40,653 nucleotides of DNA, taken from positions 1-40,653 of the forward strand of contig VBHB01000162.1 in assembly GCA_005880315.1 (NCBI GenBank). The letters are read 5' to 3'. The DNA is from Chloroflexota bacterium. Its GTDB lineage: Bacteria; Chloroflexota; Dormibacteria; Dormibacterales; Dormibacteraceae. The notes under the pieces are model-generated. The model was not told the origin of the DNA. It ran no database searches and saw only the letters and a list, made by a program, of their open reading frames with translations. The position numbers and the translations under genes were made by a program. Shown here in pieces: positions 1 to 40,653 of the stretch (position 1 is the first letter of the stretch; each line of letters opens with the position of its first letter).

Positions 1-683
1 CCCGGGGTGTCCTTACCCATGCCGGTGGCGTTGATCACCAGCGATCCCGCGGGCAGTTTGCCCATCAGCGCGTCATTCATCAACGGATCGACGTTCCTGA
101 TGTAGACGACCTCCGCCCCTGGGTTGACCCTGGCGTGAATCGCGCGCATCGCATCGAGCCGGCCCTGGCTTCGATTCACAACGATGATGCGGGCCGCCCG
201 CCCGAGCAGGTGAACCGTGATCGCGATCGCCGAGCCCCCGGCGCCCAGGCACAGCACCTCGGCCCCGGTCTTCTCGAAGTGATCGCGAGATAGAAATTCA
301 TCCAGCGACTTGCCGGCGGAAACCAGGTCCGTGGCCCGCGCGCTGAGTATTCCGTCGCACTTGGACAGGCACGAGGTCTCGCCGAACAAGAGCGCGCTCT
401 CGTCGATCCTGTCGAACATGTCCCGGCACGCTTCGAAGAGGTCGATCTTGTGAGTGGTGATGAGCGCGCCGCGTTCGTGCTCATCGCTCTTGATGCGCTC
501 GACCAGGTCTCGGTACTGCTCCCGCTTCGCGTGTATGGGCAGGTCGTGGCCGACCAGCTCAACGTCGTGCAGCCCCAGCTCTTTCGCCCATGCCGGAAAC
601 AGCCGCGTGGCAGCCGACTGTCCCGTCGTCACGCCTACGAAGCTGAGCCTGTCCAGGTCAGGTGGCGAGGGTGCGCGCCGCAC
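1..683 (-). CDS. Shikimate dehydrogenase-like protein (C-terminus outside window)
   Basis: An open frame runs off the left edge of the window, so only about 227 N-terminal residues are seen. It has an AroE-like plan: an N-terminal substrate domain, a retained ITTHK motif (Lys79 from the GTG used here, matching the catalytic lysine of the AroE VTxPxK motif), then a Rossmann loop LGAGGSAIAI and an INATGMG segment. It is not a standard AroE. The usual AVNT motif is replaced by ETSCLSKCDG, and the N-terminal HSxSP motif by TTGQSAATR. An NAD(P)-dependent reduction of a polyol or cyclitol-like substrate is therefore only an inference. The start is uncertain: GTG at 683 or 698 overlaps the SIS gene, and no good Shine-Dalgarno is seen. 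It is the last visible gene of the minus-strand run ROK kinase, Gfo/Idh/MocA, SIS, this gene. Confidence 0.75.
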   Translation of the reverse strand, partial: MRRAPSPPDLDRLSFVGVTTGQSAATRLFPAWAKELGLHDVELVGHDLPIHAKREQYRDLVERIKSDEHERGALITTHKIDLFEACRDMFDRIDESALLFGETSCLSKCDGILSARATDLVSAGKSLDEFLSRDHFEKTGAEVLCLGAGGSAIAITVHLLGRAARIIVVNRSQGRLDAMRAIHARVNPGAEVVYIRNVDPLMNDALMGKLPAGSLVINATGMGKDTP

Positions 684-1434
684 GGCGCGCGTATTCACGA
701 TATGCGGCCTCGAAGAGCTCGTCCGACCTCCGGCGCCCAACCTCCGCGGCGCTCGTGATGACCGGCGTCATCTTGCCTGCCGCCACGAGCAGCTCGGCGG
801 TGCGGACCTTGATCGCGTCGGCCACGGCCACGGCCGCGATGGTGGAGCCTGGGCCGACGGGTGTCTCGGCCAGGCCTTCGAGGCGCCATAGCGCATCGGC
901 TGCCGGCGTGCACAGGTCGATGACGATGTCGGCCTCATCGAGCAAACGAGCGCCCACCTCCGGCTCCACCTCGCCCGCCTCCGACTGGGCCACCGAGGTG
1001 ACGGCGATCACCCGCAGTCCCCGGCGCCTGGCCCCGCGCGCCATCTCCACGACCACGGCGCCCAACCCGCCGGCGGAGAAGACGATGAGGGCATCCTTGG
1101 GAGCGAACTGGAAGTTGGCGAGGATCACCTCGGCCAGGCCAGGCATGCGCTCGATGAACATCGCCTGGCGCTGGCCGTTCGCTCCCACGACCTGCGTGTG
1201 GAAGGTCATGGAAAGCTCGACGATCGGATGAAAGCCGGGATACGAACCGTAGCGCGGGAACATCTCCTCCACCGGGATCCGGGAGTGGCCGGTGCCGAAA
1301 AGATGCACCAGCCCACCCGCCGCGATTGCCTCGGCGCACACCTGGCTGGCCCGCTCAATAGCGTCGGACTGCGTGCGCTCGATCTTCTCGAGAATCTCGA
1401 TGCTCGCCTTGATCCAGCCGGAGCCCGCGTGCAT
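658..1434 (-). CDS. SIS-domain sugar isomerase-like protein
   Basis: The 258-residue protein has one SIS (sugar isomerase) fold. It shows the phosphosugar-binding type motifs LFGTGHSRIP near residue 40 and VFSAGGLGA further on, followed by a region rich in Ala and Val. SIS proteins bind or isomerise phosphorylated sugars, often amino sugars. This single-domain form is usually called only 'sugar isomerase domain-containing protein', so the reaction is not known. ATG at 1434 is chosen because the longer frame runs through the preceding gene, whose stop lies 5 bases upstream. It sits between a Gfo/Idh/MocA oxidoreductase and the shikimate-dehydrogenase-like gene, downstream of a ROK sugar kinase. 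That order would suit kinase then isomerase handling of one sugar. Confidence 0.8.
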   Translation of the reverse strand: MHAGSGWIKASIEILEKIERTQSDAIERASQVCAEAIAAGGLVHLFGTGHSRIPVEEMFPRYGSYPGFHPIVELSMTFHTQVVGANGQRQAMFIERMPGLAEVILANFQFAPKDALIVFSAGGLGAVVVEMARGARRRGLRVIAVTSVAQSEAGEVEPEVGARLLDEADIVIDLCTPAADALWRLEGLAETPVGPGSTIAAVAVADAIKVRTAELLVAAGKMTPVITSAAEVGRRRSDELFEAAYREYARRAARTLAT

Positions 1435-1439
1435 CGAGG

Positions 1440-2489
1440 TCAGCCTGCGACCGCGAAGTCGACCTCGACCGGCTCCCAGCGTCCGCTCTTCATCGACCGG
1501 TAAGCCGCATCCAGGACGCGGTTGACGACGTATCCGTCGGTGAAGTCCTCGCGTGGCTGCTTGCCGTCGACGTAGCACTCCACGAAGTGACGCATCTCTT
1601 CCTGATATCCATAGACCCGTGCCTCGTCGGGAATCGGAAACACCCATCCCGTTTCGGCGTCAGCCTTTTCCATCAGATAGCCGGCAGGCTGTTGAAGGAA
1701 AGCGCGGATTCGCGTCGACGAGGTGTCGGTGACGATCCTTCCCATCGTGCCGTAGATCTCGTTGCGAAGCTCCATTCCGCCCTTGGCCGTCCAGGACGCC
1801 TCGGTCAACGAGGTCCGGCCGTCCTCCAGGCGAAGGAGAAGGACCGCATTGTCCTCACCTTTCGTCTTGTCGTTATGGACCAGCGTGGCGCCCCACGCGA
1901 ACACGTCTTTGATGTGGTTTTCCTTGCCGAAGAAGTAGCGCGCGGCCTCGACCGTGTGGCAGCCCATGTCGAGCAGCGCACCGCCGCCGGCGGTTTCGGC
2001 GTCCCAGAAATGGGGGGCATGCGGACCCGAGTGCGCCTCACGGGCGCGCACCGTCAGCACGTTGCCGATGGCACCGTTCTCGATCATCGCTCGCGCGCGC
2101 ATCACGTCCGGCGAGAACACCTCGGTCTCCGCGTAACCGTGCATGACCCCGGCCTTGCGGACTAGATCCACCATCTCCGCGGCTTCGGTGCCGTTGCGCG
2201 CAAGGGGCTTCGTGCAGACGATTGCTTTGCGAGCATCGGTCGCAGCGCGAACCGCAGGCAGGTGCAGGTGATTGGGCAGCCCGATGACGACGAGCTCGAC
2301 TTCCTTGTCGGCGCACAGATCTTCCATGCGGATGTACTGATGAGGCACGCCATGGCGGCGGCCGAAGTCTTCGGCCCGCTCTTTCGAGCGCGAGTAGTTG
2401 GCGACGACTCGGGCGCCTGGGACGTCGCGCAGCCCGTCCATGTAGAAGTCGGACACGAAGCCCGACCCGAGCATTCCGATCCCCACCAC
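1440..2489 (-). CDS. Gfo/Idh/MocA-family oxidoreductase
   Basis: The 349-residue NAD(P)-dependent oxidoreductase has the N-terminal Rossmann motif GMLGSGFVSDFY, the family CTKPLARN motif (the EKP-type lysine near residue 95) and the GGALLDMGCHTVEAARYF motif of the C-terminal alpha/beta domain. Family members oxidise or epimerise sugars, inositols and their derivatives. Translation begins at tandem GTG codons (2489 and 2486), and no strong Shine-Dalgarno is visible. The kinase stop lies 12 bases upstream and the SIS gene starts 5 bases downstream of this stop, so the run is one operon. A lactone product could be opened by the divergent phosphotriesterase-family gene, but this is inference. Confidence 0.88.
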   Translation of the reverse strand: MVGIGMLGSGFVSDFYMDGLRDVPGARVVANYSRSKERAEDFGRRHGVPHQYIRMEDLCADKEVELVVIGLPNHLHLPAVRAATDARKAIVCTKPLARNGTEAAEMVDLVRKAGVMHGYAETEVFSPDVMRARAMIENGAIGNVLTVRAREAHSGPHAPHFWDAETAGGGALLDMGCHTVEAARYFFGKENHIKDVFAWGATLVHNDKTKGEDNAVLLLRLEDGRTSLTEASWTAKGGMELRNEIYGTMGRIVTDTSSTRIRAFLQQPAGYLMEKADAETGWVFPIPDEARVYGYQEEMRHFVECYVDGKQPREDFTDGYVVNRVLDAAYRSMKSGRWEPVEVDFAVAG

Positions 2490-2501
2490 GTCGCGAAAAG
2501 A

Positions 2502-3416
2502 TTAGCCTACGGACGAAGTCACTTCGGCCGCGCACAGCGCAGCGCCGATCGCCCCGGCCCAGATGCCGAGCTCCGCGCCGACGATGTCGATGGCGGCGAC
2601 GTCGGTGATGAACACTCTCCGGCGCAGCTCTTCTCGCATCGGCTCGAACAGGAGGTCACCAGCCGCCGCCACACCCCCACCGACCACGACGCGGTCGACG
2701 CCGAGCAGGACGGCTACGTTGCACACGCCAATGCCGAGATAGCGCCCGGCCGCGGTCAGCCCTTCTCGTGCGCGACCGTCGCCGGCCCGGGCAGCCTCCA
2801 CCGACTCCGCCACCGTGGCGAGCCCACACGCCGCGACGATCGCGTCGGCCTTCGCCAGCGTCTCGAGGCAGCCCCTGTTGCCGCAGCCGCACAGTGCGCC
2901 GTCCGCGACGATGGTTTGATGGCCGAACTCGCCACCCGTGCCGTCGCGGCCCATATAAAGGGACCCGCCCAGGATCAGCCCTCCGCCGACCCCGGTGCCA
3001 AGCGTGATACCCAGCATCGAGTCCACGCCACGACCGGCTCCAAGTCGGTGCTCGGCAAGGGTAAATGCCCTTGCGTCGTTGATCAGCCGCGCAGGCGCGA
3101 CCACGGCCGCGCTCACCTGTGCCGCAACCTCAACGCCCGCCCAGGTGCCCGGCACGTTGGGTATGAACCGGGTCGCACCTGTGACTGGGTCGTAGAGGCC
3201 GGGCACGCCCACGCCGACCGACTCGATCCGACCGACTCGGTGGACGGAATCACCGGCCAGCGCGACGAGCTGTTCGACGACGCTCTGCTCGCCCCGGCTC
3301 GTATCCGTCGGCACCTGGCCCGTGTCAGCGACGCGAGGCAGAGGTCCATCGCTTTCGAGCACGACCCACTTGATGTTGGTCCCGCCGAGGTCAAGGCCGA
3401 GATGCGCGCTGGTCAA
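2502..3416 (-). CDS. ROK-family sugar kinase
   Basis: The 304-residue protein phosphorylates a sugar using ATP. It has the N-terminal phosphate-binding motif DLGGTNIKW, the catalytic aspartate at D114 in INDARAFTLAE, the glycine-rich GTGVGGG loop and the ROK zinc motif (H166 with C176, C178 and C183 in GALCGCGNRGCLE). There is no N-terminal helix-turn-helix, so it is a kinase and not a NagC/XylR-type repressor. TTG at 3416 is used, preceded by GAGGG as a Shine-Dalgarno. It heads the minus-strand run with Gfo/Idh/MocA, SIS and AroE-like genes and is divergent from the phosphotriesterase-family gene, 48 bases away. Confidence 0.9.
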   Translation of the reverse strand: MTSAHLGLDLGGTNIKWVVLESDGPLPRVADTGQVPTDTSRGEQSVVEQLVALAGDSVHRVGRIESVGVGVPGLYDPVTGATRFIPNVPGTWAGVEVAAQVSAAVVAPARLINDARAFTLAEHRLGAGRGVDSMLGITLGTGVGGGLILGGSLYMGRDGTGGEFGHQTIVADGALCGCGNRGCLETLAKADAIVAACGLATVAESVEAARAGDGRAREGLTAAGRYLGIGVCNVAVLLGVDRVVVGGGVAAAGDLLFEPMREELRRRVFITDVAAIDIVGAELGIWAGAIGAALCAAEVTSSVG

Positions 3417-3450
3417 GCCACCCTCGAACCGGGCCCCGCGGACACGGCGC

Positions 3451-3457
3451 TTATAGT
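3451..3457. promoter_or_regulatory. Shared, near-symmetric -10 element between divergent genes
   Basis: TTATAGT lies in the 48-base gap. On the plus strand, TATAGT (3452-3457) is followed by exactly 7 bases and then the ATG of the phosphotriesterase-family gene, which has no Shine-Dalgarno, so a leaderless transcript is likely. On the minus strand the same bases read ACTATAA (TATAAG hexamer) and could drive the kinase operon with a leader of about 27 bases. No good -35 is seen on either strand. Confidence 0.5.
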
Positions 3458-3464
3458 GCCACCC

Positions 3465-4412
3465 ATGTCTGAGTCAACGGTCGTCACTGTCCTCGGACCT
3501 ATCGCCCCGGATCAACTTGGCGTCACCGACGCGCATGACCATCTGTTCCTCAGCAGTCCAGCCCTTCCGGGCCAGGAGCTCGATGACGCCGGCCGCGCGA
3601 TCGAAGAGGTCAGCGCCGCCAAGCGCGGCGGGCTACATGCGATCGTCGAGGTCACGCCCATCGGCCTTGGGCGCCGTCCGGCGGAGATGCGCGCGGTGAC
3701 CGAGGCCACCGGCGTTCATATCGTGGCGGCGACGGGCTACCATCGCGACGCCCACTATCCACCTGGGCACTGGGTCCGCGAAGCCTCCGTCGAGCTCCTG
3801 GCGCAGCGCATCCTCGCCGACCTCACGGAAGGGATGCACCCGGACGACTGGCTGTCCGCCGAAGCTCTCGACCCGGCCCGTGCCGGCGTGATCAAAGCGG
3901 GGGCCTCTTACCAGCACATCTCTCTCCTCGAGGAGCGCCGGCTGATGGCGGCGGCCATGGGCCATCGAGAAACCGGGGCCGCGATCCTCGTGCACGCGGA
4001 GATCGGCACCTGCGGACACGCGATCGTGGACTTGCTCGGCCGGGAGGGGGTCCACCCCGAGCGCGTCGTCCTCGCGCACCTCGACCGGAATCCGGACCTC
4101 GAGCTGCATATCGAGCTCGCCGAGCGCGGTGTCACCCTCGAGTACGACACCCCAGGGCGGATCAAGTACCGCCCCGACAGCGTGCTGCTCGACCTCATCG
4201 CCGGTATGGTCGAAGCAGGTCATGGCACTCGAGTGCTGCTCGGCCTCGACCTCGGGCAACGAGATTATTTCCGCGCTTACGGCGGAGGTCCGGGGCTGAC
4301 CTATCTGATGGGAAACTTCGTGCCCCGTTTGCGAAAGCGAGTTGGGTCGCCGGCCTGCGAGAAGATCCTCGTCGAAAACGCCGCCGGCGTTTTCGCCTGG
4401 TCGTGGAAGTGA
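3465..4412 (+). CDS. Phosphotriesterase-family metal hydrolase (possible lactonase)
   Basis: The 315-residue amidohydrolase-superfamily TIM barrel has the phosphotriesterase metal-site pattern: H24-x-H26 in TDAHDHLF, K144 in GVIKAG (the lysine that is carboxylated in this family), H177, H205 and D262 in LLGLDLG. Homologues include phosphotriesterases and many lactonases. Beside sugar oxidoreductases, a sugar-lactone or lactone-phosphate substrate is the better guess. The ATG at 3465 is fixed by the start of homology (STVVTVLGPI then DAHDH) and by the -10 element 7 bases upstream. The gene overlaps the next one by GTGA, so the two are translationally coupled. Confidence 0.85.
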   Translation: MSESTVVTVLGPIAPDQLGVTDAHDHLFLSSPALPGQELDDAGRAIEEVSAAKRGGLHAIVEVTPIGLGRRPAEMRAVTEATGVHIVAATGYHRDAHYPPGHWVREASVELLAQRILADLTEGMHPDDWLSAEALDPARAGVIKAGASYQHISLLEERRLMAAAMGHRETGAAILVHAEIGTCGHAIVDLLGREGVHPERVVLAHLDRNPDLELHIELAERGVTLEYDTPGRIKYRPDSVLLDLIAGMVEAGHGTRVLLGLDLGQRDYFRAYGGGPGLTYLMGNFVPRLRKRVGSPACEKILVENAAGVFAWSWK

Positions 4413-5701
4413 ACCAGCGATTCGATGTCATCGTCGTGGGCGCGGGCTCGGCCGGCAGCACGGCGGCTATCAGCGCTGCCCGCCGCGGGGCGCGAACGCT
4501 GCTCGTCGATCGCCTCCCGTTCCTAGGCGGCACTTCGACAGCGGTCCTCGACACCTTCTATGCCTTCTACACGCCAGGAGAAAAGCCGCGACGGGTGGTC
4601 GGTGGCATCGGGTGGGAGGTGGCAGGACACCTGAGCGCGGCGGGGGTCGCGTTCGAACGGCCGAACACCTATGGCGCCGGCACCGGGGTCACATATGACC
4701 CCGAAGCTCTCAAGGTCGTGTGGGAGCGGGTCGTCGAGGAAGCGGGGATCGAGGTCCTCCTGCACACGTGGGCGACAGGCGTCCAGATGCAGGACCGCCG
4801 AATCCATGGAGTACGCCTGTGGAACAAAGGTGGCGAGTCGGTCCTGGACGCGGGTGCGGTGGTGGACGCGTCGGGCGACGCGGACCTGTGCGCCATGGCC
4901 GGCGTGCCTTATGACGACGCGCGCTCGACGCCCAACCTGCAGTCGCTATCCACGATCTTTCGTGTCGCCAACGTCGACATGGATCGCGCCGCCAAGCTGC
5001 CCAAGACCGAGTTGTGGGCGCTGATGCGCTCCGCCGCCGAGAGCGGGAGCTATCACCTTCCGCGCCTCGAAGGTTCGTGGCATCGAACGCCATTTGCAGG
5101 GGTCGTGACCGTGCATATGACCCGCATCCCCAACGTCGATGCGACCGATCCGCGCCAGCTGACGCGCGCCGAGATCGAGGGTCGCCGCCAGGTGCAGGAG
5201 TATCACCGCTTCCTTCGTGACCTGGTGCCGGGCTTCGAACGATCGGTGGTCGTCGCCACGAGTCCCGCGATCGGAGTGCGCGAGAGCCGGCGGGTGATCG
5301 GCGATTACCGCCTTACACGGGACGACGTCCTGGAGGCTCGTCGCTTCGACGATGAGGTCGCACTGTGTGGGGCTCCGATCGAAGACCACCTCGCAGGCAC
5401 GGGCACCACCTGGACGTACGTGCCGCGAGGCGGGGTCTACGGCATCCCGTATCGCTGCCTCGTTCCGACCGGGGTGGAAGGCATGCTGGTGGCGGGGCGC
5501 TGTTTTTCGGCCACGCATGAGGCCCATGCCTCGGCGCGATCGATGGCCACCTGCATGGCGATGGGCCAGGCGGCCGGCACGGCCGCGGCGCTGGCGGTCG
5601 CATCCGGCGTGACGCCGCGATCGATCGACGCCGGCGTCTTGCGCACGAGGTTGGCAGAGGACGGCGCACTGCTGGATCCTTACGAGCCGCTCGGAGACTA
5701 G
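4409..5701 (+). CDS. FAD-dependent oxidoreductase
   Basis: The roughly 430-residue flavoprotein has an N-terminal dinucleotide fold (DVIVVGAGSAGSTAA), then PFLGGTST and the VVDASGDADLCAMAG motif typical of the FAD_oxidored/succinate-dehydrogenase-like group. A C-terminal FAD closing region (GMLVAGRCFSATHEAHAS) is also present. The whole family length is present and no membrane segment is seen. GTG at 4409, which overlaps the upstream stop as GTGA, is preferred over the GTG at 4403. The substrate is unknown. Its coupling to the phosphotriesterase-family hydrolase suggests both act on one compound. It converges on the DUF993 gene, and the two stop codons share the palindrome CTAG. Confidence 0.85.
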   Translation: MNQRFDVIVVGAGSAGSTAAISAARRGARTLLVDRLPFLGGTSTAVLDTFYAFYTPGEKPRRVVGGIGWEVAGHLSAAGVAFERPNTYGAGTGVTYDPEALKVVWERVVEEAGIEVLLHTWATGVQMQDRRIHGVRLWNKGGESVLDAGAVVDASGDADLCAMAGVPYDDARSTPNLQSLSTIFRVANVDMDRAAKLPKTELWALMRSAAESGSYHLPRLEGSWHRTPFAGVVTVHMTRIPNVDATDPRQLTRAEIEGRRQVQEYHRFLRDLVPGFERSVVVATSPAIGVRESRRVIGDYRLTRDDVLEARRFDDEVALCGAPIEDHLAGTGTTWTYVPRGGVYGIPYRCLVPTGVEGMLVAGRCFSATHEAHASARSMATCMAMGQAAGTAAALAVASGVTPRSIDAGVLRTRLAEDGALLDPYEPLGD

Positions 5702-6867
5702 CTCCCGCTCACCCCGGCGACCGCCATCACTTGGCGGACCCGTTCCACCGCGAGCTCGGCATCAACGAGCAGGCCGGCGGTGTCGGCAAGCACGAAAAGC
5801 TCGGCCAGATGCACCGCCGAGCGCCCACTCTCGAGGCCTCCCACCATCCGGAAGTGGTCCTGGTGCCCATTGAGGTAGGCGACGAATACGATGCCCGTCT
5901 TGTAATAGAAGGTGGGAGACCCGAACGCATGGCGCGCCACCGGCAAAGTCGGTTGCAGGATCTCGTCGAACCTCTCAGCGTTGCCAGAGTCGAGGGCGAT
6001 CAACGCCGCGGATGCCGCCGGCGCGATCAGGTCGAATGCGCCGAGCAACGCGTCGCTGTAATGCTCGCCGTCGCCGGCGATGGTGGTCGGGTAGTCGAAA
6101 TCGTCACCGGTGAACATGTGCACGCCTTCTGGCAGCCGGCGTCTCATTTCGAGCTCCCGCCTTTGATCGAGCAGCGACAGCTTCAGCCCTTCCACCTTGT
6201 CGCGGTTGGCGGCGATGATCTCCAGGCACGCGGCCGTGGCTCCATCGAGGTCCGCGTGACCCCAGTAGCCGGCGAGCGCCGGGTCGAACATCTCGCCCAG
6301 CCAGTGGATCAGGGCGGGCTTACGAAGCTGTGACAGCACGCGGCCGTAGACGCGCGCGTAATCGTCCGGCCCGCGTGCGATTCGTGCCAGCTCGCGGCTG
6401 GCCATGATGACGACCTGGCCGCCCTGTTCTTCCACGAAGGCGCACTGCTCCTCGTATGCGGCTTCGATGTCGCGCACGGTGGTCGCCGATCCCGGCGCCA
6501 GCTGGTCGGTCTGCGCGCCGCAGACGATCCGGCCACCGACGGAGCGTGCCTCCGCAACCGAGCGCCGGATCAGCTCCTTGGCGGCGGGCCAGTCGAGGCC
6601 CATCCCGCGCTGAGCGGTGTCCATGGCTTCCGCCACTCCGAGCCCGTAGCTCCAGATGTGGCGGCGGAAGGCGAGCGTGGGCTCCCAGTCGATCGCGGCC
6701 GGCGAGACGGGGCTGACATCGGCGAAAGGGTCGGCCACCACGTGCACGGCCGCGTACGGGATTCGCGAGCGGCAGGCGGGGCCGCTGCCGGCATACATGA
6801 ACTCGCCCTTGACGGGGTAGTCGTACACGGTGCCGTCCGCACGCGGCAAACGGACCAGCTCACCCAA
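5698..6867 (-). CDS. DUF993-family protein (dihydrodipicolinate-synthase/aldolase-like)
   Basis: The 389-residue protein matches DUF993, a group distantly related to the class I aldolase DapA/NAL TIM barrels. Recognisable segments are the N-terminal GTVYDYPVKGEF, LIHWLGEMFDPALAGYWG in the middle, and a KLSLLD segment (KVEGLKLSLLD) that holds a candidate Schiff-base lysine. The biochemical role of the family is not established, and a retro-aldol or lyase step is inferred from fold alone. TTG at 6867 follows the CoA-transferase stop after only two bases, so it is the last gene of the seven-gene operon. Its stop overlaps that of the convergent FAD oxidoreductase. Confidence 0.8.
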   Translation of the reverse strand: MGELVRLPRADGTVYDYPVKGEFMYAGSGPACRSRIPYAAVHVVADPFADVSPVSPAAIDWEPTLAFRRHIWSYGLGVAEAMDTAQRGMGLDWPAAKELIRRSVAEARSVGGRIVCGAQTDQLAPGSATTVRDIEAAYEEQCAFVEEQGGQVVIMASRELARIARGPDDYARVYGRVLSQLRKPALIHWLGEMFDPALAGYWGHADLDGATAACLEIIAANRDKVEGLKLSLLDQRRELEMRRRLPEGVHMFTGDDFDYPTTIAGDGEHYSDALLGAFDLIAPAASAALIALDSGNAERFDEILQPTLPVARHAFGSPTFYYKTGIVFVAYLNGHQDHFRMVGGLESGRSAVHLAELFVLADTAGLLVDAELAVERVRQVMAVAGVSGS

Positions 6868-6869
6868 CG

Positions 6870-8066
6870 TCAGATGTCTTCGGCCTTGCGCATGGCCGCG
6901 ATCTCCTCATCCGTGCAGCCCAGCTCTGCCAGGACCTCATCGGTGTGCTCGCCGAGTTCCGGCGGCGGCCGTCTCAGCGTCGCCTCGCCCGAGCTGTAGT
7001 GCACCGGGTGTTTGAGCACGCGGACGCGGCCCGCACGTGGATGCTCGAACTCGAGCACGGGCCCGATGTGCTGAACAGCGGCATCCTCGAATGTCTGCGT
7101 CAAGCTGTTGACGGGCGCACACCAGATGTCGTGGGCTCGGAGGAGGTCGACCCACTCGGCGGTCGTCCGGATTCGAAAATACGGATCGAGCGCCGCCCGG
7201 ATCTCGTCGCGCTTGGCGAACGCGACCTTTGGATCCTCATAAGGCGCCAGCTCAGCCGGGCTGCCGAGGACCTCGCTGATCGCTTTGATCGGCGCCATTG
7301 AGATCGCGAGGTGGCCGTCGGACGTGGCATAGAACCCATATGGCACTGCATGAAACGTGTCAGCGACACGAGCCTTCGGGCGGTTGATCTTGGTTCCGTT
7401 CAGGTGATACACGACCGGTTCCGTCTGCAGGTCGAGCGCGGCCTGCATCATCACCAGCTCCACCTTCTGCCCTTCCCCGGTCCTTTCGCGATGCACCAGC
7501 GCGCCGAGAATCCCCATCGCCAGCAGGCTGGCGCTGTGCTGGTCGACCACCGCCGCGGCGGACACCGTCGGGCCTTCACTTTCGGTCCCGGTGTTCGCGC
7601 CGAGGCCGGAGATGGCCTGGATCAGCAGGTCCTGTCCCGGCAGGTGTCGGTAGGGGCCGTCGCTGCCGTAGCCGGACCCCGACGCATAGACGATCCGATG
7701 ATTCAGCTTGCGCAGCTCTTCGTACCCCAGTCCGAGGCGGTCCATCACGCCCGGCCGAAAGTTCTCGACGACGACGTCGGCCCCCTCGACCAGCCGCTTG
7801 GCGATGTCGACCCCGCGCTCGCTCTTGAGGTTGAGGGTCACGCTGCGGACGTTGCGGTTGGCCAGCATGAAGAAAGCGCTCACGCCTCCGAGGAAGGTGT
7901 CTGCCCCGGCCCAGCTTCGCTCCCAGGCGCCGCGACCGGGCGGCTCGATCTTGATCACGTCGGCGCCCATGTCGGCCAGGTACTGGCAGGCGGCGGGGCC
8001 GAGCAGGAACTGCGTGAAGGCGATGATGCGCACGCCGGCCAGCAGCTGGAGCCCGGGCTGCTCCAT
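6870..8066 (-). CDS. CaiB/BaiF-type (class III) CoA-transferase
   Basis: The 398-residue protein moves CoA between carboxylic acids. It has the family opening LAGVRIIAFTQFLLGPAACQ, the IKIEPPGRG segment, NLKSERG, and the catalytic aspartate D146 in PGQDLLIQAISG. The length is typical. Its ATG overlaps the upstream MaoC stop by one base (TGATG), so the two are coupled. A CoA-transferase next to a hydratase and an SDR indicates that the operon processes an acid as its CoA thioester. Donor and acceptor cannot be told from sequence. Confidence 0.92.
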   Translation of the reverse strand: MEQPGLQLLAGVRIIAFTQFLLGPAACQYLADMGADVIKIEPPGRGAWERSWAGADTFLGGVSAFFMLANRNVRSVTLNLKSERGVDIAKRLVEGADVVVENFRPGVMDRLGLGYEELRKLNHRIVYASGSGYGSDGPYRHLPGQDLLIQAISGLGANTGTESEGPTVSAAAVVDQHSASLLAMGILGALVHRERTGEGQKVELVMMQAALDLQTEPVVYHLNGTKINRPKARVADTFHAVPYGFYATSDGHLAISMAPIKAISEVLGSPAELAPYEDPKVAFAKRDEIRAALDPYFRIRTTAEWVDLLRAHDIWCAPVNSLTQTFEDAAVQHIGPVLEFEHPRAGRVRVLKHPVHYSSGEATLRRPPPELGEHTDEVLAELGCTDEEIAAMRKAEDI

Positions 8067-8497
8067 CAGCCCACGAGCTGCATGATGTGCGTTGCCACCG
8101 CGACCAAATCGCCTTTTTGATTCTTGACCTCGACCTTCGCGATCGTTCGCTCGCGCTCGCGTTCGATGCCCTCGATCTCGTACTCGACGGTCAGCGTGTC
8201 GCCGAAGTAGACCGGCTTCAGAAAGCGGACGCGGTCATAGCCGACCGACACCATCGGCCGGCCGAAGTCCTGGAGGATCCGAGTCGACGCCGCCGACGTA
8301 TAGCCAAGTACCAGCGTCCCATGGGCGACTCGATGCCCGAGACTGGTTTTCCTGCAGTACTCCTCGTCGACATGATTCGGGTCGAGGTCGCCGGTGATGC
8401 CGGCAAAGAGATAGACGTCTGACTCGCTCACGGTCTTCGTGAAGGTGGTGCGAAGGCCGACGGTGATGTCGTCGATGCTGTCGCCGCTCACCACCAT
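8066..8497 (-). CDS. MaoC-family enoyl-CoA hydratase
   Basis: The 143-residue single hot-dog domain carries the (R)-hydratase signature FAGITGDLDPNHVDEEY with catalytic D37 and H42, then HRVAHGTL. Such proteins add water to 2-enoyl-CoA thioesters or dehydrate 3-hydroxyacyl-CoAs. The ATG at 8497 overlaps the SDR gene by 10 bases. It lies between an SDR and a CoA-transferase, an order that supports a short beta-oxidation-like sequence on a CoA ester. Confidence 0.9.
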   Translation of the reverse strand: MVVSGDSIDDITVGLRTTFTKTVSESDVYLFAGITGDLDPNHVDEEYCRKTSLGHRVAHGTLVLGYTSAASTRILQDFGRPMVSVGYDRVRFLKPVYFGDTLTVEYEIEGIERERERTIAKVEVKNQKGDLVAVATHIMQLVG

Positions 8498-9237
8498 GAG
8501 CTCCCTGCACTGATGCCGCCGTCCACGTAGATGGTCTGGCCGGTGATGAACCGCGCCCCGTCTGAGGCCAGGAACGCGACCACGTCTGCAACGTCCTCTG
8601 GGGTCCCCAATCGGCGCAGGGGCGTGTGCTCGATGGTCGCGGTGACCCGCTCAGGGAACTGCTCCATGTAAGCCATGGTGAGGGGTGTCTTGATGATGCC
8701 GGGACCCACGGCGTTGACGATCACGCCTTTCGGCCCCCATTCCACGGCGAGGCCGCGTACGAGGCCCGACACGCCCGCCTTCGTGGCCGCGTACGCGGCC
8801 CGCAGGTTCATGCCATGGATCGCAGAAAGCGAGCTGGTCACGACGACGCGTCCGCCCGGACGCGCGAAGAGAAGCGGCCCGAACACCTGGCACGTCACGA
8901 ACACACCGTAGAGGTTCGTGTGGATCATCTCCCACAGCGCCTCATCCTCGAGCTCGAGCGCCTGGACGCGCGTGTTGACGCCGGCGTTCGGGACGAGGAT
9001 GTCGAGACCGGGAAGCCGGTCGCGCACCGCTTTCAGCGCGTCGGTGTCGCGCACGTCGGCCATCTCGACAGAGGTAAGTGGATCTTCGGCGAACTCCCTG
9101 CGAAACGCCTCGATCTGGTCTTTGGCCTTGCCGATCGCGATCACCCGTGCGCCGTCGCGACGCAACGCGCGCGTGATGGCAAGGCCGATACCACGCGTAC
9201 CCCCGGTGACGAGAGCGGTCCGGCCCTCGAGGCTCAC
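8488..9237 (-). CDS. SDR-family oxidoreductase
   Basis: The 249-residue classical short-chain dehydrogenase has TGGTRGIG for nucleotide binding, PNAGVN, the catalytic serine in VVTSSLSAIHG and the YxxxK pair in AAYAATKAG. The C-terminal GQTIYVDGG motif closes the fold. It would interconvert an alcohol and a ketone, perhaps a 3-hydroxyacyl-CoA given the neighbouring hydratase and CoA-transferase (inference). GTG at 9237 overlaps the upstream LLM gene stop as GTGA. Confidence 0.93.
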   Translation of the reverse strand: MSLEGRTALVTGGTRGIGLAITRALRRDGARVIAIGKAKDQIEAFRREFAEDPLTSVEMADVRDTDALKAVRDRLPGLDILVPNAGVNTRVQALELEDEALWEMIHTNLYGVFVTCQVFGPLLFARPGGRVVVTSSLSAIHGMNLRAAYAATKAGVSGLVRGLAVEWGPKGVIVNAVGPGIIKTPLTMAYMEQFPERVTATIEHTPLRRLGTPEDVADVVAFLASDGARFITGQTIYVDGGISAGSSWW

Positions 9238-10244
9238 GACGCGGCTTTGAGAGGCGCGCCGGCGAATGGCTTCAGTATGTGCTCGGCGAAGAGCTCCAGC
9301 TGACGCTCGTCGGCGGTCATGGTGTGCAGGAACATTTCCTCGACGCCGGCATCGATGCGCTCCTGGATGCGGCGCTGGATGTCGTCGATGGTGCCGGTGA
9401 GGTACACCGCCTCGATGTAGTCCCAGGGCCGCTCATCCGACACCACGCCTAGCATGTATCGCTTCTGTTCGGCGACGGCTGCTTCCCGCGACGCCTCTTC
9501 GCTGAGCCAGCAAAAGTTCTCGTGCGCGACAGTGAATTTCTTCCGGGCTCTCGAGGTACCACGGCGGGCCAGCTCCGCGTCGATCTCGGCGAGGTCTTCC
9601 GCCATCTGCTTCGGATGCGACGTCGGCCGGACGATCCATCCGTCCCACCTGCAGATCCGATCCAGGACGTTGGGCGACATCTCGGCCTTGTCTGGTGAGG
9701 CTTCGTGCGCGTACTGCTGGCCGCCCGCCACCCACACCGGCGGCACGTGGCTCAACGGCTCGACCGTGATGTCGTTCATCCGGTAGTACTTGCCCTCGAA
9801 GCTGACGTGGGCGCCGCTCAGGAGCTTCATCGAGGCCTCGAGCACCTCGTCGGTGCGCGCCCCACGCTGCTGACGCGTGCTGCCGGTGGACTCGAATTCC
9901 GGTGGGTACCAGCCAGTGCCGATGCCGTAGACGAAGCGACCGCCACTGAGGTGCTGAAGGGTGGCGATCTCCTTGGCCAGCACGACCGGCTGCCGCGTAG
10001 GCAAGACCAGGACCGAGGTACCGAGCTTCACCCGGCTGGTCACCGCTGCCACGTGGGCCAGGGTCAACATCGGCTCGGTCCAGCTGACGCGATAGAACCT
10101 CGCCGCGGTCAGCAGGTGATCGGTGATGAACAGCGAGTCGAAGCCGAGCTCCTCCGCCTTGATCGCAAATCGTCGGACCTGGTCGCCATGCTTGGCGTCC
10201 TGCCCGGGGAGGAGATAGGAGGGAACGAAAACGCCAATTTTCAT
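9234..10244 (-). CDS. LLM-class flavin/F420-dependent oxidoreductase
   Basis: The 336-residue luciferase-like TIM barrel begins MKIGVFVPSY and has GFDSLFITDHLL, VKLGTSVLVLP, HLSGGRFVYGIGTGW and PPVWVAGG, all typical of LLM monooxygenases and F420-dependent dehydrogenases. Sequence alone does not decide between FMN and F420. Its ATG overlaps the MetE-like gene by four bases. In this operon it could oxidise the substrate before CoA-ester chemistry, but no substrate is evident. Confidence 0.88.
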   Translation of the reverse strand: MKIGVFVPSYLLPGQDAKHGDQVRRFAIKAEELGFDSLFITDHLLTAARFYRVSWTEPMLTLAHVAAVTSRVKLGTSVLVLPTRQPVVLAKEIATLQHLSGGRFVYGIGTGWYPPEFESTGSTRQQRGARTDEVLEASMKLLSGAHVSFEGKYYRMNDITVEPLSHVPPVWVAGGQQYAHEASPDKAEMSPNVLDRICRWDGWIVRPTSHPKQMAEDLAEIDAELARRGTSRARKKFTVAHENFCWLSEEASREAAVAEQKRYMLGVVSDERPWDYIEAVYLTGTIDDIQRRIQERIDAGVEEMFLHTMTADERQLELFAEHILKPFAGAPLKAAS

Positions 10245-11287
10245 GCCGTGACCTCCGCGAACCGTGATCTTTCGCTCGCCGGCCTGCCCTCGAACAGGTC
10301 TCGGCCGGCGACGAGCGCGTGAATCTTGGCGTCGGCGATCGATCGAGCCAGCATCCAGAAGCCGCAGTCGGGATGGACGTAGGCAATCCGCTCGGCGCCG
10401 CCAAGGACGTCGGCAGCCATCTGGATTCGCCGGGCGACCTCACCAGGCTTCTCGACCACCGTCGTCTTGATGTCGATGACCCCCACGCCCAGCTTCAGCT
10501 TCGGATTGATTTCGCGCAGGACCTCGAGGTCGCCATAACCAGGACGTGCCAGCTCGAGAACTACGTGGTCCGCGCGCAGCAGGTCGAAGAACTTCACGAG
10601 CCGCGCCCAGGTGCCCGATTGGATCCGCTGGCCGCCGTAGTTGCCGAAACAAAGGTGGACGGCAGGCTTGTTGGGGACCGCGTCGAGGATGCGGTTGATC
10701 GCCTCCGCGGCAAGCTCGGCGTCTTCGGGTCGACCCGGAAGGTTGGCCTCGTCGACCTGGACGCAAGCGGCCTCGATGGATCGCACCTGCGCGGCCAGGA
10801 CGTCGGCGAGCGCGAGGGTCAGAGCCGCCTGGTCGCGATAGTGGGTGTCGAGCAACATGCGCGCGAGCATGTACGGGCTGGTCAGCGTGAATTTGACCGG
10901 GTGCAGGCTGAGCGCCGCCACCCGGTCATACGCCTCGACCAGGTTCAGGGTGCCTTCGCCAACAGGCCCCTCGACCACCGCCGCGGGGCGCTTGCGAAAG
11001 CCGAGGTGCGCCTGCGAACGAAAGAGGTCGATGTCGGCCCGGCGGATTTCGGACCGGATCCCGTCCATCTGGCGCACGAAGTACTCGATCATCCCGTTCG
11101 TCTCCGGGTGGTCCGGGTCGAAGCGGTACAGCTCGCCATCGACCACGAGGTCGATGCCGGCGAGCTCCTGAATGTGCAGGACCACCGCAGTAGCGTCTTT
11201 CAACGCCTGCTCGCCCGGGTGGGCGACCAGCCACGAGGGGATGGGATAGCTGCCCACCAGCGTGGTGAGGATGCGGGGCGCGCTCAT
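10241..11287 (-). CDS. MetE-C-terminal-like zinc methyl/alkyl-transferase
   Basis: The 348-residue protein corresponds only to the catalytic C-terminal barrel of cobalamin-independent methionine synthase; the N-terminal half is absent. The putative zinc ligands are all present: H211 and C213 in VHLCFGNYGG, E245 in VVLELARPG and C308 in HPDCGFW. The N-terminus reads TTLVGSYPIPSWL, typical of the short MetE-like group. That group includes methionine synthases of archaeal type and also epoxyalkane:coenzyme M transferase. Here it is encoded among CoA-ester and flavin enzymes, so a methyl- or alkyl-transfer step of catabolism is more likely than methionine synthesis (inference). Both ends overlap neighbours by four bases. 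Confidence 0.85.
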   Translation of the reverse strand: MSAPRILTTLVGSYPIPSWLVAHPGEQALKDATAVVLHIQELAGIDLVVDGELYRFDPDHPETNGMIEYFVRQMDGIRSEIRRADIDLFRSQAHLGFRKRPAAVVEGPVGEGTLNLVEAYDRVAALSLHPVKFTLTSPYMLARMLLDTHYRDQAALTLALADVLAAQVRSIEAACVQVDEANLPGRPEDAELAAEAINRILDAVPNKPAVHLCFGNYGGQRIQSGTWARLVKFFDLLRADHVVLELARPGYGDLEVLREINPKLKLGVGVIDIKTTVVEKPGEVARRIQMAADVLGGAERIAYVHPDCGFWMLARSIADAKIHALVAGRDLFEGRPASERSRFAEVTA

Positions 11288-11676
11288 GGTTCCTGGACGT
11301 ACTGGATGAGGACCCCATCGGGACGCCGAGGATCGACCATGCCAACCACCGTGCCCCTCGAGCCCCGGTGTGGAGCGGCGTCGACGGGAACGAATCCATT
11401 GCGCGGTGCATCCGCCAGCGCCGCGGCAACGTCATCGACCTTCAGGGCCAGGTGATGGATGCCCTCCCCTCGTGCGGCTATGAACATGCCCACGTCGGTC
11501 TTGTCGCCAAGCGGCTCGAGAAGCTCCACCGTCACCAAGCCTGCGCCGAAGAAAGCAACGCGGACGTCCGGGTGCCTCTCCTCGCCGCGGAATTCCAAGC
11601 CCAGGGCGGTCTCGAAGTGCTCGCGGGCCACGTCGATCGACCTCACCGCCCATCCGAGGTGGTGGATGGCGGGCAC
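11284..11676 (-). CDS. VOC (glyoxalase/bleomycin-resistance fold) protein
   Basis: The 130-residue protein has a VOC pair of beta-alpha-beta modules. It starts IHHLGWAVRSID, has VTVELLEPLGD in the middle and GIHHLALKVDD opening the second module, which resembles methylmalonyl-CoA epimerase. The metal ligands would be the His of HHLGW, the Glu of VELLEP and the His of HHLAL. GTG at 11676 is chosen because homology starts there; a GGAAG stretch lies 12 bases upstream. It is the first gene of the seven-gene minus-strand operon. A CoA-ester epimerase is plausible, but dioxygenase or lyase activity cannot be excluded. Confidence 0.82.
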   Translation of the reverse strand: MPAIHHLGWAVRSIDVAREHFETALGLEFRGEERHPDVRVAFFGAGLVTVELLEPLGDKTDVGMFIAARGEGIHHLALKVDDVAAALADAPRNGFVPVDAAPHRGSRGTVVGMVDPRRPDGVLIQYVQEP

Positions 11677-11726
11677 GCTAGCGTGTCTTCCACACAAGCT
11701 GTGATTGACCCGCGATGGCCACGGCC

Positions 11727-11733
11727 ATAGTAT
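11727..11733. promoter_or_regulatory. Near-symmetric -10 element for lacI and the seven-gene operon
   Basis: The sequence CCATAGTATGG reads TAGTAT (11728-11733) on the plus strand and TACTAT (11732-11727) on the minus strand, so it can serve as -10 for both divergent genes. Plus-strand transcription would start near 11740. Minus-strand transcription would start near 11720 and leave a leader of about 44 bases before the VOC GTG. No convincing -35 is seen. Confidence 0.45.
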
Positions 11734-11744
11734 GGGGCAATCAC

Positions 11745-11758
11745 GGAAATCCATTTCC
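11745..11758. promoter_or_regulatory. Putative LacI-family operator, site 1
   Basis: GGAAATCCATTTCC is a 14-base inverted repeat with perfect 6-base arms. It sits just downstream of the probable lacI transcription start and covers the -35 position of the divergent operon. The related site at 28622-28635 matches it at 11 of 14 positions. This points to autoregulation of lacI and control of the seven-gene operon. Confidence 0.6.
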
Positions 11759-11770
11759 ATTTCTGTCTGC

Positions 11771-12883
11771 GTGAAGCTGCCGGTGCCTAGACAGAGACCG
11801 CCGGTCCCGGTCAGGTCCGCCAACGGGCGGTCGCCGGCGACGGTCCGCCGCCTTCCCATCCTGTCCGACGTGGCACGACAGGCCGAGGTTTCGTTGACCA
11901 CCGCGTCGCGCGCCCTCGACCCCGACAGCGACCATCCGGTCAGCGAGCGCACCCGCGCACGCGTGGTGGCCGCCGCGACGCGACTCTCCTACCGACCCAA
12001 TCCCATGGCCCGCGCCCTGCGCACGAGGCGCGTCCCGACCATCGCAATCGTCGTCCACGACGTGAGCGACCCTTACTTCGCGGAGATCGTCCGCGGCGCC
12101 ACCGCCGCCGCGTCCGTGCGGGGCTTTCTCACGGTCGTCTGCAGCAGCGACCGCGACCCCGCGACCGAGCTGCGTTATGTCGAGATGCTCTGCGAAAGCC
12201 GCGTGTCCGGGGTGATCTTCGCCGGCGGCGGCCTCGAAGAAGCGCACTACCACCGCAGCATGAGCGGATACGCGCGCAGCATCGCGCACTACGGCGGGGC
12301 CATCGTCGCCCTGGCCCCCCGCTCGGAGCGGTGGCCGGCCGAGCTGCCAGACAACCAGGGCGGCGCCCGAATGGTCACGGAGCACCTGGTCTCACTCGGC
12401 CACTCGCGGATCGCAATGATCAGCGGGCCCGCCACCCTGCGCACGAGCCGCGAGCGGGAGCTTGGCTACGCGCAGGCGATGAAGGCGGCTGGGTTGGAGA
12501 CGTCAATCGTCCGCGCCGACTTCACCGTGGGTGGTGCCGCGAAGGCCATTGCACGCCTGCTCCGGAGCGATTCGCCCACAGCGGTGTTCGCCGCCAGCGA
12601 CACCATGGCCTTAGGCGCGCTCTCGGAGCTGCGGCGATCGGGAATAGACGTCCCCGATGACGTGTCGGTGGCGGGTTTCGACGACATTCCGGGCCTGGAG
12701 TTCATGCACCCGGCCCTCACGACGGTACGCGTCCCGATGGCTGAGCTCGGGGCCGCCGGGGTGGCGCGGCTGCTGCGCCAGCTCGACGGCAAGGACACGG
12801 CGACCAGAACGCAGATCCATCCCGTCCAGCTCGTGGTCCGCGAGAGCACCGGCAGGCTCGGCGGCGCGCGCGGTGCGGTCTAG
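11771..12883 (+). CDS. LacI-family transcriptional regulator
   Basis: The roughly 370-residue regulator has an N-terminal LacI helix-turn-helix at residues 30-78 (ILSDVARQAEVSLTTASRAL, then SYRPNPMARALRTRR as hinge) and a periplasmic-binding-protein-like sugar domain (IAIVVHDVSDPYFAEIVRGA to DDVSVAGFDDIPG). Such proteins bind palindromic operators and release them on binding a sugar-like inducer. The start is uncertain. GTG at 11771 leaves about 29 extra residues before the HTH, ATG at 11732 would place the operator inside the gene, and no Shine-Dalgarno helps. It is divergent from the seven-gene operon and followed after 78 bases by the oxidation operon. Confidence 0.9.
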   Translation: MKLPVPRQRPPVPVRSANGRSPATVRRLPILSDVARQAEVSLTTASRALDPDSDHPVSERTRARVVAAATRLSYRPNPMARALRTRRVPTIAIVVHDVSDPYFAEIVRGATAAASVRGFLTVVCSSDRDPATELRYVEMLCESRVSGVIFAGGGLEEAHYHRSMSGYARSIAHYGGAIVALAPRSERWPAELPDNQGGARMVTEHLVSLGHSRIAMISGPATLRTSRERELGYAQAMKAAGLETSIVRADFTVGGAAKAIARLLRSDSPTAVFAASDTMALGALSELRRSGIDVPDDVSVAGFDDIPGLEFMHPALTTVRVPMAELGAAGVARLLRQLDGKDTATRTQIHPVQLVVRESTGRLGGARGAV

Positions 12884-12950
12884 GTTCGCCCCACGCGAGC
12901 TCCGAGCTGCCGGTTCACGCTTCGCTGACCAGCATCGTGTCAGGGTATTC

Positions 12951-12956
12951 GGAGGA
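12951..12956 (+). promoter_or_regulatory. Strong Shine-Dalgarno fixing the start of the oxidation operon
   Basis: GGAGGA followed by AGGAC stands 5 bases before ATG 12962 and fixes that start. No clear promoter was found in the 78 bases after lacI, so read-through from lacI is possible. Confidence 0.6.
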
Positions 12957-12961
12957 AGGAC

Positions 12962-13558
12962 ATGGCATACGACCGCAAGCAGGGCCAGCACCAGGTCGCG
13001 CAATCGAGCCGGCCTGATTATCGAGTCGAGGTCGGTCGCGCCGAAGTGCCCGTGGGCGCGTCGCGAACCTTCGTGATCCTCGACCCGGCCCGGGCGGCAA
13101 CCCTGAAAGCCTGGACCGAAACACTGATCCCCGCCGCCGGACGCAGGCCCGATGCAGCAAGCGTCGGCGCCGCGGAATACATCGACGCGACTGTGCACAT
13201 GGTGCCCGCGCTCCGGCCCGCGCTCATCCACGGGATCGATGAGCTGGAGCGACTCGCGGCACAGAAAACCCAAGCGGGCTTCTCGGCCTGCTCCACGGCC
13301 GAACGCGAAGAGCTTCTCCGGCAGTTTCAAGCCGCCGACGACACGGACGCGTTCAGCATGGTCAGCGATTTCACGTATGAGGCTTACTACGGCCACCCAG
13401 ACGTGCTCGCGGCGATGGAAACGGAGAACGGATGGCGCGGCATGGGACCGATCACGGGAGGCGAGATGCCCCCGTTCGACGCATCACTGCTCGGACGCGT
13501 CCGCACGATGCCGCCCCGATATCGCATGGTCGAGACCGAAAGGGGGGCCAAGAGGTGA
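12962..13558 (+). CDS. Gluconate 2-dehydrogenase subunit 3-like protein
   Basis: The 198-residue protein resembles the small subunit 3 (gamma) of membrane-type gluconate/sugar dehydrogenases. It has the typical LDPARAATLKAWTETLIPA segment, with a long helical region ending in a SDFTYEAYYGHPD motif. In known enzymes this subunit chaperones or exports the flavoprotein. No clear Tat signal is visible here (the N-terminus is hydrophilic), so cytoplasmic assembly or a missed start is possible. Its stop overlaps the start of the GMC flavoenzyme as GTGA, matching the usual subunit 3 / flavoprotein order. A cytochrome c subunit, usual in this enzyme type, is not encoded nearby. Confidence 0.8.
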   Translation: MAYDRKQGQHQVAQSSRPDYRVEVGRAEVPVGASRTFVILDPARAATLKAWTETLIPAAGRRPDAASVGAAEYIDATVHMVPALRPALIHGIDELERLAAQKTQAGFSACSTAEREELLRQFQAADDTDAFSMVSDFTYEAYYGHPDVLAAMETENGWRGMGPITGGEMPPFDASLLGRVRTMPPRYRMVETERGAKR

Positions 13559-15159
13559 GCCGCCACACCGATGCGGACGTCCTCGTCATCGGCTCCGGGG
13601 CGGCCGGGGCAGCGCTGTGCAAGCGCCTGTCGGAGAAAGGCGCAAAGGTCGTCTGCCTGGAGCAGGGCGACTGGATCGATCGCGCGCGCCTGCCCAAAGC
13701 GCATGTCGACTGGGAGGTGCGGGGACGGCGTCATTGGGCGGCCAACCCCAACGTGCGGCGATGGCCTTCCGACTATCCGGTGAGCAGTGAAGGAGAGGAC
13801 CCGGTCGACGTGTACCTGTACAACGCGGTCGGCGGCAGCCAGGTGGGCTTCGCCGGCAACTACTGGCGCATGGCGCCGTCCGATTTTCGCGTGCGCACGC
13901 TGGATGGAGTGGCGGTCGACTGGCCGTTCGACTACGAGGAGCTCGCCCCGTACTACACGATCAACGAGGCCGAGGTCGGCGTGGCCGGCCTCGCCGGCGA
14001 CCCGTGTGGTCCCCCGCGAGATCCGCTTCCAAATCCGCCGGCGCCGATCGGCCGCCCCGGGCAACTGCTGGTGGACGCTTACGAGAAGCTCGGCTGGTAC
14101 TGGTGGCCGACCGAGCAGTCCATCACCACCCAGGACTATCGAGGCCGCCCGGCCTGTATCAACCTCGGCTGGTGCACGTTCGGGTGCCCACAGGGATCGC
14201 TGTCCACAGCCGATTTGACGTACTGGCCGGGCGCCCTCGCGAACGGGGTCGAGCTGCGGACGAACGCCCGCGTGCGCGAGATCATCCTCGGTCCAGACGG
14301 CCGCGCTCGCGGGGCCCGGTATTACGACATCAACGGTGCCATCCAGGAGGCGCATGCCGCGGTGACGGTGGTCGCGTGCGGCGGCCTGGGCACGCCGCGC
14401 CTGCTCCTCATGTCGACATCGGCTGCTCATCCGGATGGGTTGGCCAACTCGAGCGGGCTCGTCGGCAAGAACCTGATGGTGCATGTACAGAGCTTCGCGA
14501 GCGGGCTCTTCGACGATCCCGTCGACGGCTGGAACGGGACGTGGGGCGGCACCGTGTCGACTCGCCAGTTCTACGAGACCGACCCCGCCCGCGACTACGT
14601 GCGCGGTTTCATCATGAGCGGCTGCCGCGGCTGGTCGGCTTTGAACCTGGCCCTCCAGCTGGCGCCCTGGGGTTCGGGACATCACAAAGCCTTCGACGAG
14701 CACATCAACCACGAGATCTCGCTCTACCTGTGCGGCGAGGACCTCCCGGAGGAGTCGAACCGCGTCGAGCTCGACTGGTCCCAGCTCGACGCTTACGGAA
14801 TGCCGGGCGTGGTCACACACCACGAGCTGAACGAGAACAGCCGGAGGTTGGGACGCGACATGATCGCGCACGCACGTCAGGTGCTCGACGCCGCAGGCGC
14901 GAAGAGCGTCCGCGACTTCGGCCTCGCCCCCATCTGGGGATGGCACCTGCTCGGCACGGCTCGGATGGGAGACGACGCTGGGACGTCGGTGGCGGATCGC
15001 TTCAATCAATCTCACGACGTGCCCAATCTGTTCATCGCCGACAGCAGCAGCATGCCGACCAGCGCCGGAGTCAACCCGAGCTCCACCATCCAGGCGCTGG
15101 CGCTGCGGTGCGCGGATCACATCTGGGAGCGCCGGCGCGATTGGAGCGCCGCCGGATGA
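13555..15159 (+). CDS. GMC-family flavoprotein sugar dehydrogenase
   Basis: The roughly 534-residue protein has an N-terminal FAD site (DVLVIGSGAAGAALCKRL), the middle FAD contact around VGGSQVGFAGNYWRM, and a C-terminal GMC end with H464 in GWHLLGTARMG and N507 in GVNPSSTIQALALR, matching the catalytic His/Asn pair. A cysteine pattern (C201, C207, C211 in CINLGWCTFGC) recalls the iron-sulfur-type cysteines of FAD sugar dehydrogenases, but cluster binding is unproven. It probably oxidises a sugar or polyol with the subunit-3 protein encoded before it. The physiological electron acceptor is not evident. Confidence 0.88.
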   Translation: MSRHTDADVLVIGSGAAGAALCKRLSEKGAKVVCLEQGDWIDRARLPKAHVDWEVRGRRHWAANPNVRRWPSDYPVSSEGEDPVDVYLYNAVGGSQVGFAGNYWRMAPSDFRVRTLDGVAVDWPFDYEELAPYYTINEAEVGVAGLAGDPCGPPRDPLPNPPAPIGRPGQLLVDAYEKLGWYWWPTEQSITTQDYRGRPACINLGWCTFGCPQGSLSTADLTYWPGALANGVELRTNARVREIILGPDGRARGARYYDINGAIQEAHAAVTVVACGGLGTPRLLLMSTSAAHPDGLANSSGLVGKNLMVHVQSFASGLFDDPVDGWNGTWGGTVSTRQFYETDPARDYVRGFIMSGCRGWSALNLALQLAPWGSGHHKAFDEHINHEISLYLCGEDLPEESNRVELDWSQLDAYGMPGVVTHHELNENSRRLGRDMIAHARQVLDAAGAKSVRDFGLAPIWGWHLLGTARMGDDAGTSVADRFNQSHDVPNLFIADSSSMPTSAGVNPSSTIQALALRCADHIWERRRDWSAAG

Positions 15160-15160
15160 G

Positions 15161-17443
15161 GTGAGCGAGGACCGCCAGGGACAAGACGCCGAGCACGCCT
15201 ACATCGGCCGGCCGATCCGGCGGCGCGAGGATCTGTCCCTGATCACCGGGCAGGGCCGGTATGCGGCCGACATTCGCTTTCCGGACCTCGTGCATGCGGC
15301 CTTCTGCCGCTCGGCGACGCCTCACGGTGTACTTAGGGCGGTCGATCTCGACGCCGCCCGCGCGATGCCGGGCGTCGTCGGCGCCTTCGTGGCGGCCGAT
15401 CTTCCCGAGATCCACGGCGCCATGGCCGACGCCGCCTTCCCCGACATGAACCTCGTCGGCCGTCCGATCCTGGCCCGGGACCGAGTTCGATATGTCGGCG
15501 AGCCGGTGGCTGTGGTCGTGGCGGAAACCGCCTACCAGGCGGCCGATGGGGCGGCCGCCACCGTGATCGACACCGACCCGCTCGAAGCCGCATCCGACGT
15601 TGAATCCGCCGTCAGGCCACACGCGCCTGCGCTCCACCCGCCCGATGAGGGCAATGTCGCCGGCAAGCTGGTGCGTGAGTTCGGCGAGGTTGACGCGGCC
15701 TTCGCCGGCGCTTCCCTGGTCGTACGCAACCGATGCCGGATGGCACGCGTCTCGGGCGGATACCTAGAGCCGCGGGCCTGCTGCGCGGTGTGGGATGCCG
15801 GCAGCAATCACTGGGAGATGTGGACATCGACGCAGTGGGTGCATGGCGTGCGCGACCGGGTGTCCGAGCTGCTTGGGGTGGAACCGAAGTCGATCCGGGT
15901 GAGGGCCGAGAACGTCGGCGGCGGCTTCGGGCCGAAGGGCGCGACCTACCCCGAGGAGGTGCTGGTGGCCGCGCTCGCCCGGCGCCTGCGCCGCCCGGTC
16001 CAGTGGGTCGCCACCCGAAGCGAGGACACCGCGTCGTCGATGCAGGCGCATGGGGACGTAGTCGAGGTCGAGGCGGCCGTCGATGAGGGCGGCCGGCTGC
16101 TCGGCCTCAAAGCGCACCTGCTCCACGACCTCGGCGCGTACGCCGCACCTGGAGCTGCCGTGGTCCTCACGATCACAAACCACATGCTCTCGGCGTATCG
16201 CGTGCCCGCGTATCGCGCAAACATCGACCTCGTCTACACGAACGCCGGCCCCACAGGGTTCATCCGCGGCGGCGGGCGTGAGGTCGGCAACTTCGCGATC
16301 GAGCGGACCATGGACCGGATCGCCGACCGAATCGGTGTCGATGGATTCGAGATAAGGCGTCGCAACATCGTCCGCTCCGAACAGATGCCGTATGCGACCG
16401 GGCTGCCCGGCGTGATCTATGACGGCGGGGACTACGCCGCACTGCTGGAGGGCGTGGCCGCCGCGGTCGAAGGCGAGCGAGGCTCATCGCGATCGCAGGT
16501 CGGCGTCGGTGTCGCGCTGTCGGTGGAAAGGACGGGCATCGGCGCCGGCGAAGAAGCCCGCGTCACGGTCTCGCCCGACGGCACGGCCACCGCACACCTC
16601 GGCTCGACGCCCGGCGGCCAGGGTCACGAGACGACATTTGCCCAGGTCGTGGCGACGTCGCTGGACTGGCCGATCGAAAAGGTGCAGGTGGTGACAGGCG
16701 ACTCCGATGCGCTCCCCCACTCGATGGTGACGGCCGCCAGCCGGTCCGCATTCGAGGTCGGCAATGCTGCGGCGATGGCGGCGGGCGCGGCGCGCAAGCG
16801 GCTGATCGAGATGGGCGCCGAGCGCCTGGAAGCCGATGCCGCCGACGTTGTGCTGAGCATCGGCGGCGTGTTCGTCAAGGGCGCGCCCGGGCGCTCGATT
16901 GCGCTGGATGACCTGCTGCGGGCCGGCCCGCTTCAGGTCAGCGAAACGTTCAAAAGGCCCCCCTCCTACGCCAGCGCCTGCCACGCCGCCGTCGTCGAGG
17001 TCGATGCGGACCTTGGCTCGGTCGAGATCGTGAGATACGTGATCGCGCACGACTCGGGCCGCTCGATCAACCCACTGCTGGTCGATGGCCAGCTCCATGG
17101 AGGATTCGCTCACGGGCTTGGGTACGCGCTCCTGGAAGAGGCGATCTATTCCCCCGACGGAATCTTCATCAGCGACACCTTTCTCGACTACACGATCCCG
17201 AGCCCGCCGGACATCGCGGTCGTTCCCGAGCTGATCAAGGTCTCCTCCGACGGCTTCGACAATCCCGAGGGCTTCAAAGGAGTCGGCGAAAGCGCGACGA
17301 TTCCGGCCCCCGCCGCGATCGCGGCCGCGATCGACGATGTGCTGCGCAAGCTCGGCCGAACCGCAACCATGGACGAGCTCCCGATGACCCCGATGCGCGT
17401 CATCGCGGCGCTCGATAATTTGGACCGTGACCGCACACGCTGA
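15161..17443 (+). CDS. Molybdenum hydroxylase large subunit, without its own partners
   Basis: The 760-residue xanthine-dehydrogenase-family molybdopterin subunit has GRPIRRREDLSLITGQGRY at the N-terminus, GGGFGPKG, the GFIRGGGREVGNF loop, GGQGHETTFAQV and the active-site glutamate E710 in GVGESATIPAP. The loop is not the AYxCSFR of form I CO dehydrogenase. No [2Fe-2S] or FAD subunit lies in this operon, so electrons must leave through partners encoded elsewhere, perhaps those at 23333-24654. GTG at 15161 begins one base after the GMC stop. It is followed by an SDR that overlaps it by 17 bases. Confidence 0.9.
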   Translation: MSEDRQGQDAEHAYIGRPIRRREDLSLITGQGRYAADIRFPDLVHAAFCRSATPHGVLRAVDLDAARAMPGVVGAFVAADLPEIHGAMADAAFPDMNLVGRPILARDRVRYVGEPVAVVVAETAYQAADGAAATVIDTDPLEAASDVESAVRPHAPALHPPDEGNVAGKLVREFGEVDAAFAGASLVVRNRCRMARVSGGYLEPRACCAVWDAGSNHWEMWTSTQWVHGVRDRVSELLGVEPKSIRVRAENVGGGFGPKGATYPEEVLVAALARRLRRPVQWVATRSEDTASSMQAHGDVVEVEAAVDEGGRLLGLKAHLLHDLGAYAAPGAAVVLTITNHMLSAYRVPAYRANIDLVYTNAGPTGFIRGGGREVGNFAIERTMDRIADRIGVDGFEIRRRNIVRSEQMPYATGLPGVIYDGGDYAALLEGVAAAVEGERGSSRSQVGVGVALSVERTGIGAGEEARVTVSPDGTATAHLGSTPGGQGHETTFAQVVATSLDWPIEKVQVVTGDSDALPHSMVTAASRSAFEVGNAAAMAAGAARKRLIEMGAERLEADAADVVLSIGGVFVKGAPGRSIALDDLLRAGPLQVSETFKRPPSYASACHAAVVEVDADLGSVEIVRYVIAHDSGRSINPLLVDGQLHGGFAHGLGYALLEEAIYSPDGIFISDTFLDYTIPSPPDIAVVPELIKVSSDGFDNPEGFKGVGESATIPAPAAIAAAIDDVLRKLGRTATMDELPMTPMRVIAALDNLDRDRTR

Positions 17444-18233
17444 CGCGAAGGCTCAAGACAAGCTCTTCCGCCTGGACGATCGCGTCGCCCTGATCGCGGG
17501 CGGCAGCGGTGCCATCGGTGCGGCGATCGGAGAAGCGCTCGGCCGAGCGGGAGCGTCGGTTGCGATCGCGGGCCGCTCGTCGGAGCGCACCGAGCCGGCC
17601 GCCGCCAGGGTGCGAGAGACCGGCGCCCTTGCCCTGGCGATGGTCGGCGACGTCAACGACCCCATGGAATGCGAACGCCTGGTGGAGGAGACGGTCAACC
17701 GGTTCGGCCGCCTCGATATCGTCGTCAACGCGGTGGGTGGCGGCGCCGGCACGGCGCTCCATCCCGCCGAGCAGTACCCCATGTCGGAGTGGGACCGCAT
17801 CGTCGACCTGAACCTTCGGAGCACGGTGCTGGCGACGCAGGCGGCCGTGAGGGCGATGATCGCCGGCAAGCGCGGGGGGCGGGTTCTCAACATCTCGTCC
17901 GTCCGCGGCCAGCTCGGAATCGACGCGGGTTACTCGGCCTATGTGGCCGCCAAGGGTGCCATCAATTCCCTCACGCGCCAGTGGGCGACGGAATGGGCGA
18001 AGCACGGGATCACGGTCAACGCAATCTCGCCGACATTCGTCGAGACGCCCCAGGTCGCCTCGATGCTGGCCGACCCGGACTTCAAGGCGAGGTTGGTGAG
18101 CCGCATCCCGCTCAAGAGGATCGGGCAGACAGACGACCTGATCGGGGCGGTCCTCCTCTTCTGCTCTGACGCGTCGTCCTTCATCACGGGCCAGATCCTC
18201 ACCATCGACGGGGGGCTGACCGCGACGCAATGA
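17427..18233 (+). CDS. SDR-family oxidoreductase
   Basis: The 268-residue short-chain dehydrogenase shows GGSGAIGAAI (cofactor loop), a Ser in NISSVRGQ and YxxxK in SAYVAAKGA, and the closing GQILTIDGG. The spacing resembles sugar-acid or polyol dehydrogenases such as gluconate 5-dehydrogenase, though this is only a resemblance. GTG at 17427 overlaps the end of the molybdenum subunit gene. Its stop overlaps the next ATG as ATGA. Confidence 0.9.
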   Translation: MTAHADAKAQDKLFRLDDRVALIAGGSGAIGAAIGEALGRAGASVAIAGRSSERTEPAAARVRETGALALAMVGDVNDPMECERLVEETVNRFGRLDIVVNAVGGGAGTALHPAEQYPMSEWDRIVDLNLRSTVLATQAAVRAMIAGKRGGRVLNISSVRGQLGIDAGYSAYVAAKGAINSLTRQWATEWAKHGITVNAISPTFVETPQVASMLADPDFKARLVSRIPLKRIGQTDDLIGAVLLFCSDASSFITGQILTIDGGLTATQ

Positions 18234-19123
18234 CCTCTGCCCGAGCGACCAGCATGGAACAGGTGACCGCCAACGTCTTCACCGACACGACGTTGCGCGG
18301 GTGCAACCCGAGCTTTGTCGTCACCTCGGACGGCGTGGTCGTCATCGACACGCCGCAGCTGCCCACCAAAGCCGTGGCGATGCGCAAGCTCGCCGAGTCG
18401 TACGGAGCCATCCGCTACCTGATCAATACAGAGCACCACGTCGACCACATCTTCGGCAACTATTTCTTCAAAGGCGCGGGCACAGTGGTCCACCACCAGG
18501 GCGTGGACGAGATGTTCATGAAGGTGTTGCCGAACATCGATCCCTACGCGTATGCCGCGGAGGCGATCCCCACCGACGACCCCGAGGGCGCGCTCATATT
18601 CCCAGATCGCGACACGTACTTCCGCGATCCCAATAAAGGCACGATCGTGTTCACCGGCGACGTGACCCTACGGGTCGGCGGGCACACCTTCCACCTCCTC
18701 CACACGCCCGGTCACACGCGTGGGCAGATCGCGGTGCACGTGCCCGAAGAGCGCGTAGTCCTCACGGGCGACACGATCTTTCACGACTGCCAGACGTGGC
18801 TGATGGAATCAGACGTCCCCATGTGGCTCGACGCTCTCGAACGCATCCGGGCGCTCGACGTCGACCATGTGCTCCCTGGACACGGGCCCGTGACGACGAC
18901 GGACTACGTGGCGACCCAGCGCGCGGTGCTGCTCGATTGGGTCAGCGCCGTCGCCGGCGCGATCGCCAAAGGGTGGTCTCGAGAGGAAACGATCGCGCGC
19001 GTGAGCTTCGCCGAGCGTTTTCCGGTCGACATCGGCCAGGGCTACATGATGGATCACATCCAGACGAAGAACGCCGCGTCGCTCTACGACAAGCTGACCG
19101 CCAAGCCGGCGAAAGGCATCTAG
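18230..19123 (+). CDS. Metallo-beta-lactamase-fold hydrolase
   Basis: The 297-residue protein has the MBL zinc signature in a variant form, E68-H-H70-V-D72-H73 in NTEHHVDHIFGN, so the first histidine of HxHxDH is glutamate. The other metal motifs are HTPGHTRGQ, LTGDTIFHD and LPGHGPV. An E-x-H-x-D-H version occurs in a known subgroup of MBL hydrolases. ATG at 18230 overlaps the upstream stop as ATGA, although ATG at 18254 is also possible. It ends the oxidation operon and may open a lactone or thioester. It converges on the dikinase-like gene with both stops sharing CTAG. Confidence 0.85.
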   Translation: MTSARATSMEQVTANVFTDTTLRGCNPSFVVTSDGVVVIDTPQLPTKAVAMRKLAESYGAIRYLINTEHHVDHIFGNYFFKGAGTVVHHQGVDEMFMKVLPNIDPYAYAAEAIPTDDPEGALIFPDRDTYFRDPNKGTIVFTGDVTLRVGGHTFHLLHTPGHTRGQIAVHVPEERVVLTGDTIFHDCQTWLMESDVPMWLDALERIRALDVDHVLPGHGPVTTTDYVATQRAVLLDWVSAVAGAIAKGWSREETIARVSFAERFPVDIGQGYMMDHIQTKNAASLYDKLTAKPAKGI

Positions 19124-21126
19124 GCCCGCCCGGCCGCAGCCTCTTCGCCACGCGTGCGCCCCGCTAGAAGGATCAGCTCTTCATGCAGCTCGAACCACAC
19201 TCCGTGGTAGCTGTCGACTCTTGGCGACGCGACGAAGCGATGATCGCCCCCCCGCGCCGACGCCAGCGCGCGGGCCAGCCTCTCGAGATATCGACCGAGC
19301 CGCCGCGGCGCCTCAGGCATCGACGACATCCACTCCACGACGTCTTCGTGCACCTCCGCGATGCGACGCAGCACGTCCGCGTCGTAGGCGGTGTCGCTGT
19401 GATCGTTGAGGGCCTGCGTGCCACCGTGATCCCGCAGCTGCCACGCGGTCACCGCGTCTTTCATACGCAGGTCGAGCGCGTGGAACCCATCGAGCGCGGC
19501 CTGCGCCCGCGCCTCGCCCCATCGTGCCTGGTCTTCCGCCAGCAGCTCACGACCCTTCTTCTTGCCCTCCATCGTGAGGCGATACGAGCCGTCGTGCAGC
19601 TCAATGAGTCCCCTGTGAGCGAGGTTGCCAGGGGCCAACGCGTCCGGTGAGGCCGTGCCTTTGATCAGCAGGTCTCGGATCACGTCATCCAAAGATGCGG
19701 TTCCAGGCGTCTCGGTGGGGGACGCACGTTCATCGCCATCGGCCCCAGTCTCGATGCCCAGCTCCTGCGCCCACCCGAGCAAGATCGCCGCTTCCGGAGC
19801 GACCGTTGAGTCGTCGGCGACGGGGCCCACGAAGATCTCGCCGGTCCCGCCGTCGATGGTAATGAGCTCGCCCTCCTTCAGGACGTGCCCGCCCACATCG
19901 ATCCAGCCATCGTCCACCCTCAATCCTTCTGTGCCGACCACGGCTGGGATCCCCCACCCGCGCGCCACCACAGCGGCATGGCTGGCCAGGCCGCCGCGGC
20001 TGGTCAGCACGCCGGCGGCACGGGCCAAGCCACGCACGTCGTCGGGAGACGTTTCCGAACGCACCAGGATCACCGGCCGCCCTGCCTCCGCAGCGGCCAC
20101 TGCCCCTTCGGGCGATGTGGCGATCTCGCCTGTGGCCACGCCAGGCGACGCGCCAAGCCCGGTCTCGATCGCGAGCGCATCGCGCGCGGTGCCGGCGGAA
20201 ACCATGGGCGGATGCTCGAGAAGCGCGGCGACCCTCTTGACAGCGTCGGCACGCGACAGCGGGAAGTCAGCCTCCTCCGCCATGTCGACCGCGATCCGAA
20301 GCGCCGCTCGCGGGCTGCGTTTGCCGACCCGCACCTGCAGGAGCCACAGCTTGCCTCGTTCGACGGTGAACTCGATGTCGCAGAGATCGGTGTAATGACG
20401 CTCGAGCGAAGCCGCATGCTGCCTCAGCTCGCGGGCCACTTCGGGAAGCCTTTGCTCGCGAGCGTCGAGCGGCTCGGTCTGATGGCCGCCCGCGACGACG
20501 TCCTCACCCTGCGACGAGAACAGCACATCGCCATAGACGCCCGGCTCGCCGGTGGCCGGGTTTCGCGTGAAGAGCACGCCTGATGCCGAATCCACGCCCA
20601 GGTTTCCAAACACCATGGCCTGCACGGTCACCGCGGTGCCGAGGTCATCCGGGATTCCCTCGCGGCTCCGGTAGGCGCGGGCGCGCTCGCTTTTCCACGA
20701 GCTGAACACAGCCTCCACTCCTTCGCGCAGCTGGCGCCAGGGATCCGGCGGGACGGCGGATGAGCCGACGGTTTTGGTGAACATATCGACCAGGCGGCGA
20801 TGACAGTCCTTGGCGAAGGCAGCGTCGCCCGAGGCTGCGGCGAGCCCGCGCTCGGTTTCGTCATTGAGCCCGACGTTGAGGATCGTGTCCATCATCCCCG
20901 GCATCGAGACGGGCGCCCCGGAACGCACGCTCAGCAGGAGCGGGTTTTGTGGATCACCGAATCGCCGGCCGCCGCGGGATTCGAGCGGGCGCATCGCAGC
21001 GCGCATCTCGTCATCGAGGCCTTGCGGCCAGCCGCGGGAAAGGTAGGCGCGGCATGCGTCGGTGGTGATCGCGAATCGGTCCGCAGGCAGACCGTGCTTG
21101 TGAGCCAGGTCGAAGACGAAACTCAA
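19120..21126 (-). CDS. Compact PPDK-like ATP-grasp plus phosphohistidine protein
   Basis: The roughly 668-residue protein resembles pyruvate phosphate dikinase. It has LSVRSGAPVSMPGMMDTI and GLNDET (ATP-grasp), then QAMVFGNLG, QGEDVVAGG and IEFTVERGKLWLLQVR for nucleotide binding, followed by the phosphohistidine domain TSRGGLASHAAVVARGWG with catalytic H383. Three things are odd. The N-terminal GGKGANLAEM loop is missing, the lid region is shortened, and the PEP/pyruvate TIM barrel is replaced by about 200 residues with no recognised domain. TTG at 21126 overlaps the upstream stop as TTGA; ATG at 21171 is the alternative. It is the last gene of an operon with a three-subunit molybdenum hydroxylase and a second phosphohistidine protein. 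Confidence 0.82.
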   Translation of the reverse strand: MSFVFDLAHKHGLPADRFAITTDACRAYLSRGWPQGLDDEMRAAMRPLESRGGRRFGDPQNPLLLSVRSGAPVSMPGMMDTILNVGLNDETERGLAAASGDAAFAKDCHRRLVDMFTKTVGSSAVPPDPWRQLREGVEAVFSSWKSERARAYRSREGIPDDLGTAVTVQAMVFGNLGVDSASGVLFTRNPATGEPGVYGDVLFSSQGEDVVAGGHQTEPLDAREQRLPEVARELRQHAASLERHYTDLCDIEFTVERGKLWLLQVRVGKRSPRAALRIAVDMAEEADFPLSRADAVKRVAALLEHPPMVSAGTARDALAIETGLGASPGVATGEIATSPEGAVAAAEAGRPVILVRSETSPDDVRGLARAAGVLTSRGGLASHAAVVARGWGIPAVVGTEGLRVDDGWIDVGGHVLKEGELITIDGGTGEIFVGPVADDSTVAPEAAILLGWAQELGIETGADGDERASPTETPGTASLDDVIRDLLIKGTASPDALAPGNLAHRGLIELHDGSYRLTMEGKKKGRELLAEDQARWGEARAQAALDGFHALDLRMKDAVTAWQLRDHGGTQALNDHSDTAYDADVLRRIAEVHEDVVEWMSSMPEAPRRLGRYLERLARALASARGGDHRFVASPRVDSYHGVWFELHEELILLAGRTRGEEAAAGRA

Positions 21127-23336
21127 GAGGTGGGGCCGTCTTTTCCGCGGGACCTCTGGATCTCCGTCCACACCCGCTCTGGCGTGAGGGGAAGGTCGCG
21201 GATCACGACGCCGGTCGCTTCGGTGACCGCAGACGCCACGGCGGGCGCGGTCGCCATCAGCCCACCCTCGCCGGCGCCTTTGGAGCCGTAAGGTCCCGGC
21301 CCGTCGGCGTTCTCGACCGTCATCGAGTGCATCTCGAGAGGAAGATCCTTGGTGGTGGGGATGCGGTAATCGAGCGCGCCGAGGTTCCTGATCCGGCCCG
21401 CGTCGTCAAGGACGATGTGCTCCATCAACGTGTGGCCCAGGCCCATCACGGCAGCGCCCTCGTCCTGCATCGCCACGTGCTGCGGGTTTAGGGCCTTGCC
21501 GACGTCGGCGACCGTGACATGGCGGACGAGAAGGATGTCGCCGGTGCCCTCGTCGACCTCGACCTCGGATGCGCTGCAGCTGAACTCATAGAAAGAGGGG
21601 GCTCCTCCCAGCGGATGGTCGGCCAAGTGCTCGCTGCGTTTGGAGCCGACCCCGATCACCTCTCCCCTGACCTCCCCGAAACGAGCCCGAAGCACTTCGA
21701 CCAGGCTCACCCCTGCTTCGAGTCCCAGCTCGGAGGCCATCTGCTCGAGCTGGGCCTTGATGTCATGGCACGCGTCGGCCACCGCCTGGCCCATGAAGAC
21801 CGTCGAGCGGCTCGCTGAAGTCTGCAGGTCGAACGGGACCGCCGCGGTGTCGCCCATGACGACGCTAACCCATTCGACCGGGATTCCAAGCTCATGAGCG
21901 GCAACCTGCGCCAGCACGGTGCGCGCACCCTGGCCCATGTCAGAGGTGCCCGCCAGCACGGTGGCGCTGCCATCCCAATGCAGCCGGACGATCGAATAAG
22001 AAGCGCCGGTCGTGGCCGATGCCTTGACGGCGACGGCAAGGCCGCGTCCCCGGCCTTTTGCCAACGGGGTGCCCCAGCCGATCGCGTCCGCAGCCTTCCG
22101 CACCGACTCGGCCCAGTCGCCATCGGCCGGTGTGTCGCCAGGAACGAAAGGCTCGCCCTTGCGGGCAAGGTTTCGGAGCCGGATTTCTACCCGGTCGATG
22201 CCTGATCTCCATGCCGCATCGTCGAGCTGAGATTCGTGAGCCCACGAAACCTGCGGGGTGCCAAAGCCCCGAAAAGCGGTGCTCGGAGTGGTGTGTGAGA
22301 AGAGCGCCCTCACCACGACACGCGCGGCCGGGACGCGGTACGGACCGCAGGCAAGGTAGTTGCTCTTGGCGATGACGCGTTCCGCGATGTCGGCATATGC
22401 GCCCATCAGGAAATCGCTCTCGATGTCCTGGAATGAGATCGTGCCGTCGCTCTGGAAACCCGTGCGCGCGCGAATGCGGCACGACGTGCGGCGAACCTCC
22501 TGGAACGTCTCCTCCAGTGTGAGCAGCAGGCGCACCGGGCGGCCTGTCCGCAGCGCGAGGAGCGCGACAAGCGGCTCGTATTTGGGATGTTGCTTGCCAC
22601 CAAAAGCGCCGCCCGGATCCGGAGCCCGCACACGGACCTTCGCGACCGGCAGGCCCAGGACCTGCGCAATGATGCGCTGCATCTGAAACGGGTTCTGGGT
22701 CGGTGTCCACACCACCACACCGTCGTCCTCCGGCGCAGCGATGAACGCATGTGGCTCGATTGCGAAGTGGGTGACCATGGGGAACTCGTAAACGTTGTCG
22801 ACGACGATGTCCGCCTTCGCATGGTCAACATCGCCCCAGCCGAAATGGAGCTCGTTCAGCACGTTGGTGTCGCGCCGTGGGTCGTCGGGTCGAAGGTCAG
22901 GCTCCTGCACCAGCGGGGACTTGGGGTCGAGGGCGGCTTCGATCGAGTACACGCCGGGCAGCACCTCGTGCTCCACTCGAATCAGCTCCGCCGCGGCCTC
23001 TGCCGCTTCTTTGGTTTCCGCCACGACGGCCCCCACCGGCTGGCCGTGGTATTTCGTTGCGCCGATCGCGAGGATCGGCCTGTCGCTGTACACGGGGCCA
23101 AACCGGGGCATCGGGCTGGGCAGGTCGGCGGCGGTGAAGACGCCGACCACGCCGCGGGCGGCCTGGGCAGCGCTCGTGTCGATCGACACGATGCGAGCGT
23201 GGCCGCAGTCGATATGAACGAGCTTCACGTGCAGCATCCGATCCAAGCGGATGTCGGCGATGAACTGTTGATCGCCCGTCACACGGGCGACCCCGCCGCC
23301 GCGCCGCACCGCAGCCCCGATCGGCTCCGTGATCAT
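21123..23336 (-). CDS. Molybdenum hydroxylase large subunit (complete set)
   Basis: The 737-residue xanthine-dehydrogenase-family subunit has GGGVARVTGDQQFIADI near the N-terminus, PGGAFGGKQHPKYEP (cofactor region), the TAFRGFGTPQVSWAHES loop typical of xanthine-type enzymes, SDMGQGARTVLAQVAA and active-site E690 in GAGEGGLM. The absence of AYxCSFR argues against CO dehydrogenase. ATG at 23336 gives an ATGA overlap with the [2Fe-2S] subunit gene. With the two genes upstream it completes a hydroxylase for an aromatic, heterocyclic or aldehyde substrate. Confidence 0.92.
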   Translation of the reverse strand: MITEPIGAAVRRGGGVARVTGDQQFIADIRLDRMLHVKLVHIDCGHARIVSIDTSAAQAARGVVGVFTAADLPSPMPRFGPVYSDRPILAIGATKYHGQPVGAVVAETKEAAEAAAELIRVEHEVLPGVYSIEAALDPKSPLVQEPDLRPDDPRRDTNVLNELHFGWGDVDHAKADIVVDNVYEFPMVTHFAIEPHAFIAAPEDDGVVVWTPTQNPFQMQRIIAQVLGLPVAKVRVRAPDPGGAFGGKQHPKYEPLVALLALRTGRPVRLLLTLEETFQEVRRTSCRIRARTGFQSDGTISFQDIESDFLMGAYADIAERVIAKSNYLACGPYRVPAARVVVRALFSHTTPSTAFRGFGTPQVSWAHESQLDDAAWRSGIDRVEIRLRNLARKGEPFVPGDTPADGDWAESVRKAADAIGWGTPLAKGRGRGLAVAVKASATTGASYSIVRLHWDGSATVLAGTSDMGQGARTVLAQVAAHELGIPVEWVSVVMGDTAAVPFDLQTSASRSTVFMGQAVADACHDIKAQLEQMASELGLEAGVSLVEVLRARFGEVRGEVIGVGSKRSEHLADHPLGGAPSFYEFSCSASEVEVDEGTGDILLVRHVTVADVGKALNPQHVAMQDEGAAVMGLGHTLMEHIVLDDAGRIRNLGALDYRIPTTKDLPLEMHSMTVENADGPGPYGSKGAGEGGLMATAPAVASAVTEATGVVIRDLPLTPERVWTEIQRSRGKDGPTS

Positions 23337-23794
23337 CGGTTCGCCCGCCCGGCCGCGACCACCGCCGCGCAGATCTGCATGTAGCCTCCGCAGCGACACA
23401 GGTTTCCCGAGAGCCCCTCTTTGACCTCGTCAAGTGTGGGATGCGGATTTCGCGCGAGCAAGTGGTGCGCGGCCACGACCTGCCCGGGAATGCAGAATCC
23501 GCACTGCACCGCGCCGGAGGCGAGAAACGCGTCCTGCAGCACGCTTAGCTTTCCACCTGCGGCGAGTCCCTCGATGGTGGTGACCTCGCCGCCATCGGAT
23601 TCGGCCGTGAGCATCAGGCAGGAGTTGACCGCCCGGCCGTCGACCAGCACGGTGCACGCCCCGCATTCGCCGACAGCGCAGCACTCTTTGGTCCCTGTCA
23701 GCCTGAGGCCGTCGCGCAGGAAGTCGAGCAGGGTCATGTTCGCCTCCGTTTCCACGTCGTGCTCGGACCCGTTGACGGTCACGTGGATTCTCAC
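23333..23794 (-). CDS. [2Fe-2S] subunit of molybdenum hydroxylase
   Basis: The 153-residue small subunit carries both clusters of the family. The plant-ferredoxin-type site is C39, C44, C47 and C59 (CCAVGECGAC and NSC). The second is C98, C101, C133 and C135 (CGFC, CRCGGY). It passes electrons from the molybdenum subunit to the FAD subunit. GTG at 23794 follows the FAD gene stop after two bases, so the subunits are made together. Confidence 0.95.
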   Translation of the reverse strand: MRIHVTVNGSEHDVETEANMTLLDFLRDGLRLTGTKECCAVGECGACTVLVDGRAVNSCLMLTAESDGGEVTTIEGLAAGGKLSVLQDAFLASGAVQCGFCIPGQVVAAHHLLARNPHPTLDEVKEGLSGNLCRCGGYMQICAAVVAAGRANR

Positions 23795-23796
23795 GG

Positions 23797-24654
23797 TCAG
23801 GCCGCCCCCAGACGTTCGATCGATGAGAGCAGCGCCCGCCGGCTCATGACAAGGAGCATGGCCTCGCGATATTCGCGGCTCCCGCGCACGTCCGAGATCG
23901 GACTGGCCTGCTCGAGCAGTGCTCGCAACACCGTGCTTTTCGATTCGTCATCTGCCGACGGGTCGGAAAGCGCACCGGTTTCGTCTGCGACCAAGAACGG
24001 TCGCGGACCTACCGCGCCATATGCGAATCGGGTGCTACCACTCGCGTCCACCAGGCAGCACAGGCTCACTGTCGCCAGGTCGACGCCTCGCCTGCGGGTG
24101 ATGCGAACAAACGTGGCGGCGCGCCGTTCCGTGGCGATAGGCAAATCGATCGACGTGACAACCTCTCCCCGCTGAAGCACTGTCTGCCTTGGGCCGACAA
24201 GGAATTCATCGAGCTTCACGCGTCGAGCACCACGCGCGCTCGCCACGTTGACCACCGCGCCGTAGACAAGCAGCGGCGGCGCGGTGTCGGCGGCCGGCGA
24301 TGCGTGGCACATGTTGCCGGCGAGCGTGGCCCGGTTGCGGATCTGGACGGATCCGACGGTGGCCGCTGCATCGACCAATGCCGGAAACCACATCTGGACG
24401 AGCGCGTTCTCCTGTACGTCGGTCATCGCCGTGGTGGCGGTGATCGTCAGCCACCCGCCGCGTTCGCTGATGCCGGGTCGTAGCTCGGCCACTCGCTTCA
24501 GGTCGATCACCACCTTCGGCCTGCGCGAGCGGTTGCGCAGCTCGATGACGAGGTCGGTGCCGCCCGCCAGCAGGCTCGCCTCGTCGCCGTGCTCGTCGAG
24601 CACGGCGAAGGTTTCAGACAGGGTCGCCGGCCGTGCGAACGCAAAAGGCACCAT
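23797..24654 (-). CDS. FAD-binding subunit of molybdenum hydroxylase
   Basis: The 285-residue medium subunit has the FAD_binding_5 motifs SLLAGGTDLVIELRNR and RATLAGNMCHASPAAD, followed by a C-terminal CO-dehydrogenase flavoprotein domain. It accepts electrons from the iron-sulfur subunit and reduces NAD+, O2 or another carrier. It lies 33 bases downstream of the phosphohistidine protein and 2 bases upstream of the small subunit, in the order FAD, [2Fe-2S], Mo. Confidence 0.92.
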   Translation of the reverse strand: MVPFAFARPATLSETFAVLDEHGDEASLLAGGTDLVIELRNRSRRPKVVIDLKRVAELRPGISERGGWLTITATTAMTDVQENALVQMWFPALVDAAATVGSVQIRNRATLAGNMCHASPAADTAPPLLVYGAVVNVASARGARRVKLDEFLVGPRQTVLQRGEVVTSIDLPIATERRAATFVRITRRRGVDLATVSLCCLVDASGSTRFAYGAVGPRPFLVADETGALSDPSADDESKSTVLRALLEQASPISDVRGSREYREAMLLVMSRRALLSSIERLGAA

Positions 24655-24687
24655 CGCGGCCGGCCTCAGACGACCTTGTGTCGCGTC

Positions 24688-26490
24688 TTAGTGAGGTCGC
24701 GCCATTCGGTCTGCAGCCAGCGCGTCGGCAGGTGGCGCTTTGTCGCCGCCGCTCCCGAGAATGTCGACCACCCCAGTCGTGCCGTTGACACGAATGCGGT
24801 CGCCTTCCTTGATCCTCCTGGTCGCCGAAGAGGTGCCGATCACGGCCGGGATCGCGAACTCGCGCGCGAGCACGGCGGCATGCGAGGTGAGGCCGCCCGC
24901 GTCGGTGACGAGACCCGCCATCTTCGTGAAGAGCGCGACCCAGGCCGGGTTCGTCATCTGGCAGACCACGATGTCGCCCTTGCGGACGTGGTCGAACTGC
25001 TCGACCGTCAAAACCACGCGGGCAACGCCCTCGACCACACCGGGAGAACCCCCAAGGCCCTCGATGTGGCTCTCGACTCGGGACGCCTTGCGATAGAACT
25101 TTTCGGGGAAGCCCCAGTTGGCCAGGTATGGCACCGCCAGCTGAGTCGCTGTCACGGTGCCGATCCAGTCCGGCGGACGCAACCGATAGGCGGCCTCACG
25201 CTCGGTGCGTCGCTTGGCGACGAGCTTGCGCGCATCGATCGCGGCAGTGTCCGCCATGAAGACACGCAGCTCGTTGTACTGGAGGTACATCACTTCATCC
25301 GGCCGCTCCAGGGCTCCGCTTTCGACAAGCTTCGCGCCGATCGCCATGAGGACGAGGCGAAGGTGAGCATTGGCGCCCTGGTCGATGTAGAAGTGATGGT
25401 CGGGCGTAAGTGGCGCCATCAGCAGGTTGATGTCGTTCAGGCGCCGCACCTCTTCGAGGCCTTCGCCTGACAGTCCCTCGAGCAGCTCCTCAGTCGCCGA
25501 CTGGATGTCCTTCTCCACCGCCGCGATCGTCTTCGGATAGTCATAACCGGTCTCGACATATCCGCGCACCAGCTCGATCACCGGCTCGGCGTGCTCGCGA
25601 ACGGTTGGAAAGACGAACTCGTGACTCCACACCGCGTGATAGCCGTACTCGCGCTGGTAGGCGGTGACGCGATCCGCCAGGAAACGGCGCCCGCCATCCG
25701 ACTTCTGGAGCGACTGCATGATCTCGCGCGCGGTTTCTCCACGAAACGCCGACGACAGGTCGCGGTCCTTGACGACCTCTTCCTTGAGCTCCCACAGGGC
25801 CTTGATGGAATCCCAGTTGCGATCGCTGGAAGAGTTCTGCAAGCGGCCGACCAGAGTCTCGTCGACGCTGCCGCGCCATCTCTGGATCGCCCCACGCAGG
25901 TTGAGGGTGGCGGAAAACTGCGCGAAGTTGAGCATCCAGTGGATCTTCCAGTGCCGGTCGTGGATGTCGATCGCGTCCTCGAGGATGCAGGCAAGCTCCA
26001 TGAGAGTGAGCCGGTCCGCCTCGTCGAGCCTCGCCTCGAGGTAGTCGTAGTTGCGCGTCATCTCGGGGACGAGGCGGTCGCGCCACCAGCCGGCGAAGTT
26101 CCGGCCGTATGTGGGCAGGACCGCGTCCAGGTACTTGCCGATCGTGGCGGGATAGGCCGGATCGCGCGGCACGGCGGCCGAGTGCCGGAAGCCATATCGG
26201 CTCGAATCGATGAGCAGCTTCGGGTCCGCGGGGATCACTGCCGTATAGACATAGCCGTTGACGAACTTCGCCAGCCAGTCGGCCGCGAACGGCGTCCCGA
26301 AGCGGCGGAACATGTGGTCGCAGGTCAGCCACCAGCCGCCGATGTCCGCGAACATGGGGCTCAGAGGGTTCGGGCAGTGCAGGTCGTCGAACACCCACAG
26401 CAGCTGCTTCTCGGCTTCCGACTCCCAAGTCACCGGGAACTGGTCGTCGCCGAGGAACTGGCCGAGAGGCTCTTCCACCGCCGTCCCCAC
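24688..26490 (-). CDS. PEP-utilising mobile-domain protein (phosphotransferase half)
   Basis: The 600-residue protein lacks an ATP-grasp domain. Its long N-terminal region (WESEAEKQLLWVFDDLHCPNPLSPM onward read in pieces: VTWESEAEKQ, then VFDDLHCPNPLSP) resembles the substrate-binding part of rifampin-phosphotransferase- and phenylphosphate-synthase-like proteins. The C-terminus is a phosphohistidine domain with H537 in GGLTSHAAV and FAIPAVIG. In those families this part moves phosphate from His to a hydroxyl group of the substrate, with ATP used on a separate domain or subunit. GTG at 26490 begins a transcript that may be leaderless. It heads the operon with the molybdenum hydroxylase and the PPDK-like gene. 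The acceptor is unknown. Confidence 0.8.
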   Translation of the reverse strand: MGTAVEEPLGQFLGDDQFPVTWESEAEKQLLWVFDDLHCPNPLSPMFADIGGWWLTCDHMFRRFGTPFAADWLAKFVNGYVYTAVIPADPKLLIDSSRYGFRHSAAVPRDPAYPATIGKYLDAVLPTYGRNFAGWWRDRLVPEMTRNYDYLEARLDEADRLTLMELACILEDAIDIHDRHWKIHWMLNFAQFSATLNLRGAIQRWRGSVDETLVGRLQNSSSDRNWDSIKALWELKEEVVKDRDLSSAFRGETAREIMQSLQKSDGGRRFLADRVTAYQREYGYHAVWSHEFVFPTVREHAEPVIELVRGYVETGYDYPKTIAAVEKDIQSATEELLEGLSGEGLEEVRRLNDINLLMAPLTPDHHFYIDQGANAHLRLVLMAIGAKLVESGALERPDEVMYLQYNELRVFMADTAAIDARKLVAKRRTEREAAYRLRPPDWIGTVTATQLAVPYLANWGFPEKFYRKASRVESHIEGLGGSPGVVEGVARVVLTVEQFDHVRKGDIVVCQMTNPAWVALFTKMAGLVTDAGGLTSHAAVLAREFAIPAVIGTSSATRRIKEGDRIRVNGTTGVVDILGSGGDKAPPADALAADRMARPH

Positions 26491-26498
26491 GAGATCGA

Positions 26499-26530
26499 AT
26501 TATCGCGTCCCGAATGAGGGAGTGGATAAT
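26499..26530. promoter_or_regulatory. Divergent leaderless-type promoter pair
   Basis: Two outward-facing GATAAT hexamers lie between the divergent genes. One is on the minus strand (26504-26499), 8 bases before GTG 26490. The other is on the plus strand (26525-26530), 7 bases before GTG 26538. Neither gene has a Shine-Dalgarno, so both mRNAs may start at the start codon. No consensus -35 is visible. Confidence 0.5.
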
Positions 26531-26537
26531 CGAGCAC

Positions 26538-27638
26538 GTGAGCGCATCTGTACCTCGCGTCTCGTACAAGAGCCCTCTGCATCAGATGACGCAGTCCACT
26601 CCCACCTGTCTGTGGAACGACTCTGCGTCAATCGACGAATTGACGCACTCGATCGAGGACGGCGCGGTTGGCGCGACGTGCAACCCGGTCATTGCGTTCA
26701 CCGTCCTCAAGAAGGAGATGGCGACGTGGCGGCCGCGCATCGAGGCCCTGCTTCGCGAGCAGCCGACCGCCACCGAGGACGAGATCGCCTGGACTCTGGT
26801 CGAGGAGCTGTCGGTCCGCGCAGCGAAGCTGCTCGAGCCAGTCTTCCGACAGCAGGGCGGCCGCAACGGCCGCCTATCCATTCAGACCGACCCTCGGCTC
26901 TTCCGCGACACGGAAGCAATAGTCACGCAGGCGATCCGTTTCAGCCGGCTCGCGCCCAACATGATCGTGAAGATCCCCGCGACGCGCGCTGGGATCGGTG
27001 CGATCGAAGAAGCGACCGCCCGCGGGATCAGCATCAACGCCACGGTCAGCTTCACGGTGCCCCAGACCATCGCCGTCGCGGAAGCTGTCGAGCGAGGCCT
27101 ACGCCGTCGCGAGCAGGAGGGCAAGGAGGTCGCCTCCATGGGGCCCGTCTGCACGATCATGGTCGGCCGGCTGGACGACTGGCTCAAAGTCGTGATGGAG
27201 AAAGAGGGCATCTCGGTCGAGCCCGGCCACCTCGAGTGGGCCGGCGTTGCCGTGTTCAAGAAGGCGTACGAGATCTACACCAAACGCGGGTACCGGCTGC
27301 GGCTCCTTTCGGCCGCCTTCCGCAACCACATGCACTGGAGCGAGCTCATCGGCGCCGACGCCGTCATCTCGCCCCCTTACGCGTGGCAGCAGCGCTTGAA
27401 CAAGAGCGGGATCGAGGTCACATCCCGGATCGCGCAGCCCGTCGATCCAAACATCGTCAACCAGCTCGTGACCCACTTTCCAGATTTCCGCCGGGCGTAT
27501 TCCGAGGACGGCCTGGCCGTAGAGGATTTCGACTCTTATCCGCCCACCCGCCGGACCCTCCGCCAGTTCATCGCCGCGTGCGGCGATCTCGCCGGGCTGG
27601 TGCGCGACGTAATGGTTCCCAACCCCGACCAGGCTTAA
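26538..27638 (+). CDS. Transaldolase-family protein
   Basis: The roughly 366-residue TIM-barrel protein has the transaldolase opening CLWNDSASIDELTHSIEDGA with D28, ATCNP, and Schiff-base lysine K145 in NMIVKIPATRAG. Downstream are NATVSFTVPQ and TIMVGRLDDWLK. It may transfer a dihydroxyacetone unit or perform a simple retro-aldol cleavage. GTG at 26538 is preferred over ATG 26514 because a GATAAT -10 ends 7 bases before it and would cut off the earlier start. The sugar isomerase-like gene follows after 4 bases. Confidence 0.88.
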   Translation: MSASVPRVSYKSPLHQMTQSTPTCLWNDSASIDELTHSIEDGAVGATCNPVIAFTVLKKEMATWRPRIEALLREQPTATEDEIAWTLVEELSVRAAKLLEPVFRQQGGRNGRLSIQTDPRLFRDTEAIVTQAIRFSRLAPNMIVKIPATRAGIGAIEEATARGISINATVSFTVPQTIAVAEAVERGLRRREQEGKEVASMGPVCTIMVGRLDDWLKVVMEKEGISVEPGHLEWAGVAVFKKAYEIYTKRGYRLRLLSAAFRNHMHWSELIGADAVISPPYAWQQRLNKSGIEVTSRIAQPVDPNIVNQLVTHFPDFRRAYSEDGLAVEDFDSYPPTRRTLRQFIAACGDLAGLVRDVMVPNPDQA

Positions 27639-27642
27639 TCAC

Positions 27643-28560
27643 GTGAAGCTCGGCCTGCTCACGGCGGCCTTTCCAAGCCTTTCGCTCGAGGAGGTGGCCG
27701 ATTGGGCGGCCACGAACGGATTCGAAGCCCTGGAGGTCGCGTGCTGGCCGGCCGCCGGCGCCGAGCGCAGGCGCTACGCAGGTGTCAGCCACATTGATGT
27801 GGACAGGCTCGACGCCAAAGCCGCTCACGGCATCCACGACCTGCTGTCGAGCCGCGGCCTGACGATCTCGTCGCTCGCCTACTACCCGAATCCGCTGGAC
27901 CCCGATCCGGCCCAGCGTTCGCAGGCCCAGGCGCACATACGCAAGGTCATCGAGGCCGCGGCCACGCTCGAGGTGAACCTGGTCGCCACGTTCATTGGTC
28001 GCGACCAGAGCCGGCCGCCCGAGCCCGCGTTCGCCGAGGTCCTCGAGCAGTGGCCGGCGCTGGTCAAACACGCCGCCGACCGCGGCGTCAGGATCGCGAT
28101 CGAGAACTGCCCCATGATCTTTTCAACCGACGAGTGGCCGGGCGGCCGCAACCTCGCCTATTCGCCTGCGCTGTGGCGGCGCCTTTTCGAAGCCATGCCT
28201 GGTGAGACGCTCGGCCTGAATCTGGACCCGTCGCACCTGGTCTGGCAGCTCATAGACATTCAGCGGGTCGTGCGCGAGTTCGGTCCCCGTATCTACCACG
28301 TCCACGCGAAAGACCTCGAGATCGATCGCGACGGGCTCTACGAAAACGGCGTCATGTCTTTGGGCATGGGCTGGCAGGTTCCCCGCCTGCCAGGTCTCGG
28401 CGAGGTGCAATGGAACCGCTTCATCGCCGCCCTGATCCGAGCTGGGTATGACGGCGTCGTCTCTGTGGAGCATGAGGACCGCTCTTTCGAGGGCGACCTC
28501 GACCTCGTCAAGCGCGGATTCCTGCTCGCGCGCAACACCCTGCGCCCGCTTCTGGTGTGA
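27643..28560 (+). CDS. Sugar-phosphate isomerase/epimerase (xylose-isomerase-like barrel)
   Basis: The 305-residue AP-endonuclease-2-type TIM barrel begins MKLGLLTAAFPSLSLEEVADW. Candidate metal ligands of the family are the Glu of IAIENCP, the Asp and His of GLNLDPSHL, the His of VHAKD and the Glu of VSVEHED. It probably interconverts keto- and aldo-forms or epimers of a sugar or inositol derivative. GTG at 27643 follows the transaldolase-family stop by 4 bases. The transporter promoter lies 21 bases after its end. Confidence 0.87.
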   Translation: MKLGLLTAAFPSLSLEEVADWAATNGFEALEVACWPAAGAERRRYAGVSHIDVDRLDAKAAHGIHDLLSSRGLTISSLAYYPNPLDPDPAQRSQAQAHIRKVIEAAATLEVNLVATFIGRDQSRPPEPAFAEVLEQWPALVKHAADRGVRIAIENCPMIFSTDEWPGGRNLAYSPALWRRLFEAMPGETLGLNLDPSHLVWQLIDIQRVVREFGPRIYHVHAKDLEIDRDGLYENGVMSLGMGWQVPRLPGLGEVQWNRFIAALIRAGYDGVVSVEHEDRSFEGDLDLVKRGFLLARNTLRPLLV

Positions 28561-28580
28561 GTCTCCACCCAGGTGATCGT

Positions 28581-28609
28581 TTGACACCGCCCCAAACCTT
28601 CCTTACGAT
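28581..28609 (+). promoter_or_regulatory. Sigma-70-type promoter of the ABC transporter
   Basis: TTGACA (28581-28586), a 17-base spacer and TACGAT (28604-28609) form the best promoter in the window. Transcription should start near 28616, leaving a leader of about 106 bases before ATG 28722. Confidence 0.8.
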
Positions 28610-28621
28610 CTGCGGCGTCTG

Positions 28622-28635
28622 GGCAAACGATTTCC
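28622..28635. promoter_or_regulatory. Putative LacI-family operator, site 2
   Basis: GGCAAACGATTTCC is a 14-base imperfect palindrome centred on CG (GGNAANCGNTTNCC), about +6 to +19 of the predicted start. It shares ATTTCCATT with site 1 at 11745-11758 and matches it at 11 of 14 positions. It fits repression by the LacI protein encoded at 11771. Confidence 0.6.
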
Positions 28636-28708
28636 ATTGGTCATGCGAGCAGGAGCTTCTAGCCCGGACTCGACCCAGCGGGCGGTGCCTGCGACCGGTT
28701 TGAAAGAC

Positions 28709-28714
28709 AGGAGG
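28709..28714 (+). promoter_or_regulatory. Shine-Dalgarno of the receptor gene
   Basis: AGGAGG lies 7 bases before ATG 28722 and fixes that start for the lipoprotein. Confidence 0.75.
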
Positions 28715-28721
28715 TTGGTAA

Positions 28722-29777
28722 ATGTCGGAACGTAGATGGCCGAAAGCCATCGGATTAGTGCTTGCAGCAGGGTTGTTGCTGGCCGCCTGCGGCGGCTCCA
28801 ACAACACAGGTGGAGGCACCAAGAAATACGTCGTCGGCATCTCCAACACGCTGACCGGCAACGGCTTCCGCGAGGAGATGATCTGTTCCATCAAGGCCCA
28901 GGCCAAGGCGTCTGGAGTCGTCTCCAAGGTTATCGTCGCGAACCGCAACACCGACCCCAGCGGCCAGATCGCTGACGTACGCAACCTGATCTCGGCGGGC
29001 GTCAACGTCATCGTGATGAACCCCTCCGACCGCAGCGCACTGGACGCAGTCATCAAGGAGGCGACGAGCAAGGGCATCGTCGTCGTCACCGTCGACCAGG
29101 GCGTCACCTCGTCGGATGCGTACCAGCTCTACAACAACCAGGTCAAATACGCCACGCTCGGCGCCGATTGGCTGTTCAAGAAGCTGAACGGCACCGGCAA
29201 CGTCATAGAGATGCGCGGCATCAACGGCGTCTCCGCCGACGCCGACCGGCACACCGGGTTCACGCAAACCCTCGCCAGCTACCCGGGCATCAAGGTCGTG
29301 AAGATGACCTTCACGAACTGGTCCCTTGACCCCGCCGCGCAGCAGATCAAGGACATCCTCGGCTCCGGCTTGAAGGTCGACGGAATCTGGACCTCGGGCA
29401 TCGACTCGACCGTCGTCGACGGATACACGACGGCCAAGAAGCCGTATGTGCCAACGATCGGCGCCGACAACGACGCCTTCATCGGTGACCTTATCAACCT
29501 GAAGGCGCAGGGTCTTTCTGGCGCCGCCGTCACCAACCCTCCGACGGTAGGGGGCGCGGGCCTGGCGGTCGGTCTGGACGTCCTCCAGGGCAAGAGCCAC
29601 CCGCACCTGATCAACCTCGACCCAGCCATCTGGGACAACCAGAGCACCTCGGGCTTGAGCGAGCTGCAGAACCACTACGACCCGAAACTCAACGCTTACT
29701 ACAGCGTCACCTACCAGGTCGCCCCGTACACGACCTACACCAAAGACGACCTCCTCAAGTGCGCTGACATCGGTTAG
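28722..29777 (+). CDS. Sugar-binding lipoprotein of a ribose-type ABC transporter
   Basis: The 351-residue receptor starts with a type II signal peptide ending in the lipobox LLAAC (lipidated Cys23), followed by a Gly/Ser/Asn linker. The mature part is a periplasmic-binding type I domain (VVGISNTLTGNGFREEM, NTDPSGQIADVRNL, VVTVDQGV, PTIGADNDAF). It captures a sugar-like solute at the outer membrane face and delivers it to the permeases. It is the first gene after a strong promoter and operator and is separated from the ATPase by a hairpin terminator. That arrangement would give more receptor than transporter. Confidence 0.92.
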   Translation: MSERRWPKAIGLVLAAGLLLAACGGSNNTGGGTKKYVVGISNTLTGNGFREEMICSIKAQAKASGVVSKVIVANRNTDPSGQIADVRNLISAGVNVIVMNPSDRSALDAVIKEATSKGIVVVTVDQGVTSSDAYQLYNNQVKYATLGADWLFKKLNGTGNVIEMRGINGVSADADRHTGFTQTLASYPGIKVVKMTFTNWSLDPAAQQIKDILGSGLKVDGIWTSGIDSTVVDGYTTAKKPYVPTIGADNDAFIGDLINLKAQGLSGAAVTNPPTVGGAGLAVGLDVLQGKSHPHLINLDPAIWDNQSTSGLSELQNHYDPKLNAYYSVTYQVAPYTTYTKDDLLKCADIG

Positions 29778-29800
29778 CTTCGATCGAAGTAAAGACATGG

Positions 29801-29835
29801 CAGGGCGTGGAGGAATCCACGCCCTGTCGCTTTTT
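29801..29835 (+). terminator. Strong intrinsic terminator after the receptor gene
   Basis: An 11-bp perfect stem (CAGGGCGTGGA / TCCACGCCCTG), GGAA loop and a TTTTT run at 29831-29835 lie between receptor and ATPase genes. It should stop part of the transcripts and/or protect the receptor mRNA end. Confidence 0.85.
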
Positions 29836-29859
29836 GGGGGCATCATCTAAATCGTTGCG

Positions 29860-31374
29860 ATGACCGACGACGCGATCCTCCTCGAAACACGCGGGCTCAA
29901 GAAGAACTACGGCGCGGTGGTGGCCCTGCGTTCGGGGGACATCAGCGTGCGGGCCGGTGAGATCCACGCGCTCATGGGCGCCAACGGCGCCGGCAAGAGC
30001 ACCCTCGTCAAAGTTCTCACTGGCGATGTGACCCCCAACGCGGGCACGATCCGGCTCGAGGGTCGCGAGGTCCGCTTCAACTCTCCGGCCAACGCGCGTA
30101 AAGCCGGCCTGGCGTCGGTGTACCAGGACGTGAGCCTGGTACCGCTCCTCACAGTCGCGCAGAACCTGCGCCTCACCGGGACCACGATGGCAGCCATCCG
30201 GCCGTGGCTCGAGGAGCTCGAGCTCGGGGACGTCGACCTGGCCGAGTACGCACGCGACCTGCCCACGCCCACCCTCCACCTGCTCGACCTCGCCCAGGCG
30301 CTGGCGTCGCTACCGCGCCTGCTCATCCTCGACGAGGTCACGGCCACCCTACCGGCGGACCTCAGCGAGCGCGTGTTTCGGGTGGCCCGCCGATGGCGCG
30401 ACGAGGGCCGCTCGGTGGTGCTGATCTCGCACCGGATGACCGAGGTGAAAGCACTCTGCGACCGCGCCACCGTGCTTCGGGATGGAAGTACGGTCGGGGT
30501 CGTCGATCTCGCGTCGAGCGGCCAGGAGGAGATCGTCTCTCTCATGCTCGGCCCGGCCGCGGCATCCGTGGTCGTGTCCGAAGGAGCTGTCGCCGACACA
30601 GCGCCGGCGCCAAAGGTCGACCCCAGCCCGGCGGTCGAGGTCCGCGGCCTCCGCTCGGGCCTGCTGCAGGACGTGTCCTTCACCCTCCGCCGCGGCGAGG
30701 TGCTCGGCATCGTGGCCCTCGAGGCCCAAGGCCAGGCGGACCTGTTCGAGTGCCTGAGCGGCAACCGGCGTCCGGACGCGGGCGAGATCCTGGTCCAGGG
30801 CAAAACGCGCCGCTTCCGTCATCCGCATGAGGCTATCGGCGCGGGACTGGTGCTGGTGCCGGCCGACCGAGCCCTCGCGCTCCTGCGCCAGCGCTCGGTG
30901 CTCGAGAACATCGCGCTACCCATGGTCAACCAGCTCAAGCGCTGGGGGTTGATCAACACAAGAGCCGAGCGCAAGCGTGTGAAGGCGGCAACCGACCGGC
31001 TGGAGATAGACACGCGGGCCGGGTCCCGCGTGATGCGGCTGTCCGGAGGCAACCAACAGAAGGTCACGATCGCGCGGTGGCTGGCCACAGGTTTTGTGAC
31101 GCTCCTCTGTTTCGACCCCACACGCGGCATCGACATCCGCACCAAGGAACAGATCTATCGCGTCCTGCGTGAGCTGGCCGCGTCGGGCTCCGCCGTGCTC
31201 CTCTTCACGTCCGAGCTGCCCGAGATCCAATTGGCTTGCGACCGCGCGCTCGTGATGTTCGGCGGCCGCGTGGTCGCGGAGCTCACAGCGCATGACGCCA
31301 CCGAGGCGGCGCTGCTCAGGGCGGCGCACGGTTTGGAACGCGGGGGTACCGGGCCCGCGGAGGCGGCGTCGTGA
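29860..31374 (+). CDS. Ribose-type ABC transporter ATPase (two fused domains)
   Basis: The 504-residue protein has two fused ATPase domains. Domain 1 has Walker A GANGAGKST (40-48) and Walker B LLILDEVTA (D158/E159), but its signature is lost (PTPTLHLLDL). Domain 2 lacks Walker A (VALEAQGQAD) but has the signature LSGGNQQK (394-401). One composite site (Walker A/B of domain 1 with signature of domain 2) is therefore competent and the other is dead, more extreme than the usual RbsA/MglA asymmetry. ATG 29860 has no Shine-Dalgarno and follows the terminator by 24 bases, so a weak local start (CTAAAT, 7 bases upstream) may contribute. Its stop overlaps the permease as GTGA. Confidence 0.9.
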   Translation: MTDDAILLETRGLKKNYGAVVALRSGDISVRAGEIHALMGANGAGKSTLVKVLTGDVTPNAGTIRLEGREVRFNSPANARKAGLASVYQDVSLVPLLTVAQNLRLTGTTMAAIRPWLEELELGDVDLAEYARDLPTPTLHLLDLAQALASLPRLLILDEVTATLPADLSERVFRVARRWRDEGRSVVLISHRMTEVKALCDRATVLRDGSTVGVVDLASSGQEEIVSLMLGPAAASVVVSEGAVADTAPAPKVDPSPAVEVRGLRSGLLQDVSFTLRRGEVLGIVALEAQGQADLFECLSGNRRPDAGEILVQGKTRRFRHPHEAIGAGLVLVPADRALALLRQRSVLENIALPMVNQLKRWGLINTRAERKRVKAATDRLEIDTRAGSRVMRLSGGNQQKVTIARWLATGFVTLLCFDPTRGIDIRTKEQIYRVLRELAASGSAVLLFTSELPEIQLACDRALVMFGGRVVAELTAHDATEAALLRAAHGLERGGTGPAEAAS

Positions 31375-32396
31375 GCGCACAGGCAATCGCCCGGCCGCGC
31401 GTCGCGCCCAACGTGGCGAGACTCCTCCGCCGCAACGCATGGACTCTCGGCACATACGGCCTGTTCGTGGCCGTGATGATCTTCACGGTCGCCATTCATC
31501 CCAACTACGGACCCTTCGAGGTGCAGTCGCTGGTGGTCGGCGCCCTGCCGCTGGCCTTTGCCGCGGTGGCGGAGGCGTGCGTCGTCCTTGGCGGTGGCAT
31601 CGATCTGTCGATCGGGGCGATGATGGCCGTGGCGAACGTCGTGGCCGCCCGCTACATGAACCATCACGACTTCCAGACCGCGATTCTCGTCTCGGTGCTG
31701 GTGCTGGTCGGCGGAACGCTTGCCGGCGCGTTGAACGGAGTGATCGCGCTGAGGACGAGGGTGCCGGACATCGTGGTCACGCTGGCGATGTCGTTCGTCT
31801 GGGGCGGCGTGGCCCTGCTGATCCTGCCGCAGCCTGGCGGTGGCGCGCCCGACGGGTTCCTTGCCCTCGCGTCCGGCAACGTCTTGACCCCGTGGATTCC
31901 GGCGGGCATCGTGCTCTTGATCGTGGTGGTGGGCGCGATATGGATCCCGGTCAAGCTGAGCCGCATCGGGTTGGCACTCTATGCGGTTGGCAGCGACAGG
32001 ACCGCCGCTTTTCGCAGGGGAGTGCGGATCGGGCCCACGAGGGTGTTCTCCTATGCGCTCGGTGGCTTCTTCGCCGCCTGCGGCGGGCTCGCCTTGCTCA
32101 TGAGCACAGGCATCGGCTCGCCGCTGGCGGGGACGATCTACACCCTGAGCGCCATCTCTGCAATCGTGCTCGGCGGCGTTAGCCTGGCGGGCGGTCGCGG
32201 TGGCGTGATGGGACCGATCATCGCGGCCTTGGTGCTGACGATGGTGCCGGCCGACCTAATCTTGAGCGGCACAGACCCCAACTTCGGCCAGGTCATCCAG
32301 GGCACGTTGATCGTCCTCGTGGTCATGGCCGGAGGGCTGGCGCCGCTCCTCCGCAGCCGCAGGCGCGCGATCGTGCCTGGAGCAAGCTCGGGTTGA
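31371..32396 (+). CDS. ABC transporter permease (ribose type), first
   Basis: The 341-residue membrane protein belongs to the BPD_transp_2/RbsC group. It has many hydrophobic segments, the motif CVVLGGGIDLSIGAMMA, and a late loop GVRIGPTRVFSYALGGFFAACGG. It forms the channel together with the next permease. GTG at 31371 overlaps the ATPase stop as GTGA. It carries a short Arg-rich N-terminus before the first membrane segment. Confidence 0.92.
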   Translation: MSAQAIARPRVAPNVARLLRRNAWTLGTYGLFVAVMIFTVAIHPNYGPFEVQSLVVGALPLAFAAVAEACVVLGGGIDLSIGAMMAVANVVAARYMNHHDFQTAILVSVLVLVGGTLAGALNGVIALRTRVPDIVVTLAMSFVWGGVALLILPQPGGGAPDGFLALASGNVLTPWIPAGIVLLIVVVGAIWIPVKLSRIGLALYAVGSDRTAAFRRGVRIGPTRVFSYALGGFFAACGGLALLMSTGIGSPLAGTIYTLSAISAIVLGGVSLAGGRGGVMGPIIAALVLTMVPADLILSGTDPNFGQVIQGTLIVLVVMAGGLAPLLRSRRRAIVPGASSG

Positions 32397-33382
32397 GCGC
32401 TCCGGCGACAGGCCTGCGGCAGGGCCGTTGGGTCGCCTTCCAGGGCATGCTGCGCGACCGTCCTTCGCTGGTGCTCGTCGGCGTGCTGCTGCTCCTCGTG
32501 CTCGCGATCGGCGTCATCCGGCCCGGCACCATCGGCCCGTCGTGGGTCGCCAACACGATCCTGTTCGCGGCCCCGCTGGGAATCGTGGCCGCCGGCCAGA
32601 CCCTGGTCATGCTGACCGCCGGTATCGACCTGTCGGTGGCGGCGACGATGACCGCTGCCGCGTACGTCGCCGCCAGCCAGTCATATTTCGGCTCCGCCCG
32701 CGCGGTGCTTCTCGCCCTGGCGGTCGGCCTGGTCGTCGGTCTCGTCAATGGGCTCGGGGTGGCGGTGTTCCGCGTGCAGCCGCTGATCATGACCCTCGGC
32801 ACCGGCCTGGTGATCTCGGGCGGGCTACTCGTGTACAGCCTGAACGTCAGCCACCAGGGCCCCCCAGCCGTACCGGATATCGTCCGTTATGTTGGCGCCG
32901 GCAAATTGCTAGGCATCGTGCCGGTGAGCGCGTTCCTGTGGGCCGCGATCGCGACGATCGTCATCGTGGGCTTGCGCCAGACCGGGTACGGGCGCCTGAT
33001 CTTCGCCGTCGGCGACAACCCGATTGCGTGCCGGCTGGCGGGAGTGCGAGCCTGGCTGGTCCTGCTCGTGACCTATGTGATCTGCGGATTCCTCAGCGGC
33101 GTCGCCGGCCTGGTCCTGGTCGGCGCGATCAATGCGGCCGACCTCTCGCTCGGAGACGTCTACCTGCTCCCCTCAGTCGCGGCCGTGGTGATCGGCGGGA
33201 CCTCGATCTACGGGGGCAACGGCGGCTACGCGGGCTCGCTGCTCGGAGCCTTGATCCTCACGGTTCTCAGCAGCGTCTTCACCCTCCTCGACGCGCCCGA
33301 CCCGCTGAAGCAGATCCTCTACGGAGCGATCGTCGTGCTGCTGGCCGCGCTGTACGTACGCACCACCGGCGACGACGGCTGA
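32393..33382 (+). CDS. ABC transporter permease (ribose type), second
   Basis: The 329-residue permease belongs to the same group as its neighbour, with TLVMLTAGIDLSVAATM, NGLGVAVFRVQPLIMTLGTG and GVRAWLVLLVTYVICG. TTG at 32393 overlaps the first permease's stop as TTGA. Two different permeases suggest a heterodimeric channel; most RbsC-type systems use a single gene. Confidence 0.92.
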   Translation: MSAPATGLRQGRWVAFQGMLRDRPSLVLVGVLLLLVLAIGVIRPGTIGPSWVANTILFAAPLGIVAAGQTLVMLTAGIDLSVAATMTAAAYVAASQSYFGSARAVLLALAVGLVVGLVNGLGVAVFRVQPLIMTLGTGLVISGGLLVYSLNVSHQGPPAVPDIVRYVGAGKLLGIVPVSAFLWAAIATIVIVGLRQTGYGRLIFAVGDNPIACRLAGVRAWLVLLVTYVICGFLSGVAGLVLVGAINAADLSLGDVYLLPSVAAVVIGGTSIYGGNGGYAGSLLGALILTVLSSVFTLLDAPDPLKQILYGAIVVLLAALYVRTTGDDG

Positions 33383-33402
33383 GGCAGGGCAAGCGCGAAG
33401 CC

Positions 33403-34572
33403 TTGACTCCATCTGTTTTCAGTGAGGTTGGTGCCGCCGTGGTCGGCACTGGTTTCATCGGCGCCGTCCACGTCGATGCCTTGCGCAGGCTTGGCGTGCG
33501 GGTGCATGGCGTGGTGGGATCGAGCAGCGCCAGAGGCAAAGAACGCGCCAGCGCCGCCGGGTTGCCGCCCGCGTACGAGTCGATGGAGGCGATGCTCGCA
33601 GACGAGCGCGTCGACGTCGTTCACATCACCTCGCCCAATCACCTTCATCACGCGCACGCGAAAGCCGCGCTCGAGGCTGGAAAGCACGTGGTGTGCGAAA
33701 AGCCGCTGGCGATGACGTCGGCCGAATCCGCCGACTTGCTCCGCCTGGCCGAGTCGAGCGGGCTCGTGCATGCCACCAACTTCAACATTCGCTTCTACCC
33801 CCTGTGCCAGCACCTGCGCCAGCTCGTTCGGGACGGCGGCCTCGGGGCGGTGAGGCTGGTCAGTGGGCACTACCTGCAGGATTGGCTGCTTCTCGACACC
33901 GACTGGAACTGGCGCCTCGACCCCAAGCTCGGCGGCTCGCTGCGCGCCGTCAGCGACATCGGCTCGCACTGGCTCGACCTGACGTCGTTCCTGGTTGGTT
34001 CGCGGGTGGCATCGGTGCAGGCCGACATGGAGACCTTCATCAAGGTCCGGCAGCAGCCAACAGGTCCCGTCGAGACATTCGCCACCGGTCGCGCCCGGGA
34101 GACAGTGGCTCGTGAGATCAACACCGAGGATTGCGCCACGATCCTGGTCCGCTACGAGAGCGGAGCGCTCGGTTCGCTGGCCGTATCACAGATCAGCGCC
34201 GGCCGCAAGAACTCCCTTCGGGTCGAGCTCGACGGCGCGAACGCGTCCGCTGCCTGGTATTCGGAGCAGCCCGATGAGCTGTGGCTCGGACATCGAGAGC
34301 GCCCCAACGAGGTGCTCCCTCGCGATCCCGGGTTGATGAACGCCGCGGGAGCCGCCGCTTCGTTTCTACCTGGCGGCCACATCGAAGGCTTCGCGGACAC
34401 CTTCAGGGCGCTGTATCGGGCCGTGTACCAGGCCGTGCTCGACGGCGCTCCCGCCACCGACCGCTACCCTACGTTCGCGGACGGCCATGATGAGATGGTC
34501 GTCTGCGAAGCCATCGAACGCAGCGCGCGTGAGGGCAAACGCGTGCAGATCGAACGCCAACCCGCGCGATAA
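33403..34572 (+). CDS. Gfo/Idh/MocA-family oxidoreductase
   Basis: The roughly 389-residue NAD(P)-dependent sugar/inositol oxidoreductase begins GAAVVGTGFIGAVHVDALRRL, has VVHITSPNHLHH and VVCEKPLAMT (EKP lysine). The C-terminal domain shows AVSDIGSHWLDLTSFL. TTG at 33403 lies 20 bases after the permease stop and is the best start that keeps the whole Rossmann fold. A separate, longer frame upstream runs through the permease gene and is not real. It differs clearly from the family member at 1440-2489. Confidence 0.88.
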   Translation: MTPSVFSEVGAAVVGTGFIGAVHVDALRRLGVRVHGVVGSSSARGKERASAAGLPPAYESMEAMLADERVDVVHITSPNHLHHAHAKAALEAGKHVVCEKPLAMTSAESADLLRLAESSGLVHATNFNIRFYPLCQHLRQLVRDGGLGAVRLVSGHYLQDWLLLDTDWNWRLDPKLGGSLRAVSDIGSHWLDLTSFLVGSRVASVQADMETFIKVRQQPTGPVETFATGRARETVAREINTEDCATILVRYESGALGSLAVSQISAGRKNSLRVELDGANASAAWYSEQPDELWLGHRERPNEVLPRDPGLMNAAGAAASFLPGGHIEGFADTFRALYRAVYQAVLDGAPATDRYPTFADGHDEMVVCEAIERSAREGKRVQIERQPAR

Positions 34573-34584
34573 CCTGGAGGAGCC

Positions 34585-35313
34585 ATGACTTCGTTGATCG
34601 ATCTCCTTTCATACGAGGACGTCGCCAAGACCATCGACCATTCGCTGTTGCGGCCAGAGCTCGATGACGCTTTCATAACCGATGGCTGCAAGCTCGCCGC
34701 GCGCTACCAGGTGGCGTCGGTGTGCTGCCGCCCCGCCGATGTCCCCCGCGCGGTCGAGCTGCTCGCCGGGACCGGCGTCGCCGTGGGCACGGTGATCGGC
34801 TTTCCGCATGGGGGCTCGACCACCGAGGCGAAGGTGTTCGAGGCCGAGCAGGCGCTGCGCCAGGGCGCGACCGAGCTCGACATGGTCATCAACATCGGTG
34901 CCCTCAAGTCAGGCCGCGACGCCTACGTCAGGGACGAGATCGCGGCCATCGTCGCGGTCGCGCACCCCGCGGGGGCGATCGTCAAGGTGATCATGGAGAA
35001 CGCGTACCTGGACGATGACCAGAAGGTGCGCGGATGCAAGCTCGCGGAGGCGGCCGGCGCCGACTTCGTGAAAACGTCGACCGGCTTCGCGCCCACCGGC
35101 GCAACCCACGAAGACCTGGCCTTGATGAGGCGGTCGGTGTCGCCGCGCATCGGCGTCAAGGCGGCCGGAGGCGTGCGCACGCTCGACGGACTGCTCGCGG
35201 TCATGGAGCTCGGGGTCACACGGATCGGGGCGACCCAGACCGCGGCGATCCTGGACGATTTCAAGAGTCGAAAGGCGCTCGCCGCCGAGGCGCACCCCTC
35301 AGCGGCCGGCTAG
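34585..35313 (+). CDS. deoC: Deoxyribose-phosphate aldolase
   Basis: The 242-residue class I aldolase has IDHSLLRPEL at the N-terminus, the conserved ELDMVINIG, VKVIMENAYL, Schiff-base lysine in DFVKTSTGFAP and the second lysine in GVKAAGGVRT. It cleaves 2-deoxyribose 5-phosphate, or a related sugar phosphate, to glyceraldehyde 3-phosphate and acetaldehyde. ATG is preceded by a GGAGGA Shine-Dalgarno. It lies 12 bases after the Gfo/Idh/MocA gene, and its 3' end overlaps a broken DUF1326 gene on the other strand. Confidence 0.92.
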   Translation: MTSLIDLLSYEDVAKTIDHSLLRPELDDAFITDGCKLAARYQVASVCCRPADVPRAVELLAGTGVAVGTVIGFPHGGSTTEAKVFEAEQALRQGATELDMVINIGALKSGRDAYVRDEIAAIVAVAHPAGAIVKVIMENAYLDDDQKVRGCKLAEAAGADFVKTSTGFAPTGATHEDLALMRRSVSPRIGVKAAGGVRTLDGLLAVMELGVTRIGATQTAAILDDFKSRKALAAEAHPSAAG

Positions 35314-35400
35314 CCGTCCCCGGGGCGAAATCAGCAGGCAGGTCGCCTCGCAGTTGCATGACTCGAAATACGGACCGGCGATCCGCCACGCCTCACTCAT
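35299..35400 (-). pseudogene. DUF1326 N-terminal fragment
   Basis: A 33-codon frame starts at ATG 35400 with the ATGA overlap to DUF2182 and reads MSEAWRIAGPYFESCNCEAT. This is the start of DUF1326 proteins, which are normally about 200 residues. It stops inside the deoC 3' end, and its last four codons are deoC antisense. The gene was cut, probably at about 35314-35325. Confidence 0.6.
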
Positions 35401-36143
35401 GGGGTCCAGCCGGTGACGAGCAGGGCCGCCGCCGCAACCAATGAGCCGGCACCGACCACGCGGCTCAGGGCCACGCCATAGCGCCAGTACTTCTCGGCGA
35501 TGAACAGGATCGCCAGCACCGCCATCCAGCCCGCGCTCATGGCGCCGATGACCACGATGAGTCCCATCAAGGCCCAGCAGCAGCCGAGGCAGATCGCGCC
35601 ATGCAGGCCGCCAAACCTCAGCGCGCCGATGGATCCGGCGCCGAAGTCGTGGGTCATGAAAAATCCCACGGGCGAGCGACATGATTTCAGGCAGGCGATC
35701 TTGGCCGGGCTGAGCTGGTACACGCCGACCGCGGCCAGGGTGACGGCGGCTAAACGCCACCAGGTCCCCGTGCCAATCCTCATCTGCAGGTCGGGCAGTG
35801 CCAGGTTGAAGGCGAGCGGGATGAGCCCCGCCGCCGCCCAGACGACGAGGTAGCCAAAAACGAATACGGCCACCAGGACAGCTCCGTTCGGGCGAGCCGC
35901 GGTGATCCGCTGATAGGCAACCGCCATCGGGGTTACGGACGGCACCATCATCGCCACCAGCATCACGAGCCAGGTGGTCATGAAGAGCACGCCGGCGGCG
36001 GCCGGCGATGCAGACCCCATGCCGGACGTCCGCAGCGGTCCCAGCATCAAAGCCCAGGCCCCAACGACCGCCAGGCCCAGGACTCCGACCGTTACCAGCG
36101 TGCCGCGGGCCGGGACGCCGTTGATCCGGCTTTCAGGTGCCAA
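35397..36143 (-). CDS. DUF2182 integral membrane protein
   Basis: The 248-residue protein has at least six hydrophobic segments and the DUF2182 landmarks TTWLVMLVAMMVPSVTPMAVAY, AIEKYW-like IAEKYWRYG and a Cys/His-rich GLHGAICLGCCWALMGL. DUF2182 proteins often sit beside DUF1326 genes, as here. Their function is unproven, though metal (copper) handling is often proposed. TTG at 36143 is used. A TAATAT -10 (36158-36153) lies 9 bases upstream, with a GGGGG stretch between. The partner DUF1326 gene is truncated, so the pair may not work. Confidence 0.8.
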   Translation of the reverse strand: MAPESRINGVPARGTLVTVGVLGLAVVGAWALMLGPLRTSGMGSASPAAAGVLFMTTWLVMLVAMMVPSVTPMAVAYQRITAARPNGAVLVAVFVFGYLVVWAAAGLIPLAFNLALPDLQMRIGTGTWWRLAAVTLAAVGVYQLSPAKIACLKSCRSPVGFFMTHDFGAGSIGALRFGGLHGAICLGCCWALMGLIVVIGAMSAGWMAVLAILFIAEKYWRYGVALSRVVGAGSLVAAAALLVTGWTP

Positions 36144-36152
36144 TCGACCCCC

Positions 36153-36204
36153 ATATTAAGTTGACACGCGAGCGCGAAACCCGGTTCTGAAGAGTCAGTA
36201 GACT
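36153..36204. promoter_or_regulatory. Two -10 elements between DUF2182 and agmatinase genes
   Basis: TAATAT on the minus strand (36158-36153) lies 9 bases before TTG 36143. TAGACT on the plus strand (36199-36204) ends exactly 7 bases before ATG 36212, which has no Shine-Dalgarno and looks leaderless. A TTGACA at 36161-36166 has no -10 at a proper distance. Confidence 0.45.
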
Positions 36205-36211
36205 CGCGGCG

Positions 36212-37171
36212 ATGAGTCCACGGGAAGACGTGGTCGGCCCGGTCGACCCGATGCAGGTGCCACGTTTCGCGGGCCCGGCGACATTCGCCCGACTACCGAC
36301 GCTTGACTCGGTGGAAAAGGCGCAGGTCGCGATCGTCGGCGTCCCGTTCGACAGCGGCGTGGTGTACCGCCCGGGCGCGCGCTTCGGGCCTGCCGCGATC
36401 CGCGCTGGGTCCAGGATGCTACGTCCATTCAACGCCTGGACTGAGGCGGAGCCGTTCGCGCGCCAGATTGCGGACGCCGGCGACGTCGCGTGCACACCAT
36501 TCGGGATAGAGCAGGCGATCGCGGAGATCGAACTGACCGCGAAACAGGTCGCCGAGCGTGCCGCCCATGTTCTCGCCCTTGGTGGCGACCATACGATCGC
36601 CCTACCGCTGCTCCGAGCGGCGGTCGCTCGCTTCGGGCCGCTGGCCCTGGTCCATTTCGATGCTCATCTCGACACCTGGAACACCTATTTCGGCGGCGCG
36701 CGATACACGCATGGGACTCCATTTCGCCGCGCCGCGGAAGAAGGGTTGCTCGACCTCGAGCACTCGGTCCACGTGGGGACACGCGGGCCTCAGTTCTCAG
36801 CCGAAGACCTGCGCTCGGATGCGGAGCTCGGCTTTCGGTTGATCGATGGAAGGGCAATCGACGCTCGCGGCGCGACCCCGATCGCGAACGAGATTCGCGA
36901 GCTGACCGGCTCAGCCCACGTCTATCTTTCGTTCGACATCGACATCCTCGATCCCGCGTTCGCCCCCGGCACCGGTACACCCGAGGCCGGCGGCTGGAGC
37001 AGCCGCGAGGCGATTTCCGTCGTGCGTGGCCTCGGCGGCATCCAGCTCGCAGGCGCGGACGTGGTCGAGGTGGCGCCCGCATACGACCACGCTGAGATCA
37101 CCGCCATCGCCGCCGCGAACATCGCCTACGAGGTGCTCTGCCTGTTCGCGCTGGAGCCCTCGACGGGCTAG
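36212..37171 (+). CDS. Agmatinase/ureohydrolase-family enzyme
   Basis: The 319-residue Mn-dependent ureohydrolase has VPFDSGVVYRPGARFGP, LGGDHTIALP, FDAHLDTW and SFDIDILDPAFAPGTGTPE, with all metal-binding His and Asp positions in place. Sequence length and motifs fit agmatinase (agmatine to putrescine and urea), but guanidinobutyrase or other substrates are possible. It is divergent from DUF2182. ATG 36212 is fixed by the 7-base distance to TAGACT and by the start of homology. Confidence 0.88.
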   Translation: MSPREDVVGPVDPMQVPRFAGPATFARLPTLDSVEKAQVAIVGVPFDSGVVYRPGARFGPAAIRAGSRMLRPFNAWTEAEPFARQIADAGDVACTPFGIEQAIAEIELTAKQVAERAAHVLALGGDHTIALPLLRAAVARFGPLALVHFDAHLDTWNTYFGGARYTHGTPFRRAAEEGLLDLEHSVHVGTRGPQFSAEDLRSDAELGFRLIDGRAIDARGATPIANEIRELTGSAHVYLSFDIDILDPAFAPGTGTPEAGGWSSREAISVVRGLGGIQLAGADVVEVAPAYDHAEITAIAAANIAYEVLCLFALEPSTG

Positions 37172-37203
37172 CTCCCGCTCCCCAGCCCTCCTCCAATGGG
37201 GAA

Positions 37204-37225
37204 TACTTGAGTGCGCGCGCAAGTA
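37204..37225. promoter_or_regulatory. Inverted repeat upstream of the yceI-type gene
   Basis: TACTTG (37204-37209) and CAAGTA (37220-37225) form perfect 6-bp arms separated by 10 bases. The spacing and sequence recall MarR-type operators, which often control YceI-family genes. No matching regulator is encoded nearby. Confidence 0.4.
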
Positions 37226-37252
37226 CCTGTTTTCAGGCAGATCTGTTCATCA

Positions 37253-37258
37253 AGGAGG
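37253..37258 (+). promoter_or_regulatory. Shine-Dalgarno fixing the YceI start
   Basis: AGGAGG 6 bases before ATG 37265 selects this start and rules out the in-frame extension to 37211. Confidence 0.75.
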
Positions 37259-37264
37259 AAATCG

Positions 37265-37846
37265 ATGGGCACATGGAAGTTCGACCCGATGCATCTGCAG
37301 GTCGAGTTCTCGGCCAAGCATCTCGGCATGATGACGGTTCGAGGTCATTTCGCCGAGGTGACTGCGAGCGGTGACATTCAGCCGGACCACCCGGAACGCA
37401 CTACGGTTGAGGCCACCATCAACACCGCGAGCATTCGCACCCACAACGAGCAGCGCGACAACGACCTGCGGTCATCAAATTTCCTCGAGATCGCCAAATA
37501 CCCGACGATGACGTTCAAGAGCACCAAGATCGAGTTGGTGGGTACGGACAAGGCGAAGCTGACGGGCGACCTGACCATCAAGGGCAACACAAAGCCGGTG
37601 ACTCTAAACGTCGTCAAGTACGGCGAGTTCAACGATCCCAACATGGGTCACCGGATCGGCTACGCGGCCGAGGGACAGATCAACCGCAAGGACTTCGGCA
37701 TGAAGTTCGACATGATGTTGGACGGAAAGTTCATTGTCAGCAACGAGATCCAGATCAACATCGAAGGCGAGTTGCTCGAAGTGGCGGAGCCCGCGACGGC
37801 CGGCAAGTCCGGCAACGACGGCGACGCGGGCAAGGCAACGCGCTGA
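37265..37846 (+). CDS. YceI-family lipid-binding protein
   Basis: The 193-residue lipocalin-like barrel has the YceI pattern WKFDPMHLQVEFSAKHLGM, VRGHFAEV, ASIRTHNEQRDNDLRSSNFL and GDLTIKGNTKPVTL. Family members bind polyisoprenoids or other amphiphiles. No signal peptide is visible, so it is probably cytoplasmic. The last roughly 20 residues (EPATAGKSGNDGDAGKATR) are a hydrophilic tail. Its stop codon is immediately followed, in frame, by the remnant of a LacI gene. Confidence 0.9.
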   Translation: MGTWKFDPMHLQVEFSAKHLGMMTVRGHFAEVTASGDIQPDHPERTTVEATINTASIRTHNEQRDNDLRSSNFLEIAKYPTMTFKSTKIELVGTDKAKLTGDLTIKGNTKPVTLNVVKYGEFNDPNMGHRIGYAAEGQINRKDFGMKFDMMLDGKFIVSNEIQINIEGELLEVAEPATAGKSGNDGDAGKATR

Positions 37847-38068
37847 CAAGCGCTCCCGAGTCGTCGGGCACTTAGCGCTCTCGACGACATCCTGCTCGCC
37901 GACCTCCTCGAGCCCGGCATCACGGTCATCGCGCAGGATCCGGCTGCAATGGGACGGGCAGCGGCGGAGCTGCTGTTCCGCCGGCTGGATGGCGACCGTT
38001 CGCCATCACAGCATCACATCGTCGCCACGAAGATGATCATGCGAGGCTCAGGCGAGATCCGGCCTTGA
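37847..38068 (+). pseudogene. C-terminal remnant of a LacI-family regulator gene
   Basis: After the YceI stop the same frame stays open to TGA 38066. Without a start codon of its own it encodes about 62 residues recognisable as the end of a LacI protein: LDDILLADLLEPGITVIAQ, then MGRAAAELLFRRLDG and KMIMRGSGE. The HTH and most of the sugar domain are gone. The sequence differs clearly from the intact LacI at 11771. Its stop overlaps the PfkB start as TTGA, a relic of a lacI-kinase operon. Confidence 0.72.
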
Positions 38069-38991
38069 TCGTCGTATGCGGCGAGGCGTTGGTCGACATC
38101 ATCCCTGCCGGCGACGATACCCGGCGTCCTGTGCCGGGCGGCGGTCCGTTCAACACCGCGCGGGCGCTGGCACGCCTGGGCGCCCCGACGTCGTTCATGG
38201 GGCGGCTGTCGACAGACGCCTTCGGGGTCATGCTCGCCCACGAGCTCACAACGGACGGCGCCGACCTCTCACTCGTCAGCTACGGGCCCGAGCCGACCAC
38301 CCTGGCCGTGGCCGAGCTCGACGGCGACGGCCTGGCGGAGTACGAGTTCTACGTGCACGGGACCTCGGCGCCCAACCTGCTGCTCGAGATGGTCCCGGCG
38401 AAGCTGCCCGCCGACGTGAATGCGCTGCACATCGGCACGCTGGGCCTGGTGCTGGAACCGATGGCCACCACCCTGGTAGAGGTGGCCCGGCGAGAGAGCA
38501 ATGACCGGCTCTTGATGCTCGACCCCAACGTTCGGCCCCAGGTGGTGACCGATGCCGACGAGTACCGGAGGCGCCTCGACGGACTGGTCGCGCACAGCAC
38601 CATCGTCAAGGCCAGCGAGAGCGACCTGGCCTGGCTTCGTCCTCAGCTCGATTGCGAGGCGGCCGCCGGCCGGATGCTCGATCTTGGCGCTCGCCTCGTC
38701 CTCGTCACTTTGGGCTCAGCCGGTGCTCTCGCCGTGACCTCATCCGGCACCGTACGGGTCGCAGCCCCCGAGGTCGAGGTGGTCGACACGATCGGCGCCG
38801 GCGATGCTTTTGGCGCCGGGGTCCTCGCCTGGCTGCACGATCACGACACGCTGCGGCCGGATCTCGTGCTCGATCGAGACCAGCTTGCGAGCATGCTCGG
38901 ATTCGCATGTTTGGTGGCCGCAATCACATGCACGCGAGCGGGAGCCGATCCACCCTGGCGCGCCGAGCTCAACAAAGGCGCGCCGATTTAG
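38065..38991 (+). CDS. PfkB-family sugar kinase
   Basis: The 308-residue ribokinase-fold protein has CGEALVDIIPAG at the N-terminus, the PGGGPFNTARALARLG motif and the catalytic DTIGAGDAFGAG with the base aspartate. It phosphorylates a sugar or sugar acid such as fructose, ribose or KDG; the substrate cannot be chosen. TTG at 38065 overlaps the LacI remnant's stop. No own Shine-Dalgarno or promoter is evident, so its expression may depend on transcription through the YceI region. Confidence 0.9.
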   Translation: MIVVCGEALVDIIPAGDDTRRPVPGGGPFNTARALARLGAPTSFMGRLSTDAFGVMLAHELTTDGADLSLVSYGPEPTTLAVAELDGDGLAEYEFYVHGTSAPNLLLEMVPAKLPADVNALHIGTLGLVLEPMATTLVEVARRESNDRLLMLDPNVRPQVVTDADEYRRRLDGLVAHSTIVKASESDLAWLRPQLDCEAAAGRMLDLGARLVLVTLGSAGALAVTSSGTVRVAAPEVEVVDTIGAGDAFGAGVLAWLHDHDTLRPDLVLDRDQLASMLGFACLVAAITCTRAGADPPWRAELNKGAPI

Positions 38992-39028
38992 ATTTCGGGC
39001 GACTGCGACCACCGGCGCGATCGACAAT

Positions 39029-39058
39029 TTGCAACCGATCGCTCAGCGGGATTAGGCT
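39029..39058 (+). promoter_or_regulatory. Probable promoter of the secreted Asp-box protein
   Basis: TTGCAA (39029-39034), an 18-base spacer and TAGGCT (39053-39058) give a moderate sigma-70 match. An AGGAGGA Shine-Dalgarno (39128-39134) stands just before ATG 39138. Confidence 0.45.
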
Positions 39059-39137
39059 CAGGATCTGGCGCCGGCGCATCCGTGATGTCCGGTGTGGGGG
39101 GAGTCACCTTGCAGCAGTTCCGAGCGAGGAGGATTTG

Positions 39138-40653
39138 ATGCGAAGAGTCTCTGCGATACCAATTGTGATTGCCGCGTTGATGGCGGCTACGGTGGCCACG
39201 GCGGCCCCAAACGACACCCGGGTCAGCTCCGGCAGCCCACCGTCGCCTTTCGCCCAGAACAAGCAGAACGAGCCGGCGATCGCCGTCGACGCCAACTCAC
39301 CCAACGTGCTGGCGGCGGGCTCCAACGATGAGATCGACGTGCAGGGTTGCAACGGAAGCTCGTGCCCCTTCACGCCCGGAGTCGGCACGTCCGGCATCTA
39401 CTTCTCGTTCGACTCCGGCGCCACGTGGACCCAACCGACCTATACGGGATGGTCGGCACGCCATTGCCTCAGTGGCCCATGCGCGCCGAAGGTCGGCCCC
39501 ATCGGGACGCTGCCGTGGTATCTCGAGGCGGGCCTGGTCAGCGACGGCGATCCGGCGCTTGCGTTCGGTCCCCAGCCAGGGAAGAATGGATTCAGCTGGT
39601 CGAACGGCTCGCGCCTGTACTACGCCAACCTGACTTCGAACTTCGCCACCACCAAGGACAACGAGACCTTCCGCGGATTCGAAGCGATCGGGGTCTCGCG
39701 GACCGACGACCTTCGGGGCGCGGCGGCCGGCACGAAGGCCGCATGGCGGACGCCGGTAGTGATATCGCAGCAATCGACGACGACCTTCTCCGACAAGGAG
39801 CAGGTGTGGGCCGACAACGCTGCGTCGAGCCCCTTCTTCGGGACGGTATATGTGTGCTGGGCATCGTTCGTGGGCCAGGAGAAGGGCAATGCCGCACCCG
39901 CCGGCCTGCGCGTCGGCGTCTCTCATGATGGCGGCGACACCTGGAGTGAGCACCCGATCGGGGCGGCGGCCAACAATGGCCAGCGCAACCCGGTCGATGG
40001 CTGCACGATCCGCACCGACAGCCAGGGCAACGCCTACGTCTTCGGCATCGCCACCTCGGCAAGCGCCGGCAAAGAGCATTTCGAAATGATGTCGGTGTCG
40101 AGCAACGGCGGAACGAGCTGGTCGAGCCCGCGTCCGGTGGTCGGTCCGGTGTTCCAGCCCGGCACCCTCGACCCAGTTCAGGGCCGGCCCGTGATCGATG
40201 GCGTCGCCGGAGCGCGGAGTGACCTGGCGCCGGCGCCCAGCGTCGACATCGCCAATGGCGCGCCTACGGGTGCCGACGCCACCAACCGGATCGTCATGAC
40301 CTATGTCAGCGGCAGCCTTGACGCGCCGCATGTGTTCTTCACCGAGTCGCCTGACCGAGGCTCGACGTGGTCGACATCGCGCGCGATCGAGTCGGCGGGC
40401 GACCGCGGCTTCTACACAGCGCCCGCGATCTCTCCGAACGGCACCGACGTCTATGTCGTCTACAACGCCTTCACGACGCCCTACCGCACCAACACCACCG
40501 ACCCCCGTGCGCTCGTCGGCGTGGTCATGCACGCGGACGTGGCCGGGGCGGGCACTGGACCTTTCTCGGAGCTCAATCGCGGTACGCCGGGCGACCCACG
40601 CGGCTCAAGCGCCAACGCCCTCACCGATGAATTCCTCGGCGACTACGTCTACG
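39138..40653 (+). CDS. Secreted sialidase-like Asp-box (BNR) protein, 3' end outside window
   Basis: The open frame runs off the right edge after about 505 residues. It begins with a signal peptide (MRRVSAIPIVIAALMAATVATAAP) shown here in pieces: MRRVSAIPI, then a hydrophobic stretch to ATAAP. Four Asp-box motifs of beta-propeller blades follow: SFDSGATWT, SHDGGDTWS, SSNGGTSWS and SPDRGSTWS. This pattern marks sialidase-like six-blade propellers, but no full catalytic set can be assigned, so glycosidase activity is unproven. ATG 39138 has a strong Shine-Dalgarno. Confidence 0.75.
   Translation, partial: MRRVSAIPIVIAALMAATVATAAPNDTRVSSGSPPSPFAQNKQNEPAIAVDANSPNVLAAGSNDEIDVQGCNGSSCPFTPGVGTSGIYFSFDSGATWTQPTYTGWSARHCLSGPCAPKVGPIGTLPWYLEAGLVSDGDPALAFGPQPGKNGFSWSNGSRLYYANLTSNFATTKDNETFRGFEAIGVSRTDDLRGAAAGTKAAWRTPVVISQQSTTTFSDKEQVWADNAASSPFFGTVYVCWASFVGQEKGNAAPAGLRVGVSHDGGDTWSEHPIGAAANNGQRNPVDGCTIRTDSQGNAYVFGIATSASAGKEHFEMMSVSSNGGTSWSSPRPVVGPVFQPGTLDPVQGRPVIDGVAGARSDLAPAPSVDIANGAPTGADATNRIVMTYVSGSLDAPHVFFTESPDRGSTWSTSRAIESAGDRGFYTAPAISPNGTDVYVVYNAFTTPYRTNTTDPRALVGVVMHADVAGAGTGPFSELNRGTPGDPRGSSANALTDEFLGDYVY

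Follow-up and report, generated by a model that had tools for sequence, protein, structure and literature searches.

A five-gene operon in the window (the whole stretch of 40,653 nucleotides analysed here, from a Chloroflexota bacterium) probably encodes a two-component small-molecule dikinase and a water-dependent molybdenum (Mo) hydroxylase of the xanthine dehydrogenase (XDH) family, acting in one catabolic pathway with a PPDK-like protein as the ATP-grasp partner. This reading comes from sequence comparison: domain make-up, a conserved catalytic histidine, conserved linkage and mutually exclusive ATP-grasp partners. From it we infer the phosphoryl acceptor, the step order, the substrate class and a direct contact between the PPDK-like protein and the first gene product, PEPu600. 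Kinase genes placed beside Mo hydroxylase genes suggest an unstudied breakdown pathway. Two-component dikinases that start catabolism have been characterised only recently, and why cells spend ATP in this way is a question for the field.

Operon and flanking genes

On the minus strand the genes follow one another as PEPu600, FAD, [2Fe-2S], Mo and PPDK-like (Table 1), with spacings of 33 bases, 2 bases, an ATGA overlap and a TTGA overlap. Open reading frames and sequence confirm the gene order and the spacings that the first-pass annotation had given. The PPDK-like gene has an alternative in-frame GTG start at 21171, giving 683 aa.

Table 1 Features of the operon and its flanks in the window.
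Feature	Coordinates	Strand	Evidence and remarks
GMC-family oxidoreductase	13432..15159	plus	Pfam; conserved in G305 and G301
Second Mo subunit (Mo2)	15161..17443	plus	Pfam; without adjoining FAD or FeS partner; conserved in G305
SDR oxidoreductase	17427..18233	plus	Pfam; recurrent neighbour
Metallo-beta-lactamase-fold hydrolase	18230..19123	plus	Pfam Lactamase_B; recurrent neighbour, with copies of 66-94% identity at many related loci
PPDK-like protein	19120..21126	minus	TTG start, 668 aa; Pfam PPDK_N and PEP-utilizers
Junction of 78-bp in-frame deletion in PPDK-like gene	21078..21079	minus	Aligned at protein and DNA level with G305 and G301, of the same genus
Molybdopterin-binding catalytic (Mo) subunit, XDH family	21123..23336	minus	Starts at ATGA overlap; Pfam Ald_Xan_dh_C, MoCoBD_1, MoCoBD_2
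[2Fe-2S] subunit of Mo hydroxylase	23333..23794	minus	Pfam Fer2 and Fer2_2
FAD-binding subunit of Mo hydroxylase	23797..24654	minus	Pfam FAD_binding_5 and CO_deh_flav_C
PEPu600	24688..26490	minus	600 aa, first operon gene; ORF and Pfam
Transaldolase-like gene	26514..27638	plus	Label from the translation alone; divergent from operon; recurrent neighbour, 46-91% copies in many related loci

The middle three genes are standard XDH-family subunits, contiguous and each with its domains, as judged from Pfam and layout. The best solved relative of the Mo subunit is the alpha subunit of 4-hydroxybenzoyl-CoA reductase (4-HBCR; 309 bits). All NCBIfam scores lie below the cut-offs of named equivalogs (XdhA, 4-HBCR, CO dehydrogenase and others), the best being XdhA with 424 of 780.

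By genome comparison the operon is a conserved system rather than a chance neighbourhood, because the same components recur together across many genomes; the window's 3.25-Mb genome has just seven XDH-type Mo subunits, which also speaks against chance grouping.

PEPu600 and the known two-component dikinases

The only Pfam domain of PEPu600 is PEP-utilizers (residues 503-573). PPDK_N, the ATP-grasp domain, is absent by Pfam search, and the earlier description of a swivel-domain protein without ATP-grasp is borne out. By comparison, we assign to the chain a substrate-binding helical domain and a swivel domain with the catalytic histidine, H537 (codon 24880-24882). The sequence around it, TDAGGLTSH, fits the swivel motif T/SxxGGxxxH (PMC12167813). 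H537 is invariant across 13 aligned orthologues; PEPu600 orthologues are 48-70% identical.

Rifampin phosphotransferase (RPH) is the best solved relative both by sequence (residues 235-577) and by fold (Foldseek E 2e-12 over about 460 columns, from a low-confidence AF2 model with pLDDT 64). It shares the fold of the substrate and swivel domains; unlike PEPu600, it is a single polypeptide that includes the ATP-grasp, and it inactivates an antibiotic. PEPu600 thus joins a T/SxxGGxxxH swivel domain to an RPH-homologous substrate domain with no ATP-grasp in the same chain, and a separate ATP-grasp gene lies nearby, either a stand-alone PPDK_N or a PPDK-like gene.

By this architecture, read from sequence, PEPu600 is probably the large component of a small-molecule dikinase of the two-component HpeH, CreH and PpsA type, but of a separate clade. 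The window's protein is 22% identical to CreH of R. oxybenzonivorans and other PEPu600 proteins are 22-24% identical to it; the overall range against the CreH clade is 22-25%, compared with the about 45% that HpeH, CreH and PpsA share mutually (PMC12167813). CreH is the sequence used in this comparison, and any distance to Pps is an indirect one. At such identity, phenol specificity cannot be transferred to PEPu600.

Phenylphosphate synthase, PpsAB, was the precedent first proposed. The domain layout and the catalytic-histidine motif fit it, but HpeHI and CreHI belong with it as the closest characterised precedents (PMC12167813), and PEPu600 stands outside the clade of all three. In PpsAB of Thauera and Aromatoleum, the ATP-grasp subunit presents ATP, and the swivel histidine of the large subunit takes the β-phosphate and passes it to phenol (PMC12167813). 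Our proposal shares this mechanistic model; the PpsAB product is then carboxylated. We know of no Mo hydroxylase operon with PpsAB.

HpeHI, the hydroxyphenylethanone kinase of Rhodococcus rhodochrous GD02 (PMC12167813, PMC9618137), resembles the window in its large subunit (substrate domain and swivel histidine, no ATP-grasp), its separate ATP-grasp subunit and its catabolic operon. That operon encodes a biotin carboxylase and no Mo hydroxylase, and the window's ATP-grasp partner has an additional histidine domain, unlike that of HpeHI. CreHI, a two-component phenol kinase, likewise lies beside an oxidising enzyme, the P450 CreJ of 4-cresol catabolism; a matching gene set is present in the Rhodococcus oxybenzonivorans cluster. 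The oxidiser there is O2-dependent, with an HD-domain protein nearby, whereas the window's is an XDH-family Mo hydroxylase.

The PPDK-like protein and its ATP-grasp loop

Among 92 distinct loci, 29 have a stand-alone PPDK_N gene and 28 a PPDK-like gene; none has both. Genome-wide, the PPDK-like gene occurs in 26 of the 28 genomes of its own type (it was not detected in G336 and G339) against 0 of 21 of the PPDK_N type. Stand-alone PPDK_N orthologues are present in 7/7 genomes of the PPDK_N type, with no clear orthologue in 30 of the other type, and none was found in the window's genome (G000). Given this mutual exclusion, the PPDK-like protein most probably stands in for the small ATP-binding subunit. 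That would provide a likely biochemical role for the compact PPDK clade, named pyruvate, phosphate dikinase in databases despite having no PEP/pyruvate barrel.

The protein comprises an ATP-grasp, a swivel histidine domain (histidine codon 19978-19980) and a C-terminal domain of about 220 aa; no PEP barrel was found by Pfam search. A second phosphotransferase with its own histidine domain is therefore present, as had been claimed. The compact PPDK-like layout of the first-pass annotation also stands as to PPDK_N, histidine domain and missing barrel, but the ATP-grasp of this copy is incomplete.

The PPDK_N profile matches only from position 75 onward, because a window-specific 78-bp deletion takes out LLALVGGKAANLAVMAGELELPVPAG, as aligned with G305 and G301. 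It includes the GGKAANL loop, which is kept in all intact relatives inspected, these two included. An intact ATP site (GGK loop), expected of VadK and the truncated PPDKs, is thus present in relatives and absent here. Loss of this ATP-phosphate loop probably impairs the ATP-grasp of the assembled copy. A frameshift or mis-called start was rejected as the cause: apart from one clean 78-bp gap, the gene can be aligned in the same frame, flanks included, with G305 and G301. A 13-aa C-terminal gap is common to G305 and was dismissed as a second window-specific defect.

Some observations run counter to the partner role: the protein has its own swivel histidine, unneeded by a simple ATP-grasp subunit, the window's copy lacks the GGK loop despite a low dN/dS (0.17 against G305), and no PPDK-like gene was detected in G336 and G339.

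It is possible, but doubtful, that the system is decaying in the window's genome, having lost X295 (see below), the regulator, the cyclase and the ATP-grasp loop, so that the kinase is non-functional. The private deletion fits such decay, as do the lack of both X295 and stand-alone PPDK_N in this genome and the 80.5% identity of the PPDK-like protein to G305, the lowest among the operon genes measured for dN/dS. That set excludes the Mo gene, whose value is not used; the Mo subunit, compared separately by tblastn, is 89% identical to that of G305. Yet no frame is interrupted, the deletions keep the reading frame, and dN/dS is about 0.1-0.2 across the genes measured, values that do not support an old pseudogene either. 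Relatives whose GGK loop is intact can lack X295 too, and the deletion may reflect a minority variant or a problem of the assembly.

Could the PPDK-like protein instead be a regulatory histidine kinase that autophosphorylates and controls pathway enzymes, with PEPu600 receiving its phosphate from X295 or a housekeeping dikinase? VadK (Rv1127c), a PPDK without PEP barrel, autophosphorylates its histidine and is reported to be such a regulator in the methylcitrate cycle (PMC13400623). Like VadK and the truncated PPDKs (NF004531/PRK05878), the window's protein combines PPDK_N with its own swivel histidine and no PEP/pyruvate barrel; it scores 470.1 bits against the cut-off of 456 of this family, whose name and length mark it as one of truncated PPDKs. 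VadK has about 490 aa, without such a C-terminal 220-aa domain, and we know of no linkage between it and any PEPu600. X295, which has a PEPCK/HPrK kinase fold, adjoins the FAD gene or PEPu600 in most loci of the PPDK-like type, as would suit a separate phosphate source. However, seven genomes with PEPu600 and the PPDK-like gene have no X295, so that we rejected it as an obligatory kinase partner; it was not found in the window's genome either. The substitution for the stand-alone subunit across genomes, never alongside it, further opposes a regulatory role, and so does the phylum sample: across 301 genomes, all 13 close PPDK-like orthologues sit among the 25 that bear PEPu600. We regard this alternative as quite improbable.

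Linkage to the hydroxylase and order of the steps

PEPu600 orthologues occur in Chloroflexota, Thermomicrobiota, Dormibacterota, Actinomycetota and Rhodobacteraceae-type bacteria. An XDH-family Mo subunit lies on the strand of PEPu600 within 9.5 kb in 46 of the 53 testable loci (those with at least 7 kb downstream of PEPu600), and 3 of the remaining 7 have a Mo subunit nearby. These neighbourhoods rest on tblastn; simple gene calls gave the wrong strand in some very GC-rich loci. The joint conservation on which the first-pass annotation had staked its reading holds across phyla. Its bracketed five-gene order does not hold as a general arrangement: most relatives have additional genes within the operon, and the bare order, a local and derived form, is seen in the window's genus (G305, G301) and a few others with or without a GntR gene. 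Downstream associated genes differ between lineages.

Modules are also exchanged. G303, of the same genus, combines a Mo subunit that is 78% identical to the window's with a kinase module of the PPDK_N type, whose PEPu600 belongs to a separate clade. At locus L057, a CreH-clade kinase is paired with a Mo2-type enzyme.

Kinase and hydroxylase might act on unrelated intermediates under common regulation, the Mo enzyme being for instance an aldehyde oxidase that acts on a side product. Aldehyde oxidases do exist within the XDH family. Substrates may also vary between the two types, as most of the hydroxylase genes (Mo, FAD and FeS) at PPDK_N-type loci share only about 26-52% identity with their counterparts in the window. 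The tight operon and the repeated re-pairing, including that at L057, make this unlikely.

We favour one pathway. The helical domain of PEPu600 would bind an organic substrate that bears a hydroxyl or enol group, the same chain carrying the phosphohistidine swivel. ATP would be supplied by a separate ATP-grasp protein. In the window's clade this would be the compact PPDK-like protein; at most loci of Actinomycetota, Thermogemmatispora and the Thermomicrobium type it would be stand-alone PPDK_N. The ATP-grasp protein would load phosphate on a swivel histidine, and PEPu600 would deliver the phosphate to its bound substrate. The Mo enzyme might then hydroxylate the phosphorylated compound or a close product, and enzymes of the cyclase, FAA-hydrolase, SDR and MBL types may subsequently open and process it. 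The earlier suggestions of an inert aromatic or heterocycle as substrate, and of the phosphorylated molecule as that of the Mo enzyme, were both conjectural and are unsupported.

The opposite order, in which the Mo enzyme hydroxylates first and the kinase phosphorylates the new hydroxyl as a leaving group, seems rather unlikely. It would recall anaerobic sterol side-chain degradation in Sterolibacterium, which combines ATP-dependent phosphorylation with Mo-dependent hydroxylation: two Mo-dependent hydroxylases act before and after an ATP-dependent dehydration that runs through a phosphorylated intermediate (PMC7411048). The window's two distinct Mo subunits would suit such a scheme. By contrast, the known kinase relatives HpeHI, CreHI and PpsAB act at the start of their pathways (PMC12167813). 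A further difference lies in the enzymes: the sterol Mo enzyme and kinase probably belong to other families than the window's.

No published account of this pairing of dikinase and Mo hydroxylase was found in the literature searched. Hydroxypyridine (hpo-type) clusters, considered as a precedent, were dropped after the search gave no match with a dikinase. Tentatively, the system may represent a widespread, undescribed strategy: a distinct dikinase clade would tag the substrate so that an XDH-family Mo enzyme hydroxylates it with water, without O2 activation. One lineage would have swapped the small ATP-grasp subunit for a self-phosphorylating compact PPDK, possibly creating a His-to-His phosphorelay to a metabolite. 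Since several phyla keep the dikinase clade next to a Mo hydroxylase, one can directly test whether phosphate serves to direct or activate a substrate for hydroxylation by water. Cultured carriers include Thermomicrobium roseum, Thermogemmatispora, Nocardioides pini and Phytoactinopolyspora; the carriers are described as soil bacteria of several phyla.

The operon and its known relatives

The first-pass annotation had described five open reading frames as one minus-strand operon; its positions (table) and spacings (33 bases, 2 bases, an ATGA and a TTGA overlap) are confirmed. Pfam assigns the FAD, [2Fe-2S] (FeS) and Mo genes to subunits of a xanthine-dehydrogenase-family enzyme. Among solved structures, the Mo subunit is closest to 4-hydroxybenzoyl-CoA reductase, but it lies below every equivalog cut-off. 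The PPDK-like protein scores 470 bits, against a cut-off of 456, with NF004531, a model named pyruvate, phosphate dikinase yet only 534 positions long. Like VadK, a compact PPDK that autophosphorylates a histidine (PMC13400623), it lacks the PEP barrel. Mo2, a second Mo subunit, may use the small subunits of this operon.

Features in the window and at compared loci
Feature	Location	Strand	Remarks
PEPu600 (600 aa)	window 24688-26490	-	sole Pfam domain: PEP-utilizers swivel domain
FAD subunit	window 23797-24654	-	
[2Fe-2S] subunit	window 23333-23794	-	
Mo subunit	window 21123-23336	-	
PPDK-like (668 aa)	window 19120-21126	-	Pfam: PPDK_N and PEP-utilizers
Mo2	window 15161-17443	+	between GMC oxidoreductase and SDR; no FAD or FeS genes of its own
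716-aa protein	window 2262-4409	+	phosphotriesterase domain confined to C-terminal part (415-709); no Pfam match in N-terminal 400 residues
DUF993 protein (587 bits)	window 5701-8066	-	adjoins CoA-transferase family III gene
Putative sugar-phosphate isomerase/epimerase (label by eye), then sugar-type ABC transporter	window 27643-33382	+	
X295	L033:6105-6989	-	conserved, with orthologues
CreH-clade kinase and stand-alone PPDK_N	L057:9798-19674		G126:C2, Thermomicrobium-like; kinase 42% identical to CreH; adjoins FAD, FeS, Mo2-type Mo subunit
Histidine-phosphatase-superfamily gene	L137:17852-18535; L142:8933-9622		near operon
UPF0261 (Tm-1-like) and/or PEP_hydrolase-family genes	L118:8586-9962; L122:6736-8812; L148:6490-8593		shortly upstream of PEPu600 or cluster

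The helical and swivel regions of PEPu600 match rifampin phosphotransferase (RPH) in profile searches, and RPH entries are the only significant fold matches of its predicted model (mean pLDDT 64). In the two-component dikinases HpeHI, CreHI and PpsAB, the large subunit carries the substrate domain and the histidine, and the small one the ATP-grasp (PMC12167813). PEPu600 shares this large-subunit division and contains the T/SxxGGxxxH motif, but is only 22-25% identical to CreH-clade proteins, whereas HpeH, CreH and PpsA are ~45% identical to one another (PMC12167813). It would thus work in the same manner while forming a separate clade.

Conserved pairing with a molybdenum hydroxylase

When 301 genomes of the phylum were searched, PEPu600 orthologues formed a clear group in 25 of them (47-70% identity), set apart from other full-length relatives at ~31% or less. 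Scanning GTDB contigs yielded 80 loci, in Chloroflexota, Thermomicrobiota, Dormibacterota, Actinomycetota and Paracoccaceae/Roseobacteraceae; that of Thermomicrobium roseum is on a megaplasmid. At least 7 kb of downstream sequence is available for 53 loci; a same-strand Mo subunit lies within 9.5 kb in 46 of these and close by in another three, so the pairing is real and conserved. L057 shows another, separate case of a kinase paired with a Mo hydroxylase.

Three arrangements recur. Type A (Chloroflexota, some Actinomycetota) reads PEPu600, GntR, X295, FAD, FeS, Mo, cyclase, ADH, while PPDK-like lies either at the locus or at another genomic site. Type B (Thermogemmatispora, many Actinomycetota) reads PEPu600, GntR, cyclase, stand-alone PPDK_N, FAD, Mo, FeS, FAA hydrolase; type C (T. 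roseum group), FAD, FeS, Mo, PEPu600, FAA hydrolase, ABM-domain protein, DUF4202, PPDK_N, cyclase. A shortened order, PEPu600-FAD-FeS-Mo-PPDK-like, is found in the window and in G305 and G301 of the same genus.

X295, the 295-aa accessory of type A, belongs to no Pfam family and weakly resembles HPr kinase and PEPCK. PEPCK is the best match of its AF2 model (pLDDT 84), with low TM-scores (0.4-0.47); with its P-loop, GGESNHGKS, it is possibly a new small kinase family. It is absent from seven PPDK-like-type genomes, including that of the window; besides this genome, G305 and G301, a few others lack it.

On sequence grounds, we regard the system as a new form of two-component small-molecule dikinase that is paired with a Mo hydroxylase; we found no published description of it in the literature searched. 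The core of the first-pass annotation, the dikinase/Mo-hydroxylase pairing, stands, but its substrate claim was not upheld.

Probable exchange and impairment of the ATP-grasp partner

Stand-alone PPDK_N occurs at 29 and PPDK-like at 28 of 92 distinct loci, never both at one locus, and X295 never accompanies PPDK_N there. Genome-wide, 26 of the 28 PPDK-like/X295-type genomes have a PPDK-like orthologue, as against none of the 21 PPDK_N-type genomes, in which the search matched no more than the conserved core of ordinary PPDK. Conversely, PPDK_N orthologues were found in all seven PPDK_N-type genomes searched; 30 other genomes gave just two weaker matches, both within longer open frames. Within the phylum sample, close PPDK-like orthologues occur in 13 genomes, each of which is one of the 25 that carry PEPu600. 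On the PEPu600 tree the PPDK_N label requires 4 changes versus 25 in shuffles, such counts being inflated by shared ancestry. In G303, of the same genus, a Mo subunit that shares 78% identity with that of the window lies beside a PPDK_N-type kinase module. From this mutual exclusion, the tree and the G303 module, we infer that PPDK-like functionally replaces the small ATP-grasp subunit; the partner change appears to have occurred more than once.

The window's PPDK-like gene, previously taken as intact, carries a 78-bp in-frame deletion of LLALVGGKAANLAVMAGELELPVPAG, a segment kept in G305 and G301. In G305 a CCCGCGG repeat flanks both its ends, which suggests slippage. The GGK lysine of PPDK binds the ATP phosphates; since the deletion removes it, the window protein's ATP-grasp is probably impaired. 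Against G305, dN/dS of PPDK-like (0.17) is close to that of FAD (0.16), FeS (0.22) and Mo2 (0.16) and above that of PEPu600 (0.10), suggesting that the loop was lost recently, or that its absence is a variant or arises from the assembly. The window's genome (assembly 92% complete) holds no further PPDK_N gene besides ordinary PPDK.

Neighbouring genes and possible pathway

Nearby genes that recur between loci are a cyclase (PF04199), FAA hydrolase, ABM-domain protein, SDR, MBL hydrolase, GntR and a transaldolase-like gene, so labelled from reading its translation; BKACE, aldehyde dehydrogenase, a CoxG-like protein, histidine phosphatase and amino-acid-type ABC transporters occur at single loci. 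Together they fit catabolism of a ring compound opened hydrolytically. The histidine-phosphatase-superfamily gene is a candidate remover of the phosphate tag, and the sugar-type genes and GMC oxidase of the window could point to a glycoside substrate.
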